Source: Mesorhizobium sp. ZC-5
GTDB taxonomy: Bacteria > Pseudomonadota > Alphaproteobacteria > Rhizobiales > Rhizobiaceae
Direction: 5' to 3'
Assembly: GCF_025753855.1 (NCBI RefSeq)
Contig: NZ_JAOWPT010000001.1
Coordinates: forward strand, 124,001-188,000
Length of the DNA stretch: 64,000 nucleotides
Under the pieces are notes generated by a model. That model did no database searches and was not told the DNA's origin. It saw only the letters and a program-made list of their open reading frames with translations. The translations under genes and the position numbers were made by a program. Positions within the stretch are counted from its first letter, which is position 1, and each line of letters begins with the position of its first letter. Positions 1 to 64,000 of the stretch are shown here, piece by piece.

Positions 1-1095
1 GGCCTGAGTCAGCACCGCACGGCTGGACTCATGGGCGAGCCCGGTGAAAGAACCGCGGATCACCGCGTCATTGTGTGGGGTCCGCTCACCGGAGAGATAG
101 GGCAGAAAGGTGACACCGGTGGGTGCCTTGAGGTCGTCGCCGAGTTCCGCGGTGAGTTCCCCGGCTTTCCTGCCGGTGATCTCCGAAAGCCAGTTGAGCG
201 AATCCGTCGCGGACAGGATGACACCCATCTGGTGCCACGCCTGCGGCAGCGCATGGCAGAATGTGTGGACCGCGCTCTCCGGATTGGGAAGATAGGAGCC
301 GTTGGCAGCAAACAGCACGCCGGAGGTGCCGAGCGACACGAAGGCGGCACCGGCCTTGACGGTGCCCATGCCGCAGGCCGATGCAGCGTTGTCCCCTGCC
401 CCGCCCGCGACAACGACGCCGGATCCCATGCCCCATGCCCCGGCGAGCTCAGTGCGGAGGGTCCCGCCGGCTTCCGTTCCTTCCACCAAGGACGGCATGT
501 GACGTTCGTCGAGGTCTGTCGCGGCGAGCAGTTCGGGCGACCATTTGCGCTGGGCAACATCCAGCCAGGACGTGCCAGCCGAATCCGACATTTCGGAAAT
601 GTGCTCGCCGGTCAGCCAAAGGCGCAGGAAATCCTTCGGCAAAAGCACCTTCGCCACCTTGGCGAAAATATCGGGCTCGTTGTTTTTCACCCATGCGAGT
701 TTCGGCGCGGTGAAACCCGGAAAGACGATATTGCCGGTGATTTTTCGGAACCGCGGATCGGCATCGAGCTTTGCCGCTTCCATGTGGCTGCGCGTGTCGT
801 TCCACAGGATGCAGGGGCGTAGGACACGATCGGCATCGTCCAGCAACGTCGCCCCGTGCATCTGGCCGGACAGCCCGATGCCGCGCACGGCGGCGAGTTC
901 ATTCGGGAGCGCGGCCCTGAGCGCGGCGACCGCATCCTCGGCGGCGCGAATCCAGTCAGCCGGATCCTGCTCCGACCAGCCGGGATGCGGACGCGAGACA
1001 TCCAGTGCACCGTTGGCCGAGCCGACAATGCGCTGCGCCGCATCGATCAGCAGCGCTTTCACCCCGGACGTCCCGAGGTCGAGGCCTAGATACAT
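1..1095 (-). CDS. xylB: Xylulokinase, C-terminus beyond left edge
   Basis: Phosphorylates D-xylulose to xylulose 5-phosphate for the pentose phosphate pathway (FGGY carbohydrate kinase family, cytoplasmic). The reading frame is open from the ATG at 1095 to base 1, giving the first 365 of roughly 480 expected residues, so the gene is cut by the window edge. The start is set by GGAGG about 6 bases upstream. The N-terminus MYLGLDLGTSGVKALLID is the FGGY phosphate-binding motif, followed by LSGQMHG near residue 75 and a glycine/alanine-rich GGAGDNAA segment near residue 235, all typical of XylB. It is divergent from the sulfate transporter operon. Other FGGY sugar kinases are possible, but the motif set fits xylulokinase best. 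Confidence 0.9.
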   Translation of the reverse strand, partial: MYLGLDLGTSGVKALLIDAAQRIVGSANGALDVSRPHPGWSEQDPADWIRAAEDAVAALRAALPNELAAVRGIGLSGQMHGATLLDDADRVLRPCILWNDTRSHMEAAKLDADPRFRKITGNIVFPGFTAPKLAWVKNNEPDIFAKVAKVLLPKDFLRLWLTGEHISEMSDSAGTSWLDVAQRKWSPELLAATDLDERHMPSLVEGTEAGGTLRTELAGAWGMGSGVVVAGGAGDNAASACGMGTVKAGAAFVSLGTSGVLFAANGSYLPNPESAVHTFCHALPQAWHQMGVILSATDSLNWLSEITGRKAGELTAELGDDLKAPTGVTFLPYLSGERTPHNDAVIRGSFTGLAHESSRAVLTQA

Positions 1096-1480
1096 TGCGT
1101 TCCTCCCGGCGCCGACTGGCGGCGAACATTCGACCAGTCAGCCAAACAGTCGTCGCGAAATTAAGATCTGCGGCGCGACATCTCCTCTGAATAGGAGATT
1201 CACAGGAAAATGTCCGCCTGCGCAAGCGGGTGGAGCAGATTTTTTTCGTGCCTCGCAATAAATATGTATGGCGAACCTTGGATTTGGTGGCGGGCCAGAG
1301 GCGGGCTGACTGGGCCTTGAAATCAGATTTTCAGAATCCGGGAAAAGGCAACCAGATTTCGTCAAAGCCTTTCATTTTGGAACCAGATTGCCGAACGCCG
1401 GGCGAATACGAACCGCGCCTGCATTATCATTCTCTATAAATTCACTAGAGTTATCGTCACCCTTAACCGGAGGCAGACAG
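1096..1480. promoter_or_regulatory. Divergent intergenic region xylB / sbp
   Basis: This 385-base stretch has no convincing gene. It should hold the promoters of xylB (leftward) and the sulfate operon (rightward). Just before the sbp ribosome site there is a short inverted repeat, CTCTA-9 bases-TAGAG (1432-1450), which could be an operator. The Shine-Dalgarno GGAGG for sbp is at 1470. I cannot identify a known sulfur-responsive operator or riboswitch here. Confidence 0.4.
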
Positions 1481-2509
1481 ATGACAAACCATCTTTCCCG
1501 ACACCTTCTTGCCGGCCTCCTCGCCGGCGCAGTGCAGTTCAGCGTTCTCGGCTTGGCATTCGCCGACACCACGATTCTCAACGTTTCTTATGATCCGACC
1601 CGCGAGCTCTACAAGGAATTCAACGCAGCGTTCGCAGCGAAATGGAAGGCCGACACCGGCGAGACGCTGACGATCCAGACCTCGCATGGCGGCTCCGGCA
1701 AGCAGGCGCGCGCAGTGATCGACGGGCTCGACGCCGATGTCGTCACGCTGGCGCTCGAAAGCGACATCAATGCCATCGTCGAGAACTCCAAGAAGATAAA
1801 TCCCGACTGGCGGACAAAGCTCCCGAACAACTCCTCGCCCTACACCTCGACCATCATCTTCCTCGTCCGCAAGGGCAATCCGAAAGGCATCAACGACTGG
1901 GGCGACCTGGTCAAGGACGGCGTGCAGATCATCACGCCGAACCCGAAGACGTCGGGCGGCGCCCGCTGGAACTATCTCGCGGCCTGGGCCTGGGCAAATG
2001 GCCAGTACGGCGGTGACGAGGCGAAGATCAAGGAATACGTCTCCAATCTGTACAGCCACGTTCCCGTGCTCGATACCGGCGCGCGCGGCTCGACGGTGAC
2101 CTTCGCCGAACGCGAACAGGGCGACGTACTTCTGGCCTGGGAAAACGAAGCCTATCTGGCGCTCGACGAATTCGGCGAAGATAACTTCGACATCGTCTTC
2201 CCGCCCTCTTCTATACTCGCCGAACCTCCGGTCGCCGTCGTCGACGCCAATGTTGACGTCAAGGGCACCCGCAAGGTGGCCGAAGCCTATCTGAGCTATC
2301 TCTATTCGGCGGAAGGCCAGACCCTTGCCGCAAAGCATCACTACCGGCCATCCAAGCCCGATCTCGTGCCGGCCGACCAGCTGCAGAAAATTCCCGATTT
2401 GAAGCTGGTAACGATCGACGACCCGATCTTCGGCGGATGGGCCAAGGCGCAGCCGTATCATTTCGGCGATGGCGGTATATTCGACCAGATCTACAAGCCG
2501 GCCCAGTAA
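1481..2509 (+). CDS. sbp: Sulfate-binding periplasmic protein
   Basis: Periplasmic solute-binding subunit of a sulfate/thiosulfate ABC importer; it captures sulfate and delivers it to CysT/CysW. The 342-residue product has a signal peptide with likely cleavage after AFA (residue 28), then the family hallmark [11 protein letters not shown] and later [11 protein letters not shown] and [13 protein letters not shown], the ligand-loop signatures of Sbp/CysP. An upstream in-frame ATG at 1388 exists, but GGAGG at 1470 and the position of the signal peptide select 1481. It is the first gene of a tight sbp-cysT-cysW-cysA operon with only 12 bases before cysT. Sbp (sulfate) versus CysP (thiosulfate) cannot be separated by eye. 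Confidence 0.93.
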
Positions 2510-2521
2510 GAACGGGGTAGC

Positions 2522-3376
2522 ATGTCCTCATCACCCGCTTCGGCGGCGGGGTGGCGGTTCAGGACGCCGAGTGTCATTCCGGGCTTCGGATTGACGCTCG
2601 GCTTCTCGCTTGCCTACCTCACGCTTATCATTCTCATCCCCCTGTCGGCGCTTGTCTGGCGAACGACTTCGCTTGGCTGGACGGATTTCTTTGAGATCGC
2701 CACCGACCGGCGCACGCTGCGGGCGCTCGAGGTCAGCTTCGGCACTGCGCTGATCGCCGCCGGCGTCAATGTCGTCTTCGGCACCATCGTCGCCTGGGTG
2801 CTTGTGCGCTACAGGTTCCCCGGGCGGCGCATCGTCGACGCCATGGTCGACCTGCCTTTCGCGCTGCCGACCGCGGTGGCGGGCATTGCGCTCACCACGC
2901 TCTATGCGCCGCGCGGCTGGATCGGCTCGCTGCTCGGCCCCCTCGGCGTCAAGGTCGCCTACACCCCGCTCGGCATTGTCATCGCGCTGATCTTCATCGG
3001 CCTGCCATTCGTGGTACGCACCGTGCAGCCGATCATGGAAGAGATCGACAAGGGCGTCGAAGAGGTGGCCGCGACGCTGGGGGCCAGCCGCTTCCAGACC
3101 ATCTGGCGGGTGCTCTTTCCGGGGCTGGCGCCGGCGATCCTCACCGGCTTCGCGCTCGCCTTCGCGCGCGGCGTCGGCGAATACGGATCGGTGATCTTCA
3201 TCGCCGGCAATCTGCCCTACGTCTCGGAGATCGCGCCGCTGCTGATCGTCATTCGCCTTGAGGAATACGACTACGCCGCCGCGACGGCGATCGCCACGAT
3301 CATGCTGGCCCTGTCATTCGTGATGCTGCTTTTCATCAACCTCGTCCAGACCTGGAGCCGCAAGCGCTATGGCTGA
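2522..3376 (+). CDS. cysT: Sulfate ABC transporter permease CysT
   Basis: Inner-membrane permease subunit of the sulfate/thiosulfate importer (also called CysU), 284 residues with about six membrane segments. The cytoplasmic coupling loop (EAA-type: EEVAATLGASRFQTIW, about residues 180-195) contacts the CysA ATPase. The motif FARGVGEYGSVIFIAGN is characteristic of the CysT/CysW pair. The gene starts 12 bases after sbp and its 3' end overlaps cysW by 8 bases, so the two permeases are probably translationally coupled. Confidence 0.94.
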   Translation: MSSSPASAAGWRFRTPSVIPGFGLTLGFSLAYLTLIILIPLSALVWRTTSLGWTDFFEIATDRRTLRALEVSFGTALIAAGVNVVFGTIVAWVLVRYRFPGRRIVDAMVDLPFALPTAVAGIALTTLYAPRGWIGSLLGPLGVKVAYTPLGIVIALIFIGLPFVVRTVQPIMEEIDKGVEEVAATLGASRFQTIWRVLFPGLAPAILTGFALAFARGVGEYGSVIFIAGNLPYVSEIAPLLIVIRLEEYDYAAATAIATIMLALSFVMLLFINLVQTWSRKRYG

Positions 3377-4250
3377 GACACAGACCGCTCCTTCGCCCCG
3401 CCAGCCGCGGTTCCGCTCGGCGGTAACCGAGACGAGACCGGCGCGTTATGCCCTGATGGCAATCGCCTTCGTTTTCCTCGCCATCTTCCTGCTTCTGCCG
3501 TTGATCATCGTCTTCATCGAGGCCTTCCAGAAGGGCTTCGGCGCTTTCGGCGAGGCGTTGGCCGACGCAGACACCTTGTCGGCGATCCGGCTGACATTGC
3601 TGGTCGCCGCGATATCCGTGCCGCTCAACATGATTTTCGGCATTGCCGCGGCCTGGGCGATCGCCAAATTCGAATTCAAGGGCAAGGCGTTCCTGACCAC
3701 GCTGATCGACCTTCCCTTCTCCGTCTCGCCGGTGATTTCCGGCCTCGTCTACGTGCTTCTCTTCGGTGCCGGCAGCGTGCTCGGGCCATGGCTGAAGGCG
3801 CATGGCGTCGAAATCCTGTTTGCGGTACCTGGCATCGTGCTCGCCACGGTCTTTGTAACTTTCCCCTTCGTTGCCCGCGAACTGATCCCGCTGATGCAGG
3901 AACAGGGAACCGGAGATGAAGAGGCCGCGATCTCGCTCGGCGCCACCGGCTGGCAGACTTTCTGGTATGTCACGCTGCCCAACATCAAATGGGGACTGCT
4001 CTATGGCGTGCTGCTGTGCAATGCGCGCGCCATGGGCGAGTTCGGCGCGGTCTCCGTCGTGTCGGGCCATATTCGCGGCCTCACCAACACCATGCCGCTG
4101 CATGTCGAGATCCTGTACAACGAATACAACGCGGTAGGCGCCTTCGCGGTCGCTTCGCTGCTGGCCGGGCTGGCGCTCGTCACGCTGGTCCTGAAAACCT
4201 TGCTGGAAATGCGCTACGGCGCCGAGCTCGCCGCGACGCGCGGGCATTGA
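3369..4250 (+). CDS. cysW: Sulfate ABC transporter permease CysW
   Basis: Second inner-membrane permease of the sulfate importer, 293 residues, pairing with CysT to form the channel. It has a hydrophilic N-terminus of about 30 residues, then six predicted membrane spans, with the coupling loop DEEAAISLGATGWQTFW near residues 183-199 and the CysW-typical ARAMGEFGAVSVVSGHIRG. Its ATG lies inside the last codons of cysT (8-base overlap). It is followed after 20 bases by cysA. Confidence 0.94.
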   Translation: MAETQTAPSPRQPRFRSAVTETRPARYALMAIAFVFLAIFLLLPLIIVFIEAFQKGFGAFGEALADADTLSAIRLTLLVAAISVPLNMIFGIAAAWAIAKFEFKGKAFLTTLIDLPFSVSPVISGLVYVLLFGAGSVLGPWLKAHGVEILFAVPGIVLATVFVTFPFVARELIPLMQEQGTGDEEAAISLGATGWQTFWYVTLPNIKWGLLYGVLLCNARAMGEFGAVSVVSGHIRGLTNTMPLHVEILYNEYNAVGAFAVASLLAGLALVTLVLKTLLEMRYGAELAATRGH

Positions 4251-4270
4251 TGAATAATAAGGGTCGGTGA

Positions 4271-5311
4271 ATGGAAGTACGCGTCGCCAACGTGCGCAAG
4301 GAATTCGACCGGTTTCCGGCGCTGCGTGATGTCTCGCTGGACATCCGTTCCGGCGAACTGATTGCACTGCTTGGACCATCCGGCTCCGGCAAGACGACAT
4401 TGCTGAGATTGATCGCCGGCCTCGAACGGCCAACCAGGGGCGCGATCTACTTCGGCGACGAGGATGCATCGCTGAAGACCGTGCAGGAGCGCAATGTCGG
4501 CTTTGTCTTCCAGCACTACGCGCTTTTCCGCCACATGACGGTAGCCGACAATATCGGCTTCGGCCTGAAGGTCAGGCGCCGCAACCGTCCGCCAGACAGC
4601 GAGATCAAGAGGCGCGCTTCCGAATTGCTGGACCTGGTTCAACTGACTGGACTCGAGAAGCGCTACCCGGCGCAGCTTTCCGGCGGCCAGAGGCAGCGCG
4701 TGGCGCTGGCCCGCGCGCTCGCCATAGAACCTCGCGTTCTGCTGCTCGACGAGCCCTTCGGTGCGCTTGACGCGCAGGTCCGCCGCGAACTGCGCCGCTG
4801 GCTGCGCGAAATCCACGACAAGACCGGCCATACCACCGTCTTCGTCACCCATGACCAGGAAGAAGCGCTGGAACTCGCCGACCGCGTCGTGGTCATGAGC
4901 CAGGGCCGCATCGAGCAGGTCGGCACCGCCGATGACGTTTATGACACGCCCAATTCCCCCTTCGTTTTCTCCTTCATCGGCGAGTCGAGCTCGCTGCCGG
5001 TCAAGGTGGAAAAGGGCGAAATCTGGATCGCCGATCGCACGATCGGCATCTCGGCGCCCGAAGTGCCAGACGGCGACGCCGTGCTCTATTTCCGGCCGCA
5101 CGACATCGAGCTTCTGGAAGGCTCCGGAGGCTGCATCGCCGGAACCGTGGCGGCCAGCCGCCGCGTCGCCGGCACCCGCCATGTCGAACTGGAAGTGGGC
5201 GGCGACAGGCAGCGCGTCGAGCTCGAGATCCCGACCTCGCATCCGGCTTCGGAAAAAACCCGCATCGCGTTCCGGCCGAAGAAGTGGAAGCTTTTCCCGG
5301 TCGCGGGCTGA
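4271..5311 (+). CDS. cysA: Sulfate ABC transporter ATP-binding protein CysA
   Basis: ATPase that powers sulfate/thiosulfate import, 346 residues. Walker A GPSGSGKTT is at residues 35-43, the signature LSGGQRQRV at 136-144, Walker B LLLDEP at 157-162, and the switch histidine H194 in VTHDQEEAL. A C-terminal TOBE-like domain (about 240-346) is typical of CysA and may sense substrate status. It is the last gene of the operon. The gene to its right is convergent, with only 18 bases between the stop codons and no clear terminator hairpin. Confidence 0.95.
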   Translation: MEVRVANVRKEFDRFPALRDVSLDIRSGELIALLGPSGSGKTTLLRLIAGLERPTRGAIYFGDEDASLKTVQERNVGFVFQHYALFRHMTVADNIGFGLKVRRRNRPPDSEIKRRASELLDLVQLTGLEKRYPAQLSGGQRQRVALARALAIEPRVLLLDEPFGALDAQVRRELRRWLREIHDKTGHTTVFVTHDQEEALELADRVVVMSQGRIEQVGTADDVYDTPNSPFVFSFIGESSSLPVKVEKGEIWIADRTIGISAPEVPDGDAVLYFRPHDIELLEGSGGCIAGTVAASRRVAGTRHVELEVGGDRQRVELEIPTSHPASEKTRIAFRPKKWKLFPVAG

Positions 5312-5329
5312 GCTTGCTTCGGCGGAAGA

Positions 5330-6649
5330 CTAAGGCATCTCGCGTGCCCGCTTGACGAACAATGCCGCCAGCGGACTTTCCGGGCGGGCGGAAAGGCGTT
5401 CGGCAGCCAAGGCTGCGGCAAGCGCTTTCTGGTTCGAGCGAAGTGCCGCCTCGATCAATGTCAGGTCGATCACGTCGCGCTGTGCATGGCTGCCGCCGAA
5501 ACGGTAAGCGATGTCGCGCACCGGCCGCATTAGCCGCACCGTCTCGGCGTAATTCCCGTCGCCGAAAGCCTTGATCGCGAGCGTCACCGGATGGCCGACA
5601 TCATGCGTGAACGCGGCATTGTCGTCGCCCGCCCGCATCGCTTCCTGTTGTGCTTCGAGCAGGTCTCGCGCCGGCCCGGCAAATCCGGCACCAACGAACG
5701 CCATCATGGCGTGCGCGTCGTTGAAGGCGTAGTTGCCTGACTTCGCCTTGGGCACCCAATTCTGCGCCACCCCATCCCAGCGATTGCCGACATCATGGCC
5801 TGCAAGATGCAACCGCCACAGGATCGCCGAGGCATCTACCATGTTGAGTGCCAGCATCGAGCGCGCACCGAAGATCGGCCCGTCGAAAAGCGCCAGCACC
5901 TCGTCGATCTCGCCGAGATCGTAATGAAACAGCGCCAGGTGCCACCAGTTGTGGACCTGCAGGAAGCTGTCCGCCGACCAGTTTTCCGGGCTGGCGCGCA
6001 TCCAGGCGATGCCATCGCGCTGTCGGCTCTGCATTTCCATCACATGCGCCACCGCGTGCTGTGCCCAGCCGTCGCGCGGTTCTATCTCGATCGCCTTGCG
6101 GCCGGCGGCTTCGGCACGGGCGTAGTCGCCCATTTCCTCCAGCCCGAACGCCTGCATGCCAAGCATGGCGTGATAACCGGGCATGCCATGATCCCATGCC
6201 GGCAAGGCACGAGCGATGCGGTCGCGCAGCATGCGAGAATTTCCGGTGAAGAAATCGATCTGATGGCCGGCCTGCAGCGCCAGCGCATCGCGCGGTTCGT
6301 CTATCGTCAGGTCTTCGAGAATCGTTCCGGCCTCATGCCAGCGCCCGCGGGATAGTCGTCCCAGTGCTTCGACATGTCTTGCTTCACGCCCGGTCGCCGC
6401 AAGCGCTGCCGCCGCGTTGTGACAGGCCTGAGTTGCCTCCAGCGCCTCGCGCTCGGTCGAAAGGCCGTAGAGATATCCTTTCAGCACATGCGCCATGACG
6501 AACCCGGGATCTGCCTCGATCGCCGAATTCACCGACGCAACCGGATCGCCGACGAAGCATTGCAGCTGATGCAGGGCGCGCTCGTAGTGTCCGAGGCTTG
6601 CCTCGCTGGCACCTGACAGCGGCAAGCCAAGCGCATCGCGAAATTGCAT
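5330..6649 (-). CDS. TTC38-like tetratricopeptide repeat protein
   Basis: A 439-residue soluble protein of alpha-helical repeats. Segments such as GHYERALHQL, GDYARAEAAGRKAIEIEPRDGWAQHAVAHVME and a conserved HNWWHLALF stretch match the TTC38-type TPR family, whose biochemical role is not established. No signal peptide or membrane span is seen. The start is supported by AGGAG seven bases upstream of the ATG. It stands alone, convergent with cysA and divergent from the autotransporter gene. The family assignment is from memory of its tryptophan/histidine-rich signature. Confidence 0.7.
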   Translation of the reverse strand: MQFRDALGLPLSGASEASLGHYERALHQLQCFVGDPVASVNSAIEADPGFVMAHVLKGYLYGLSTEREALEATQACHNAAAALAATGREARHVEALGRLSRGRWHEAGTILEDLTIDEPRDALALQAGHQIDFFTGNSRMLRDRIARALPAWDHGMPGYHAMLGMQAFGLEEMGDYARAEAAGRKAIEIEPRDGWAQHAVAHVMEMQSRQRDGIAWMRASPENWSADSFLQVHNWWHLALFHYDLGEIDEVLALFDGPIFGARSMLALNMVDASAILWRLHLAGHDVGNRWDGVAQNWVPKAKSGNYAFNDAHAMMAFVGAGFAGPARDLLEAQQEAMRAGDDNAAFTHDVGHPVTLAIKAFGDGNYAETVRLMRPVRDIAYRFGGSHAQRDVIDLTLIEAALRSNQKALAAALAAERLSARPESPLAALFVKRAREMP

Positions 6650-6910
6650 CTACCATCTCCTGCGAGGGCTTGCCACATCAGGGCCGCAATGCTCGAAACC
6701 GAACCCTACCGCATACCCTTCGGACCTGCCAACCACATGTGGGGTCCCTGTCAAGCAAGTGGCTGATTTGCAACAGTTAACGAGAACAAGGACATGAGGC
6801 GTCTCGCGTAGGTTGTATCCCTTTCCCGATTGTGGCCTTATTGCGGCGGGATCGTGGGAAGAAGATCGGCGCGCGTACGGGGACGCGCGGCAAGTGCATA
6901 AGGAGACGCG
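6650..6910. promoter_or_regulatory. Divergent intergenic region, TPR gene / autotransporter
   Basis: These 261 bases separate two divergent genes and should contain both promoters. A perfect 10-base palindrome CCACATGTGG is at 6733-6742, flanked by GGACC and GGTCC. A strong ribosome site AAGGAG at 6900-6905 serves the autotransporter gene. I see no small gene here. Confidence 0.35.
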
Positions 6911-9775
6911 ATGCGGCGTCCTTCCCTGATCTCACGGACAACCATGCTTTTGTCCGGAACCGTCCTTTTTTCCACTGAGTTGTTGTTTTCTCCAGGATCG
7001 GCGAACGCCGCCTGCACCTTCGTCCCCACTGCGGGCGACGACACGTTCATCTGCGACAGCGACACTTCGCCAGGTGGCTTGACCGATCTCAATGGCAACA
7101 ACACCCTCCAGTTGCCTGGCGGCGGCACGGGGACACTCAACGGCAATGTAACTTTCGGCGCCGGAAACGACCACATCGAAATCCAGTCCGGTACGATCGC
7201 CGGCACGATAAATCAGGGCGATGGCGCCGATACCTTCAATATCAGCGGCGGCAGCGTAACCGGCAATGTCCAGCAAGGCAGCGGCATAGACGACTTTCGC
7301 ATGACCGGCGGCCAGATCCAGTCGCTGAACCAGGGCGACAATCTCGATACCTTTTTCATGTCGGATGGACGCATCGTCGACGCCTTTGACGACGGCGACC
7401 AAGCGATCATGACCGGCGGCCGGATCGGCCGTGTCAACATGAAGCTCGACGACAATCTTTTCGATATGTCCGGTGGCACCATCGACAGAAACCTCGTCAC
7501 CGGCTTCGGCAACGACACGATCATCCTGTCCGATGGCACGATCGGCGGCAACATCAGCGTCAGCGGCGGCACCGACAGCGTGACGGTGACCGGTGGTTCG
7601 GTCGGCGGCAACGTGATGATGAGTTTCGGCACCGACACGTTCACCTGGGATAGCGGCGGCATCATCTATGGCGCCGTCGACCTGGGCGGAGACAATGATA
7701 CCGCCACGCTCAGCAACCTCACCAATGCGCATCACGGGGCGAGCCCGCAGATCACCGGCGGACTGGGTACGGACAGTCTTGTGTTCGAAAACGTTTCCTC
7801 CGGCGGCGTCGACCGTTTCCAGAACTGGGAGAGCATTGCAGCCACGGCCGACACGGAACTGACGTTCGACGGCGCGCTGACACTCGGCGACAGCGGAACG
7901 GGAACCGGTTCGCTCACAGTCGACGAGACCAGTACCCTATTCGGCGGAGGGGCGAACGGATCGGTCGCCGCCTTCACTTCCGGGCAGCTCGCCGATGTCG
8001 TCAACTCCGGGCGCATCGACCTCACCAACGGCGGTGATAGCCTGGCCGACACGTTCACCATAGCCGGCAACTATACCGGCGACGGCGGGCTCTTGCTTCT
8101 GCAAACCGAGCTCGGCGACGACAGTTCCGCCTCCGACCGGCTGGTGGTTTCAGGCGGCACCGCCTCAGGTTCCACCAGCATCAGCGTGATCAACGTCGGT
8201 GGTGCCGGCGCCTCCACTGAGGTGGATGGCATCATGGTGGTGGAAGCTGCCAACGGCGCAACCACCGAAAGCGGCGCCTTCGCGCTGAACGGCCCGGTTG
8301 CCGCCGGCGCCTTCGAATATTTCCTCTTCCGCGGCGGCGTCAGCGCCGGCACCGACGAGAACTGGTACCTGCGTTCCACCCTCGTGACTCCGCCCGCTCC
8401 GCCGCCGACGCCGGAAGATCCGGATCCGGTGCCGCCTCCCCCACCCGAGCCGGCGCCGGCTCCACCTCCGCTGGAACCCTTGCCTCCGAGCCCGCCTCCT
8501 CCGGAGCCAGGCGAGCCGCCCGCGCCACCACCGGCACCCGCGCCGGTCGAGCCGGAACCCACTCCGCCGCCGCCTCCGCCGGCGCCACCACCGCCGCCGC
8601 TTCCACCGGAGCCAACGCCGGAAGATCCGGATCCGGTCGATCCGGCGCCTCCGGTCGAGCCGACCGATCCCGCGCCGGCGCCCACCCCGGAACCGGCACC
8701 AGCACCGGCGCCAACACCGCCCGCGCCACCACCGGTTCCACCGACGGAACCGGCGGCCGTGCCCGCGCCGAGCGTGGCCCCGCCGACTCCCGGTGCGACA
8801 CCGGTGGTCGCCGAAGTGGTACCTTTGTACCGCATCGAGGTGCCGACCTACGCCGCGTTGCCGCCAGTCGCCCATCACCTGGCGCTTTCAACGCTGGGCA
8901 CGTTCCATGAGCGGCGCGGCGAGCAAGCCCTGCTCGAAGGCGCCGGCTTCCTGCCGACGGTATGGGGCCGGGTGTTCGGCCAGGATACCGACATGAAATG
9001 GGGCGGCACCGTGGCACCGAGTTTCGACGGCACGCTGTTGGGCTTCCAGGCCGGCGCCGACCTGATCGGCTGGGAGTCAGTACCCGGCCACCATGACCGC
9101 GCCGGTCTGTTCGTCGGACATTCCCGCATGAACGGCGACGTCAGGGGTCAGGCGCTTGGCTGGAACGATTTGACCGTCGGTGAAATCGATCTCGACGGCA
9201 CCAGTTTCGGCGGCTACTGGACCCATATCGGCCCCAACGGCTGGTATCTCGATGGCGTCGTCATGGGAACCTGGTTCAGCGGCGACGCAATCTCCGACCG
9301 CGCGGTCGGCATCGACATCGATGGAACCGGCGTCTCCGTCTCTCTCGAAGGCGGTTACCCGGTCGCGTTGACGCCGGAATGGACGATCGAACCGCAGGCG
9401 CAGTTGATCTGGCAGCATCTCTCGTTCGACGACCAGGCCGACGACTTCTCGACCATATCGCTGGACGCGGACGACGGGCTGACCGGCAGGCTGGGCTTCC
9501 GGTTGCAGGGCAACTTCCCGATGGGGACGGGCAGCCTTCAACCCTACCTCAAGGCCAATGTCTGGCACAATTTCGACAGCACCGACCGGCTGAGCTTCGG
9601 TGGCGATCCGATCCTTACCGAGCGAGACGGAACGTCCCTCGAACTCGGCGGCGGTGTGGTTGCCAAGCTATCGGAGTCGACCAGCCTGTTTGCCACAGCC
9701 GACTACACGACCAATCTGGGCGGTGAGAAGGTCCGGATATTCGAAGGAAATCTCGGCATCAGCCTGAAATGGTAG
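6911..9775 (+). CDS. Autotransporter with proline-rich linker and beta-barrel
   Basis: Type V secreted outer-membrane protein of 954 residues. A signal peptide with likely cleavage after ANA (residue 33) is followed by a passenger (about 34-490). In its first half (bases about 7120-7720) it repeats a 20-22 residue unit of the form GxGxDTFxxSGGxIxGxV, as in a beta-solenoid. Residues about 491-630 are a very proline-rich, low-complexity spacer. The conserved segment YRIEVPTYAALPPVAHHLAL precedes the C-terminal autotransporter beta-barrel (about 675-954), which ends in LKW as expected for Bam insertion. The ATG at 6911 has AAGGAG six bases upstream. No protease triad or known enzyme domain is visible, so an adhesin or surface-structure role is inference. 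A bidirectional terminator follows. Confidence 0.88.
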   Translation: MRRPSLISRTTMLLSGTVLFSTELLFSPGSANAACTFVPTAGDDTFICDSDTSPGGLTDLNGNNTLQLPGGGTGTLNGNVTFGAGNDHIEIQSGTIAGTINQGDGADTFNISGGSVTGNVQQGSGIDDFRMTGGQIQSLNQGDNLDTFFMSDGRIVDAFDDGDQAIMTGGRIGRVNMKLDDNLFDMSGGTIDRNLVTGFGNDTIILSDGTIGGNISVSGGTDSVTVTGGSVGGNVMMSFGTDTFTWDSGGIIYGAVDLGGDNDTATLSNLTNAHHGASPQITGGLGTDSLVFENVSSGGVDRFQNWESIAATADTELTFDGALTLGDSGTGTGSLTVDETSTLFGGGANGSVAAFTSGQLADVVNSGRIDLTNGGDSLADTFTIAGNYTGDGGLLLLQTELGDDSSASDRLVVSGGTASGSTSISVINVGGAGASTEVDGIMVVEAANGATTESGAFALNGPVAAGAFEYFLFRGGVSAGTDENWYLRSTLVTPPAPPPTPEDPDPVPPPPPEPAPAPPPLEPLPPSPPPPEPGEPPAPPPAPAPVEPEPTPPPPPPAPPPPPLPPEPTPEDPDPVDPAPPVEPTDPAPAPTPEPAPAPAPTPPAPPPVPPTEPAAVPAPSVAPPTPGATPVVAEVVPLYRIEVPTYAALPPVAHHLALSTLGTFHERRGEQALLEGAGFLPTVWGRVFGQDTDMKWGGTVAPSFDGTLLGFQAGADLIGWESVPGHHDRAGLFVGHSRMNGDVRGQALGWNDLTVGEIDLDGTSFGGYWTHIGPNGWYLDGVVMGTWFSGDAISDRAVGIDIDGTGVSVSLEGGYPVALTPEWTIEPQAQLIWQHLSFDDQADDFSTISLDADDGLTGRLGFRLQGNFPMGTGSLQPYLKANVWHNFDSTDRLSFGGDPILTERDGTSLELGGGVVAKLSESTSLFATADYTTNLGGEKVRIFEGNLGISLKW

Positions 9776-9797
9776 CGGTCTGACCCTGCTGTTTATC

Positions 9798-9827
9798 AAA
9801 AGGCCGGCGGGCAACCGCCGGCCTTTT
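9798..9827. terminator. Bidirectional intrinsic terminator
   Basis: A perfect hairpin with 13-base arms (9798-9810 and 9815-9827) and a GCAA tetraloop. The arms begin with AAAA and end with TTTT, so it can act on both strands. It sits between the convergent autotransporter and LysE-type genes. Confidence 0.9.
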
Positions 9828-9835
9828 CTTTGCAA

Positions 9836-10459
9836 TCAGTTTCCCGACCGCATGGCGACCGTCGCAATGCCGGCTCCGACCAGCAAGGTACCGCCGGTCT
9901 TGTTGAAGATGCCGATAGCACGCGGGTTGCGCACGACATTGCGTGCCCGCGAAGCGATCAGCGCGTAGCCGAAGGCATTGGCGAAGGCGAGTACCAGGAA
10001 AGTCGCCTCGAAAATCATCATCTGCGTGAAGAAATCCGCCGAACGGTCGAGGAATTGCGGCAGGAAGGCAACGAAGAAGGTGATGCTCTTCGGGTTGAGC
10101 GCGGTTACGAGCCAGGCATGGCCCATCATCTTCGCTGCCGACGCCGCGTCGGTACGCGGTTTTGCATCGAGCGCACCGCCGGCGCGGAACAGTTTGATAC
10201 CGAGATAGATCAGGTAGGCGGCGCCGATCCATTTGAGCAGCGTGAATACGGTGGCCGACGCCATCAGCAGGGCGCCGATGCCGAGCATCGACAAAGTCAT
10301 CGCGGTGAAATCGCCAAGAGCGACGCCAACCGCCATCGGCAGCGCGGTACGCCAGCCCTGGCCGAGCGCGTAGGAAACGACAAGCAGGATGGTCGGTCCG
10401 GGGATGATGAGAAGCACGGCGGAGGCAGCCGCGAATGCTGCCCAGGTTTCGAAGGTCAT
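9836..10459 (-). CDS. LysE/RhtB-family amino-acid exporter
   Basis: Inner-membrane protein of 207 residues with about six membrane spans, of the LysE/RhtB superfamily that exports amino acids or similar metabolites. Family marks are the PGPTILLVVSYALGQG segment near residue 21 and the NPKSITFFVAFLPQF motif near the middle. The frame is open further upstream, but AGGAG six bases before the ATG at 10459 and homology to the usual N-terminus fix the start. It ends beside the terminator shared with the convergent autotransporter gene. The substrate cannot be told from sequence. Confidence 0.88.
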   Translation of the reverse strand: MTFETWAAFAAASAVLLIIPGPTILLVVSYALGQGWRTALPMAVGVALGDFTAMTLSMLGIGALLMASATVFTLLKWIGAAYLIYLGIKLFRAGGALDAKPRTDAASAAKMMGHAWLVTALNPKSITFFVAFLPQFLDRSADFFTQMMIFEATFLVLAFANAFGYALIASRARNVVRNPRAIGIFNKTGGTLLVGAGIATVAMRSGN

Positions 10460-10553
10460 CGGAAACTCCTGTCCAAAGAAAAGGATAAATCCCCGGCTCT
10501 CGACAGTTGTAAAGAGGAAAACGGCGGCGCCGGTCGCTCGTCGTAAACGGCCA

Positions 10554-11282
10554 CTACGGCTTGCTCTCCTCGATATAGCGCCGGGCGATCTCGCGCATCC
10601 TTGCCGCGTCGAAACTTTCGCCGTGACCGCCATGTACGATGCTAACCGGCAGACCCGCGATACGGGCCATGGTCGTGCGGTAGGCATCGCGGTCACTGTC
10701 GGGCAATTCATCGTAGAGTTCATCGTCGTAGATGGCATCGCCGCTGAAGAAGAGGCCGTCGCGCTCATCCAGCAGACCGATCGAGCCCGGCGAATGCCCA
10801 GGCAGGTGCAGTACCCGGAAAACGCGATCTCCCGTTTCCACCACGTCGCCGTCGTCGAGCAAGCGAGCGAGCGGAGCGGGCGTTAGCCGGTATTTTTTCG
10901 CGTTCCATCCGTCTGACGGCTTTGCCGATACCGGATATTTCAGCGCGCGAAATGCATCGGCGTAGGTGACCTTGTCCTCCATGGTCGCAAAGACCTCTGC
11001 CTCGATGCGCGGTCCCGCGCGCTCTGCGAATTCATGCAGCGATCCGACATGATCGACATGAGCATGAGTAGCAACGACGACTACCGGCTTGCCCGGCGTG
11101 AGGTCCAATGCAGCCGACAGAATACCAAGCCCCATCCCGGTATCGACGACGAGGTCTGCGTCCCTTCCTCGCAAATGCCAGATGTTGGACCGGAATATCT
11201 CGTGGACATGCGGCTCATCGAGCACGGTCAGGTCATCTGAGACCTGCCGCTTTCGAAACCAGTTCCTGCCCCCGTCCGTCAT
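10554..11282 (-). CDS. MBL-fold metallo-hydrolase
   Basis: A 242-residue soluble metallo-beta-lactamase-fold hydrolase. The metal-binding motif HxHxDH is intact as THAHVDH (H73, H75, D77, H78), followed by the downstream ligands in LPGHSPGS and FFSGDAIYD and by HGGH near the C-terminus, consistent with a two-metal site. The ATG at 11282 has GGAG seven bases upstream and is preferred over an in-frame ATG at 11312. The substrate is unknown; many such proteins hydrolyse thioesters, lactones or phosphoesters. It is transcribed in the same direction as the LysE gene, about 95 bases before it, and diverges from the L,D-transpeptidase gene. Confidence 0.85.
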   Translation of the reverse strand: MTDGGRNWFRKRQVSDDLTVLDEPHVHEIFRSNIWHLRGRDADLVVDTGMGLGILSAALDLTPGKPVVVVATHAHVDHVGSLHEFAERAGPRIEAEVFATMEDKVTYADAFRALKYPVSAKPSDGWNAKKYRLTPAPLARLLDDGDVVETGDRVFRVLHLPGHSPGSIGLLDERDGLFFSGDAIYDDELYDELPDSDRDAYRTTMARIAGLPVSIVHGGHGESFDAARMREIARRYIEESKP

Positions 11283-11381
11283 GCTGTTCTCCAACGAAGT
11301 TAACGCACGCAACGCCGCGTTCAGTCTTTTTCAACCATGAATCGACATGATCGGATAATTCTCAACTCATGAGGCAACAGC

Positions 11382-12140
11382 GTGTCGCGTAAGTTTTCTG
11401 CGTTCACATCCACCCCACAAACCATTGAAGCGCAAGCTCCGGTCTCCCGCAGGGCGGTATTGACCGGCCTCGGTATCCTCGGCCTCGGCAGTGCCGCCGG
11501 CTGCACCAGCACGTTCGACATGCCGGACATGGGGCTCGACACAACAACGACCGGCACGATCCGGCCGCAGATCAGCGTCGACCGGAACATCACCGACAAC
11601 GGCACGATGTATGCTTCGCTCAACGACAACGGATTCGTTGTGCCCGCCATCCCCTTCGATAAGATCAAGCCGGAGTTCCGCCGCCAGATCGTCGTCGACC
11701 CGACCGGCGAGGCGCCGGGCACGATCGTCGTGAAGCTCAACGAGCGGTATCTCTACTGGGTACAGGAAGGCGGCGACGCCGTCCGCTATGGCGTCGGCAT
11801 CGGCAAGGCCGGGTTTGAATGGAACGGCCGAGCGGTCATCCAATACACCAAGCAATGGCCGACCTGGACACCGCCCAAGGAGATGATCGCGCGCAAGCCG
11901 GAGCTGGTCAAATGGGCGGCTGGCCAACCCGGCGGCCTGGACAACCCGCTGGGCGCGCGTGCGCATTATATTTACAAAGACGATCAGGACACCGGCTATC
12001 GAGTGCATGGCTCGCCCGAATGGTGGACCATCGGCACGCAGGCTTCATCGGGCTGCGTGCGCATGATCAATCAGGACGTCATCGATCTCTACAACCGGGT
12101 CAGGGCCGCACCCGGGAAAGTTCCGATCGTCGTGGCATGA
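11382..12140 (+). CDS. L,D-transpeptidase (YkuD family)
   Basis: Cell-envelope enzyme of 252 residues that should form 3-3 peptidoglycan cross-links or link proteins to peptidoglycan. The N-terminus carries a twin-arginine-like SRRAVL and a hydrophobic stretch ending at GSAAGC, so it is exported; the cysteine could be lipidated, but the lipobox is weak. The catalytic YkuD signature is present as VHGSPEWW...SSGCVRM with the nucleophile at C225. An insertion between His and Cys is normal in the family. It lies 78 bases upstream of the phosphofructokinase gene. Confidence 0.9.
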   Translation: MSRKFSAFTSTPQTIEAQAPVSRRAVLTGLGILGLGSAAGCTSTFDMPDMGLDTTTTGTIRPQISVDRNITDNGTMYASLNDNGFVVPAIPFDKIKPEFRRQIVVDPTGEAPGTIVVKLNERYLYWVQEGGDAVRYGVGIGKAGFEWNGRAVIQYTKQWPTWTPPKEMIARKPELVKWAAGQPGGLDNPLGARAHYIYKDDQDTGYRVHGSPEWWTIGTQASSGCVRMINQDVIDLYNRVRAAPGKVPIVVA

Positions 12141-12218
12141 GGCATTTCCACGCGCCCGGTTGCACCGGCAGATGAGACGCGCGAATGTAACCCAAGCGTC
12201 TCTTCCGGAGGAACCCGC

Positions 12219-13385
12219 ATGCCTCGAACTTTCGTGATCGCACAGGGTGGCGGCCCAACCGCAGTGATCAACCAGACCCTGGCAGGCGCGGTCAGCGAGA
12301 TCGAGCGACGCTACCCCGATGCGAAAATCCTTGGCTCGCGGCATGGCGTGCGCGGCATCCGCGACGGCGACTATGTCGACTTTTCGGACGTCCCGCCAGA
12401 ACGCATGCGGGCGATCGGCAAGACACCTGGTGCGGCACTTGGCAGTACCCGCGACAAACCGGATGCCGCCTATTGCGATCTTGTGCTGAAGGGCCTGCGG
12501 AAGGTCGACGCCGATACGTTCATCTACATCGGCGGCAACGACACGGCGGGAACCCAGCAGATCCTGTCGGACGCAGCCGCCGGCTCCATCGCCTTCGTGC
12601 ACGCGCCGAAGACCATCGACAACGACCTGGTCGAAAACGATCACACGCCGGGCTTCATCTCGGCCGGCGAATTCGTCGCCGGCGCCTTTCGCAGCGTCGA
12701 TCTCGACTTCCGCGCCCTCCCCGGCATCTATGTCGGCATCGTCATGGGGCGTCACGCCGGCTTCCTGACCGCGGCGGCGGCCGCGTGGCGCGACGACGAG
12801 GATGACGGCCCGCACCTCCTCTATGCGCCGGAACGCGCCTTTTCGGTGCCGCGTTTCATCGACGACGTGAAGGCGACGATGGCGAAATACAAGCGTTGTA
12901 TCGTCGCCGTTTCGGAGGGCGTGTCGACCGAGGATGGGCGGGCGCTGGTCGAAAGCCTGGTGCCGGCGGACAAGCTCGAGCGCGACGCACACGGCAACAT
13001 CAAGCTGTCCGGCAGCGATTTGAGCATGGCCTTCGAACGCGCGCTGGCCGAAGGCCTGCCAGGCAAGCGTGCCCGGGTTGATGCGCTGGGCTACATGCCG
13101 CGCGGCTACATTGGCGCGATCAACGAAACCGACGCTCGCGAGGCTTTCGAGGCAGGCGTCTTCGCCGTCGATACCGCCGACCGTGGCGGCGGCTCGGTGG
13201 CGTTGCAGTACGATGGCGGCAAGACCGTGATGCGGCTTGTGCCGCTGTCGAGCGTCGCCGGCAAGACGCGCCACATGCCGGACGGTTTCATGCTGCCCGA
13301 TACGAACCAATTATCGAAAGAGGGCATGGCCTACCTCAACCGGCTGATTCCGATCAAATACGAGATCGGGCGCCCGTTTGTCTGA
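12219..13385 (+). CDS. pfp: Phosphofructokinase, PPi-dependent type
   Basis: Interconverts fructose 6-phosphate and fructose 1,6-bisphosphate; 388 residues, cytoplasmic. The substrate-binding motifs GGGPTAVIN (10-18), GGNDT (about 105-109) and PKTIDND (about 130-136) are clear. In the phosphofructokinase family, an acidic residue in place of the second glycine of GGDGS and a lysine in PKTIDND mark the pyrophosphate-using enzymes, so this is predicted to use PPi rather than ATP. A GGAGG ribosome site precedes the ATG. Genes of this kind are common in Rhizobiales, which otherwise rely on the Entner-Doudoroff route. Confidence 0.88.
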   Translation: MPRTFVIAQGGGPTAVINQTLAGAVSEIERRYPDAKILGSRHGVRGIRDGDYVDFSDVPPERMRAIGKTPGAALGSTRDKPDAAYCDLVLKGLRKVDADTFIYIGGNDTAGTQQILSDAAAGSIAFVHAPKTIDNDLVENDHTPGFISAGEFVAGAFRSVDLDFRALPGIYVGIVMGRHAGFLTAAAAAWRDDEDDGPHLLYAPERAFSVPRFIDDVKATMAKYKRCIVAVSEGVSTEDGRALVESLVPADKLERDAHGNIKLSGSDLSMAFERALAEGLPGKRARVDALGYMPRGYIGAINETDAREAFEAGVFAVDTADRGGGSVALQYDGGKTVMRLVPLSSVAGKTRHMPDGFMLPDTNQLSKEGMAYLNRLIPIKYEIGRPFV

Positions 13386-13482
13386 CAGCGGTCTGCTTGT
13401 TCTTTGCGCACGAGCACGAGATGGCGCGGCGCCGGAAACAGGGATATTGAGCGTCTGACAGCGACACGCCTCGGGGGATGGT

Positions 13483-14289
13483 ATGGGCTCGCATTCTCGC
13501 ACGACGACGTGGCGCCATAGGCTCTACCGGCAGCTTCATCCGACAGCCTGGCACAAAAGAGGCCTCTCGCCGCTGAACAGGAGCATCGCGGTGCTGATCT
13601 GCCTTGGGGTCGCCATGGCGGTTCTGCAAAGCGAACCGGAGATACTCAATGGCCGCGAACGCCTTTTCCGTATCGGCGAAGTGGCCTTTGCCGTCGTTTT
13701 CCTGGTCGAATATCTGGCGCGTCTGTGGATTGCCGCGGAGAACCCCCGCTATGGCCCGGGCTGGCGTGGTGTTGTCCGCTATGTGATTTCGTTTCCGGCA
13801 CTGGTCGACCTGCTGGCGCTCTCGTCTCTCTTCATGACGCTCCTGGGGGGCGAAGGCGTAGTGCTGCGCCTCTTTCGTCTTTCGCGCATGCTGATGCTGG
13901 CGCGGCTCGGCCGCTTCTCAACCGCCATCGGCGCTATCGTCTATGCGGTAAAGTCGCGGCGTTATGAACTGATCATGAGCCTGGCGATCGCGGTGATGCT
14001 GCTCCTGGTGTCCTCGACCTTGCTCTTCATCATCGAGGGGCCGGGCCAGGCGGAGGACTTCGGCAGCATTCCACGCGCCATGTGGTGGTCGATCGCCACG
14101 CTCACCACGGTCGGCTATGGCGATGCCTATCCGATCACCGCCATCGGCAAGGTGGTCGCCGGTCTGACAGCCGTCACCGGCATCGGCCTGATCGCAATGC
14201 CGACCGGTATTCTGGCGGCCGCCTTCAGCGATGCCATCCAGATGCAGCGCAAGGTCCGCGAAGAGAAGGACGCAAAGACAGACGCGTGA
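13483..14289 (+). CDS. Voltage-gated-type potassium channel
   Basis: Inner-membrane ion channel of 268 residues in the Kv superfamily. It has an N-terminal soluble stretch, then about six membrane spans. An S4-like helix carries spaced arginines (LRLFRLSRMLMLARLGRF, about residues 126-143), and the pore loop contains the K+ selectivity filter TTVGYGDAYP at about 207-216. No cyclic-nucleotide-binding domain follows S6; the C-terminus is a short charged tail. The physiological role is not evident from neighbours. Confidence 0.9.
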   Translation: MGSHSRTTTWRHRLYRQLHPTAWHKRGLSPLNRSIAVLICLGVAMAVLQSEPEILNGRERLFRIGEVAFAVVFLVEYLARLWIAAENPRYGPGWRGVVRYVISFPALVDLLALSSLFMTLLGGEGVVLRLFRLSRMLMLARLGRFSTAIGAIVYAVKSRRYELIMSLAIAVMLLLVSSTLLFIIEGPGQAEDFGSIPRAMWWSIATLTTVGYGDAYPITAIGKVVAGLTAVTGIGLIAMPTGILAAAFSDAIQMQRKVREEKDAKTDA

Positions 14290-14334
14290 CCGAAACTGGC
14301 ATGCCTGGCGCAGGAGGCAGCCAGCGCATCGGAA

Positions 14335-15609
14335 TCAGGACGCCAGCGAAGTCCGGCAAGCCTCGGCGCGATCGAGCAGAAGATCGCGCTCCCGCTCATT
14401 GCGGGTCATCGAGGCCGCCTTCAGGAATTCGGCGCGGGCTTCGTCGAAGCGGCCGAGTTTGGACAACAGGTCACCGCGCACGCTGGGCAGAAGGTGATAG
14501 CCTTGCAGGGATCGTTCCGCCTGCAATTGGTCGACAAGGTCGAGCCCCGCGGCCGGGCCGTAAGCCATCGAAATAGCGACCGCCCGATTGAGTTCGACGA
14601 CCGGCGACGGCATCCGTTCGGCAAGCGCGTGGTAGAGCGCGGCGATGCGGCCCCAATCGGTGTCGCCGGCGGTACGCGCCCGTGCATGGCAGGCAGCGAT
14701 CGCCGCCTGCAGCGCGTACGGTCCGCGATCGGGATTGAGCGTTTCGGCGCGATCGACGGATGCAAGCCCGCGACGGATGAACAACTGATCCCAGCGCGCC
14801 CGGTTCTGGTCGAGCAGCAGCACCGGCTCGCCCGACACACCGACACGCGCCTTGAACCGTGACGCCTGGATTTCCATCAGCGCGATCAGGCCATGCACTT
14901 CCGGTTCTTCCGGCATCAGCCCGGCGAGGATACGGCCGAGCCGCAGCGCCTCTTCGCAAAGCTGCGGCCTGATCAGGTCTTCGCCGGCGGTTGCCGAATA
15001 GCCCTCGTTGAATATCAGGTAGAGCACCTCAAGCACCGATGACAGCCGCGCGGCGCGGTCCACACCTCGCGGGACTTCGAAGGCGACATGTGCTTCGGCT
15101 ATCGCCCGTTTTGCCCGCACGATGCGTTGCGCAATGGTCGTTTCAGGAACCAGAAAGGCACGGGCGATTTCTTCGGTTGTCAGGCCTCCAAGCAATCTGA
15201 GCGTCAGCGCCACCCGCGCTTCGGTAGAAAGTGCCGGATGACAGGCGGTGAAGATGAGGCCGAGCAGATCGTCGCCGATATCGTCATCCAGTGCTTCGTC
15301 GATATCGGGTGTGGCGAACTCCTGCTCGATTTCCGCCTCGTACCCCAATTCTCCATGTTTGCGATCGATCATCTTCGCCCGCCGGAAATGGTCGATAGCC
15401 CGGCGCTTGCCGGTCGCCATCAGCCACGCCGCGGGCTTGGCGGGAATGCCAGATACCGGCCACTGCTTGAGCGCGGCGATCATGGCATCCTGTGCGAACT
15501 CCTCGGCAAGCCCGACGTCGCGCACGATTCTTGCCAGGCCGGCGATGATCTTGGCCCGCTCGATTCTCCAGACGGCTTCGATGGCACGATTGGTTTCGAT
15601 GGTCGTCAC
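14335..15609 (-). CDS. ECF42-type RNA polymerase sigma factor with C-terminal TPR-like domain
   Basis: Transcription initiation factor of 424 residues. Sigma region 2 covers about residues 20-90 (AEEFAQDAMIAALKQWP, AAWLMATGKRRAIDHFRR) and region 4 about 120-180 (LTTEEIARAFLVPETTIAQRI, the helix-turn-helix). A 230-residue helical extension follows, as in the ECF42 group (DUF6596 plus TPR-like), which replaces a classical anti-sigma factor as a regulatory element. The start codon appears to be GTG at 15609, because a TAG lies in frame shortly upstream. The gene lies 121 bases after a DGPF/YciI gene on the same strand, the pairing typical of ECF42. Its regulon and signal are not predictable here. 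Confidence 0.88.
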   Translation of the reverse strand: MTTIETNRAIEAVWRIERAKIIAGLARIVRDVGLAEEFAQDAMIAALKQWPVSGIPAKPAAWLMATGKRRAIDHFRRAKMIDRKHGELGYEAEIEQEFATPDIDEALDDDIGDDLLGLIFTACHPALSTEARVALTLRLLGGLTTEEIARAFLVPETTIAQRIVRAKRAIAEAHVAFEVPRGVDRAARLSSVLEVLYLIFNEGYSATAGEDLIRPQLCEEALRLGRILAGLMPEEPEVHGLIALMEIQASRFKARVGVSGEPVLLLDQNRARWDQLFIRRGLASVDRAETLNPDRGPYALQAAIAACHARARTAGDTDWGRIAALYHALAERMPSPVVELNRAVAISMAYGPAAGLDLVDQLQAERSLQGYHLLPSVRGDLLSKLGRFDEARAEFLKAASMTRNERERDLLLDRAEACRTSLAS

Positions 15610-15730
15610 GCAGGCGATCAGACCATCTGCCGGCTACTGCCGCAAGACTTGATGACAAACAGGGGCTCGTCACGCGGGACAACTGGGACTCCCGGACCGT
15701 CTGTCCGGAAGTCCAGCTTTGTGCTCAGTA

Positions 15731-16165
15731 TCAGGACTTGCCCGAAAGCTTCTCCGTCTCGGCACGCAGCCGCTTTTCCTGCTCGCGGATTTCAGGGGTG
15801 ACCGCGTCGCCGAAATCGTCCATGTCGAAGATCTGACGGATTTCGATCTCGGATTCGCCTTCCATCGGATTGGGACAGCGCTTGACCCATTCGATGGCTT
15901 CGTCGAGCGAGCGCACCTGCCAGATCCAGAAACCGGCGATCAGTTCCTTGGTTTCGGCAAACGGCCCGTCGATGACGGAGCGTTTGTCTCCGGAAAAACG
16001 AATGCGCGCGCCCTTCGAACTGGGATGCAGGCCATCGCCCGCCAGCATGATGCCGGCCTTCACCAATTCCTCGTTGTATTTCATCATTGCGGTCAGCAGT
16101 TCCTCTGTCGGCATAATGCCGGCCTCGCTGTCCTTGTTCGCCTTCACGATCACCATGAAACGCAT
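15731..16165 (-). CDS. YciI-family (DGPF-domain) protein
   Basis: A small 144-residue protein of the YCII/DGPF family, with the eponymous motif VIDGPFAETKELIAGFW in the middle and an FMVIVKANKDSEAG start. Members are thought to be small enzymes or binding proteins of dimeric ferredoxin-like fold; the function is not proven. GGGAG lies eight bases before the ATG. Genes of this family sit beside ECF42 sigma factors and are usually their targets, which fits the sigma gene just downstream. Confidence 0.88.
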   Translation of the reverse strand: MRFMVIVKANKDSEAGIMPTEELLTAMMKYNEELVKAGIMLAGDGLHPSSKGARIRFSGDKRSVIDGPFAETKELIAGFWIWQVRSLDEAIEWVKRCPNPMEGESEIEIRQIFDMDDFGDAVTPEIREQEKRLRAETEKLSGKS

Positions 16166-16386
16166 TGTCGTAACTCCCTTTCGAGTTCTGGTTCGGAGCG
16201 GGTTTCAACCTCGCTCTACCGTCACGTCGGTCGGCATCCGGTGAAATCGACAAGCCCGATACATTTTTTTGGTTTTTTATGAGACGAACCGCCAATAGTG
16301 CCGCCAATACGTGATAAACGTACCTATCGCCCGCATTTCCCGAGAAGACTTTTGCAGCGGAACGGCGAAGGCGCAGGAAAATCCAG

Positions 16387-16611
16387 ATGGCAGCCCATCG
16401 TTTTGCAGTTGGCCAGACCGTGCGCCTGAAAGGCAGTTTCGGCATGTCTCCCCATGCGGCCGAAATCTACCGCGTCACCGGCACGTTGCCGGCCAGGGAC
16501 AACTCGCCTCAATACCGAATTCGCAACGACGACGAGCGTCATGAGCGTGTGACGACGGAAGACAACCTCGAAGAAACCGAAACGTCGCCGATTGCGGGCG
16601 CCAGTGAATAG
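16387..16611 (+). CDS. Small conserved hypothetical protein
   Basis: A 74-residue acidic protein without a signal peptide or membrane span. The start, HRFAVGQTVRLKG, looks like a small beta-barrel (SH3/KOW-like) core, and the C-terminus is Glu/Thr-rich. The ATG has AGGAAA upstream. I recall similar short proteins from Rhizobiales genomes but no function. It is divergent from the YciI gene across a 221-base region and convergent with the DUF6481 gene. Confidence 0.65.
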   Translation: MAAHRFAVGQTVRLKGSFGMSPHAAEIYRVTGTLPARDNSPQYRIRNDDERHERVTTEDNLEETETSPIAGASE

Positions 16612-16640
16612 CCCGACCAGCTAATATATCCGCCGCACGA

Positions 16641-16877
16641 CTACGACTTCACCGTTTTGCGCGGCGACTTCTTCTTTACCGGCGCGCCATCGCTTGCCGC
16701 CAGGTCCGCGGCCTCCTTGGCAAGGCGAAGCTCCTTCAGTTTCGACGATTTCGCCTTGCGCCTCTCGGCCTCCGCCGCATGCTCGGCCAGAACGAGATCC
16801 CGCGCCGTCGCCTCACGCTCGGCCTTCCTGAATTTCAGGTCGGCCCTTGCACGCGCTTCCTTCGAATTGTCGGTCAA
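16641..16877 (-). CDS. DUF6481-family small protein
   Basis: A 78-residue, highly charged, helix-forming protein (Lys, Glu, Ala and Arg make up most of it) with a basic C-terminal tail VKKKSPRKTVKS. It matches what I know of the alphaproteobacterial DUF6481 family, of unknown function. Composition suggests a nucleic-acid- or ribosome-associated protein, which is inference. It lies upstream of, and divergent from, rpsU. Confidence 0.7.
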   Translation of the reverse strand: MTDNSKEARARADLKFRKAEREATARDLVLAEHAAEAERRKAKSSKLKELRLAKEAADLAASDGAPVKKKSPRKTVKS

Positions 16878-17084
16878 ATGAGGTTATTCCTTGCGGATGG
16901 CGTGAGAGAAGGCCTGATTGATAGCAGAGAGCGAGCTGGAAATGGGAAATAAGTTGGTAGGCGGGGTGTATTCGCCGCCAAACCTGATACTATTGCCGCT
17001 ACTCAGGTCCGCCAACCCGGCGCACCCTTACCGCTTGCCCCGAATTCGCCAGGCGATCCGGCGCATGCAAAGTCAGGAAAAAAA

Positions 17085-17342
17085 TTGCAGGTATTAGTAC
17101 GCGACAACAATGTCGAACAAGCTATGCGGGTATTGAAGAAGAAGATGCAGCGCGAAGGCGTCTTCCGGGAAATGAAGGCGCGCCGCTCCTACGAGAAGCC
17201 ATCCGAAAAACGCGTCCGTGAAAAGGCCGAAGCTGTCCGCCGCACACGCAAGGCGGCTCGCAAGCAGGCGCAGCGCGAAGGCCTGTTGCCGGCGCCCAAG
17301 AAAAAGATTCTTCCGGCCCGGCCTTCCGCCGCCAAATTCTAA
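17085..17342 (+). CDS. rpsU: 30S ribosomal protein S21, TTG start
   Basis: Small-subunit ribosomal protein S21 (85 residues), which acts in mRNA selection near the anti-Shine-Dalgarno site. The sequence [20 protein letters not shown] and the [16 protein letters not shown] motif are diagnostic. The C-terminal basic extension beyond the usual 70 residues is common in Rhizobiales. The start codon is TTG (17085) with AGGAAAA just upstream; no ATG or GTG in frame fits the conserved N-terminus. It is one of several S21 copies typical of this order, often cold- or stress-regulated. A GC-rich hairpin follows the stop. Confidence 0.93.
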
Positions 17343-17349
17343 GCTCGAA

Positions 17350-17368
17350 GGGGCCGTCCTGCGGCCCC
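17350..17368 (+). terminator. GC hairpin after rpsU
   Basis: Inverted repeat GGGGCCG / CGGCCCC with a five-base loop, eight bases after the rpsU stop codon. There is no U-tract, so it may be a weak terminator or an mRNA-end stabiliser. Confidence 0.5.
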
Positions 17369-17484
17369 CGCCGACAAGTGGATCGTGACCGCTGAAGCGT
17401 ATGTTGAGGCGGAATGGAATTTTGTGCGTCTCGTTGCGACCGTCGGCCCTCTCCGGAAGGCGGCTTCTCTCACAGGACAGGGCG

Positions 17485-17661
17485 ATGATCATTTTCAAGA
17501 AGAAGCCGGAAACGACCGCTCCGAAGCCGGCTCAATCAGCACCAATCGTCGGCGCCCAGCCTTCCGTCGAAGAGACCGAGGCCGCTCGCCATACAAAGCC
17601 CGACAGCGACGGCAAGCGCCGCCGCAAGCGGCAGACCGCTGAGGACAACCGGCTTCTCTGA
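17485..17661 (+). CDS. Small hypothetical protein
   Basis: A 58-residue, very polar protein that begins MIIFKKKPETTAPKP and ends in a basic RRRKRQTAEDNRLL stretch. There is no signal peptide or membrane span, and it is probably disordered. The ATG at 17485 has AGGACAGG a few bases upstream; an in-frame start at 17401 has no support. It follows rpsU on the same strand. I do not recognise a family. Confidence 0.5.
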   Translation: MIIFKKKPETTAPKPAQSAPIVGAQPSVEETEAARHTKPDSDGKRRRKRQTAEDNRLL

Positions 17662-17747
17662 TCGAGGCCAGCGAACTCGATTGCCGCCGGCGGCCAAACC
17701 AGTCCGCCGACGCTTAGAGCAAGCTGCCCCGCTGGTAGTCGCGAAAC

Positions 17748-18518
17748 TCACACCCAGCCGCCATCGACGATAAAATTCTGCGCGGAGCACATTCGCGAAT
17801 CGTCTGATGCCAGGAATAGCGCCATGCGGGCGATGTCGTCAGGCATGACGCGGCCGGCCAGGCACTGGCTCCTGTCGATCAGCTCATTGGCGGAGTCATC
17901 CACCCACAGATCGAGCTGGCGTTTGGTCATCACCCATCCCGGCACCAGCGTGTTGACCCTGATTCCATGCTTGCCGAGATCGCGGGCAAAGGAACGTGTC
18001 AGGCCGTGTGTAGCGGCTTTCGATGCCGCGTAGCCGGGATAGCCGCCACTCGCCGTCATCCAGCCGACCGAGCCGAAATTCACGATCGAGCCGTTCCCGG
18101 CGGCGATCATGCCGGGCGCCACCGCCTGGATGGCGAAAAAGGCGTGGCGCAGATTGACCGCGACCCGCGCGTCGAAATATTCGGGTGTCACTTCGCGCCA
18201 GTCGTGGCGCGTGTCGTTGGCGGCATTGTTAACGAGAGCCAGCGTCGGGCCATGAATGGCCTCGATCTCGCCTATCGCGGCATGGTAGGCATCGATATCG
18301 GTCACGTCGCAACGGCGAAACTGGACGAGGCCACCGGATGCCTTCAGTTGCGCGGCAAGCGCGTTGCCATCGTCCCCGGCGAGATCGACGAAGCCAACCC
18401 TGGCGCCTTGCGCTGCGAAAGCCCGCACCAGTGCTTCGCCGATGCCGGTAGCACCACCCGAGACGAGAACGGGGCGACCCTGAAGGCTAGGATAGATGGC
18501 GCTGGCGTCGGCGGTCAT
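17748..18518 (-). CDS. SDR-family oxidoreductase, probable sugar dehydrogenase
   Basis: NAD(P)-dependent short-chain dehydrogenase of 256 residues. The Rossmann motif SGGATGIGEALV lies near residue 20, NNAA in the middle, and the catalytic YAASK motif (Tyr/Lys) near residue 156, with an upstream serine in NFGSVGW. It follows gguC by only about 10 bases and is the last gene of the chvE-gguABC operon, so oxidation of the imported aldose (arabinose or galactose) or of a derivative is likely but unproven. A GTG at 18524 is in frame, but the GAGG spacing favours ATG at 18518. Confidence 0.85.
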   Translation of the reverse strand: MTADASAIYPSLQGRPVLVSGGATGIGEALVRAFAAQGARVGFVDLAGDDGNALAAQLKASGGLVQFRRCDVTDIDAYHAAIGEIEAIHGPTLALVNNAANDTRHDWREVTPEYFDARVAVNLRHAFFAIQAVAPGMIAAGNGSIVNFGSVGWMTASGGYPGYAASKAATHGLTRSFARDLGKHGIRVNTLVPGWVMTKRQLDLWVDDSANELIDRSQCLAGRVMPDDIARMALFLASDDSRMCSAQNFIVDGGWV

Positions 18519-18528
18519 CGGCACCGCC

Positions 18529-19515
18529 TCACAGCGCCCGCACTTCGACCGGCGAGGCGGCGTCTAGTTTCAGTGGGTTGCGCAGTGGCAGCCCGAAACC
18601 CGGCACTTCGATCTCGAAGATGTCGCCCGCTTGGGCTTTCACCCCGTCGGCGAAGGACAGCGTCGCCGTACCGAACATGTGGATGTGCACATCGCCGGGC
18701 TGGCGGAACACGTCATACTTGAAGTGGTGATGCTCCAGATTGGCGATCGTGTGCGACATGTTCGCCTCCCCCGAAAGGAACGGCTTTTCCCACAACGTCC
18801 CGCCGCCGCGCAGAATGCGCGACATGCCACGCACATCTTCCGGCAATTCGCCGACGAGGATTTCCGGTCCGATCGAGGCGTTCCTGAGCTTGGAATGCGC
18901 AAGGTAGAGATAATTGATGCGCTCGGTGACGTGGTCGGAAAATTCGTTGGACAAGGCGAAGCCGATGCGGAACGGCGCACCGTCGTCGCCGATGATATAG
19001 ATACCGGCAATTTCAGGCTCCTCGCCGGCATCGAGCGCGAAAGCCGGTGAGAGCAGCGGCTTGCCGGGCTCCACCACCATGGTGCCGTTGCCCTTGTAGA
19101 ACCACTCCGGTTGCACACCGGGGCCGCCATTCGCTGGCTTGCCACCCTCCAGGCCCATGCGGAACATCTTCATGGAATCGGTCAGCTTTTCCTCGATATC
19201 CGCCTTCTTGTGCATGGCGTCGCGGGTAGCCGCCGAGCCGAGATGCGTAAGGCCGGTGCCGGTCAAATGGAGATGCGCCGGGTCGGGATGGCGGATCGGC
19301 GACAGCACGCGGCCTTCGTTGTAAGCGATCTCCAGATCGACCGTCTCGCCGAGCCCGCGCTCGGTGATGACCGCGTGAAGCTGCTTGCCGGCGCGCACCG
19401 CTTCCAGTGCCAGTGCGTAGACGGATTTGGCACCATTGACCAAGCGAGCCGCGTCGCCATTGCGCACGGCGACGAAGCTCGTTCCGTCGGTGCCGGAAAT
19501 CTGGGAAATCAGCAT
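18529..19515 (-). CDS. gguC: GguC / AraD1-family protein
   Basis: A 328-residue cytoplasmic protein of the GguC/AraD1 family, related to the fumarylacetoacetate-hydrolase fold and associated with L-arabinose or related aldonate catabolism in Rhizobiales. Residues such as GLGETVDLEIAYNEGRVLSP and FALSNEFSDHVTE are typical, and the C-terminal half carries conserved acidic metal-binding positions. A strong AAGGAGG precedes the ATG. It sits between the transporter genes and the SDR dehydrogenase, consistent with a dehydratase-like step after sugar oxidation. The exact substrate is not determined here. Confidence 0.85.
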   Translation of the reverse strand: MLISQISGTDGTSFVAVRNGDAARLVNGAKSVYALALEAVRAGKQLHAVITERGLGETVDLEIAYNEGRVLSPIRHPDPAHLHLTGTGLTHLGSAATRDAMHKKADIEEKLTDSMKMFRMGLEGGKPANGGPGVQPEWFYKGNGTMVVEPGKPLLSPAFALDAGEEPEIAGIYIIGDDGAPFRIGFALSNEFSDHVTERINYLYLAHSKLRNASIGPEILVGELPEDVRGMSRILRGGGTLWEKPFLSGEANMSHTIANLEHHHFKYDVFRQPGDVHIHMFGTATLSFADGVKAQAGDIFEIEVPGFGLPLRNPLKLDAASPVEVRAL

Positions 19516-19530
19516 TTTATCCTCCTTGAG

Positions 19531-19560
19531 GTCTGCCGATGCGGCGTGGCATCTGCAGAC
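19531..19560 (-). promoter_or_regulatory. Hairpin immediately upstream of gguC
   Basis: Two 12-base arms (19531-19542 and 19549-19560) pair with a single mismatch around a six-base loop. In the transcript the hairpin ends about ten bases before the gguC Shine-Dalgarno. It could be an RNA-processing or stability element that separates transporter and enzyme expression, or a weak terminator for the upstream genes. Confidence 0.45.
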
Positions 19561-19721
19561 AAAAACCTACTTGCGCGCCGATTGCCTCGCCTCGGCACGG
19601 TCGTCTTTCGTCATGTGCTTTTCCGGTTGCGTCCGCGTCGGTTCACGGGCTTCAATTCCGCCCGAACCTTTGGATTCATTCCGCTTCCGTCAAATGCTGC
19701 TTGCCGTTCCCTCCCGTCGGT

Positions 19722-20978
19722 TCAGGCTTTCTTCTTGTTGTAGAGATCGAAGGCAACCGCGCCGAGCAACACCAGGCCCTTGATGACCTGCTGCCAGTCG
19801 ATGTTGATACCCATGATGCCCATGCCGTTGTTCATGACGCCCATGATGAAGGCGCCGATGACCGCACCGGTCACCTGGCCGACGCCACCCAGCGCGGAAG
19901 CGCCGCCAACGAAGACGGCCGCGATCACGTCGAGCTCCAGTCCGGCGCCGGCCTTCGGCGTCGCCATGTTGAGGCGGGCGGAATAGATCAGGCCGGCGAG
20001 AGCCGCGAGCATGCCCATGATGACGAAGATGTGGAAGGTCAGCCGCTCGGTATTGATGCCCGATAGCGCCGCTGCCTTGACGTTGCCGCCGATGGCGTAG
20101 ATGCGCCGGCCAAAGGTCATGCGCTTGGTGATGAAGACGAACAGCGCGATCAGCACGCCCATCACGACCAGCACGTTCGGCAGCCCCCTGAAGGAGGCGA
20201 ACTTATACATCAGGAACAGGATGATGGCCGAGATCACTAGGTTTTTCATCACGAAGAACACGAAAGGTTCTGCCTCGTAGCCATGGCTTTCGCGGCTGCG
20301 TCTACTCTTGACCGCCAGGTAGAGCATGGCCACGACGATCAGGATGCCGATAACAAGGGTCGTCGAATGCAGCACGATGCCTGTTCCCGGAGTGGGGCCT
20401 CCGGAAGCGTTGAGGGTCGGCGCGACGAGGGTGAGCGGCCCGATCACATCCGGGATGAAGCCCGCGCTGAGCAGCTGGAACAGCGGCGGAAACGGGCCGA
20501 CTGAGCGGCCGCTCAGCACGTTGAGCAGCAGGCCCTTGAACACCAGCATGCCCGCCAGCGTAACGATGAAGGAAGGGATCTTCATATAGGCTATGAAATA
20601 GCCCTGCACGCCGCCGATGACGGCGCCGAGCGCAATACACAGGAAGCCGGCCAGCAGCGGATTCATGTCGTAGTCGACCATCAGGATCGCCGCCACCGCC
20701 CCGATGAACCCGGCGACCGCGCCTACCGAAAGATCGATATGTCCGGCCACGATGACCAGCAGCATGCCCAGCGCCATCACGACGATGTAGGAATTCTGCA
20801 GGACGACGTTGGTCAGGTTGACGGGATAGAAGAGCACCCCGTTTGTCATGTACCAGAAGAACACCATGATCGCGATCAGGGCGATCACCAGACCGTATTC
20901 GCGCAGGTTTTCCCTGACGGCGTCCTGTACGGTCGCCTTCGCGGCGCTGACGGGCGATGCGGAGGTTTCTGTGCTCAT
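19722..20978 (-). CDS. gguB: Multiple-sugar ABC transporter permease GguB
   Basis: Inner-membrane permease of 418 residues for the ChvE-dependent sugar importer (XylH/AraH-type, ten or more spans). Recognisable segments are [20 protein letters not shown] near residue 80 and [21 protein letters not shown] and [16 protein letters not shown] toward the end. The ATG overlaps the gguA stop codon in an ATGA arrangement, so translation is coupled; the longer open frame upstream is not used. A 206-base gap with a hairpin separates it from gguC. Confidence 0.93.
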
Positions 20979-22513
20979 GACGCTGCTTTCTCTTCTCCGC
21001 GGACGATCGCCCGCATGATCTTTTCCTGGCTTGCCTCGTGGCCGGCGAGTTCGCCCACGATGCGCCCTTCGTTCAACACGTAGATGCGGTCGCATATGCC
21101 GAGCAGTTCCGGCATTTCGGACGAGATGACCAGGATGCCTTTGCCTTCTCCGGCAAGCTTGTTGATGATGGCGTAGATCTCATATTTCGCGCCGACGTCG
21201 ATGCCGCGCGTCGGCTCGTCGAGGATCAGCACGTCGGGATTGGCAAACAGCCACTTCGACAGCACGACTTTCTGCTGGTTGCCGCCCGAAAGGTTGCCGG
21301 TGATCTGATAGACGCTTGACGAACGGATGTTGGTCTTCTTGCGATATTCGTTCGCGACCTTGAGTTCGCCCATATCGTCGATGACGCCCGATCTCGAAAC
21401 ACCGGGAAGGTTCGCGATCGTCACATTATGCTTGATGTGGTCGATCAGGTTGAGGCCGTAAGTCTTCCGGTCTTCCGTCGCATAGGCGAGCCCCGCAGCC
21501 ACCGCCTTCCCGACCGTCGCGGTATCGGCACGCTTGCCGTGCACGTACACCTCGCCGGTGACGTTGGCGCCGTAGGCGCGGCCGAACACGCTCATCGCGA
21601 ATTCGGTGCGGCCAGCGCCCATAAGCCCGGCGATGCCGACGACCTCGCCCTTTTTCAGGTGCAGGTTTATGCCCTTGATGATCTGCCGGTCGGGATGCAG
21701 TGGATGATAGACCGACCAGTCCTTCACTTCGAAAATCGTTTCACCGATCTTGGGCTCGCGCGACGGGTAGCGGTCTTCCATCGTGCGGCCGACCATCGAG
21801 GTGATGATGCGGTCCTCGGTCACATCTTCCCGGTCCATTGTTTCGATGGTCTGGCCGTCGCGGATGACGGTAACGCGATCCGCAACCTTCTTCACCTCGT
21901 TCAGCTTGTGCGAGATAAGGATCGCCGTCATGCCCTGCTTCTTGAATTCGAGCAGCAGGTCGAGCAGCGCCTGGCTGTCCTTCTCGGACAGGCTTGCCGT
22001 CGGCTCATCGAGAATGAGTAGCTTCACGTCTTTCGCCAGCGCCTTGGCGATCTCGACAAGCTGCTGCTTGCCTGTGCCGATGTTGGTGATCAGCGTGTCG
22101 GGGTCCTCGCGCAGACCGACCTTCCTCAAAAGTTCCTTTGCACGCCGGCGCGCCACGTCCCAGTCTATGATACCCAGGCGTGCCTGCTCGTTGCCGAGAA
22201 ACATGTTTTCGGCGATCGACAGCATCGGCACCAGCGCCAGTTCCTGGTGAATGATGACGATGCCCAGCTTCTCGCTGTCGTGAATGCCGTTGAAACGGCA
22301 TTCCTTGCCTTCAAACTGGATGTCGCCACTGTAGCTGCCGAAGGGATAGACGCCCGAAAGCACCTTCATCAGCGTGGATTTGCCGGCGCCGTTCTCGCCG
22401 ACGATGGCATGGATTTCACCGCGCTCGACATTCAGGTTGACGTTCGACAAGGCTTTCACGCCGGGGAACGTCTTGGTGATGTCGCGCATCTCCAGGATCG
22501 TATCGCTCATCAT
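20975..22513 (-). CDS. gguA: Multiple-sugar ABC transporter ATP-binding protein GguA
   Basis: Double ATPase of the sugar importer, 512 residues. The first nucleotide-binding domain has Walker [10 protein letters not shown] at 39-47 and Walker [13 protein letters not shown]. The second has the degenerate Walker [10 protein letters not shown] and a good signature LSGGNQQKV near residue 405, the usual pattern for the MglA/XylG family. Two consecutive ATG codons follow GGGAG. The gene overlaps gguB by four bases. Confidence 0.94.
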
Positions 22514-22540
22514 ATTTCTCCCGGGCGGCTAGGAGGCAAA

Positions 22541-22630
22541 TGAGGGGCGGCACACCTGCACCGGCAGAGTTCAACCTGCCCCTCATCCGACCCTATCGGG
22601 CCACCTTCTTCCCGTAAACGGGGAGAAGGG
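22541..22630. repeat. RIME-like palindromic intergenic element
   Basis: Two nested or adjacent palindromes fill the gap between chvE and gguA. TGAGGGGC (22541-22548) pairs with GCCCCTCA (22578-22585). CCTTCTTCCCGT (22604-22615) pairs with ACGGGGAGAAGG (22618-22629) with one G-U-type mismatch. The wording of the second palindrome is that of the Rhizobium intergenic mosaic element (RIME) repeats found many times in rhizobial genomes. Located after the binding-protein gene, it probably also shapes mRNA stability. Confidence 0.75.
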
Positions 22631-22636
22631 AAGACC

Positions 22637-23707
22637 TTACTTCAGGTCTTCGGCCTTGATGTAGCCGGAACCGACCACGATCTGCTCGTAGTTCGACTTG
22701 TCGACCGATACCGGCACGAGCAGGTAGGACGGAACCACCTTCACGCCGTTGTTGTAGGTCTTCTCGTCATTGATTTCCGGCTTGCCGCCGGACAGGGCGG
22801 TGTCGACCAGATTGGCAGTGACCTTCGCCAGTTCGCGGGTGTCCTTGAACACGGTCGAGTACTGCTCGTCGGCGATGATCGCCTTGACCGAAGGCGTCTC
22901 GGCGTCCTGGCCGGTGATGATCGGCCACGGCTGGTCGGCGGTTCCGTAACCGACGCCCCGCAGCGACGAGATGATGCCGCGCGAGAGGCCGTCATAGGGT
23001 GCGAGCACGCCATGGACACGGCTTCCGTCCGAATAGTTCGCCGACAGGATGTTGTCCATGCGGGCCTGCGCCACCGCTGCGTCCCAGCGCAGCGTACCGA
23101 CCTTCTCCATGCCCAGCTGGCCCGACTTGACGACGATCTCGCCCTTGTCGACCATCGGCTGCAGCACGCTCATGGCACCATCGTAGAAAAAGAAGGCGTT
23201 GTTGTCGTCAGGCGAGCCGCCGAACAGCTCGACGTTCCACGGCTTCTGGTCGGCGAAACGCTCGTTGAGGCCCTTCACCAGCGATTCAGCCTGCAGGACG
23301 CCGACCTTGAAGTTGTCGAAGGTGGTGTAATAGTCGACATTCGGGCTTTCGCGGATCAGGCGGTCATAGGCGACGGTGATCGCGCCGCTGTCCTTCGCCT
23401 GCTGCAACACCTGCGACAGCGTCGTGCCGTCGATCGACGCGATGACCAGCGCCTTGGCGCCCTTGGTCACCATGCCCTCGATCTGGGTGAGCTGGTTCGG
23501 GATGTCGTCTTCCGCATATTGCAGATCGACGGTGTAGCCCTTGGCTTCGAGGGCGGCCTTGAGTTCGTTGCCGTCGCTGATCCAACGGAGCGACGACTTC
23601 GTCGGCATCGCGATGCCGACGATCCCTTTGTCCTGCGCCGAGGCGCCGAACGTCATAGCCGCGAGGCCGAGCGCGAGCGCGCCGACTAACGTCTTGATGA
23701 TTTTCAC
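22637..23707 (-). CDS. chvE: Sugar-binding periplasmic protein ChvE
   Basis: Periplasmic receptor for galactose, arabinose, glucose and related aldoses, 356 residues. It feeds GguAB and, in plant-associated relatives, cooperates with chemotaxis or VirA signalling. The signal peptide ends at GASA (residue 24); then [17 protein letters not shown] and the hinge and ligand residues of the xylose/galactose-binding (type I) fold follow. The start codon is GTG at 23707 after a GGGAGAGA ribosome site. It is divergent from the gbpR regulator gene and followed by a palindromic element before gguA. Confidence 0.92.
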
Positions 23708-23859
23708 TCTTTCTCTCCCTTGTGAAAAACCGCAGTCGGCATTGGCCGCCGCCGCGCTTCATCCTGGCCGCGTGGGCGCAGGGTGAATTCTGTGATGCTA
23801 CCTCCCGATGGTCGCGCGCCTGCGTTCTTCCCGCAATGTTGAAACGCGACGGCTGAAAA

Positions 23860-23953
23860 TTTCGGATATCGATATAACTGTCAAATGCAAAATCAGCTAT
23901 TTGCCATACCGAAAATGATATAGATTGATGCGACCAAGGGAGTTGAGGACAAG
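23860..23953 (-). promoter_or_regulatory. chvE promoter and candidate GbpR operator
   Basis: On the minus strand a TTGACA (-35) lies at 23884-23879, and about 17 bases on is an AT-rich -10 position. Between them is a perfect palindrome ATATCGATAT (23866-23875). LysR-type regulators such as GbpR usually bind near the -35 to +1 region of the gene they activate, so this palindrome is a reasonable operator candidate. Confidence 0.35.
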
Positions 23954-24928
23954 ATGCCCATCGATCAGAAGCCAACGCCGCAAGGGTCAAGCTATGAAGA
24001 CGACGAAGGGCTGCTGCGCAGCGGTTTGAAACTCAGGCACATGCGCCTGACGGTTGCCCTCGAAGAGCACGGCCAGATCAGCGCGGCGGCGCAGGTGATG
24101 AATATTTCACAGCCGGCGGCGTCGCGCATGATCGCCGAGATCGAGGCGATCCTTGGCGTGCAGATCTGCGAGCGCTTGCCGCGAGGCGTCCGCCTGACCC
24201 CTTACGGCGCCGCGCTGGCGCGACGGGCGAAGAGCATCCTGCTTGAAATGCGAGAGGTCGATCGTGAGATTGCCGACCTGAAACTCGGCAAGGGCGGCTC
24301 GGTTTTCCTCGGCGCTGTGACCGCGCCGGCGATCGAACTCGCGGTCCCCGCCATAAGAAAAGTCAGGCAGGAACATCCGCGCATCGAGATCAGCGTACAG
24401 GTGGAGACAAGCGCGGTTCTGGCGCGCGAGTTGCTGGCATCGCGGCATGATTTCATCATCGCGCGCATCCCCGACGACCTCAATCCACGGCTCTTCGAAA
24501 GCCGGATCATCGGCGTCGAGAAGGCCTGCCTGATCGCGCGGCGCGGTCATCCCCTGTCGACCGGCAGGACGATCGGACTCGACGAACTCAGCCAATTTGA
24601 CTGGGTGTTCCAGCCGGGGGGATCGCTGCTGCGCCAGACCGTCGAGGGCATTTTCGTCAGCCAGGGCGCCCCCCTGCCCGACCGCATCCTCAACACCAGC
24701 TCGCTGCTGCTGACGCTTGTCATGATCGCGCAATCCGACGCCATCGCGCCGATCGCCGTCGACGTCGCCCGCTTCGTCAACAGCCGCTCCGGTCTCGCCG
24801 GCGCCATCGACATCCTGCCCATCGCTTTCGACATCAACGTGCAGCCTTACAGCCTGGTCAAGGTGAAGGACCGCACGCTCTCGCCGACCGCGAGCATGCT
24901 TTACGAGCAGATTCTTCGCGAAATCTGA
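23954..24928 (+). CDS. gbpR: LysR-family regulator GbpR
   Basis: LysR-type transcriptional regulator of 324 residues, divergent from chvE; in Agrobacterium, GbpR controls chvE in response to galactose and arabinose. The winged helix-turn-helix lies at about residues 30-90 (MRLTVALEEHGQISAAAQVM, then NISQPAASRMIAEIE), followed by the two-lobed effector domain with RGHPLSTGRTIGLDEL. The N-terminal extension before the HTH matches the GbpR group. ATG at 23954 has GAGGA upstream. An intrinsic terminator follows. Confidence 0.87.
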   Translation: MPIDQKPTPQGSSYEDDEGLLRSGLKLRHMRLTVALEEHGQISAAAQVMNISQPAASRMIAEIEAILGVQICERLPRGVRLTPYGAALARRAKSILLEMREVDREIADLKLGKGGSVFLGAVTAPAIELAVPAIRKVRQEHPRIEISVQVETSAVLARELLASRHDFIIARIPDDLNPRLFESRIIGVEKACLIARRGHPLSTGRTIGLDELSQFDWVFQPGGSLLRQTVEGIFVSQGAPLPDRILNTSSLLLTLVMIAQSDAIAPIAVDVARFVNSRSGLAGAIDILPIAFDINVQPYSLVKVKDRTLSPTASMLYEQILREI

Positions 24929-24944
24929 TTGCAAATCTCCAGAT

Positions 24945-24965
24945 CGCCCGTTTTTCGGGCGTTTC
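24945..24965 (+). terminator. Intrinsic terminator after gbpR
   Basis: CGCCCG and CGGGCG arms around a TTTTT loop, followed by TTTC, about 17 bases after the gbpR stop codon. Confidence 0.6.
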
Positions 24966-25099
24966 ATCAAAAACCGACCGGCTTTTTCACGAATTTTCGC
25001 AGCTATTTCCAAGGCTTCCAGCGTCCCGACTGGCAGGATCGACTTCGGCTTGACGAAACGGTTTCCAAATGGGATAGTCATCCATAACTAGAATATAGA

Positions 25100-25115
25100 T
25101 TACATAATAATGTAA
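25100..25115. promoter_or_regulatory. Perfect palindrome before the peptide-type ABC operon
   Basis: TTACAT-AATA-ATGTAA, a perfect inverted repeat just upstream of the ribosome site (AGAGG at about 25118) of the first gene. Its place between promoter and start codon suits a repressor operator. The IclR-family regulator encoded at the end of this gene cluster is the natural candidate, which is inference. Confidence 0.45.
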
Positions 25116-25131
25116 CATGAGAGGAACCAGC

Positions 25132-26670
25132 ATGAGACATTTCATGAAAGTTGCCGTTTCGCTCGCCGCAGCGCTGCTGCCGGCGACGGGCGTTGCCTGG
25201 GGACAGGCAAAAGGCGGCGTGATCGACGTCGCCACGGTCGGCGAACCGCCGACGCTCGATCCGATGGCATCAACCGCCGACCTCGTCGGCATCGTCACCC
25301 AGCACATCTACGAGACACTCTATACCTTCGATAAGGATTGGGGCATCACTCCGCTGCTCGCCGCGGACATGCCGCAGATTTCGGCGGACGGGCTGACCTA
25401 CACGATCCCGCTGAGGACCGGCATCAAGTTCCATGACGGCTCCGACATGAATTCGGCTGACGTCGTCGCCTCGCTGCAACGCTGGATGAAGGTTGCGACA
25501 CGCGGCAAGCAGGCCGCGGAAACGATAACCGCAGCGGAAGCCGTCGATGACAACACAGTCAAGATCACGCTCAACAAGCCATTCGCGCCACTGCTATCGC
25601 TGCTGTCACTGAACAATGCGGCGGCGATCATCATCCCGTCGGAAAATGCCGCCGAGGATCCGATGACAAAATTCATCGGTACCGGACCGTATATGCTGAA
25701 GGAGCGCAAGCCCGACCAGTTCATCCAGCTCGCCCGCTTCGATGGCTATTCATCGCGGGACGGTGAGCCGAACGGCTATGGCGGCGCCCGCAAGCAATAT
25801 CTCGACGAAATCCGTTTCGTGCCGGTCCCCGATCCGAACACACGCACCGAAGGTGCCGTGTCCGGCCAGTTCGCCTATGTCGACTCGCTGCCGGTGGAAG
25901 CCTTCGAGAAGATTTCCGGCGGCAAGACAGAACCCGTATTGCTTAAGCCGTTCGGCTGGCCGGTCTTCGTGCTGAACACCAAGGAGGGGCTGAACTCCGA
26001 CATCAAGATCCGCAAGGCAATCCAGGCGGCACTCGCGCCGAAGGACATGCTGCTTGCCGCGTTCGGCTCGGAAGAATTCTTCACCGTCGACGGAGCCATG
26101 TATCCCGAAGGTTACAAATGGCACACCGAAACCGGCACCGAACCCTACAAGCCGGACGGAGATACCGAAGCCGCCATGGCTCTGGTGAAGGAAGCCGGAT
26201 ATGACGGCTCCAAGCCGCTGCGCATCCTGACCAGCCGCCAGTACGAATTCCACTACAAGATGGCGCAGGTCGCCGCCGAATATCTGAAGGCCGCCGGTTT
26301 CCAGGTGCAACTGGACGTGGTCGAATGGGCGACGCTGACCAAGAACCGCACCGACGCGGCCCTGTGGGACATTTATATCACCCACAGCCCGTTCCTACCC
26401 GAGCCTTCGCTGACCGGCATCATGTCCGACACTTCGCCGGGCTGGTGGGTCTCAGACAAGAAGCATGAGGTCCTGGGCGCCTTCAACGCAGAGTCCGATC
26501 CGGAGAAGCGCGTCGCCCTGTGGCCGGCGGTGCAGCAGGCGGTCTACGATGAAGTTCCCGCGTTCAAGGTCGGCAACTTCAATGCGCTCGCCGCCCAGGC
26601 GCCGAACCTCAAGGGTGTGACACCTGCCCCCTGGCCATATTTCTGGAACGCCTATCTCGAAGGCAACTGA
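25132..26670 (+). CDS. Peptide/opine-type ABC transporter substrate-binding protein
   Basis: Periplasmic solute-binding protein of cluster C (SBP_bac_5, DppA/OppA fold), 512 residues. The signal peptide ends around AWG (residue 24). Family-typical segments are VGEPPTLDPMAST, FHDGSDMNSADVVASLQRWM and IGTGPYMLKE. The ATG at 25132, after AGAGG, is preferred to the in-frame ATG at 25117. It heads an operon with two permeases, an amidohydrolase, two ATPases, a RidA protein and a PLP enzyme, so the cargo is probably an amino-acid-derived or peptide-like compound broken down by these enzymes. Confidence 0.9.
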   Translation: MRHFMKVAVSLAAALLPATGVAWGQAKGGVIDVATVGEPPTLDPMASTADLVGIVTQHIYETLYTFDKDWGITPLLAADMPQISADGLTYTIPLRTGIKFHDGSDMNSADVVASLQRWMKVATRGKQAAETITAAEAVDDNTVKITLNKPFAPLLSLLSLNNAAAIIIPSENAAEDPMTKFIGTGPYMLKERKPDQFIQLARFDGYSSRDGEPNGYGGARKQYLDEIRFVPVPDPNTRTEGAVSGQFAYVDSLPVEAFEKISGGKTEPVLLKPFGWPVFVLNTKEGLNSDIKIRKAIQAALAPKDMLLAAFGSEEFFTVDGAMYPEGYKWHTETGTEPYKPDGDTEAAMALVKEAGYDGSKPLRILTSRQYEFHYKMAQVAAEYLKAAGFQVQLDVVEWATLTKNRTDAALWDIYITHSPFLPEPSLTGIMSDTSPGWWVSDKKHEVLGAFNAESDPEKRVALWPAVQQAVYDEVPAFKVGNFNALAAQAPNLKGVTPAPWPYFWNAYLEGN

Positions 26671-26710
26671 TCCAGTCCTCCCGCCTGTCCCGCCCCAAAG
26701 CGAGGCAGGT

Positions 26711-26746
26711 CTCCAGGCGCCGGCGCCAACCGTCCGGCGCCTGGAG
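26711..26746 (+). promoter_or_regulatory. Strong hairpin between SBP and permease genes
   Basis: Perfect 13-base arms CTCCAGGCGCCGG (26711-26723) and CCGGCGCCTGGAG (26734-26746) with a ten-base loop, 40 bases after the SBP stop. There is no T-run, so it more likely protects the SBP message end or attenuates transcription into the permease genes than fully terminates. Confidence 0.75.
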
Positions 26747-26779
26747 CAAAACCGGCTCAAACAGCGATGTGAACGGCAA

Positions 26780-27721
26780 ATGCTGCGCTCGATCATCAAC
26801 AGGCTGCTTGGCATGATCGTGGTTATGGCGATCGTCGTCACCATCGTCTTTGTCATTGTGCGCGTCACACCGGGTGACCCGGCCGCAGTCATGCTCGGCC
26901 CTGAAGCGACGGCGGAGGACATCGCCGCGCTGCGCACCAGGCTCGGCCTCGACGGCTCCATACTCGAACAGTTCGGGCGTTATGTCTTCGGCGTCGTACA
27001 AGGGGATTTCGGCCAGTCGATCTTCCTCAACCAGCCGGTCACCCATGCGCTCGCCCAGCGCGCCGAACCGACATTCTTCCTCACTATCTTCTCGCTGCTG
27101 ATCGCCACCGTGATCGCCCTGCCGGTCGGCATCCTCTCGGCCTATTGGCGCGGTTCGCTCTTCGACCAGGCGGCAACGACGGTCGCCATGTTCGCCGCGA
27201 GCGTCCCCAGTTTCTGGCTTGGCCTGCTGCTGATGCAGTTCTTCGCTGTGAAGCTCGGCTGGTTCGACACGTCAGGCTACGGCGGACCTGGAGCCTCGCT
27301 CGGCGAGCGGCTCCACCATCTTGTGCTGCCAGCGCTGGCACTTGGCCTCGTGAGTTCGGCGCTGATCACGCGTTTCACCCGCGCTTCCATGCTTGACGTG
27401 CTGAATGACGACTATGTCCGCACCGCCCGCTCCAAGGGTATGAGCGAATGGCGTGTCGTCCTCAAACATGCATTCAAGAATGCGCTGATCCCCATCCTCA
27501 CGGTGCTCGGGCTGACCGCCGCGCTGCTGATCTCGGGGGCTGTAGTGACCGAAACCGTGTTCGGACTGCCGGGCGTCGGCAATCTTGTCGTTTCGGCGGT
27601 GCTCAGGCGCGACTATCCAGTCATCCAGGGCGCCCTGCTGGTCATCGCTGGCCTTTACGTGCTGGTCAACTTTGGCATCGACATGCTTTATCTCCTTGTC
27701 GATCCGCGGGTGCGCTACTGA
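26780..27721 (+). CDS. ABC transporter permease, DppB type
   Basis: Inner-membrane permease of 313 residues with six spans. The DppB/OppB signatures are VRVTPGDPAAVMLGPEAT near residue 30 and the coupling loop YVRTARSKGMSEWRVVLKHA near residue 215, followed by ETVFGLPGVGNL. Its stop overlaps the next start by one base (TGATG), so the two permeases are coupled. Ribosome-site sequence before the ATG is weak. Confidence 0.92.
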   Translation: MLRSIINRLLGMIVVMAIVVTIVFVIVRVTPGDPAAVMLGPEATAEDIAALRTRLGLDGSILEQFGRYVFGVVQGDFGQSIFLNQPVTHALAQRAEPTFFLTIFSLLIATVIALPVGILSAYWRGSLFDQAATTVAMFAASVPSFWLGLLLMQFFAVKLGWFDTSGYGGPGASLGERLHHLVLPALALGLVSSALITRFTRASMLDVLNDDYVRTARSKGMSEWRVVLKHAFKNALIPILTVLGLTAALLISGAVVTETVFGLPGVGNLVVSAVLRRDYPVIQGALLVIAGLYVLVNFGIDMLYLLVDPRVRY

Positions 27722-28584
27722 TGGCCGCGGTCGCAACTCCACTCCACGCCGAACCCGGCCTGCTATCGCGTCTGGTAACCCGGCGCACCTCATTGGTCGG
27801 GCTGATCATTCTCGGCGTGATAGCGCTCGCCGCCATCCTGGCACCGGTGATCGCGCCCTATTCTCCATCGAAGCTGTCGATCGCCAGTCGGCTTGATGCG
27901 CCGAGCCTCGCACATCTGTTCGGCACGGACGATCTCGGTCGCGATGTCTTCACCCGCATGCTTTATGCCGCCCAGGTTTCGTTATCCGTCGGGCTTGCCG
28001 TAGTCGTGCTCGCCTCGATCCTCGGCATTATACTCGGCTTGACCTCCGGCTTCTTCCGCAAGGCCGACGCGCCTGTGTCTCGCCTGATCGACGCCATGAT
28101 GGCGTTTCCCGACATCCTTCTCGCCATAGCCCTGGTCGCCGCACTCGGTGCATCGGCGACGAACGTCGTCATCGCGCTCGGCATCGTCTACGCGCCCCGG
28201 CTGGCGCGTGTCGTTCGTGCCTCGACCCTGGTCATCCGCGAACTGCCCTATGTCGAAGCCGCGCGTGCGCTCGGCGTGCCGACGCCAGTGATCCTGGTGC
28301 GGCATGTGCTGCGCAACGTCACCTCGCCGCTCTTGGTGCAAGGCACCTTCATCTTCGCCAACGCCATTCTGGCGGAAGCCGGCCTGTCATTCCTCGGCGT
28401 CGGCATCTCGCCCGACATTCCAACCTGGGGCACCATGATCAGCGTCGGCCGTCAGTACATGGATCAGGCGCCGTGGATCATGATGTATCCGGGCGGTGCC
28501 ATCGTCGTCACCGTTTTGTCGCTGCAATTGGTCGGCGACGGATTGCGCGACCTCCTCGACCCGCGCCTTGCAAAGGACATCTAG
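27721..28584 (+). CDS. ABC transporter permease, DppC type
   Basis: Second inner-membrane permease, 287 residues. A cytoplasmic N-terminus is followed by the DppC hallmark FGTDDLGRDVFTRMLYA near residue 64 and the coupling loop EAARALGVPTPVILVRHVLRN. The ATG overlaps the dppB-type stop codon; the reading frame is open much further upstream but that part is the antisense-like shadow of the first permease. It is followed after five bases by the amidohydrolase gene. Confidence 0.92.
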   Translation: MAAVATPLHAEPGLLSRLVTRRTSLVGLIILGVIALAAILAPVIAPYSPSKLSIASRLDAPSLAHLFGTDDLGRDVFTRMLYAAQVSLSVGLAVVVLASILGIILGLTSGFFRKADAPVSRLIDAMMAFPDILLAIALVAALGASATNVVIALGIVYAPRLARVVRASTLVIRELPYVEAARALGVPTPVILVRHVLRNVTSPLLVQGTFIFANAILAEAGLSFLGVGISPDIPTWGTMISVGRQYMDQAPWIMMYPGGAIVVTVLSLQLVGDGLRDLLDPRLAKDI

Positions 28585-28589
28585 ACGAA

Positions 28590-29813
28590 ATGATCGGCAA
28601 TCGTTTCCCCCCGGCCGAACGGCCGCTGCTCATCAAGGGCGCCAGGCCCGTAGGCTTCGATAAGGCATTCGATCAACCGGTCGACATCCTGATCGGCATG
28701 GACGGGCGCATCGCCGACATCGGCGGAACGATCGCCGCCGGCGAAGACGCACGCGCCCTCGACGCCAAGGGCGCCTGGCTTTCGCCCGGCTGGACCGACA
28801 TCCATGTCCATGTCTGGTATGGCGGCACCGACATTTCGCTGAAGCCCGCGCAATGTGGCGCCGCGCACGGTGTCACCACCATGGTCGATGCCGGCTCGGC
28901 GGGCGAGGCCAACTTCCATGGACTGCGCGAGTACATCATCGAGCCGGCCAAGGAGAACATCTACGCCTTCCTCAATCTCGGCTCGATCGGCCTCGTCGCC
29001 TGCAACCGGGTCAGCGAACTGATCGACATGCGTTCGATCGACATCGATCGCACCATCGCCACCGTCGAGAAGAACCGCGACGTCATCGTCGGGCTGAAGG
29101 TGCGCGCCAGCCATGTCATCACCGGCGGCTGGGACCTGACGCCGGTGAAGCTCGGTAAGAAGCTTGGCCGCATCCTGAAACTGCCGATCATGGTGCATGT
29201 CGGCGAGCCGCCGCCGCTTTATGACGATGTTCTCGGCGTCCTCACAGAAGGCGACATCGTCACCCACTGCTTCAACGGCAAGGCCGGCGGCTCTATTCTC
29301 GAGGACGAGGACCTCTACCGGCTTGCCGAGCAGGCGGCGGCGCGCGGCATCGTGCTCGATGTCGGTCACGGCGGCGCCTCCTTCTCGTTCGACGTCGCCA
29401 AGGCGGCGCTCGAGCGTGGCCTGCCGCCAAAAACCATCTCGACCGATTTGCACAACCGCTCGCTCGACGGCGCGGTCTGGGACATGGCGACGACGATGTC
29501 GAAGCTGCTGTCGCTCGGCATGAAGATGGAGGACGTGGTGACCGCCTCGACGACTGCGCCGCGCCACGCCATCGGGCTGGACGCCGATCGCCTGCTGGAA
29601 AGGGGCAAGCCTGCGGAGTTCACGCTGTTCGATGTTGTCGATGCCGACGTGACCGTGAAGGATTCGCAAGGTGCAACGAGCACCCTTCATCGCACGTTCG
29701 AGCCGCGCCACGCCATTCTCGGCGCTGAACCGGTGGTCGCGCATCGCTACATGCCGCCGGCGCGCGAAGCCGGAGAGCCGCATGCCTGTCCTCACTGCGG
29801 ATGGGTATCATGA
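28590..29813 (+). CDS. Amidohydrolase/deacetylase (cog3964 type)
   Basis: Metal-dependent hydrolase of the amidohydrolase superfamily, 407 residues. The TIM-barrel metal ligands are visible: HVH (H72, H74), the likely carboxylated lysine K170 in GLKVRASH, histidines in MVHVGEPP and THCFNGKAG, and the catalytic aspartate in STDLHNRS. Sequence and length match cog3964 (EF_0837/Atu3266-like proteins), wrongly annotated in the past as dihydroorotases; a characterised member deacetylates alpha-acetoxy carboxylates such as acetyl-(R)-mandelate. The gene is inserted between permease and ATPase genes of an ABC operon, and its stop overlaps the next ATG (ATGA), so it probably acts on the imported compound. 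Confidence 0.88.
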
Positions 29814-30829
29814 CCAGCGAAATCGCCCCCGACACCATCCTGTCCGTGCAGGACCTGAAAACCTGGTTCGTGACCCGACGCGTCACCGCCAAGGCGGTGG
29901 ACGGCGTGACTTTCGACCTGAAGCGTGGCAAGACACTCGCGGTGGTTGGAGAATCCGGCTCCGGCAAATCAGTGACCAGCCTGTCCATCATGGGATTACT
30001 GTCAAAGCCCGGCGCCATCGCCGGCGGCAAGATCCTGTTTCGCGACCGCAAGGAACGGGTACACGATCTGGCCGGTTTCGCGCCGAAGGAATTCCGCAAA
30101 ATCCGCGGCAAGGAGATCGCCATGATCTTCCAGGAGCCGATGACCAGCCTCAACCCGCTCTACACGGTCGGCGACCAAATCGGCGAGATGATCGCCTTGC
30201 ATGAGCCCGTCAGCCGGCAGGAGGCCCGGCAAAGGGCGCTCACCATGCTGAAGCACGTCGAAATCCCCGACGCGGCGTCGCGGCTCGACGATTACCCGCA
30301 CCAGATGTCCGGCGGCATGCGCCAACGCGTCATGATCGCCATGGCGCTGGCGTGCAGTCCATCCCTGCTGATCGCCGACGAACCGACGACGGCGCTCGAC
30401 GTGACCATCCAGGCACAAATCCTTGATCTTCTGCGGCGCCTGCAAGCCGAGTTCGGGATGTCGATCCTGTTCATCACCCACAATCTCGGCGTCGTCGCGG
30501 AGATCGCCCACGACGTCGTCGTCATGTATGGCGGCCGCGTCGTCGAACAGGCGCCGGTCAACGACCTGTTCGCCCATCAGCGGCATCCCTATACCAAGGG
30601 GCTGCTCGCCTGCACCCCGAACGCAGCGCGCGACATCGATGCCGGCGGCGAACGCCATGCGCTCTATTCTATTCCCGGAAGCGTGCCGCCGATTACCGCG
30701 CTGCCGCCGGGCTGCGCCTTCGAACCGCGCTGCGAATATGCGCTGGAAGCCTGTCGTGCGGCCCCGCCTGCGCTGGTTGCTGCAGGGCATGAAGGCTTTT
30801 CCCGCTGCATCAGGAGCGCCGAGCTATGA
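29810..30829 (+). CDS. ABC transporter ATP-binding protein, DppD/OppD type
   Basis: First ATPase of the peptide-type importer, 339 residues. Walker A is GESGSGKS near residue 47, Walker [13 protein letters not shown], and the signature MSGGMRQRV. The C-terminal oligopeptide/dipeptide extension has the cysteine-containing [15 protein letters not shown], often an iron-sulfur site. The ATG at 29810 overlaps the amidohydrolase stop codon and is preferred to an ATG nine bases earlier. It overlaps the next ATPase gene by four bases. Confidence 0.92.
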
Positions 30830-31821
30830 GCGCCGCGATCGCCATGCCCGATATCCAGGATGCCAAGCCGCTGCTCAGCGTAAAGAACCTGACCAAGTAT
30901 TTCCCCGCACGCAACGGCCGCATCGTGCATGCCGTGGAAGACGTCAGCTTCGACGTCAGACGTGGCTCGACAGTGGGTCTGGTCGGCGAATCCGGCTCCG
31001 GCAAGACAACGGCGGGCCGCTCGGTGCTGCGGCTGGTCGAGCCCACCAGCGGCAAGGCGCTGTTCGACGGGGTCGATCTTTTCAGCCTGTCGCCACGCGA
31101 GATGCGTGCCTATCGGCAGCGCCTGCAGATCGTCTTCCAGGACCCGTTCTCCAGCCTCAACCCGCGCATGCGCATTTCGGCGATCATCAGTGAGGCGCTC
31201 GACGCGCGCGGTTTTCCGCGCGGCAAGGCGCGCCAGGAACGCATCGCCGAATTGCTGACGCTGGTCGGCCTGTCACCGGACCACGCGACGCGCTATCCGC
31301 ACGAATTCTCCGGCGGCCAGCGCCAACGCATCGGCATCGCCCGGGCGCTCGCCGTCGAGCCGGAATTCGTCGTCGCCGACGAGCCGGTTTCCGCGCTCGA
31401 CGTTTCGGTGCAGGCGCAGGTGCTGAACCTGCTCGGTGAATTGCAGAAAAAACTCGGCCTGACGCTGCTTTTCATCGCGCATGATCTGTCGGTGGTCGAA
31501 TATCTCTGCGACGAGGTGGTCGTGATGTACCTCGGACGCGTCATGGAGCGCGGACCAAGCCGGCAGGTCTATGCCGCGCCGCGCCATCCCTACACCAAGG
31601 CACTGCTCGCCACTGCGCCGGTTCCCGACCCGACGCGCCGCCGCGCGCACGTGCCGCTGCAGGGCGACATTCCGAGCCCGATCAACCCGCCATCGGGCTG
31701 CGTCTTCCGCACCCGCTGTCCCGAGGCGATTGCTGCCTGTGCCGAAATCATTCCGCCGGTCGAACATGTCGGCGGCGGCCAGCATGTGGCCTGCATCCGC
31801 CACAACGACCCGATTGCCTGA
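30826..31821 (+). CDS. ABC transporter ATP-binding protein, DppF/OppF type
   Basis: Second ATPase of the importer, 331 residues. It carries Walker [10 protein letters not shown], the [16 protein letters not shown]-loop region, the signature FSGGQRQRI and Walker [13 protein letters not shown]. The C-terminal extension again has a [16 protein letters not shown] cysteine cluster. The ATG overlaps the preceding stop (ATGA), so both ATPases are made in step. It is followed after 11 bases by a RidA gene. Confidence 0.93.
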
Positions 31822-31832
31822 CTGGAGTACGC

Positions 31833-32327
31833 ATGATGACTTTTTCCGAGGCTTTGAAGCATCCGGAAAACACACCCTATGACCGGCTGAAGGCACTCGG
31901 GATCACCTTGCCCGAGGCACCGCCGCCGATCGCCAATTTCGTCACGCATGTGCTGGAGGGCAAACTTCTGTTCCTTTCCGGCCAGGGCCCGAACGACAGC
32001 GAAGGCCGTGCCCATACGGGCAAGGTCGGCGCCGATGTCAGCGTCGAAGCGGCCTATGGCCACGCGCGGCTGACCGGCATCAATCTGATTGCCGTGATGC
32101 ACGCGGCACTCGGCGATCTCGGCCGCGTTCGCCGTGTGGTAAAGTTGCTCGGCATGGTCAACGCAACGCCCGACTTCGCCGATCATCCAGCGGTGATCAA
32201 CGGCTGTTCCGATCTCTTCATCGAAGTGTTCGGAGAAAACGGCATCCATGCGCGCTCGGCGGTGGGTCACGGCTCGTTGCCGGGACAGATCACCGTCGAG
32301 ATCGAAGCCATCGTGGCGATCGACTGA
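31833..32327 (+). CDS. RidA-family protein
   Basis: A 164-residue YjgF/YER057c/UK114 (RidA) protein. The core FLSGQGPND, TGINLIAVMHAALGDLGRVRRVVKLLGMVN and the C-terminal VEIEAIVAID are typical. RidA proteins hydrolyse reactive enamine/imine intermediates released by PLP enzymes. The next gene encodes a PLP enzyme, which makes that partnership likely. The N-terminal 35 residues exceed the minimal RidA fold, as in the longer rhizobial subgroup. Confidence 0.9.
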   Translation: MMTFSEALKHPENTPYDRLKALGITLPEAPPPIANFVTHVLEGKLLFLSGQGPNDSEGRAHTGKVGADVSVEAAYGHARLTGINLIAVMHAALGDLGRVRRVVKLLGMVNATPDFADHPAVINGCSDLFIEVFGENGIHARSAVGHGSLPGQITVEIEAIVAID

Positions 32328-32336
32328 GAGTTTGAG

Positions 32337-33563
32337 ATGAACATGCAAGGTAAGAACACCCCGATGCCGAGAGACGATATCCGCAGCCGCCTGGGACTCA
32401 GGCCAGTGATCAACGTGTCGGGCACCATGACCTCGCTCGGCGCATCGATCGTGGTGCCGGAAGCCGTCGAGGCGGTGTCCGCCATTCTCACCGAGTTCGT
32501 GGAACTCGGCGACCTGCATCGCCAGGCCAGCAAGACGATCGCCGACCTGACCGGCGCCGAAGCCGGCTTCATCACCGCGTCTTGTTCGGCGGCGATCAGC
32601 CTGGCGGTAGCCGCAGCGATGACCGGGCCGGATCTTGCCGCGATCGAACGGTTGCCGGATACGACCGGCCTCAAGGATGAGGTAGTGATCCTGTCCGGTC
32701 ACATGGTGGGTTACGGCGCGCCGGTCGAACAGGCGATCAGGCTCACCGGAGCGAAGGTCGTGCCGGTCGGCCAGACTACCCATGCCCACGCCTACCAACT
32801 GCGCGGCGCCATCGGCGAGAAGACCGCCGCGGCGGTCTATGTGGTGTCGCACCACGTAGTCGACTATGGCCAGATTCCGCTCAAGGTGTTTGCAGCCGTC
32901 GCCCATGAGCGCGGGGTGCCGGTGATCGTCGATGCGGCATCCGAATACGACCTGACCGGCTTCCTCGCCGATGGTGCCGACCTCGTTCTTTACTCCGGCC
33001 ACAAGTTCCTTGGTGGCCCGACCTCCGGCATCGTAGCCGGACCGAAGGAAAGGGTGCGCGACGTCTACCTGCAGAACCGCGGCATCGGCCGCGGCATGAA
33101 GGTTGGCAAGGAAGGCATCGTCGGGGCGTTGGCGGCGCTTCAGGCCTGGAAGACGCGCGACCATGACGGCATACGCGCCCGCGAGAAGAAAGCGCTCGAC
33201 TGCTGGGTGGAGGCATTGGAAAAAAGACCGGGGATCAAGGCCGAAATCGTTCCCGACCCGACGAACAACCCGCTCGACCGGCTGAAAGTATCGGTCGACC
33301 CGGCTGAAGCGCGCATCACCGCCTGGGATATTGCCGACAGGTTGGCAGCGGGCGATCCGCCGGTAATTGTGCGCGACCACGAAGTCGAGCACGGCCATTT
33401 CTACCTCGACCCGTGCAATCTGCATCCTGACGAGGAGTTCACCGTCGCGGTGCGCCTGGAGGAAGAGCTGGATCGCGCACGCAAATCCAACACCATCATC
33501 GCAACACCGTTTGAGGAACGGCTGCTGGCGCGCGAGGCTTCAATCCTGAAATGGCCGGATTGA
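32337..33563 (+). CDS. SelA-like PLP-dependent lyase/aminotransferase
   Basis: PLP enzyme of fold type I, 408 residues, related to the SelA-like family that includes D-glucosaminate-6-phosphate ammonia-lyase-type proteins; genes of this family are often found beside cog3964 amidohydrolases. The probable Schiff-base lysine is K223 in [13 protein letters not shown], and the cofactor aspartate lies in [26 protein letters not shown] at the N-terminus is the subgroup mark. It should deaminate or eliminate from the product of the amidohydrolase, with RidA clearing the enamine. It is not a true selenocysteine synthase: no selA/selB context is present. Confidence 0.83.
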
Positions 33564-33626
33564 CGATGCCCTGTTCGCCGGCGCACGGACACCTTACAAT
33601 GTTCTCGATGCAGATTCTGGAATCCT

Positions 33627-34445
33627 ATGCCGACAACCATCGCAAAGCTTGACGTCAGCCCTGCCAAGAGCACCGCAGAACCGCGCCGCTCGCGCACCAG
33701 CGGCATCGACCGGGCGCTGCAGATCCTCGACTACCTGCAGAAGGCGGAGCGGCCGGCAACCGCCTATGAGATCGCCCGCGACATCGGCGCACCCTTGTCC
33801 ACCATCTACGTGATCGTCGACGATCTGGTCGAAAAGGAACTGCTCGACCGCCAGGATGGCGGTTTGCTGTGGTTGGGGCCGCGTCTTTATCACTATGGCC
33901 TGACCTATGCCCGTACGCTCGATCTTCTCAACGTCGCGGTGCAGGAGATGCACGAACTCGCGCAGAGTTCGGGCGAGACGATCCAGATATGCGGCCGCGA
34001 TGGCGACCACATGGTCGTGCTGGCGATGGAGGAAGGCAAGGATCATTTCCAGGTCACCTCGCGCGTCGGCACCCGCAGCCCGCTCAACTGGACGGCGTCG
34101 GGCCGCATGCTGATCGGCCATTTGCCTGAAGCCGAACGCCGCGAGATCTTTGCCCGCTCCGCCACCACCTCGCCGACCGGCCGCGCCGAAACCGACAAGA
34201 ATGTTCTGGCCAGGACGGCGGCGGCGGCTCTGGAACAGGGCTTGTCGATCCAGGCCGGCGAGTCGGATTTTTCGGTGGCCTGCATCGCCGCGCCAGTCTG
34301 CGACACCCAGGGCGCCTGCCGTGCGACGATCTCGATCGTCGTGCCGGACGTGAAGTTGAAGCAGAAGGATCCAGACCTGATTGCCCTGGTGAAGACCAGT
34401 GCCCGCCGCATCGAAGCGCGGCTCGGTTGGCATGGCCGAGGCTAG
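33627..34445 (+). CDS. IclR-family transcriptional regulator
   Basis: DNA-binding regulator of 272 residues. A winged HTH at about residues 25-80 (SGIDRALQILDYLQKAERP, DIGAPLSTIYVIVDDLVEK) is followed by the IclR effector-binding domain (about 95-265). It closes the import and catabolism cluster, 63 bases after the PLP enzyme, and is likely to control it, possibly through the palindrome at 25100. Its TAG stop is made from the same palindromic CTAG that serves as the stop of the convergent urtE gene. Confidence 0.9.
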   Translation: MPTTIAKLDVSPAKSTAEPRRSRTSGIDRALQILDYLQKAERPATAYEIARDIGAPLSTIYVIVDDLVEKELLDRQDGGLLWLGPRLYHYGLTYARTLDLLNVAVQEMHELAQSSGETIQICGRDGDHMVVLAMEEGKDHFQVTSRVGTRSPLNWTASGRMLIGHLPEAERREIFARSATTSPTGRAETDKNVLARTAAAALEQGLSIQAGESDFSVACIAAPVCDTQGACRATISIVVPDVKLKQKDPDLIALVKTSARRIEARLGWHGRG

Positions 34446-35137
34446 ACCGTCAGGAACTTCCTGACGTCCGGTCTGTCGAGATCTTCGGCAGGCCCAGTGT
34501 GGACGACCAGGCCACGATCCATGATATTGACCTCGTCGGCAAGCTCGCGACAGAAATCCAGATATTGCTCGACAAGCAGAACGGCGATGCCAGCGGTGTC
34601 GCGCAGATAGCGGATGGCGCGGCCGATATCCTTGATGATCGACGGCTGGATGCCCTCGGTCGGCTCGTCGAGCACAAGCAGCTTCGGGCGCATCACCAGC
34701 GCCCGGCCGATGGCCAATTGCTGCTGTTGCCCGCCGGAAAGGTCGCCGCCGCGCCGTGACAGCATCTGTTTCAGCACCGGGAACAGTTCGAAGACATGCG
34801 TCGGGATATTGCGATCGGCGCGCTTCAGCGGCGCGAAGCCGGACTCGAGATTCTCCTTCACTGACAGCAGCGGAAAAATCTCCCGCCCCTGCGGCACGAA
34901 TGCGATGCCCGACCGGGCGCGATCATACGCCGCGCTCCGGTCGAGCGCCTTCCCCTCGAAGGCTACGCTTCCCGACGTCAGCCGGTGATGGCCGACGATC
35001 GATCTCATCAAACTGGTTTTCCCGACGCCATTTCGCCCGAGCACGCAGGTGATTTTCCCCGCATCGGCCTTGAGCGATACGCCGCGCAACGCCTGCGCGG
35101 CGCCGTAGTGGAGGGTGGCGTCGGTGACGGTCAGCAT
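34442..35137 (-). CDS. urtE: Urea ABC transporter ATP-binding protein UrtE
   Basis: Second ATPase of the urea importer, 231 residues, LivF-like. It has Walker A GRNGVGKTS near residue 34, the signature LSGGQQQQLAIGRAL, and Walker B LLVLDEPTEGIQPSI; the EGIQPSII sequence is typical of UrtE. It is the last gene of urtABCDE and is separated from urtD by about 120 bases holding a palindrome, unlike the overlaps between the other urt genes. Confidence 0.93.
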   Translation of the reverse strand: MLTVTDATLHYGAAQALRGVSLKADAGKITCVLGRNGVGKTSLMRSIVGHHRLTSGSVAFEGKALDRSAAYDRARSGIAFVPQGREIFPLLSVKENLESGFAPLKRADRNIPTHVFELFPVLKQMLSRRGGDLSGGQQQQLAIGRALVMRPKLLVLDEPTEGIQPSIIKDIGRAIRYLRDTAGIAVLLVEQYLDFCRELADEVNIMDRGLVVHTGPAEDLDRPDVRKFLTV

Positions 35138-35172
35138 CTTGCAGCCTCTTTGCCGGTCGGGGAGACAAGCGC

Positions 35173-35203
35173 CCCCTCCATCACGCTGCGCTTAGTGGAG
35201 GGG
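35173..35203. repeat. Palindromic hairpin between urtD and urtE
   Basis: CCCCTCCA (35173-35180) and TGGAGGGG (35196-35203) form an eight-base stem with a 15-base loop in the only sizeable gap between the urt permease/ATPase genes. Possibly a remnant of a dispersed rhizobial repeat. Confidence 0.5.
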
Positions 35204-35258
35204 AAAAGCACAGCCGCCACCCCATCAAATCTTTCCAGACATACCCGCCAGAACATCG

Positions 35259-36005
35259 TCACCGCCCCAGATAGACTTCAACGACGCGTTCATCGGCCGA
35301 AACGAAGTCCAGCGTGCCTTCCGACAGCACCGAACCCTCGTGCAGGCAGGTGACCTTGACGCCGAGCTCGCGCACGAAATGCATGTCGTGTTCGACCACG
35401 ATCACCGAATGCTCCCGGGCGATATCCTTCAGCAGCCGAGCCGTCTCCTCGGTCTCGGCGTCGGTCATGCCGGCAACCGGCTCATCGACCAGCAGAAGCT
35501 TGGGGTCCTGCGCCAGCAGCATGCCGATCTCCAGCCACTGCTTCTGGCCATGGCTGAGACTGGCGGCGAAATGGTCGCGCTTGTCGTGCAAACGGGTGAT
35601 GTCGAGGATATCGTCAATGCGGCGCGTTTCCTCCGCCGAGCGGCGATGGAAAAGGGCCGGGAAGATCGAACGCGTCCCTTTCAGCGAAAGCAGCAGATTG
35701 TCTTCCACCGAATGGCTCTCGAAGACGGTCGGTTTCTGGAATTTGCGGCCGATGCCCATCATGGCGATCTCGGCTTCGTCATGTCGGGTCAAATCGATGT
35801 CGCCGTCGAAGAACACCTCGCCGCTGTCCGGCCGGGTCTTGCCAGTGACAATGTCCATCATCGTCGTCTTGCCGGCGCCGTTGGGGCCGATGATGGCGCG
35901 CATCTCGCCACGGTCGAGCACCAGCGAGAGCTGATTAATTGCCCGAAAGCCGTCGAAAGAGACCGAAACGCCGTCGAGATAGAGAATGGTGTTGCCCCGG
36001 CTCAT
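35259..36005 (-). CDS. urtD: Urea ABC transporter ATP-binding protein UrtD
   Basis: First ATPase of the urea importer, 248 residues, LivG-like. It has Walker A GPNGAGKTT near residue 40, FQKPTVFESHSVEDNLLL, the unusual signature LSHGQKQWLEIGMLL, which is the UrtD hallmark, and Walker B LLLVDEPVAGMT. The ATG follows the urtC stop after three bases. Confidence 0.94.
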   Translation of the reverse strand: MSRGNTILYLDGVSVSFDGFRAINQLSLVLDRGEMRAIIGPNGAGKTTMMDIVTGKTRPDSGEVFFDGDIDLTRHDEAEIAMMGIGRKFQKPTVFESHSVEDNLLLSLKGTRSIFPALFHRRSAEETRRIDDILDITRLHDKRDHFAASLSHGQKQWLEIGMLLAQDPKLLLVDEPVAGMTDAETEETARLLKDIAREHSVIVVEHDMHFVRELGVKVTCLHEGSVLSEGTLDFVSADERVVEVYLGR

Positions 36006-36008
36006 CGC

Positions 36009-37241
36009 TCACTCCGCCGGCTGAGGTTCTGGCGTGGCGCGGGGCGCGGCCTTCCAATCGCCTATCCTGGCCGTGGCCCGGACAATCGTCGGCTGCGGGT
36101 TTCCGCCGTCCGTCGGCGGAGCTTCGAACTGCGTAGCGCGGCGCGCTTTTGCGTCGCTCCGCCACTGGTCCCACATGCCGACGATACCCTTCGGCAGGAA
36201 CAGGGTGACGGCGACGAACAGACCGCCGAGCGCGAACAGCCAGAACTCCGGCATCGCACCGGTGAACCAGCTCTTGCCGGTATTGACGAGAATGGCGCCG
36301 ATGATCGGACCGACGATCGTGCCGCGGCCGCCGACGGCAGTCCAGATGACAACCTCGATGGAGTTTGCCGGATCGAACTCGCCGGGATTGATGATGCCGA
36401 CCTGCGGTACGTAGAGCGCGCCTGCGATGCCGGCCATGACGGCGGAGATGGTGAAGGCGAATAGCTTGACGTTTTCAGCCCGCCAGCCGAGGAAACGCGT
36501 GCGGCTCTCGGCATCGCGCACCGCCATCAGCAGCTTGCCGTATTTCGAGCCGACCATTCGCCAGGTGACGAAGACGGCACCCGCGAGCGCAATGGAGCTG
36601 GCCGCAAACAGCGCCGAGCGCGTGCTGCTCGCTTGCACGTTGAAACCCAGAATATCCTTGAAATCGGTGAGGCCGTTGTTGCCGCCAAAACCCATGTCGT
36701 TGCGGAAGAAGGCGAGCAGCAGCGCGTAGGTCATCGCCTGGGTGATGATCGACAGGTAGACGCCGGTGACGCGGCTCCTGAAGGCAAACCAGCCGAACAC
36801 GAAGGCGAGCAGGCCGGGAACCAGCATCACCATCAGTGCGGCGAACCAGAACTGGTCGAAGCCATACCAGAACCACGGCAGTTCCTTGTAGTTCAGAAAC
36901 ACCATGAAGTCCGGCAGCAGAGGGTTGCCGTAGACGCCGCGGTCGCCGATCTGCCGCATCAGATACATGCCCATCGCGTAGCCGCCGAGCGCGAAGAAAG
37001 CACCATGGCCAAGCGAAAGGATGCCGCAATAGCCCCAGACGAGATCGAGCGCCAGGGCGAGCAGCGCGTAGCAGAGATATTTGCCGGTGAGCGCCACGAT
37101 GTAGCTCGGCACATGCAGCGCGCTGGTGGACGGCACCGCCAAATTGAGCACGGGCACGATCACCGCTGCTACGAGCAGGATCATGATGGTGATCAGGATG
37201 CGACGGTCGGCGCCGGCCGCGAAGAACCTTCCTGTGATCAT
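36009..37241 (-). CDS. urtC: Urea ABC transporter permease UrtC
   Basis: Inner-membrane permease of 410 residues, LivM-like with about ten spans. GYCGILSLGHGAFFALGGYAMGMYLMRQ and SRVTGVYLSIITQAMTYALLL are typical. The ATG (37241) overlaps the urtB stop in an ATGA; the longer upstream frame is only a shadow of urtB. A proline-rich hydrophilic tail of about 45 residues ends the protein. Confidence 0.93.
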   Translation of the reverse strand: MITGRFFAAGADRRILITIMILLVAAVIVPVLNLAVPSTSALHVPSYIVALTGKYLCYALLALALDLVWGYCGILSLGHGAFFALGGYAMGMYLMRQIGDRGVYGNPLLPDFMVFLNYKELPWFWYGFDQFWFAALMVMLVPGLLAFVFGWFAFRSRVTGVYLSIITQAMTYALLLAFFRNDMGFGGNNGLTDFKDILGFNVQASSTRSALFAASSIALAGAVFVTWRMVGSKYGKLLMAVRDAESRTRFLGWRAENVKLFAFTISAVMAGIAGALYVPQVGIINPGEFDPANSIEVVIWTAVGGRGTIVGPIIGAILVNTGKSWFTGAMPEFWLFALGGLFVAVTLFLPKGIVGMWDQWRSDAKARRATQFEAPPTDGGNPQPTIVRATARIGDWKAAPRATPEPQPAE

Positions 37242-38860
37242 GCTTCCACCGCCCTGCCCTTGAGCGCGAACAGGCCCCGCGGGCGCTTCTGGATAAACAG
37301 GATGATCAAGACCAGCACGAGGATCTTGCCCAGCACCGCGCCGGCATAGGGTTCGAGGAACTTGTTGAGAATGCCGAGCGAGAAGGCGCCGACCAGCGTT
37401 CCCCACAGATTGCCGACGCCGCCGAATACCACCACCATGAAACTGTCGATGATGTAGCCTTGGCCGAGATTGGGCGAGACGTTGTCGATCTGCGACAACG
37501 CCACGCCGGCTATGCCGGCAATGCCCGACCCAAGCGCGAAAGTGAGCGCATCGACCCGCGGCGTCCTGATGCCCATCGAAGACGCCATGCGGCGGTTTGC
37601 GGTGACGGCCCGCATCTGCAGGCCCCAAGGCGTGCGCTTCATGACGTAGAGCAGGATGGCGAAGATACCGAGCGAGAAGGCTACGATCCACAGCCGATTC
37701 CAGGTGATCGCCAACTGGCCGATCTCGAAGCCGCCCGACATCCAGGATGGGTTGCCGACCTCGCGATTGGTCGGACCGAAGATGGTGCGCACGGCCTGCT
37801 GAAGGATCAGCGACACACCCCAGGTGGCGAGCAGGGTTTCCAGCGGGCGGCCGTAGAGAAAGCGGATGATGCCGCGTTCGATGGCGAGGCCAACGGCTCC
37901 AGCGACCAGGAATGCGAGCGGCAGGGCGATTGCCAGCGACCAGTCGAAGAGGCCGGGAAACGAGGTGCGGATGACGTTCTGCACGACGAAGGTGGTGTAG
38001 GCGCCGAGCATCACCATCTCGCCATGCGCCATGTTGATGACACCCATGACGCCGAAGGTTATGGCGAGCCCGATCGCGGCGAGCAGCAGCACCGAACCCA
38101 GCGACACGCCGTACCAGACGTTTTGCGCAGCATTCCAGATGGCAAGGGTGCTGTTGATGCCGGCGATGGCGTCAAAAGCCGCCTCCTTGGTAGCGCCATC
38201 TTCGGCATTCGCTGAAAAGCCCGTAAGCAGCGACAGCGCATCGCGGTCGCCGCGCGCCTTGAGCACGGCAATCGCCGCCAGCTTTTCGCTTGCGGGCAGA
38301 TCGGAGACGAGAACGGCTGAGGCGCGCGCCTGCTCGAGTTGCTTTTTTACGCCTGCGACAGTCTCGTTGAGGATCGCCGCATCGAGCGCTTCGATGGTGG
38401 CCGCGTCGGGCGTCTTGAACATCGTAACGGCGGCCGCGAGGCGGGCGGCAGGATCATCGGAATTCAACGTCAGTCCGCCAAGCGCATCGCGGATGATGCG
38501 GCGCAGCGTGTTGTTGACCTTCACTTTGGTCATCTCGGTCTTCGCGGCCTCGCCGGCATTTTCGCCATTCAACGGATCGGCAAGGACGATAGTCTGGCCT
38601 TCCTCTTTGCCGATAAACGCGACGGCATCGGCTTTGCGGAAGTAGAGGTTGCCGTCCGACAGCGCTTTGAGCGGACGCTCGACGGCGGCATCGCCGGTGG
38701 CGGCGAGTTGCCGCACGACCTGCTCGGTTGCCTGGAAGTTTTTCGCCGCGGCGAATTTTGCGATGATAGCCCTGAGCGCCGCCTCATCGGCGGAGGCCGG
38801 CGCGACAAAGACCAGTACCAAAAAGAATTTCAGCAGCAATTGTCGCAGCGAGAGGGTCAC
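37238..38860 (-). CDS. urtB: Urea ABC transporter permease UrtB
   Basis: Permease of 540 residues. A signal-like first 25 residues are followed by a roughly 215-residue periplasmic helical region (alanine-rich, HEAT-like), which is usual for proteobacterial UrtB but absent from LivH. Then come the membrane spans with LAITFGVMGVINMAHGEMVMLGAY and GVSLILQQAVRTIFGPTNREV. The start is GTG at 38860. It is separated from urtA by 93 bases containing a hairpin. Confidence 0.93.
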   Translation of the reverse strand: MTLSLRQLLLKFFLVLVFVAPASADEAALRAIIAKFAAAKNFQATEQVVRQLAATGDAAVERPLKALSDGNLYFRKADAVAFIGKEEGQTIVLADPLNGENAGEAAKTEMTKVKVNNTLRRIIRDALGGLTLNSDDPAARLAAAVTMFKTPDAATIEALDAAILNETVAGVKKQLEQARASAVLVSDLPASEKLAAIAVLKARGDRDALSLLTGFSANAEDGATKEAAFDAIAGINSTLAIWNAAQNVWYGVSLGSVLLLAAIGLAITFGVMGVINMAHGEMVMLGAYTTFVVQNVIRTSFPGLFDWSLAIALPLAFLVAGAVGLAIERGIIRFLYGRPLETLLATWGVSLILQQAVRTIFGPTNREVGNPSWMSGGFEIGQLAITWNRLWIVAFSLGIFAILLYVMKRTPWGLQMRAVTANRRMASSMGIRTPRVDALTFALGSGIAGIAGVALSQIDNVSPNLGQGYIIDSFMVVVFGGVGNLWGTLVGAFSLGILNKFLEPYAGAVLGKILVLVLIILFIQKRPRGLFALKGRAVEA

Positions 38861-38889
38861 AAGCAGGCCTTTGTCTGATGTGAAGAGGT

Positions 38890-38922
38890 CTCCGGGCGAA
38901 CACCAGCGAGATCCGCCCGGAG
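38890..38922 (-). promoter_or_regulatory. Hairpin between urtA and urtB
   Basis: CTCCGGGCG (38890-38898) pairs perfectly with CGCCCGGAG (38914-38922), with a 15-base loop, about 30 bases after the urtA stop. It probably stabilises the urtA mRNA end or attenuates read-through, raising the binding protein over the permease subunits. Confidence 0.65.
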
Positions 38923-38953
38923 CTGTTGGCTATGAGGGCTCAAGCCTCAGGCA

Positions 38954-40264
38954 TCAGTTGATACCCTTGCCCCCGCATTTTCCGGTGGCGACGTTGAAGT
39001 TTCCGCACGACAGGGGCGCGCGCCAGTCGGCGATGAGGTCCTTGGAGTCCGGCAGGTAGTCCGACCACTCGTCGCCGACCACCAGGCCCGAGGTCTGCCA
39101 GACCGTTTCCATCTGGCCGTCGGCCTGGATCTCGCCGATCAGCACCGGCTTCGTGATGTGGTGATTGGGCATCATTGTCGAAGAGCCGCCCGACAGGTTG
39201 GGCACGGAAACGCCGATGATGGAATCGATCACCGCGTCAGGTGCTGTGCTGCCAGCCTTCTCGACCGCCTTCACCCACATGTTGAAGCCGATGACGTGGG
39301 CTTCCATCGGATCGTTTGTCACCCGCTTCGGGTTCTTGGTGTATTCCTGCCACTTGGCGATGAAGTCGGCGTTCTCCGGCGTGTCGACGGACTGGAAATA
39401 GTTCCAGGCGGTCAGGTGGCCGACCAGCGGCGCAGTATCGAGACCGGCGAGTTCTTCCTCACCGACGGAGAAGGCGACGACCGGAATATCCTCGGCCTTG
39501 ATGCCCTGGTTGCCCAGTTCCTTGTAGAACGGCACGTTGGCGTCGCCATTGATGGTGGAGACGACCGCCGTCTTCTTGCCGGCCGAACCGAAATTCTTGA
39601 TGTCGGTGACGATGGTCTGCCAGTCGGAGTGACCGAACGGCGTGTAGTTGACCATGATGTCTTCCTTGGCCACGCCCTTCGATTCGAGATAGGCCTGCAG
39701 GATCTTGTTGGTGGTCTGCGGGTAGACATAGTCGGTACCGGCAAGCACCCAGCGCTTCACCGAACCGCCATCCTCACTCATCAGGTAGTCGACGGCCGGG
39801 ATGGCCTGCTGGTTGGGTGCCGCGCCCGTGTAGAACACGTTCCGCTGGCTCTCCTCGCCCTCGTACTGGACGGGATAAAACAGCAGCGAGTTGAGTTCGT
39901 CGAACACCGGCAGCACGGATTTGCGCGACACCGAGGTCCAGCAACCGAACACCGCGGCAACCTTGTCCTTCTCGATCAGCTCACGGGCCTTTTCGGCGAA
40001 GAGCGGCCAATCGGATGCCGGGTCGACGACGACGGCCTCGAGTTTCTTGCCGAGCAAGCCGCCTTTCTTGTTCTGCTCGTCAATCAGGAACAGCATCGTG
40101 TCCTTGAGTGTCGTCTCCGATATCGCCATTGTCCCCGACAGCGAATGGAGGATGCCGACCTTGATGGTTTCTTCCTGGGCCATGGCCGGAGCGGCGAAGC
40201 CGATGCTTGCCGTGAAAGCCGCTGCCGACAGGAATTTTGAAAACGTCGAGAAATTACCCCTCAT
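38954..40264 (-). CDS. urtA: Urea-binding periplasmic protein UrtA
   Basis: Periplasmic urea receptor of 436 residues (Leu/Ile/Val-binding fold). The signal peptide ends at AMA (residue 29) and is followed by ETIKVGILHSLSGTMAISET, the UrtA mark. GCWTSVSRKSVLPVFDELNSL and FYTGAAPNQQ are also characteristic. GGAGG lies eight bases before the ATG at 40264; the longer open frame is rejected because it would displace the signal peptide and would span the predicted sigma-54 promoter. It is the first gene of urtABCDE, nitrogen-regulated in other bacteria. Confidence 0.95.
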   Translation of the reverse strand: MRGNFSTFSKFLSAAAFTASIGFAAPAMAQEETIKVGILHSLSGTMAISETTLKDTMLFLIDEQNKKGGLLGKKLEAVVVDPASDWPLFAEKARELIEKDKVAAVFGCWTSVSRKSVLPVFDELNSLLFYPVQYEGEESQRNVFYTGAAPNQQAIPAVDYLMSEDGGSVKRWVLAGTDYVYPQTTNKILQAYLESKGVAKEDIMVNYTPFGHSDWQTIVTDIKNFGSAGKKTAVVSTINGDANVPFYKELGNQGIKAEDIPVVAFSVGEEELAGLDTAPLVGHLTAWNYFQSVDTPENADFIAKWQEYTKNPKRVTNDPMEAHVIGFNMWVKAVEKAGSTAPDAVIDSIIGVSVPNLSGGSSTMMPNHHITKPVLIGEIQADGQMETVWQTSGLVVGDEWSDYLPDSKDLIADWRAPLSCGNFNVATGKCGGKGIN

Positions 40265-40306
40265 ATTGGACACCTCCGAACAGGGTTGCTGCGCTGCAAT
40301 ACGCAA

Positions 40307-40323
40307 AGCAACCGCCGTGCCAG
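40307..40323 (-). promoter_or_regulatory. Sigma-54 promoter of the urt operon
   Basis: On the minus strand, CTGGCACG-GCGG-TTGCT matches the sigma-54 consensus YTGGCACG-N4-TTGCW at every conserved position and in spacing. Transcription should start about 12 bases beyond the GC of TTGC, leaving a leader of roughly 30 bases before the urtA ATG. NtrC-dependent nitrogen control is the natural reading; I did not find a clear NtrC site. Confidence 0.85.
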
Positions 40324-40449
40324 TTTGGCGAAAGGTGTCCCCCGGGAGCCGCGAGAGCAACGTTATCAAGCGCTTATGCAATGTTGCTGATTTTACCGGT
40401 CGCGGCAGCTAATCGGCATTCATGCGCGCAGACTGACTGGATTGTCTAA

Positions 40450-40481
40450 AAAATAGGCACAACCAAAAGGCCGCCTATTTT
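40450..40481. promoter_or_regulatory. Inverted repeat overlapping the cyclase -10 region
   Basis: AAAATAGGC (40450-40458) and GCCTATTTT (40473-40481) are perfect inverted repeats 14 bases apart. The right arm touches the TATAAT at 40481. It may be an operator for the cyclase gene or an upstream activator site for urtA, lying about 130-160 bases upstream of its -24 element. Confidence 0.45.
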
Positions 40482-40621
40482 ATAATCGGAAGTGCATGAG
40501 AATTATCTGGCCGGCAACAAACAACGATACTCCATCGCATTGCCCGACACGAAATCGCGATTATGTTGAACTGCAGCTGTCCGTCCCTCGCGGATTTCCA
40601 TCCAGCAACCGAGAACTGAAA

Positions 40622-41800
40622 ATGGCGTCTTCCGAAAGCGAGATTGTGCAGTGGATCGCGAAGCAGGGCCTGCAGGGTTCGAGCCTGCCGGCACTGCTCG
40701 ACGGGCTTTCGCGGAAGCTTGCTGAAGGTGGGATGCAGCTGTGGCGCAGCTATCTGGCACTGCCAACGGTCAATCCATTGTTTCGCGTGGTGAACAGTAC
40801 CTGGCGGCAAGGCGTTGCCGCCGTTCAGGAGACGATCAGCCACGAACAAAGCCCGACGGCTTTCGGCGAGAGCCCGTTCGGCTCGATGCAGAGGGAGGGG
40901 CAGGAAACACGGCGGTGGCGGCTGGAGGAGCCGGGTGGCGATGGTGGATTTACCATCCTGGCTGATTTCAAGAAGGCCGGAGCGACGGATCATTTCGCCA
41001 GTCTTCTCGCATTTCAGAACGAGGACGTCCCAAGTCTTCCGGGGCTGGTAATCTCTTTCACCACCGACCGTCTCGGCGGTTTCACCGACGAGGAACTGGC
41101 AATGCTGGGCAGGATCAGCCCGCTGGTCGGCGTCGCCGCCTACCGCATCGCGCTGCTCGACCTCGCCGCCAATATGCTCGACACCTATGTCGGGATGTCC
41201 GCCGGCCGGCGCGTACTGAATGGCGAGATCCGCCGCGGCGTCGGCGAGACCATCTATGCGGCGCTGCTTTTTGCCGATCTGCGCGGCTTCACCAGCCTGG
41301 CGGACACGATGCCTGCCGAGCAGTTGATCGGCAGGCTCGACGAGCATTTCGACGCGATGGCCGAACCCGTGGCTGCACGCGGCGGCGAAGTGCTGAAGTT
41401 CATGGGCGACGGGCTGCTGGCGGTGTTCCACATTCCTGCGCAGGACGGCTCACCCGAGGCGGCTTGTGCCGCCGCGGTGGCAGCGGCAGAGGAAGCCCTG
41501 TCGCGCAACAGGGCCGTCAACGAACGCCACGCCGCCGAAGCACGGCTCGACCTCGACATCGGCCTCCACCTTGGCGAGGTTTTCTACGGCAACATCGGGT
41601 CCGGCAGCCGCCTCGACTTCACGGTCATCGGCCCCGCCGTCAATGAGGCAAGCCGCATGGAAGCCTTATGCGGCAGGCTCGATACATCATTGGTGTTGTC
41701 GAGAAATTTTGCCGAAGCCTGCGGCCGTGACGTCCGAAGCCTCGGACGCCATGCTTTGCGCGGCCTGTCGGACCAGCGCGAACTGTTCACGCTTGCCTAA
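40622..41800 (+). CDS. Class III adenylate/guanylate cyclase
   Basis: A 392-residue protein with an N-terminal regulatory region of about 200 residues (IVQWIAKQGLQGSSLPALLDGL, GGMQLWRSYLALPTVNPLFR), common to rhizobial cyclases, and a C-terminal class III catalytic domain from about residue 211 (ALLFADLRGFTSLAD). KFMGDGLLAVF and DFTVIGPAVNEASRME supply metal- and nucleotide-binding positions. cAMP production is likely. No membrane span is seen, so it is probably cytosolic. I choose ATG 40622, by family N-termini and the -10 at 40481, over ATG 40496. Confidence 0.87.
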   Translation: MASSESEIVQWIAKQGLQGSSLPALLDGLSRKLAEGGMQLWRSYLALPTVNPLFRVVNSTWRQGVAAVQETISHEQSPTAFGESPFGSMQREGQETRRWRLEEPGGDGGFTILADFKKAGATDHFASLLAFQNEDVPSLPGLVISFTTDRLGGFTDEELAMLGRISPLVGVAAYRIALLDLAANMLDTYVGMSAGRRVLNGEIRRGVGETIYAALLFADLRGFTSLADTMPAEQLIGRLDEHFDAMAEPVAARGGEVLKFMGDGLLAVFHIPAQDGSPEAACAAAVAAAEEALSRNRAVNERHAAEARLDLDIGLHLGEVFYGNIGSGSRLDFTVIGPAVNEASRMEALCGRLDTSLVLSRNFAEACGRDVRSLGRHALRGLSDQRELFTLA

Positions 41801-41811
41801 AGTGCATTGGA

Positions 41812-42618
41812 TTACCCTGTCTTCCGCACCGTCGCCTGGTAGGCGAGCGCATTCCAGCTGTTGGACGAAGCCAGGTGGCAGTAGATCAACGCCAACGCGC
41901 CGGCTTTCCTGAGATCCAGGAAATCCTTATCGGAGAGTGCGTTGAGCGCGGCCTCGTCGACAACCTGGAAATCAGTGAGGTTCAAGACCTCCTTGCTCTC
42001 CAGCGTTACCGTGCTGCGGCGGCTGACGAACAGGCCGAGCGCATCGATCTTGTCGATTGTCGCGCGCGTTGCATTGTAGCCGATCTGGTACTGGTTGCAG
42101 AATTCGAGCGCACCGCGCGTCGTCTCGCTTGGCTCGGTTCCCTTGAACAACGGCGCGGTGACGGCCGCCTCGCTGTCGATCAGCGGCGCCACCACGGTCT
42201 CGATAACACGGTCGCTCTCGCGATCGATGCAAAGCTTCAGGCGACCTGCCTGCTGTGCGTCCTCCGCCAGCACGAAGGGATAGCGACGGACATAGCCCGG
42301 AATATAGTGCGGTTGGCTCCACGAGCCGTCCGCCTCGACGAACAGGTTCTCATCCTGGCGCAAGCCGGTAATCACCACCGGCGCCTTTTGCGCGCCGACG
42401 AAAACGATCGGATAGGACCGCATCGCTGCCGGCATTTCCGACGCCATGATCGGGATGGCATGCGCCGACGCGGCGAAGCCGAAGTCCGGCTTGATGACGA
42501 GGCTCAGCGAGCCGTGTCGTGTCGGATTCACCGCCTCAGGCGATTTGTAGAACATCGGCAACTGTGCAGACGGCACGCCTGTTCCCGGTGCCGCATTTCC
42601 ATTGGTGTCGGCCATCAT
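41812..42618 (-). CDS. SapC-family protein
   Basis: A 268-residue soluble protein of the SapC family, named after a Campylobacter S-layer-locus protein; biochemical function is unknown. QLPMFYKSPEAVNPTRHGSL and a C-terminal LYCHLASSNSW-like segment (here IYCHLASSNSWNAL) are family marks. No signal peptide is seen. MM at 42618 follows GGGAG; the longer frame to 42741 is not supported. It is convergent with the cyclase gene (11 bases apart) and divergent from the DUF6916 gene. SapC genes often sit near 2-oxoglutarate/cupin oxygenases, one of which is 1 kb away. Confidence 0.85.
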   Translation of the reverse strand: MMADTNGNAAPGTGVPSAQLPMFYKSPEAVNPTRHGSLSLVIKPDFGFAASAHAIPIMASEMPAAMRSYPIVFVGAQKAPVVITGLRQDENLFVEADGSWSQPHYIPGYVRRYPFVLAEDAQQAGRLKLCIDRESDRVIETVVAPLIDSEAAVTAPLFKGTEPSETTRGALEFCNQYQIGYNATRATIDKIDALGLFVSRRSTVTLESKEVLNLTDFQVVDEAALNALSDKDFLDLRKAGALALIYCHLASSNSWNALAYQATVRKTG

Positions 42619-42766
42619 TGCCACTCCCGCTTTGTAATCAATCGCCCCGCCGCTTTCTACGCGTGCCGAAAACTTTGCGCAAATGCCAAGCGTCGACGCA
42701 ACAGCTATGGACAGCACGAACTCGTCACGCGAAAACTCCATCTTTCATTTGGCTAGACGCGAAACC

Positions 42767-43054
42767 ATGCTCGATATTCTGACAATTGCCCATTTCCAAC
42801 CGCATGCTGGCGAGGCGTTCTTCATCGATAGCGGCGACATACCGGTTCCGCTGATGTTGAAAACGGTAAAGCCGCTTGGAACGGCGCTGCGCGAGGGTGG
42901 CGGATTTGCACTGACTTTCAATGGCCCCGCAGCGCCCTTGCTGCCGCAGTCGATTTATCCGCTCCGCCACGCGATGCTGGGCACACTGGACCTGTTCATC
43001 GTACCAGTGGGCAAGGACAAGGACGGCATTCTCTACGAAGCGATCTTCACTTAA
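42767..43054 (+). CDS. DUF6916-family small protein
   Basis: A 95-residue protein beginning MLDILTIAHFQPHAGEAF, with FNGPAAPLLPQSIYPLRHAM and LGTLDLFIVPVGKD: the pattern of DUF6916, small proteins that accompany phage-tail-collar (MdpB-like) genes. Function is unknown, without signal peptide. Start at 42767 by family comparison; the frame is open to 42683. Its 3' end overlaps the convergent GNAT gene by eight bases. Confidence 0.78.
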   Translation: MLDILTIAHFQPHAGEAFFIDSGDIPVPLMLKTVKPLGTALREGGGFALTFNGPAAPLLPQSIYPLRHAMLGTLDLFIVPVGKDKDGILYEAIFT

Positions 43055-43577
43055 ATCCGCGGCGGCGCTCCAGCAGCAGATAAACGCCCTTGTCCTCGGC
43101 GATCTCGAAACCCAACCGGCGGTAGAGCGCAAGCGCCGGGTTCATGCGCTCGACATGGATGCTGACGGTTCTGTCGCCAGCCTGGTCGATCAGGTCGCGC
43201 AGAGCCGCCGTGCCGAAGCCCTTGTGGCGCGCTCGCGGCAGGAAGGCAATGTCGATGATGCGGCACTCCCGCGCCCAATGGACGAAATATAGCCGGCCAA
43301 TTGCCGATCCGCCGCGCTCGACGACCAGCCATTCGGCACCCGAATAGTGGCGCATGTAGTGGGCATGCTGCGCGGTGAATTGCTGGGCGAGGAATTCCCG
43401 CTTCGCCTGCTCCGGCCAGCCGGTTTGTGCGAGTTCTTCCATGCGAGTCGATGCATAAAGATCGGCTAGGAATAGTCGATCATTAGCCGTTTCCGGCCGC
43501 AGCAAGAGGCCCAAACCGGCGATCCGCTGCCAACCGGCGACTGGCGCGGCAGCGTGCGCGTGATTAGGGTCAGCCAT
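43047..43577 (-). CDS. GNAT-family N-acetyltransferase
   Basis: Acetyl-CoA-dependent N-acyltransferase of 176 residues. The acetyl-CoA loop appears as FLPRARHKGFGTAALRDLI (a variant of R/QxxGxG/A), followed by VSIHVERMNPALALYRRLGFE, the standard GNAT C-terminal half. The substrate is unknown. GNAT genes are frequent members of collar/DUF6916 neighbourhoods. It is divergent from the 2OG oxygenase gene by 73 bases. Confidence 0.87.
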   Translation of the reverse strand: MADPNHAHAAAPVAGWQRIAGLGLLLRPETANDRLFLADLYASTRMEELAQTGWPEQAKREFLAQQFTAQHAHYMRHYSGAEWLVVERGGSAIGRLYFVHWARECRIIDIAFLPRARHKGFGTAALRDLIDQAGDRTVSIHVERMNPALALYRRLGFEIAEDKGVYLLLERRRGFK

Positions 43578-43650
43578 GGCGCACCGCCTGCACAGGAACG
43601 ACGCAGCGGCGGACGTCGAAGCAGCAAACCGCTGAGCCGGAGAAGTGGGG

Positions 43651-44241
43651 ATGGCGGGGCATACGGTCGACTATCTCGAGATCGCGGAAGTGCTGGACGA
43701 CAAAGCGTGTAGCGTGCTGCGCGACGAGATCCGAGCCGCCTTGGGCGGACCCGCCGGATTGCTGGGGCGCCCGGACCAAAAGCCGGCATGGCCCGAGATC
43801 CGCAGGACCCGACGCGCTGAGATAACGCCGGAGACGGAAGCGCGCGTGGTGGCCCTGCTGGCAGCGCAGAAACCGGCGCTGGAGCGGCATTTCGGTCTTG
43901 CCCTCGGCGCCTGCGAGAAGCCCCAGTTTCTTCACTATCGGGAGGGTGATTTCTTCGTGCCGCACCAGGACGGCAATACGCCGCTCATCTATGATGAATC
44001 GCGATTGCGCCGGATCTCGGCCGTGATCTTCCTCAACCGCCAGTCGGAGGATTCTTCGCCTGAAAGCTACACGGGCGGTTCGCTCGTGCTGCATGGGCCT
44101 TACACCGGTCCGGACCTGCGCATTGCGATACCGACGCTGCCCGGCTCGCTGGTCGCATTTCGTTCGGAAACGACCCACGAAGTCACTCCGGTCACGCGCG
44201 GTGAACGCTTCACCATCGTATCCTGGTATCGCGGTGCGTGA
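43651..44241 (+). CDS. 2-oxoglutarate/Fe(II) oxygenase, prolyl-hydroxylase type
   Basis: Non-haem iron oxygenase of 196 residues. The facial triad is complete: H105 and D107 in PHQDGN and H176 in THEVTPV; the 2-oxoglutarate-binding arginine is R186 in GERFTIVSW. The fold is of the prolyl-4-hydroxylase/2OG-FeII_Oxy_3 kind, which modifies proteins or small molecules. ATG 43651 has GGAG eight bases upstream; a GTG at 43645 is less likely. It is convergent with the three collar genes, 16 bases from the last one. Confidence 0.88.
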   Translation: MAGHTVDYLEIAEVLDDKACSVLRDEIRAALGGPAGLLGRPDQKPAWPEIRRTRRAEITPETEARVVALLAAQKPALERHFGLALGACEKPQFLHYREGDFFVPHQDGNTPLIYDESRLRRISAVIFLNRQSEDSSPESYTGGSLVLHGPYTGPDLRIAIPTLPGSLVAFRSETTHEVTPVTRGERFTIVSWYRGA

Positions 44242-44257
44242 CGACAACTGGCCGAAC

Positions 44258-44779
44258 TCAGGGACGCGGCGGGAAGACACCTTGCAGCGCGATGCAGAAA
44301 TTGAGCGTCAGGTAGGGCTGCAAATTGTTGTGCGGCAAGGAGCCTCCATTAACGGGGAGCGCTTGCTGGGCCATCTGAACCACCACGCCAGGCGCAGCGT
44401 AGAGATTGCCTCCGGTCGATCGCGCCAAAGCCTCGGTTGGGCCGGGAATTCGATCCTCGCCAACATCGTTATAGGTCTGAAGGGCATGGTTATGTTGCGG
44501 CATTTCGGACGTCAGGAGGTTCACAGCTTCCACGCCGCCCTCCTCTCCGAGGTCATGCAGCGACAAACCAGGCCCTTGGCCCGGGTGCATTGGCGACCGG
44601 CCTTGCACATTTGGCAGTGCGAAAGTCGATTTGCCGTCGCCGCCATAGGTCGTGCCAAGCAGCGAAAACAACGCCGTATTCTGCGAGATCGGCATGATCT
44701 GGCCGTTGCAGAACGCCCAACCCCTGGGTGCAAAATTAAAACCGTAGATACGGATTTCGGCGACGAACGGGTCAGCCAT
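44258..44779 (-). CDS. Phage-tail-collar (MdpB-like) protein 1
   Basis: A 173-residue tail-collar-domain protein (PF07484 type). Conserved positions are EIRIYGFNFAPRGWAFCNGQ, LFSLLGTTYGGDGKSTFALP, a GRSPMHPGQG turn and a C-terminal LQPYLTLNFCIALQGVFPP. The fold is that of receptor-binding fibre tips in phages, but such genes also occur as stand-alone bacterial genes (microcystin-dependent-protein family) of unknown role. No signal peptide. Last of a three-gene operon, nine bases after gene 2. Confidence 0.88.
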   Translation of the reverse strand: MADPFVAEIRIYGFNFAPRGWAFCNGQIMPISQNTALFSLLGTTYGGDGKSTFALPNVQGRSPMHPGQGPGLSLHDLGEEGGVEAVNLLTSEMPQHNHALQTYNDVGEDRIPGPTEALARSTGGNLYAAPGVVVQMAQQALPVNGGSLPHNNLQPYLTLNFCIALQGVFPPRP

Positions 44780-44788
44780 CTTTTGCTC

Positions 44789-45292
44789 CTAGGTCTGAGA
44801 GGGGAAAATGCCGAACATCGAGATGATGAAGTTCAGGCAGAGATAAGGGGCGAAGTTCGTATGCGGCTGACTATCGCCCTGCGGCGTGACGGATTGCGGC
44901 GACAGTCCGACGGTCGGTGGCGCGGCATAGAACGGCGTGGCAGTCAGCGGCGTTCCGATCGTGTTGCCGGCAGCATTCGGCGTCGAGTTGGCATCGGACG
45001 AAGCCGCGAATGGGTGTGTGTGGATGGGCAGTTGATTGGTCGTCAGCAAAACGGTTTCGGTACCCGCCAGTTCGCCGATGGAGAAGCCGGAACCTTGATG
45101 AACCGGGATGCGCCCGCGAAGGTCCGGCAAGCCGAAAGTGGACTCGCCGTCGCCGCCATAAGTCGTACCGATCAGCTGGAACAGCGTCTCGTTTTCGGAG
45201 ATCGCTATGAGCTGTCCCTCGCACATCGACCAGCCGGCCGGCGCGAAGTTGCCAGCGAAGATTCGGATTTCACCGATATAGGGCTGTGCCAC
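44789..45292 (-). CDS. Phage-tail-collar (MdpB-like) protein 2
   Basis: A 167-residue paralogue of the neighbours: EIRIFAGNFAPAGWSMCEGQ, LFQLIGTTYGGDGESTFGLP, GRIPVHQGSG and a C-terminal LCLNFIISMFGIFPSQT. It is the most divergent of the three at its C-terminus (no Cys in the final strand). It starts 12 bases after gene 3 and lies nine bases before gene 1. Confidence 0.88.
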   Translation of the reverse strand: MAQPYIGEIRIFAGNFAPAGWSMCEGQLIAISENETLFQLIGTTYGGDGESTFGLPDLRGRIPVHQGSGFSIGELAGTETVLLTTNQLPIHTHPFAASSDANSTPNAAGNTIGTPLTATPFYAAPPTVGLSPQSVTPQGDSQPHTNFAPYLCLNFIISMFGIFPSQT

Positions 45293-45304
45293 GGTTCGCC
45301 TCCT

Positions 45305-45814
45305 TCAGTTCTGGCTCGGGAAAATGCCCTGAAGGGCGATGCAGAAGCTCAGCGTCAGATAGGGCTGCATATTGTTGTGTGCCTGGCTGCCGCCGGCATT
45401 GCCAATGGTTGCCGGCTGCAATCCGACCGGCGAGGTGGCGGCGCGATAGGCTTCGTAGTTTCCGGACGTCGCCAGCATCAGGCTGCTGGATGGGATAGCG
45501 GTCGTGCTGGTGACGCTCGTTGCTTGCAGGGTATGCTGATGCGTCGGCATTTCCTGGATCGTCAGCGTATGGGCCTGCTCGCCGGCAGCCTGGCCAAGGA
45601 AATGTCCCTCGCCACCGGTATGAGTCGGCGTGCGGCCCTGCAAGTTCGGCAGTCCGAATGTCGTCTGCCCGTTGCCGCCGTAGACCGTACCGAGCAGCGA
45701 GAACAACGCCTGGTTCTGGTTGATCGGAAGCAGTTGGCCGTTGCACAGGGCCCACCCCTTAGGGGGGAAGTTGAACGACATGATCCGGATTTCGGCTAAA
45801 AACGGCTCAGCCAC
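45305..45814 (-). CDS. Phage-tail-collar (MdpB-like) protein 3, GTG start
   Basis: First gene of the collar operon, 169 residues: AEPFLAEIRIMSFNFPPKGW, ALCNGQLLPINQNQALFSL, TVYGGNGQTTFGLPNLQGR and a C-terminal YLTLSFCIALQGIFPSQN. The start is GTG at 45814, eight bases after GGGAGG; this aligns exactly with the ATG of its two paralogues (MADPF, MAQPY). An upstream ATG at 45871 would lie almost at the predicted transcription start and is rejected. Confidence 0.88.
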   Translation of the reverse strand: MAEPFLAEIRIMSFNFPPKGWALCNGQLLPINQNQALFSLLGTVYGGNGQTTFGLPNLQGRTPTHTGGEGHFLGQAAGEQAHTLTIQEMPTHQHTLQATSVTSTTAIPSSSLMLATSGNYEAYRAATSPVGLQPATIGNAGGSQAHNNMQPYLTLSFCIALQGIFPSQN

Positions 45815-45979
45815 GACACACGCCTCCCTGATTGGAATAATCAGATTACACATGTCGAACGCAAAGTCCACAGCGTTCTAATTATAATATATGTCGGTTC
45901 AGAAAAATAAAATCGAACGAACTTGAGCGGTTATAAAGTTAACAATATTTAACCAAGACAGAAGGATTTCCGTCTGAAG
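45815..45979 (-). promoter_or_regulatory. AT-rich promoter island of the collar operon
   Basis: This 165-base gap is far more AT-rich than its surroundings. On the minus strand a TATAAT (45886-45881) could be the -10 of the collar operon, with a leader of about 60 bases. CTGATT (45828-45833) and AATCAG (45839-45844) form a small hairpin whose edge touches the Shine-Dalgarno. A weak hairpin (AGACGGAA / TTCTGTCT) follows the giant-gene stop. Confidence 0.5.
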
Positions 45980-48900
45980 TTAATTGGATACATAAACGGA
46001 ATAGTATTCACCTCGCGGTGCATAAACAACATTTGGCAAGCGGCGCTCGCCGGTTTGCAGCCAGCCATACATCAACGTCGAGCTTTGGTCGGCCGCATAG
46101 GTGTCGCCATAGCCCAGCATGTGGCCGAACTCATGCATGACGGTGGTCAGGAGATCGTACTGACCGGCAGGTGCCTGGGTGCCGTCGGCAAGCATGCGGG
46201 TTTCGCCGACCCGATTGGCGAACTCCTCGTCGTTCAGCGGCGTGGTGTCAACGAACCAGCCATGGCCAGCGCCATCGTCATCTATCCGGATATGCGAGCC
46301 ACCTTCCAGGCCGAGGTAGTTACCGCCGAGATCGGCGATCTCGAACGTCGCCGCGTTGAGTACTGCCAGTTGCTCGTCGGTCAGGCCGATAGCCACCCAG
46401 CGATCGATGGCGGCGGCAATGATCCGATCCAGCGTGTCACCGGTGAGCACGTCGCCCCACATATCCTCGCCGACAGCGGCAACGCCGCCTTCGGCTGCCA
46501 GTAGCGGCGTGCTCGGTAGCGTCGGGGTTCCCGGCAGCAGGATCGTGTTGTTCTCAACGACGGGAACGTCGCCGGCGCCTGGCAGAATCGCCGTCGTCGA
46601 TGACGGATTGTTAGTGGCAAGAACAACCGCCGAATCGTTGGACCCGGACGCGCCGCGCGCAAGCACTATACTGCCGCCGGTTGCCTCACGAACATTGACG
46701 CCGACAATGCCGACCGCAGCGGTATAATTGACGTCGTTACCACGTACGTCGGCATGGCCGATGGCGCCGTTGCGGGCAGCAACCGAAATCATCGTGACTG
46801 CGTTCACATCGGTCGCCGTCACCACGTTGTTCGTTACGGTGGCATGGAATTCGGGGGTTCTGCCAGCATCGGGTGCATCAACGAGGATCGCCCGGGCTGC
46901 GCCCGAATTATAGGTGACGTTGTTGCTGTCGATCAGGAACCTGGCTTGTGACACCTGACCGGTCAAGCTGCTCACGAGTGCCAGAATCGCGTGGTTGGTC
47001 GCACTCGCCGGCGAGACGACCGTGTTGTTCTGGATCGTCGCCTCGAGCAGGGAAGAACTCGTGCCCTGACCGGGGACCTGCCCGACGAAGATCGCGACAC
47101 CGCCGAAGCCCGAAATCGTATTGCCCTGGGCCGGAGACGGACCGCCGATCATCACCCTGGCGTCGGCATTGCCGCCGTTTGAGATGACAACGCCTTCATT
47201 GCCCTGTGTGCCGCGCGTGATGGTGTTGCTGCTGATGGTTGCGTTCAGGATGGAGTTTTCCAGGGCGCTGATTTGGATCGCCTGCGATTTGTTGTTCGAG
47301 AACTGGTTGTTGTCGATATGGACGAAGGCCTGCGCCGTCCCCCCGAATTCCATCTGGATGCCGTCGGAGCCGCCGGTAAGGGAGTTGTCATGGATGTTCG
47401 AGTTGCTGATCGTCAGGTTCATCGTACCTGACTGGTTGTAGACTTCGACATGGTGCTCGACGGAACCGCTGATATCGACATTGTCGATCAGAGAATTGCC
47501 GAACAGGCCGTTGCCACCCAACACATCGCCAAACGCAATGGCGCCCTCGATGACACCGGTGTTAGTGCCGATCGTGCCGTTGATGACGCTGTCTTCCAGC
47601 GAGAAGCCGGTGACGGACATGCCTCGGATCGCACTGTTCTGGAAATCGTTCAATTGCATCCATGCCAGCCGGACATCGGCGGTGTTGTTCAGATAGATGC
47701 CGTTGCCGGTGGTCGTGGCGCCGTCGGCGCCGGTCTTGTTGGCGATGGTGCCGCCGGAACCTGCCGTTCCATTGCCTGTGACATGCAGCCCGCCCGCGGA
47801 GCCCGTCGTGTCGAGGACGATACCCGTGGCGCTGCCGCCGTTCGATGAGATCGATCGGAACGTCACATCGGCTGCGCTGATATTGGTGTTAGCGATGTTG
47901 AGCGCCGTACCGGTACCCGAGTTGATCGTGTTGCCCGTGCCCTGCACGGTCACCGTGCCGCCGCCGGTGGCATTGAAGCCGGTGCCGGACGTGGTGTTGA
48001 TGACCAGCCCGCCACCGGTGAAGTTGATCGTCGCGCCGGTGTTGGTCTGCAGGTCGACACCTCTGCCACCGGTGGTGAGCGTCTTGGTGGCGCCGCTGAA
48101 GTTGATCACGGCGGTGCCGGAATTGTTGTTGACGTCGATGCCGTTGTCGACGCCGCCGGTGGCGCTGAGGTTGCCGCCGAAGCTGACGGTACCGGCGGTG
48201 CGGCCGGTCACCTCAACGATGTTGCCCACCGTGGTCTTGCTGACCGCCGCGTTGATGGTGATGGTGTTGTTGTCGCCCGCGGCGCCGTTGATATCGACGC
48301 CGATGCCGTTCGGATCATCGTCGCCGGCGCCGCCGATGTTGCCGCCGCTGATCGTGATGTTGCCGTTGTCGCCGGAAATATCGATGCCGTCGCCGGCGAC
48401 ATCATCGATGCTGACCGAGCCGAAGGTGACGGTGCCCGGCGACGCGTTGACGACCAGGCCGTCGCCGGTCGAATTGTCGATGGTGACGGCGCCGACGACA
48501 TTCAGCGAACCCGACATGCCGGTGAGGCTGATGCCGTTGGTGCCGCCGCCGGCGGTCGTCGACGCGAACGTCATGCCAGCGGTCACGCCGTTGAGTATGA
48601 GCGCAGTTCCGCTGGATGCGCCGATCGTATTCTGATTCGCACCTGTCGTGACGTTGACCGTGCCGCCGCCGGTGGCGGTGAAGCCGGTGCCCGAGGTTGT
48701 GCTGATGGCCAGCCCGCCGCCTGCGAAATCGATCGTCGCGCCGGTGTTGTTGGTCAGGCTGACGGCGTTCGCGGTTGTCGAAGTGATCGACTTCGTGCCA
48801 CCCGAGAAGGTGATCGTGCCGGCAGCCACTTGATCGATGAAGATGCCGTTCTGGCCCGCGACAGTGTGCGTGATGTTGCCGGACAGCGTGATGTTGCCGG

Positions 48901-51900
48901 CTCCCGCCGTGCGGTCCTGGATGTCGATCGTTCGGCCGCTGCCCGTTGTATTGGAAATGGTTCCGGTATAGCTCAACCCTGCTGTGCCGCCGGTGCTGGC
49001 GGTGCCAGCTCCATCTCCGATACGAATGACTGGACCGGTGCCGCCGCCGTTGAGCGCGCCGGAACCGAGATTGACCGCGGCCGTGGTCGAACCCGAGACG
49101 GTGTTCATGATCACCGCGCTGACGCCGCCGGCGGTCTTGTTCGTGGACGCGAAGTTGACGCCGCTTGCGCCGATTGTAATGCCGCTGAGATTAACCGCCG
49201 TCGCGGTCGCTCCGGCGCTGAGCGCTCCGGTGCCGGTGATGGTAAGCGTGCCGCCGCCATCGGCCTGCAAAGCCGCACCGGTGGCGGCGCCGCTGGCGCT
49301 GATCGCGGAACCGGCGAAAGCCAGCGTCGCGCCGTTGGAAACGTCGACCGCATTGCCCGAGCCGGTTGTCTGTAGCGTCGATGCGCCGGCGAAACTGATT
49401 GAGTGTGCGGCGCTGTTGACGACGGTAAGGGCATTGTTCGCGTTGGCCACGACGATGCCGACGCTTCCCGCGGCAGTGAAGCTGGTCGTGCCGCCGGTGT
49501 TGTTGTTGAAGCTCAGCCCGTTGTCCAACCCACCACTTACGCTCAGATCACCGCCGAAGCTGACCACGCCGCCGGAGCGGCTGTCCACCTGCACGATCTT
49601 GCCCGCATTCGCCTTGGCGATGCTGGCGTCGATTGTGATGGTGCCGCTACCGCCGTTGACGAACACGCCACGACCGGTCGGATCGGTGGTGTTGCCAATC
49701 GTGCCGCCGCTGATCGTGACCGCACCGGTGGCAGTGGTGGCGTCGATCTGGAAGCCGTCGTCGCCGCTCCCGTCGATGGCGATGCTGGAGAGATTGATCG
49801 TGCCGACTAGTCCGGTGATGAACAGCCCGTCGCCGGTCGAGTCGGCAATGTTAACGGTGCCAACTGTCAGCGAGCCGGACATCTGCGTGAGACTGATGCC
49901 GTTGGTGCCGCCGCCGGAGGTGATCGAGTCGAGCACCATGTTGACGGTGGTCGGGTTGATCAGCAGCGCGGTGCCGTTGTTCGAGGTAATCTGGGTGGTG
50001 CCCACATCGACGATATTGACCGTGCCGGAAGTGGTGGCGCGGAAGCCGAAAGCCCCGGCACCGTTGACAGTGATGTCGACGCCGCCGTTGAAGGCATAGG
50101 TGCCGGTATTGGCGCCGAGATCGACGCCGTCGCCATTGGCGCCGCCGTCGTTGAGGATGGTGACGAGACCTGTGAAGGTGGCGTTGGCGGCCGAGTTGAT
50201 GATTACGATGCTGTCGAGGCTGGCGTCGTCGATCCGCGTCGTGCCGGTCACCGTCATCGACCCGGCATCGAGATTGTCCACGCGAACGCCGGCGGCAACA
50301 TTGTCAACGTCGAGACTGGCGATGTCGATGTCGAAACCGATGCCGGTGATGTTGCTGACGGCCAGCCCGGCGCCGGTGGCTCCGGTGGCGTTGCCGATGC
50401 CAACCGCGCCGAAATCGAGATTCAGGTTCTGAGCTATATCTTCGACGAAGATACCGACGCTACCCGGCGTCGCTGCGGTGCGGTTGATGTCGACGGCACC
50501 AAAGTTGATCGTCACATTGCTGCCGAAGGTGACGGTGCCGGAAATCCACACCCCGGCCGAACCGTGATTGTTCAGCGTCGTCAGGCCGGTGACAGTGAAT
50601 GACGAGTTGGCCGCCAGATTGGCCAGTTCGATACCGGTGGATGCTACCGTGCCAGTCGAGGCGATCGTGTCGAACGTGACGCCGGTGGTGACACCACCGA
50701 GGTTGACCGCACCCGCGCCAGTCGCGGTGATGGTGTTGCCGGCGCCGGAAATGTTGATGGTGCCGCCGTTGATCGCGACGAGGCCAAACGTGGTGTTGGT
50801 GACGATGTCGAGGCCGCCGGTGAAATTGACGGTCGAGGTAGTGTTGTTGTTGTTGATATTGATGCCGGTGCTGGCGCCGATCGCCGTGGTTGTGCCAAGG
50901 TTGACAGTGCCCGAGAAGGTGATCGTATTCGCCGCCGTGGCGCCGGTGACGCTGATGCCGCCGGCCAGGGCGCCATTAGAGGCGACGGTGCCGCCAAAGG
51001 CGAAGCTGCCGCCGCCGCGGTTGGCGATCGACACCGCCGTCCCGGATGTGTTGGCGATCGAACTGTCGGAATCGAAGGAGATGGCGGCACTGCCTCCGGT
51101 GATCTGAAGCGCGCTGGCGCCCGAGATGTCGACATCGACGGCATTGATAACGCCGGCGTTGGTGAGCGAAATGCCGCCGGCCGTGCCCCCGGTGATGGTG
51201 CTGTTGCGGATATCGGCTGAAATGCCGGTGCCGACAATGCCGAAGCCGGCGCCGTTGTTCGAAATCACCAAGCCATCTACTACCGAACCGGCAGCCAAAG
51301 AGAGGGTGCCGCCAACAGCCGTCGACGTGAGAAGCGGAGCACCCGAGCCGTCGGCGTTCGGATTATCGATGAGCCCGGTGGTAATGCCGAACAGCAGCAC
51401 GTTTGCCGGAGCGCCGCCTGCGACCATGAAGGTATCCTGGTCGCGGAAGCTCAGTATGCTCTGGCCCGCGCCGAGGTTGAACGTACCTCCAGCCAGACTG
51501 ATGATGTCCTGCCCGGCGCCTGCGGCGTCCAGCAGCACGATGTAAGTAGCCCCCGACAACTGGGCGGCTGCAATGCTGCCCGGATCGTTGCGCGTGCCGA
51601 TGCCGGTTGCGCCATCCTGCACCCAGAATGCGTTGACGCTGAGGCTGCTGGTGTCGCCAACCAGATTGACGTCGAGGAAGTCGTAGGGGCCGCTTGCCGC
51701 ATTGAGACCGGCGACGACGATCGGTGTGGTCGCATCGATTGTCGAAGCCGCCAGATCGGGGTCCACGTTTGATCCGTCGCCATACTGGAAGCGGCCGGTG
51801 ATGTTGGCATTGGTGAGGTCGACGCCGATGGCGACATTCTCGATCGTGCCGGAGTCCACCGTCTCGAAGGTGAGCGTGTTGGCATTGCCTGTGAGATCGA

Positions 51901-54900
51901 TGCCAACCGATCCCGCTGCGACCGGCGTCACGCCGGCGATGTCCAGAGTCTGCAACTGAATGTTGCCGGTGGCCGTGCGCAAATCGACACCGCGCTGGCT
52001 TGCTCCGACGCCGGTTATGTCCACGTTGCCGAAGGTGACGCTGGCATTCGTGCCGGTGATGTTGAGTCCAGCAGTGTTGGCGGAGGCGCCAAGGCCGATT
52101 GTCGTCGCACCGAGGCTCAGCGTTCCCGAATTGCCGCCGAGCTGGATGCCGTCGCCGGTGCTGGTGTTGATCGTGATAGCGCCGAACGTCACGTCACCGG
52201 CAGCACCGGAAATCGACAATCCATCGGCGGCAGCCCCGGTCACCGAAACCGCGGCGGAAATATTGAGCGTCGCACCTGCGCCGAGGCCAGCAATGACGGC
52301 GTTGCCGCCGTTAGTCGCCGTCAGGCTGGTTCCGCTGAAGGCAATCGTGCCGGCAGTTGGTGCGGTGGTCGTGCCGATGTTGAAGAGCTGCGCACCGGCA
52401 TTGGCGATGACATTGCCGGAGAAGGTGACATTACCGGCGGTGCCGTCGATTTCGACCGCCTGGCCTGTTGCACCGGAATGGGTGATGGCCGCGCTTATCG
52501 TAACGACGCCGGTGGCGCCGCCGCTGTTGATATCGAATACATCTTCGGAACCGCTCTGGGTGGCGCTGCCTCCGGTGACGTTGATGGTTCCGGCATTGCC
52601 AGTGAGGCTGTAGGCGTCGGCGCCATTGGCAGAAACGGTGAGTCCGTTGAGCGCGATGGTGCCGGAGACTTGGCTAGCAATCGCGACGCTCGCCGCCGTG
52701 GCCGGGCCGATCGAGCCACCACCAACGGTCACGCCAGCGGTCGAGTTGGCTATGCTGAGCCCACTGCCTGCCGCGCCGTCGATATTGACCGTGGTGAAGG
52801 TGACGGCGCCGTTTGCTCCGGTTAGGTTGATGCCATGAGCCGCCGTGTTGTCGATGGTCGCCGACACAAAATTGAAGGTCGTACTCGAGCCACCGCTTAT
52901 CTCGATGCCGTCGCCCGCAGCCGTTCCAGCAACGGTAACATTGCCGCCGGTAAAGGAACCGCCGTCGACGTTGGACAGCAGGATGCCGTCGCCTGCAGCA
53001 ACGACGCCCGAGGTCGAAAGCGTTTCAAATGAAACGCCGCCGGCTCCAACTGTTGCATTGGTCCAGTTCAGAATCTGGCCGGTAGCAGTGAGGATGCTTT
53101 CAGTGAGGCCCGACGCGGCGACCGCGATGCTGCCGCCCGTCGCATTGAAGCCGGTGCCGCTCCCGGTTTGGATATCCAGCCCACCGGAGAATGCGGTCGA
53201 ACCTCCGCTTTGCGACACGCCTGCACCACTTGTGGTGTCGATGGCGACAAGGCCACTCGTGGTCAGCGCACCGCTTGCCCAGCCGATACCGCCTCCGTTG
53301 CCCACGGCATCGTTGTCGATCGTCACCGCGTTGAAGCTGAAGGTTCCGGTGTTGGTGTTGATTGCGCTGATACCGAAGCCCGTCGTGCCCGTAATCGACG
53401 TATTTCCTGTGACGGCGAACGTTCCGTCCACCTGGTCGAAGAGAATGCCGTTGGTCCCGCCGGTGGCGGTGATGCTGTCGAACTCCATATCGACTGTCAG
53501 CGGGTCGAGCAGCAGCGCCATGCCGCCGGTCGTGTCGATGTTGGCGTCGCCGGCGCCGCCGGAGTTGACCGCCAGCGTGAAGGTGGTTCCGAGCGTCTTG
53601 GTGTCGACCTCGAGGCCGGTCCCTGCATTGTTAAAAATGTTCAGCGAGTCATAGGAAAGATTCCCGCTGACATTGATGAACGACAGGCCGGCGCCTTGCA
53701 CGCGTTGGTTGGCAAGCGTGCCTTGGCCAATGTTCGTGGTGCCGCCGGCGCTCACGATGTCGGCGGTACCAGGATTGCCGTCGGCGTCGAAGGTGACCTG
53801 GTTGAACACCATGCCGCCGCCGATGCCGTTGGCGGTGACCGTGTTGGCGTCGAGCGAGGTAACGTAGGTGCTGTTGGGGGTAGAACTGAGCACATCCACG
53901 GCCTGCGAGCCTGCCAGCATCGTCTGCCAGGTCGTGTTGTCAAGCGAGAGCGCCACGGCGGCCGCTGCCGCAGTGTGCCTGACATGTAGGCCGTCCCCTG
54001 GCGAGGTGACCGAATTGCCGGAAATCAGGTTGAGATTGACGCCGCCCGAGCCGGAGGCGTCGATGTCGATGCCATTGCCCGTGGCGCCGCCGGCGAAGCT
54101 GCCGATATTGAGGCCGGTGAAGTTGAAGGTACCGGTGTTGCTTGTCTGGTTTATGTCGATGGCGTTCAGTGCACCGGCAGTGCCCGAAACCGTCATGCCC
54201 GTGAAGGAAGCGCTACCGCCGAAATTGCTCGCCGAAACGCCGCTGCTGGTCAGCACGCCAGGCGTTGCGCCGTTCGGCAAGGTTCCGCGCGTTATGCTGA
54301 CATTGCCGGCCGTGCCCCCGGACAGCGAGATCAACTGACCGGCAATGTTGATGTCGTTGTTCAGGATCGACAGGCTCGACTGCAACCCGGTGGTTTCAAA
54401 GGCGAAATTGCCTACGGCGACATCCTGGATCGTAACGCCCTCGATAGTGATGCCGCTATTGTTGAACGCCGCATCGGCACCGTCGATAAAGAACATTGCT
54501 CCGCCGCCGCCGGTGAAATCGAATGTGGTGTGGCGGATCTCGTTGTCGCCATACAACTGGAACATATCGTTCGCGCCGCCACCGACCACCGCCTCGTCGG
54601 CGGTAACGTTGCCGCCGAAACCGCCGAGGTCGCCAGATACATTGGCCGGCTGTTCTACACCGGTCGAGACCGCATTGCCGTTGCCGAAGCCGGTGATCGA
54701 CTGGCCGGCGTCCAGCGTGAATGCTGTACCTAGCGCACTGAGGTCGATGGCGCCGACGAAGGCGAAGGTTTCGGTTCCGGAGAGTGCCTGCGCCGCGGCG
54801 ACCGATATCGTGCTTACCGTCTGGCTCAGGCCGAAAGTTCCGGCATTGATGAAACCGCCGCCCTGCGAGACGAGGATCACAGCGTTTGCCACGGGCGGCA

Positions 54901-57900
54901 GATTGGCATTGCCGGTAAAGGCAACGTCGTCGAAATCATACGTGCCGGACGCCGGATCGAGCCCGACAGCGTTCACGGTGAACCCGCCGGCTACTGCCGA
55001 GATCGTCGAATTGCGTCCATTGGCGTCGGCAGCCTCGCCGTCACCGAAAGTGAAATTGGCGTTGGCGGTCGTGGCGGTCGTGAGGCCTCGCGACAAATCG
55101 ACACCGATGCCGATGTTGGTAATCGACGATCCCGTGGCGAAACTGATGGCGCGGTTGTTGAGCGTCGACGACAGGTCGATGCCCCTGCCCGTTAGCGCAC
55201 CGGTTCCGGTGATCGACGTGACGCCGAAGATCGCAGTCGTCTCGCTGCCGGTGAAATTGATACCGGTCTGATCGGTGCCGACGCCGGTGATCGTCGTCTG
55301 GCCGAAGGTAACGTCGGTATTGGTGCCGGAGAAACGGATTCCCGACGTATTCGGAAAAGCCCCGAGCGCGACATTCGTGGTCCCGAACGTCAGCGTGCCA
55401 GCATTTCCGCTGAGGCCGATTCCGGTGCCGCCGGACATGGTGACCGAGCCAAACGTGGCGCTGCCGGCAACGTTTTGAACGACCAGTGCACCGCCCGTTA
55501 TCGAAAGCGGTGCACTGGCATCGAACACTGCGCCGGCTCCGAGTGCACCGACCACGCCGCCGCCACCGCCCGTCGCTGTCAGCGAAGCGCCGGAGAACGA
55601 AACCTCGCCGCCGGTGAGCGCCGTCGTGTTGCCTATCCGGAAGAGGTCGCCACCAGCGGTTGCCGAAAGCGTGCCGGTGAAGGCGGCCGAGCCGCCAGTG
55701 ATTCCATCAACGCGCACGGCAGCGGTGGAAGAGAAACCCGCATTGGTGATGTCGGCGCCGACCGAGATTGTCGCACTGCCGCCGGAAACGACCACGCCAT
55801 CGCCTGTACCGCTGTTGGCGATCGTGCCGTCGCTGATCGTGATGGTGCCGGTGTTGTTGGTCAGCGCGACGTCGTGCCTGAACACCGAGGTCGTGACCAG
55901 GTTGGCGACTGTAAGATTTATAGCGCTGTTCTCGACAACCAGGCCCGAGGTGAATTCGCCGGTCGTGTCGATCGTCGTGGTGCCGTTGAACGTATAGGCG
56001 CCGGTGACATTGGAAAGCCGGATGGCGATACCCGTCGCAGCAGCAACGCTTGAAATGTCGACGCTGCCGAACGTGACGGGTCCGCCACTGGTGTTCTGGA
56101 TATTGATGCCGGTCTGCGTGGCTCCACCGGAGCCGTCCACCGTCACGCTTGCGAAATTGACGCCGCCGGCACCGATGGTCATACCGGTGCCGCCGATGGT
56201 CATGCCATTTTCGCTGACACCTGCGCCGGTCGAAATCGTGTTGCTCCCACCCGTCACCGTCAGCGTTCCGCCGTCGACGGCTCTGAAGGCGAAGCCTCCA
56301 TCCGTGTTCAGGTTCAGCCCGCCGCTGAAATTGATCGCGCTGCCGGTGTTGCCGGTAAGGTCGATGGCGTTGGCAGCACCGGTGTTCGCGGTGATTACGC
56401 CACCGAAATTCACGCTGCCGCCAGTCATCGCATCAACGCGCACGGCACTCGCGGCATTGTTCTGCGTGATCGTGCCATTGTAGTTGACGGTGGCGGTGGA
56501 ACCGCCGACCGAAACGGCGATGCCGCTTGTATTGACGACCGAACTCCCCGTCCCGAAGGTCAGCGTTCCGCTCGATCCGTTCAGGATGCCGATACCGAGA
56601 TTGCCGCCGGTGATGTCGAGGTTCGCGAAGTCGGCGGTGCCGTCAAAATTGTCCACCCGCAGACCGGCAATCGTGCCGCCCGCGATCTGGGTAGTGCCGG
56701 TGAAATTGACCGTTGCAGCCGAGTTGGCAAGCACGATACCGGTCTGTACCGGGCCTTGCACGTCCAGATTGTTGATCGTGATGGTGCCGAGGGCGCCGTC
56801 CAGGAAAGCACCGGTCGCCGCGCCGCGGATCACCACGCCTGAGCTGTTGAGGCCTGTTATGCCGCTTCCGTCGAGCGCTATAAACCCTGACGTGGCAATG
56901 AGGTTCGCAATGACGTTGCCATCGGAAAGATCGATCGTGTTGCCGGCTGCGTTATTGAGCGTCGGCGCACCTTGCAAGAAAGGATCGTCGAGCGTGGCGC
57001 CGGTGACGACATTGGTGCCCGTCACATTGGCGGGCGGTCCGCCGATGTCGACGGTCGCACCGTTGGCGAACGACACCAGCGACTGCCCGGCCGCAAGGGT
57101 AAAGCCATCGGCATCGGTGTCGATGACTTCGGCCGGAGCGGTGCCGACCAGGACGAACACCGTGTTGGCGCCGAGCCCGAGATCATCGGCTAGGTCGGCA
57201 GCGATAAGATCGTTGATTGTGGAGCCATCGCCGGCTCCAGTGCTGACCCTGCCGACGAAAACGACACCGGCGGCATCGAACAGTTGCGGCCCGGTGAGGG
57301 TCGTAGCGCCAAAGGAATAGGTGCCGCTTGCGGCATCCAGCCCGCGCATGTCGAGCGATGCGGTAATGCCCTCGATCGAACCGCCACCGAAGGTGAAATC
57401 CGTATTTGCTGTCGCTCCTCCGATGCCGTTGGTGCCCATCTGCACGCCGGTGTCGACGTCCGCAATAGTGCCGCCATTGGTGATGGTGACCGAACCGCCC
57501 AGCGTAGCGGAAAGGTCGATGCCGGCGCTGCCAGCCACATTCGTGCCGGTGACGTCGAGCGATGCCGCAGTGAAAGTCGAGGAGCTTAGAGCCAGATCGA
57601 GCCCCGCTCCGCCCTCCATGCCGGTGATGTCGACATTGCCGAAAGTGATGGTGCCGTTGGCGTCCGCGACCGAGATGCCGCCAAATGCCTGGTCAATGGT
57701 CACGTCGCCAAACGTCACCGCGCCGGAATTTCCTTCGAACCAACCGAGAGCAATGCCGTAGTCGAACGTGCGGGTAATATCCACCGGTCCGGCAAAGGTC
57801 ACGGGGCCGGTGGAGCCGTCGATGCCGATGCCAACAGTGCCTGCCTGGTCGATGGTGACTGGTCCGCCGAAAGTGATTGCGCCCGAATTGTCTGCAAGGA

Positions 57901-60900
57901 AGCCCAGGGAGATGCCGGCTTGGGCGCTCCGGGAAATATCCACCCGCCCGGCGAACGTTACCGGTCCGGTGGAATCGTCGATCCCGATGCCGACTGACGC
58001 TGACTGATCAATGGAAACCGGACCATCAAACGTCACCACCCCTGCGGAACGCTGGATCGCAATGCCGCCGCCCAAGCCGACATTGGTCAGGTCGACGCTG
58101 CCAAACGTGATGTTGGCGGTGCTATCGGCGATTTGCAGACCACCGATTGAGGTATTGGCGACAGTGGTTGCGCCGGTCATGACAAATTCGCCGGAAACCC
58201 CGGCGAGCGCCGCACCGAATAGACCGCCGTCTTGCGAAAGGCTGGTGAGGACCAAATCCAGGTCTGCGCCCAGCGCGGCAATGCCACCGACGGTGTTGCC
58301 AGAGATGGTGCCGCCAGTTGCCTGGAAGGCACCGCCGCCGGCCGAAATGACCTCGATGCCGAGGATGCCGTTGTTGAGCGCATTCAGCGTGTCAAACGTG
58401 TAGACGCCATCGCCGAATATGGTCAGACCGAAATCCGCATTGTTCGAAAGCAGTGTCGCGCCAGTAAAATTGAACGTCCCGTCGCTGTCTATCAACAGAC
58501 CAGAACCGCCATTGCCGGTCGAGGTGAAGTTCGAGCCGCTGACATTCGTCGTCGTGCCCGTGAACGACGCACCGTGCAGCCCGGCGCCTGTCACCACAAC
58601 GCCCGTCAGCGTCAACCCATCTATATTGTCGCCAAGAATGCCGACCCCACCAACACCATTCGAGATGTCGATGTCGGCGATGATGGTCCCGTCACCGAGC
58701 ACTACCGTGTCGCCGGCGCCAAGATTGGTAAGTGTGGCCGCGCCGTTGCCGGTAGGGTCGTCCTGGATGAACCCATGCACGACATTGGCGCCGGTGACGT
58801 TGAGCGGCACCCCGCCCAGCGCGTATTGGGCACCGTTGCCAAACGAGGCGAGCGTCTGCCCGTCGTCAAGCGTGAAGCCATCGGCGTCGTCGACCGCCGC
58901 ACCGTCATTGACCAGCACGAAGACGGCGCCGCTATCGGTGTTGGCATCCGCCGTGCCGATCGCCGCGAGATCGTTGACGGACGTACCGTCGCCCGCGCCG
59001 GTCGCGGCCGAACCTACAAAAATGATGTTGCTCGAATCGAAAAGCTGCGGACCGTTGAACACGGTCGCGCCGAAGGCATAGCTCCCCGCGAGAGGATTGA
59101 GGCCTCGCGCGTCGAGCGATGCCGTGAGGCCTTCGATCGAACCACCGCCGAAGACGAAGTCCGTGCTCGCTGTCGCGCCGCCGACGCCGTTGGTGCCAAG
59201 CTGGACACCGGTATCGACATTCGCGATGGTGCCGCCATTGGTGATGGTAACCGAGCCGCCAGTCGTACCCGAAAGGTCGACGCCGGTGGTGCCGGCTGAA
59301 TTGTTGCCGGAGACATCGAGGGACGCGGCGGTGAAGGTCGACCTGCTGCCGGCGAGATTGAGGCCGGCAGCGTCGCACCCGCAGATGGCGTCGAGGCCGG
59401 TCACATCAATATCGCCGAAATTGATTGTCCCGTTGACGCCGATCACATCGACGCCGCTCTCGCCCGGATCGGCGACCGTGGTGTCGCCGAACTCCACCGA
59501 GCCCGTATTGTCGACGACGACGATGCCGCTGAACCCGGCGCGGCTGACGGCGGTGGCGCCGTCGAAGCTGACCGCGCCGGTATTATGATTCAGTACGATG
59601 CCTTCTTCGCCGGTGTCGGCGATGGCGACGGGCCCGTCGAATATAACGGTCGCATCGGAGTTTCTGACAATGAGCCCGATGCCGGCGGCGCTGCCGATAT
59701 CGACCGCTCCGTCGAACCTGACTGTACCGCCGGACTGTTCAATGGCGAGTCCGTCACCACCGACGACGCCATCGATCAGCACCGGACCGCCGAAGGATAT
59801 ATCGGCCGTGCTCAATCCGATCAGAATGCCAGCAAATCCAACATTTTTGATGGTCGTCGCCCCGGTCACGGCGAAGCTGCCGCCCACGTCGAGAAGCAAC
59901 AGCCCGCCTAGACCGGCTGCCGGGTTGTCATGGGTGATCGAATCCAGCGTAACATCGAGATCCGTGCCGGAGATAAAAGCGGCGGTGTCGTCATTCCCGG
60001 CGATGCTTCCGCCGGCAATCGACAGGCTCGCGCGTGTCGTCGCGAAAACGGAAAGTCCGCTTCCGGCATTATTCTGGATATTGAGCGTCTCGAAACTGTA
60101 GTCGCCGTCGCCGAAAATCGTCAGACCATCGACGGCATTGCCCGAAAGCGTCGTCGTTCCGCTGAAACTGAAAACGCCATCGCTCTCGATGACAAGCCCG
60201 GCGCCACCATTGCCCGTCGAGGTGAAGTTCAAACCGCCGACATTGGTCGATGTGCCGGTGAACGATGCGCCGTCGAAGCTGGCGCCACTGACTGTGACGC
60301 CGGTTAGCGTCGCGCCATCGATGTTGTCTCCGAAAATACCGACGCCGCCGGCACCGTTGGAGATCGTTATATTGGCAATGACGGTGCCGTCGCCCAGCAC
60401 GACGGTGTTGCCGGCACTGAGATTGGTCAGCGTGGCCGCGCCGTTGCCGGTCGGATCACCCTGGACCACGCCATTTTGTACATTGTCACCGGTAACGTTG
60501 AGCGGCACCCCGCCCAGCGCATATTCGGCGCCATTGCCGAACGAGGCGAGCGTCTGGCCGTCGCCGAGTGTGAAGCCGTCTGCATCGTTGATGACGCTGC
60601 CATCGTTGATCAGCACGAAGATCGCATCCGCGCCTGCATTGGCATCGGCGGTACCTATCGTGGCGAGATCGTTGACGGAAGAGCCGTCGCCGGCTCCCGT
60701 CGCGGTGGAGCCTACGAAAACGATGTTGGCGGTGCTGAACAGTTGCGGCCCGTTGAAAACCGTCGAGCCGAACGCGTAGGTGCCGGTGAGCGGGTTGAGA
60801 CCGCGCGCGTCCAGCGAGGCGGTGATGCCACCCACCGAGCCGCCACCGAAACTGAAATTGGCATTGGCGGTGTTGGCCAGCGATCCCGCGATGCCGAGCC

Positions 60901-63091
60901 GGACGCCCGTGTCTACATTGGCGATCGTGCCGCCATTGCTGACGGTGATCGCCGAACCGACCTGGGTGCCCGAAAGGTCGATGCCGGTGCTGCCGGCAGC
61001 TCCGGTGCCGGTGATGTTGACCGACTGCGCTGTGAATGTGGTGCGGCTGCCCGAAAAATCGAGGCCTGTTGCGCCAGTCCCAAGGCCTGAGATGACCACG
61101 CCGCCCACCACCACCGGGCCGTTGATGCCGGCGAAGGTGATCGCGTCCGCCCCCGGGTTGATGATCGTGATGTCGGCGAAGCGGATCGATGCCGGCGAAT
61201 TGGAAATGGCTATCGCCGCACCAGACGTGTTGGAGATCGTCGTCGCGCCGGTGACCGTGAAGCTGCCGGTGACGTCGTCCAGAATGACGCCCGAAGTGCC
61301 CCTGCTATGGGTGATCGAGGTAAGTACGACGTTGGCGTTGATCGGATCGATCTTGACGCCGACGTCGCCATTGCCGGAAATCGTGCCGCCGGTCGTTTTG
61401 AACGTACCGGTGGCCGATGTCACCTCGATGCCGTCGTCGGTGTTGTTCAGCGCATTGACGGTCTGGAAATTATAAGTGCCGTTGCCGGTTATCGACAGAC
61501 CATCGACAGCGTTGCCAGAAAGCAATGTCGCGCCGGTGAAGTTGTAGGTGCCGTCGCCTTCGATGTGCAGCCCATCGCCGCCATTGTCCGTCGCGCTGAA
61601 GTTCGAGGCGTTGATGCCAGTCGAGGTTCCGGTGAATGACGCGCCGTGCGAACCAGTTCCGTCGACTGTAACGCCGGTGAGCGTCGCGCCGTTGATGTTG
61701 TTGCCGAGTATGCCGACCTCACCACCGGTGACGGTGATGCCTTGCAGCGTGTTGCCGTTGCCGAGTGAAAGGACCGGATTTGCCGGGTTGGTGCCCTGAA
61801 TGGTGCCGTCGCTGCCGCCGAAAGCGAACGAACTGATGGTGCCGTTGAGCAAAATTGCCTGCACCGTCTGGCCGCCGCCTATAACCGTCTGGCCATTGGT
61901 GAGGGTTACGCCGCCTGTCAGTAGATTCCCTGAGCCGCCGAGCGCCACAACAAAGCCGGAGCCGGCTTTGGTGACCGCATCGTCAAGCGTCGTTGGATCT
62001 CCGAGCGTCCCAAGGCCAAGCGTATTTTCGCCGTCCGCGAAAAAGAAAAGACCGAACTCGGATCCAGTCCGTACATTGATTGCCAGGCGGCTGAGCGATG
62101 CAGCGGTCTCGTCGGTGTCGAGCCTGACGCCGATATCGCCGCGAACACGCTCATTGGCCCGCTTCCGCAAACCTTCGCTCACATTATAAAGCGGCTCGCG
62201 ATCGCCGTCGGCCACCCGCTGGGTGCCGCCCAACGGGATCGTCAGCCTGGCGAAACCTGCAAACGTCGTGTCGTCACGGTCATCGTAGCGAACCTCGCCG
62301 CCGAACGTCAGCGAGGCGCCGCTGTCGCCGAGCACGTTTCCAACCTTGTATTCGAAGCCTGCCTTTCCGCCTGTAACACTGTCCGCCGTGTTGCCGGCGT
62401 CTTCGAAATGATAGCCGCCGATATGCAGCCGCAGCGCATGGTCCTTGGGCAGGTCGATCGGCGCCTGCACACCAAACTCGCCTTCCACGCCCCAAGAGGC
62501 ATAATCGCGGCGGTTGAGCACCGAAATCTGCTCGAGCAACTGATTGCCGACCAGCGACAGGCTGGATGCTGAGGTCGAAGTCTCCCGCTCTTGGTCGCCG
62601 AACGGCAGGTGGACGTTGACATGCGCATCGAAATTCGTGGCGATCGCCTCGACGCCGAGCGTAGCTCCGGTGAACTGGTGTCCGTCGAGCCTTTCGACGT
62701 TGAGATAGGCGTAGCCGCCGAGGATCAGGTCCGGATTGACAACACGGCGCAGACCGAGACCGACGTCACCGCCGGTTCCTTCAGAGAAATCGTGCTTGAG
62801 GCGCAAGTCGAGAAAGACAACCGAATCGGGAGTCTGCGTAAGCGGAATAAAACCTTCGAGCGACGAATATGCGCCTTGATGATCGCCACCAACGATCGTC
62901 TGGACCTGCGGCTGCCACAGTGCGTCCTGAGCATGGGCGGCCCCTGCGCCGGCGAGCGCAATCGTGGAGAGTGCGGAAGTTTTCCAGAGATGGCGCGAGA
63001 ATTCGCTCCGGTAATGCCGTGACGAACGGCTTTCACCGGATTCAATCGATTTCTTCGACTGAGTCTGGCGAGTTACTTTCGCCGAATACAT
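45980..63091 (-). CDS. Giant inverse autotransporter, beta-helix fibre with C-terminal zincin-like domain
   Basis: One intact frame of 5,703 residues. Residues 1-54 form an extended signal peptide (cleavage after AHA). About 55-290 is a barrel of the intimin/invasin (inverse autotransporter, IAT_beta) kind: LGLRRVVNPDLILGGYAYLN, VEGEFGVQAPIDLP, FAGFARLTIPLGG. About 340-5530 is repeat-rich right-handed beta-helix sequence, low in Lys and nearly free of Cys, with about six restarts of a cap-like module (near 344, 788, 1354, 1939, 2735 and 3820) such as FVGSTATGAGDGSSVNDLA. Residues about 5535-5703 form a zincin-like domain: HEFGHMLGYGD (H5653, E5654, H5657, D5663) and a Met-turn-like LMY (M5674), ending GERRLPN. 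In this topology the barrel anchors the N-terminus and the C-terminus is exported to the tip. Adhesion, with proteolysis or self-processing, is inference. The promoter should lie in the 261-base gap shared with the divergent ialB-like gene. Confidence 0.9.
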   Translation of the reverse strand: MYSAKVTRQTQSKKSIESGESRSSRHYRSEFSRHLWKTSALSTIALAGAGAAHAQDALWQPQVQTIVGGDHQGAYSSLEGFIPLTQTPDSVVFLDLRLKHDFSEGTGGDVGLGLRRVVNPDLILGGYAYLNVERLDGHQFTGATLGVEAIATNFDAHVNVHLPFGDQERETSTSASSLSLVGNQLLEQISVLNRRDYASWGVEGEFGVQAPIDLPKDHALRLHIGGYHFEDAGNTADSVTGGKAGFEYKVGNVLGDSGASLTFGGEVRYDDRDDTTFAGFARLTIPLGGTQRVADGDREPLYNVSEGLRKRANERVRGDIGVRLDTDETAASLSRLAINVRTGSEFGLFFFADGENTLGLGTLGDPTTLDDAVTKAGSGFVVALGGSGNLLTGGVTLTNGQTVIGGGQTVQAILLNGTISSFAFGGSDGTIQGTNPANPVLSLGNGNTLQGITVTGGEVGILGNNINGATLTGVTVDGTGSHGASFTGTSTGINASNFSATDNGGDGLHIEGDGTYNFTGATLLSGNAVDGLSITGNGTYNFQTVNALNNTDDGIEVTSATGTFKTTGGTISGNGDVGVKIDPINANVVLTSITHSRGTSGVILDDVTGSFTVTGATTISNTSGAAIAISNSPASIRFADITIINPGADAITFAGINGPVVVGGVVISGLGTGATGLDFSGSRTTFTAQSVNITGTGAAGSTGIDLSGTQVGSAITVSNGGTIANVDTGVRLGIAGSLANTANANFSFGGGSVGGITASLDARGLNPLTGTYAFGSTVFNGPQLFSTANIVFVGSTATGAGDGSSVNDLATIGTADANAGADAIFVLINDGSVINDADGFTLGDGQTLASFGNGAEYALGGVPLNVTGDNVQNGVVQGDPTGNGAATLTNLSAGNTVVLGDGTVIANITISNGAGGVGIFGDNIDGATLTGVTVSGASFDGASFTGTSTNVGGLNFTSTGNGGAGLVIESDGVFSFSGTTTLSGNAVDGLTIFGDGDYSFETLNIQNNAGSGLSVFATTRASLSIAGGSIAGNDDTAAFISGTDLDVTLDSITHDNPAAGLGGLLLLDVGGSFAVTGATTIKNVGFAGILIGLSTADISFGGPVLIDGVVGGDGLAIEQSGGTVRFDGAVDIGSAAGIGLIVRNSDATVIFDGPVAIADTGEEGIVLNHNTGAVSFDGATAVSRAGFSGIVVVDNTGSVEFGDTTVADPGESGVDVIGVNGTINFGDIDVTGLDAICGCDAAGLNLAGSRSTFTAASLDVSGNNSAGTTGVDLSGTTGGSVTITNGGTIANVDTGVQLGTNGVGGATASTDFVFGGGSIEGLTASLDARGLNPLAGSYAFGATVFNGPQLFDSSNIIFVGSAATGAGDGTSVNDLAAIGTADANTDSGAVFVLVNDGAAVDDADGFTLDDGQTLASFGNGAQYALGGVPLNVTGANVVHGFIQDDPTGNGAATLTNLGAGDTVVLGDGTIIADIDISNGVGGVGILGDNIDGLTLTGVVVTGAGLHGASFTGTTTNVSGSNFTSTGNGGSGLLIDSDGTFNFTGATLLSNNADFGLTIFGDGVYTFDTLNALNNGILGIEVISAGGGAFQATGGTISGNTVGGIAALGADLDLVLTSLSQDGGLFGAALAGVSGEFVMTGATTVANTSIGGLQIADSTANITFGSVDLTNVGLGGGIAIQRSAGVVTFDGPVSIDQSASVGIGIDDSTGPVTFAGRVDISRSAQAGISLGFLADNSGAITFGGPVTIDQAGTVGIGIDGSTGPVTFAGPVDITRTFDYGIALGWFEGNSGAVTFGDVTIDQAFGGISVADANGTITFGNVDITGMEGGAGLDLALSSSTFTAASLDVTGTNVAGSAGIDLSATLGGSVTITNGGTIADVDTGVQMGTNGIGGATANTDFTFGGGSIEGITASLDMRGLDAASGTYSFGATTLTGPQLFDAAGVVFVGRVSTGAGDGSTINDLIAADLADDLGLGANTVFVLVGTAPAEVIDTDADGFTLAAGQSLVSFANGATVDIGGPPANVTGTNVVTGATLDDPFLQGAPTLNNAAGNTIDLSDGNVIANLIATSGFIALDGSGITGLNSSGVVIRGAATGAFLDGALGTITINNLDVQGPVQTGIVLANSAATVNFTGTTQIAGGTIAGLRVDNFDGTADFANLDITGGNLGIGILNGSSGTLTFGTGSSVVNTSGIAVSVGGSTATVNYNGTITQNNAASAVRVDAMTGGSVNFGGVITANTGAANAIDLTGNTGSAINFSGGLNLNTDGGFAFRAVDGGTLTVTGGSNTISTGAGVSENGMTIGGTGMTIGAGGVNFASVTVDGSGGATQTGINIQNTSGGPVTFGSVDISSVAAATGIAIRLSNVTGAYTFNGTTTIDTTGEFTSGLVVENSAINLTVANLVTTSVFRHDVALTNNTGTITISDGTIANSGTGDGVVVSGGSATISVGADITNAGFSSTAAVRVDGITGGSAAFTGTLSATAGGDLFRIGNTTALTGGEVSFSGASLTATGGGGGVVGALGAGAVFDASAPLSITGGALVVQNVAGSATFGSVTMSGGTGIGLSGNAGTLTFGTTNVALGAFPNTSGIRFSGTNTDVTFGQTTITGVGTDQTGINFTGSETTAIFGVTSITGTGALTGRGIDLSSTLNNRAISFATGSSITNIGIGVDLSRGLTTATTANANFTFGDGEAADANGRNSTISAVAGGFTVNAVGLDPASGTYDFDDVAFTGNANLPPVANAVILVSQGGGFINAGTFGLSQTVSTISVAAAQALSGTETFAFVGAIDLSALGTAFTLDAGQSITGFGNGNAVSTGVEQPANVSGDLGGFGGNVTADEAVVGGGANDMFQLYGDNEIRHTTFDFTGGGGAMFFIDGADAAFNNSGITIEGVTIQDVAVGNFAFETTGLQSSLSILNNDINIAGQLISLSGGTAGNVSITRGTLPNGATPGVLTSSGVSASNFGGSASFTGMTVSGTAGALNAIDINQTSNTGTFNFTGLNIGSFAGGATGNGIDIDASGSGGVNLNLISGNSVTSPGDGLHVRHTAAAAAVALSLDNTTWQTMLAGSQAVDVLSSTPNSTYVTSLDANTVTANGIGGGMVFNQVTFDADGNPGTADIVSAGGTTNIGQGTLANQRVQGAGLSFINVSGNLSYDSLNIFNNAGTGLEVDTKTLGTTFTLAVNSGGAGDANIDTTGGMALLLDPLTVDMEFDSITATGGTNGILFDQVDGTFAVTGNTSITGTTGFGISAINTNTGTFSFNAVTIDNDAVGNGGGIGWASGALTTSGLVAIDTTSGAGVSQSGGSTAFSGGLDIQTGSGTGFNATGGSIAVAASGLTESILTATGQILNWTNATVGAGGVSFETLSTSGVVAAGDGILLSNVDGGSFTGGNVTVAGTAAGDGIEISGGSSTTFNFVSATIDNTAAHGINLTGANGAVTFTTVNIDGAAGSGLSIANSTAGVTVGGGSIGPATAASVAIASQVSGTIALNGLTVSANGADAYSLTGNAGTINVTGGSATQSGSEDVFDINSGGATGVVTISAAITHSGATGQAVEIDGTAGNVTFSGNVIANAGAQLFNIGTTTAPTAGTIAFSGTSLTATNGGNAVIAGLGAGATLNISAAVSVTGAAADGLSISGAAGDVTFGAITINTSTGDGIQLGGNSGTLSLGATTIGLGASANTAGLNITGTNASVTFGNVDITGVGASQRGVDLRTATGNIQLQTLDIAGVTPVAAGSVGIDLTGNANTLTFETVDSGTIENVAIGVDLTNANITGRFQYGDGSNVDPDLAASTIDATTPIVVAGLNAASGPYDFLDVNLVGDTSSLSVNAFWVQDGATGIGTRNDPGSIAAAQLSGATYIVLLDAAGAGQDIISLAGGTFNLGAGQSILSFRDQDTFMVAGGAPANVLLFGITTGLIDNPNADGSGAPLLTSTAVGGTLSLAAGSVVDGLVISNNGAGFGIVGTGISADIRNSTITGGTAGGISLTNAGVINAVDVDISGASALQITGGSAAISFDSDSSIANTSGTAVSIANRGGGSFAFGGTVASNGALAGGISVTGATAANTITFSGTVNLGTTTAIGASTGININNNNTTSTVNFTGGLDIVTNTTFGLVAINGGTINISGAGNTITATGAGAVNLGGVTTGVTFDTIASTGTVASTGIELANLAANSSFTVTGLTTLNNHGSAGVWISGTVTFGSNVTINFGAVDINRTAATPGSVGIFVEDIAQNLNLDFGAVGIGNATGATGAGLAVSNITGIGFDIDIASLDVDNVAAGVRVDNLDAGSMTVTGTTRIDDASLDSIVIINSAANATFTGLVTILNDGGANGDGVDLGANTGTYAFNGGVDITVNGAGAFGFRATTSGTVNIVDVGTTQITSNNGTALLINPTTVNMVLDSITSGGGTNGISLTQMSGSLTVGTVNIADSTGDGLFITGLVGTINLSSIAIDGSGDDGFQIDATTATGAVTISGGTIGNTTDPTGRGVFVNGGSGTITIDASIAKANAGKIVQVDSRSGGVVSFGGDLSVSGGLDNGLSFNNNTGGTTSFTAAGSVGIVVANANNALTVVNSAAHSISFAGASTLQTTGSGNAVDVSNGATLAFAGSAISASGAATGAALQADGGGTLTITGTGALSAGATATAVNLSGITIGASGVNFASTNKTAGGVSAVIMNTVSGSTTAAVNLGSGALNGGGTGPVIRIGDGAGTASTGGTAGLSYTGTISNTTGSGRTIDIQDRTAGAGNITLSGNITHTVAGQNGIFIDQVAAGTITFSGGTKSITSTTANAVSLTNNTGATIDFAGGGLAISTTSGTGFTATGGGTVNVTTGANQNTIGASSGTALILNGVTAGMTFASTTAGGGTNGISLTGMSGSLNVVGAVTIDNSTGDGLVVNASPGTVTFGSVSIDDVAGDGIDISGDNGNITISGGNIGGAGDDDPNGIGVDINGAAGDNNTITINAAVSKTTVGNIVEVTGRTAGTVSFGGNLSATGGVDNGIDVNNNSGTAVINFSGATKTLTTGGRGVDLQTNTGATINFTGGGLVINTTSGTGFNATGGGTVTVQGTGNTINSGTGTALNIANTNISAADVTFRSISSNGGSATGIVLDTTGSAGGLHVTGNGTAGSGGTIANKTGADGATTTGNGIYLNNTADVRLAWMQLNDFQNSAIRGMSVTGFSLEDSVINGTIGTNTGVIEGAIAFGDVLGGNGLFGNSLIDNVDISGSVEHHVEVYNQSGTMNLTISNSNIHDNSLTGGSDGIQMEFGGTAQAFVHIDNNQFSNNKSQAIQISALENSILNATISSNTITRGTQGNEGVVISNGGNADARVMIGGPSPAQGNTISGFGGVAIFVGQVPGQGTSSSLLEATIQNNTVVSPASATNHAILALVSSLTGQVSQARFLIDSNNVTYNSGAARAILVDAPDAGRTPEFHATVTNNVVTATDVNAVTMISVAARNGAIGHADVRGNDVNYTAAVGIVGVNVREATGGSIVLARGASGSNDSAVVLATNNPSSTTAILPGAGDVPVVENNTILLPGTPTLPSTPLLAAEGGVAAVGEDMWGDVLTGDTLDRIIAAAIDRWVAIGLTDEQLAVLNAATFEIADLGGNYLGLEGGSHIRIDDDGAGHGWFVDTTPLNDEEFANRVGETRMLADGTQAPAGQYDLLTTVMHEFGHMLGYGDTYAADQSSTLMYGWLQTGERRLPNVVYAPRGEYYSVYVSN
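57230..57531 (-). repeat. Internal repeat of giant gene, copy C
   Basis: DNA closely similar to 58991-59292 (offset 1,761 bases, 587 codons). It covers the GPQLF-FVG cap segment and the following VDTGVQMGTNG stretch. Confidence 0.75.
58623..59292 (-). repeat. Internal repeat of giant gene, copy B
   Basis: Aligns with copy A at a constant offset of 1,698 bases (566 codons) at the three checkpoints I compared, with many near-identical runs. It encodes the FVGSAATGAGDGTSVNDLA module and its flanks. Confidence 0.85.
60321..60990 (-). repeat. Internal repeat of giant gene, copy A
   Basis: Counterpart of copy B, 1,698 bases apart. It encodes the FVGSTATGAGDGSSVNDLA module and the DNIDGATLTGVTVSGASFDG coils. 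Confidence 0.85.
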
Positions 63092-63352
63092 GCTTTTACC
63101 GCCTCAGCCACAACACCCGAGGGGCACCGTATCCGTGTTTCTTGGTCCCGGAGACTACCAATCTTGCATAATCTGCAACATTTCAGCGATGTGATATTTC
63201 GGCAACATCTCCCGCAACAATCTGCTCGCAATAACGCGCTCCGCGCCCTGCGGTTGTCTTTCCTAAACGGAACGATGGCTGTATTGGTGCACCGCGATAA
63301 TGCAGCATGCAGGTCGAAAAGAGACCGGACGCGCGCCAAAAGGGAGAATTTC
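63092..63352. promoter_or_regulatory. Divergent region giant gene / ialB-like gene
   Basis: A 261-base intergenic stretch without a convincing gene. It should carry both divergent promoters. A palindromic GGTGCACC and a GATAAT (a possible -10 for the rightward gene) lie near 63280-63310. No confident -35 could be assigned. Confidence 0.35.
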
Positions 63353-63922
63353 ATGAATCTTGTTCCTGACCGGCAATTCAGCCGATTGACCTTTTGTGCA
63401 TTCGCTGGACTTCTTTCGGCGGGCATTGGTTCAGTACCGGTATCGGCACAGGAAGCCGCCAAGCCTGAGGCACCGGCGGCCCAAGCGCCTGCGCCGGAAA
63501 AACCAGCCGTTGCCTGGACCGTGAATTGCGCAAGCGGGGCAAACGCAGGCGCGCTCGAATGCCAGATGTCGCAGAACCTGACCGAGTCGAAAACCGGACA
63601 GCGGGTCCTGACCGTGACGATCCGCAAGCAGCCGAAAGACGGGGCCATGGCGATGCTGCTGGCGCTTCCCCATGGGTTGTTCATACCTGCCGGCGCTTCC
63701 TACCAGATCGATGCGGCCGAGAAGAAGACGGTGGCCATTCAGACCAGCGACCAGAACGGTGCCTATGCGGCCGTCCCGCTCAACGCCGATCTCATCAAGG
63801 CGCTGAAGACAGGCACCAGCCTGAACATCAGCATGGAATCGGTCACCCGCAACCCGGTCACGATCCCGGTCTCACTCAATGGCTTCACCGCTGCCATCGA
63901 TAAACTCGACGCGGTCAACTAG
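63353..63922 (+). CDS. Invasion-associated locus B (IalB) family protein
   Basis: Exported protein of 189 residues. The signal peptide is likely cleaved after VSA (residue 32), followed by a short Ala/Pro/Glu-rich linker and the IalB domain (about 50-189), with WTVNCASG, LECQMSQNLTESKTGQRVL and LPHGLFIPAGASYQID typical. The paired cysteines suggest a disulphide. In Bartonella, IalB contributes to host-cell invasion; in free-living rhizobia the role is unclear. GGGAG precedes ATG 63353; the longer open frame is not supported. It is divergent from the giant surface-protein gene. Confidence 0.87.
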   Translation: MNLVPDRQFSRLTFCAFAGLLSAGIGSVPVSAQEAAKPEAPAAQAPAPEKPAVAWTVNCASGANAGALECQMSQNLTESKTGQRVLTVTIRKQPKDGAMAMLLALPHGLFIPAGASYQIDAAEKKTVAIQTSDQNGAYAAVPLNADLIKALKTGTSLNISMESVTRNPVTIPVSLNGFTAAIDKLDAVN

Positions 63923-63931
63923 GGCGCGGTA

Positions 63932-64000
63932 GTGACGGCAACCGGAAAAGTATACCGCAACAAAAGCCTGTCGCTTGACGGCAAGCATTTCGAGAACTGC
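63932..64000 (+). CDS. Partial hypothetical protein, cut by right edge
   Basis: A GTG-initiated frame of 23 codons runs off the window: MTATGKVYRNKSLSLDGKHF followed by ENC. The DGKHFENC ending resembles small conserved proteins in which NCxF/CxL repeats follow, but only the start is visible. AGGGCG lies shortly upstream. Ten bases after the ialB-like gene, so possibly co-transcribed. Confidence 0.5.
   Translation, partial: MTATGKVYRNKSLSLDGKHFENC

Follow-up and report, generated by a model that had tools for sequence, protein, structure and literature searches.

A giant, probably beta-helical inverse autotransporter with a metzincin-like tip, followed by three tail-collar genes, in Mesorhizobium sp. 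ZC-5

The stretch of Mesorhizobium sp. ZC-5 DNA analyzed here (64,000 nucleotides, hereafter the window) was found to carry a single gene that joins an inverse autotransporter (IAT) barrel of the intimin/invasin type to a very long passenger and a metzincin-like C-terminal domain. We favor the explanation, to which we assign a probability of roughly 0.7, that the product is a giant type Ve fiber that would display an exchangeable metzincin head. The larger result is a family of giant IATs that are linked to three genes for Phage Tail Collar domain proteins (Collar1 to Collar3) and that have exchangeable ends. Neither the Collar operon nor the modular boundary of the tip had been part of an earlier, sequence-only reading of this DNA, several claims of which are taken up below.

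RESULTS

One frame encodes a leader, an IAT_beta-type barrel and a long passenger

The gene and the features assigned to its product are as follows.

45980..63091, minus strand: giant inverse autotransporter gene, 5703 aa in a single frame
62930..63091, minus strand: extended N-terminal leader with Sec-like signal, residues 1-54 (boundary by eye)
62222..62923, minus strand: IAT_beta-type barrel, about residues 57-290 (Pfam and profile matches)
46529..62059, minus strand: passenger fiber, about residues 345-5521, probably a right-handed beta-helix
46499..46528, minus strand: linker TPTLPSTPLL, residues 5522-5531
45983..46507, minus strand: metzincin-like tip, residues 5529-5703
46103..46135, minus strand: HEFGHMLGYGD, predicted zinc-binding motif, residues 5653-5663

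As the sequence-only reading had stated, the frame runs from ATG to stop over 5703 codons without interruption, and the whole protein contains 2 Cys residues. A chance frame was excluded, since a catalytic motif is conserved within these 17 kb and related frames are present in other genomes. The leader is long and basic and continues into a hydrophobic stretch ending at AGAAHA-QD, where a signal and cleavage site were recognized by eye. Similarity to the Aminobacter protein starts at window residue 8, upstream of the annotated start of the Aminobacter protein.

The N-terminal barrel that the same reading had proposed was upheld when the IAT_beta family (PF11924) was searched by Pfam scan, with a match at residues 62-173 (E = 3e-7; 30.7 bits versus a curated cut-off of 22.3) that spans model positions 49-156 of 279. 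A six-frame family search of this genome for PF11924 gave no match and was overruled by the direct protein scan. IAT_beta was likewise detected in all 10 members of a first alignment (E <= 0.01) and in 27 of the 28 of a larger one (E <= 0.001). Among crystal structures, a profile built from ten barrel rows retrieved invasin (4e1t, E = 8.5e-6) and intimin (4e1s, E = 0.0014), a 28-row profile retrieved invasin at E = 1.8e-5 and intimin weakly (E = 0.043), and hhalign against YeeJ of E. coli K-12 returned E = 8.9e-6 (probability 83, 90 columns). These matches to known IAT barrels cover the first half of the barrel only; the second half aligns among the relatives only. PDB searches with the two protein ends as single sequences returned nothing significant, and of 32 pattern matches to barrel relatives in viral contigs none was confirmed. 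The presence of an above-cut-off N-terminal IAT_beta match and a C-terminal passenger in one polypeptide supports the predicted membership of the window protein in type Ve.

The passenger (residues 346-5530) is rich in Gly (18%), Thr (13%) and Ala (12%) and is probably a beta-helix with coils near 25 residues. Pfam Beta_helix was matched below its cut-off, at 20.1 bits over residues 301-4900; by piece, residues 356-800 reached 24.9 bits (cut-off 25.9) and residues 4000-4990 reached 17.6 bits, with no Beta_helix match in the other four passenger pieces scanned. Hydrophobic residues were found to alternate (lag 2, z 5.0-6.5), and weaker periodicities were detected at lags 25-26 (z 3.2-3.8) and for Gly at lag 8 (z 4.4). 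In 200 shuffles, the largest single values were 3.7-5.2 depending on the measure, and these were exceeded by the lag 2 signal and, narrowly, by that of Gly at lag 8 only. A global Fourier test of passenger hydropathy gave no peak above shuffles and no coil period, PDB searches with two passenger pieces found nothing, and no Ig-like or lectin-like Pfam domain, a common but not a defining trait of type Ve passengers, was detected in the pieces scanned. About 5,000 residues of beta-helix, as described earlier for this protein, are thus probable rather than proven, because the Pfam matches are sub-threshold, the periodicity is modest and the Fourier test is null. By our own estimate, with coils of about 25 residues that each add 0.48 nm, the roughly 5,180 residues would form a fiber perhaps near 100 nm long.

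Three Collar genes follow the giant IATs

The genes downstream of the giant gene, in order, are the three Collar genes and then those for GNAT and SapC proteins, with an oxygenase gene and a DUF6916 gene on the opposite strand.

45305..45871, minus strand: Collar1, Phage Tail Collar domain protein (start uncertain)
44789..45292, minus strand: Collar2
44258..44779, minus strand: Collar3
43645..44241, plus strand: 2OG-Fe(II) oxygenase (PF13640)
43047..43577, minus strand: GNAT acetyltransferase
42683..43054, plus strand: DUF6916 protein (uncertain start; in the extent given here, it runs into the start of the SapC gene)
41812..42741, minus strand: SapC family protein

The three Collar proteins, of about 170 aa each and encoded in tandem directly downstream of the giant gene, all matched PF07484 (95.6-96.4 bits, cut-off 24) and, as judged by eye, have no signal peptide. 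Collar2 gave profile matches to a long tail fiber structure (E = 9.6e-10) and to T4 gp12 (E = 1e-4), and no phage gene was found among the neighbors scanned. A minus-strand frame at 43570-44280 was rejected as a gene, despite a misleading 55% match in G127, a genome of a second genus, because the changes between window and G127 concentrate on the third positions of the plus-strand oxygenase frame (74, against 29 and 28 at the others; 199 each). Elsewhere near the locus, window positions 36009-40381 hold ABC transporter genes with Peripla_BP_5 and two BPD_transp_2 matches, a transporter which we take to be of the urea or amide type.

The association of Collar genes with giant IATs was found to extend beyond the window. 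Three Collars lie beside all 15 of the giants first compared, namely 14 IATs of at least 3400 aa from the family search and that of Aminobacter niigataensis, and beside four of four further giants (G738, G851, G691 and G846) from an order sample fetched after the pattern had been seen. Three Collar genes thus follow 19 of the 19 complete giants examined, a figure that is not a count of independent events because the giants are mutually related. The giant frames of the order range from 3.4 to 6.8 thousand residues, the longest having 6848 aa. After short IATs (557-1336 aa), Collars were found in none of the 27 cases examined (0/20 in the family and 0/7 in the order, with one region ending 3 kb after the gene). 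Two IATs of intermediate length were divided, with Collars after that of G003 (1800 aa) and none after that of G628 (2727 aa).

Relatives of the tip were collected by scanning genome contigs for one conserved peptide, and the best 80 of 482 confirmed loci were kept. Collars were detected within the fetched stretch in 22 of these best 80, 18 of them in Bradyrhizobium; one of the 22 (L145) showed two Collars only before its stretch ended. In a tree of 81 Collars from 27 arrays, for which the bootstrap had not settled, the proteins fell into three groups mostly by position (support 100/96, 92/95 and 93/85), each mixing sequences from IAT giants, Bradyrhizobium, a planctomycete, Altererythrobacter and Ramlibacter. 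The exceptions were Ramlibacter, whose order differs, and the rows of G003, which are long-branched and partly misplaced; several rows of a wider class sample fall outside the three groups. By this tree, the Collar triple has probably traveled as a unit.

That Collar triples always accompany giants was rejected in this wide form by the class sample, in which 24 of 142 genomes had Collar matches. Among 12 arrays of at least two Collars examined there (stretches up to 20 kb), two adjoin a frame above 3,500 aa (L214, cadherin-like by Pfam, and L219), a third adjoins a frame that looks polyketide-synthase-like by eye, and several adjoin lasso-peptide-like genes. In L207, L209, L215, L216 and L217, the neighbors of the Collar triples, which come with GNAT and DUF6916-like genes, are lasso-peptide-like genes for asparagine synthase, transglutaminase-like, PqqD, HPr-kinase-like and sulfotransferase proteins (Pfam on ten proteins from L207, L215 and L217; L209 and L216 by eye). 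The spread of the Collars through the class and their varied neighbors lend some weight to the view that they form a mobile accessory module, having its own function (e.g., linked to peptide modification, or phage-derived) and only hitch-hiking behind giants, a view we take seriously but hold at less than even odds, as the link among IATs depends on size (among related giants) and the Collars of IAT and non-IAT giants share the three groups. Somewhat more tentatively, the giant, Collar1-3, GNAT and their partners may be parts of one conserved surface machine, in which export of the stalk would use an IAT barrel or some other route, distal head cassettes would be interchangeable, the metzincin being one of them, and the phage-tail-tip-like Collars would assemble with or act on the stalk.

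The C-terminal tip belongs to a metzincin-like family

The HExxHxxGxxD motif reported earlier for the C-terminus was located as HEFGHMLGYGD at residues 5653-5663, and the Met of the Met-turn is residue 5674, so that the window tip presents the metzincin-type HExxHxxGxxH/D signature with its Met-turn. The H, E, H and G of the motif and the Met-turn M are invariant across a 28-row tip alignment. When the tip was compared with M10 and zincin families, as had been suggested, its metzincin-like nature was supported by profile, but the window copy itself remained below the Pfam M10 cut-off (PF00413; 19.6 bits, 17.3 in another scan, cut-off 24). Ten of the 11 aligned family members match M10 at E <= 0.1 (best E = 2e-11), and the family profile retrieved MMP-11 (E = 2.8e-7) and karilysin (E = 3.3e-7), or E = 6.8e-6 and 2.5e-6, respectively, with a larger alignment. 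Similarity to the solved metzincins lies mainly around the zinc motif. Motif and profile together support the placement of the tip in a broad, metzincin-like family near the matrixins.

The best 80 of the 482 tip loci were distributed among Bradyrhizobium, Verrucomicrobia, Planctomycetes, Sphingomonas, Betaproteobacteria and others, and the family was also found in 19 plasmid records, many of them cyanobacterial. On a Pseudosulfitobacter plasmid (L022, 15001-20720), a LEPR-XLL giant with the same tip family adjoins genes annotated as HlyD-family, site-2-protease-family and SapC. In a Prosthecobacter metagenome-assembled genome (L109, 1582-9651), a giant frame that contains a metzincin-like domain in its interior ends in a single stop codon, after which a frame with an IAT-like barrel continues in the same phase, as if barrel and passenger were separate genes.

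Among the 82 tip domains of at least 60 bits in these best 80 of 482 loci, 67 have Asp at motif residue 11, 9 have His and 4 have another residue, and HExxH is missing in 2. Values of dN/dS in pairs of the three closest tips were about 0.10, 0.15 and 0.18. That 76 of the 82 domains retain HExxH and an Asp or His at residue 11, and that the closest tips show this purifying selection, suggests that catalysis has been kept, and the tip is predicted to be a protease. The same architecture could instead carry a tip that trims or releases its own or a same-cell fiber, or one that serves as a zinc-stabilized binding head without useful proteolysis. This we regard as unlikely: it would accommodate the six domains that depart from the motif, the existence of tip-less relatives and the occurrence of the family at internal or near-C-terminal positions in giants whose stalks differ greatly, as fits a general maturation or head module, but the conserved ligands and the dN/dS values speak for kept catalysis. 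The display of a catalytic metzincin head on the giant fiber remains our preferred reading.

The tip begins at a modular boundary

The boundary of the tip was revealed by two complete giant IATs, G206 and G241, which match window residues 5101-5528 at 72-85% identity and then stop at the linker (TPTLPSLP or IPTLPSLP followed by the stop codon), where the window protein goes on into the tip; their barrels are 37% identical to that of the window. As these relatives end cleanly where the window tip starts, the tip appears modular. No zincin remnant was found after the ends of 15 giants (best E 0.6). Many other tip-less giants (L083-L093, L096, L015 and L017) end in a short proline tail such as CNTP, CTLP, CVTP or PPLP. 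In a comparison with nine relatives (G127 by its distal part only), the nearest sequences to residues 1-900 of the window protein were those of Aminobacter, G346 and G311, and those to parts of residues 1950-2900 came from G127. The window gene is, by this comparison, a mosaic whose segments have different nearest relatives.

The helix before the tip, with the tip itself excluded, was matched in 29 of the best 80 of 482 tip loci, the best match being to the betaproteobacterium Caenimonas (55% over 558 aa); distal helix identity to the Bradyrhizobium and Caenimonas giants is 33-56%. The barrel profile gave no match in 14 of 15 tip-carrying genomes searched, the exception being Prosthecobacter, where barrels lie in frames other than that of the tip. 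One Bradyrhizobium giant has 13 cadherin stretches and, after the tip, an RTX repeat (23.4 versus 23 bits) that hints at type I secretion. The distal helix and tip thus form an exchangeable cassette that is also found on giants in genomes without an IAT barrel.

The fusion of barrel and tip is rare

An IAT in the Rhizobiales had been presented as exceptional, and this did not hold: the barrel profile matched 45 of 395 genomes of the family and 43 of 397 of the order (the two samples overlap), and the rarity lies in the tip fusion. The tip profile matched 22 of the 395 family genomes, 7 over most of its length and 15 around the motif only, and 12 of the 397 order genomes (7 strongly). Barrel and tip share one frame in the genome of the window only among the 395, and this genome alone is in both lists of the order. 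In two genomes (G048 and G419), both modules are present in different frames. In G127, an assembly of about 380 contigs, a 2516-aa frame that runs off its contig ends in a tip 74% identical to that of the window, with three Collars, GNAT and SapC after it. At another contig edge lies a barrel that is 73% identical to that of the window; tip and barrel are very likely parts of one protein split over contigs. The fusion is therefore rare, with one certain case and one probable case in a second genus. An assembly or gene-boundary artefact joining two giant genes with similar repeats is highly improbable. In its favor are the repetitive nature of giants, the break of the G127 assembly within its giant and the mosaic passenger; against it, the window frame is open for 17 kb inside a 648-kb contig, the tip lies directly before Collar1 in both window and G127, where other giants also end, and the helix before it closely resembles the ends of two complete giants.

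Among three genomes of the genus searched, barrel and tip occur together in that of the window only. One (G001) has neither module, and in G002, very likely M. albiziae DSM 21822, a tip 80% identical to that of the window is present in a genome with no barrel; it adjoins SapC (L097, 9608-11482), and no Collars, GNAT or barrel were found in the stretch of 20 kb examined. The M. albiziae locus is a decayed remnant. The absence of both modules from G001, of the barrel from G002 and of Collars from the 20 kb examined there indicates that the locus is dispensable.

DISCUSSION

In the route we propose, the leader would direct the protein through Sec and the N-terminal barrel would sit in the outer membrane. 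By analogy with intimin, the passenger would be threaded out from its N-terminal side and fold outside as a long solenoid. The metzincin-like domain would emerge last and, once outside, fold, bind zinc and stay attached to the distal end of the fiber, where it would most likely cleave proteins of neighbors, of a host or of the matrix. The three Collars would probably be part of the same surface system.

These findings extend the inverse autotransporters to very long, probably beta-helical fibers in soil-dwelling alphaproteobacteria and give one of them a head that is likely catalytic rather than binding; this head changes at a linker, where it is cleanly gained or lost. The pairing of long IATs with three tail-collar genes offers a testable route to an accessory system of which we found no description. 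In the parts of the published work consulted, type Ve export is described as proceeding from the N-terminal side, driven by folding (PMC6555100); IATs are given as almost exclusively gammaproteobacterial, typically with Big1 repeats and some with lectin caps (PMC6714894); the Ig/lectin rule for their passengers is restated (PMC7697752); and an IAT is reported from a sponge alphaproteobacterium (PMC10947273). The portion of PMC4811931 consulted contains no occurrence of intimin or invasin. In the literature searched, which covers only part of the field, no metzincin-capped IAT and no Collar-linked IAT was found described. The earlier statement that no described protein has this combination agrees with that search, but the architecture is probably not unique, given G127.

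Compared with intimin, invasin and YeeJ, the type Ve proteins with which it has in common an N-terminal leader, an IAT_beta barrel and a long C-terminal passenger, the window protein differs in a passenger that is rich in Gly, Thr and Ala, probably beta-helical and has no Ig-like Pfam domain found, and in a head that is metzincin-like. Its nearest counterparts by barrel are the giant IATs of Aminobacter plasmids and of other genomes of the same order, the closest tip-less barrels being 58-65% identical to its own; these share the three-Collar neighborhood, often with GNAT and SapC, but unlike the window protein have no metzincin tip. The giants of Bradyrhizobium and Caenimonas, in turn, share a related distal helix and the same tip family, and most of the Bradyrhizobium loci also have Collars and GNAT, whereas no IAT barrel was detected in the three of these genomes that were searched, the stalk is cadherin-like in the two proteins scanned and an RTX repeat follows the tip in one. 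With the matrixins (Peptidase M10, MMP-11 and karilysin), the tip family has in common the HExxHxxG zinc motif and the Met-turn, but its predicted third ligand is mostly Asp, and the window tip sits on the end of a giant fiber. The three downstream proteins share the Collar domain (PF07484) with phage tail fibers of the T4 gp12 type, from which they differ in being proteins of about 170 aa encoded in tandem beside a surface-protein gene.
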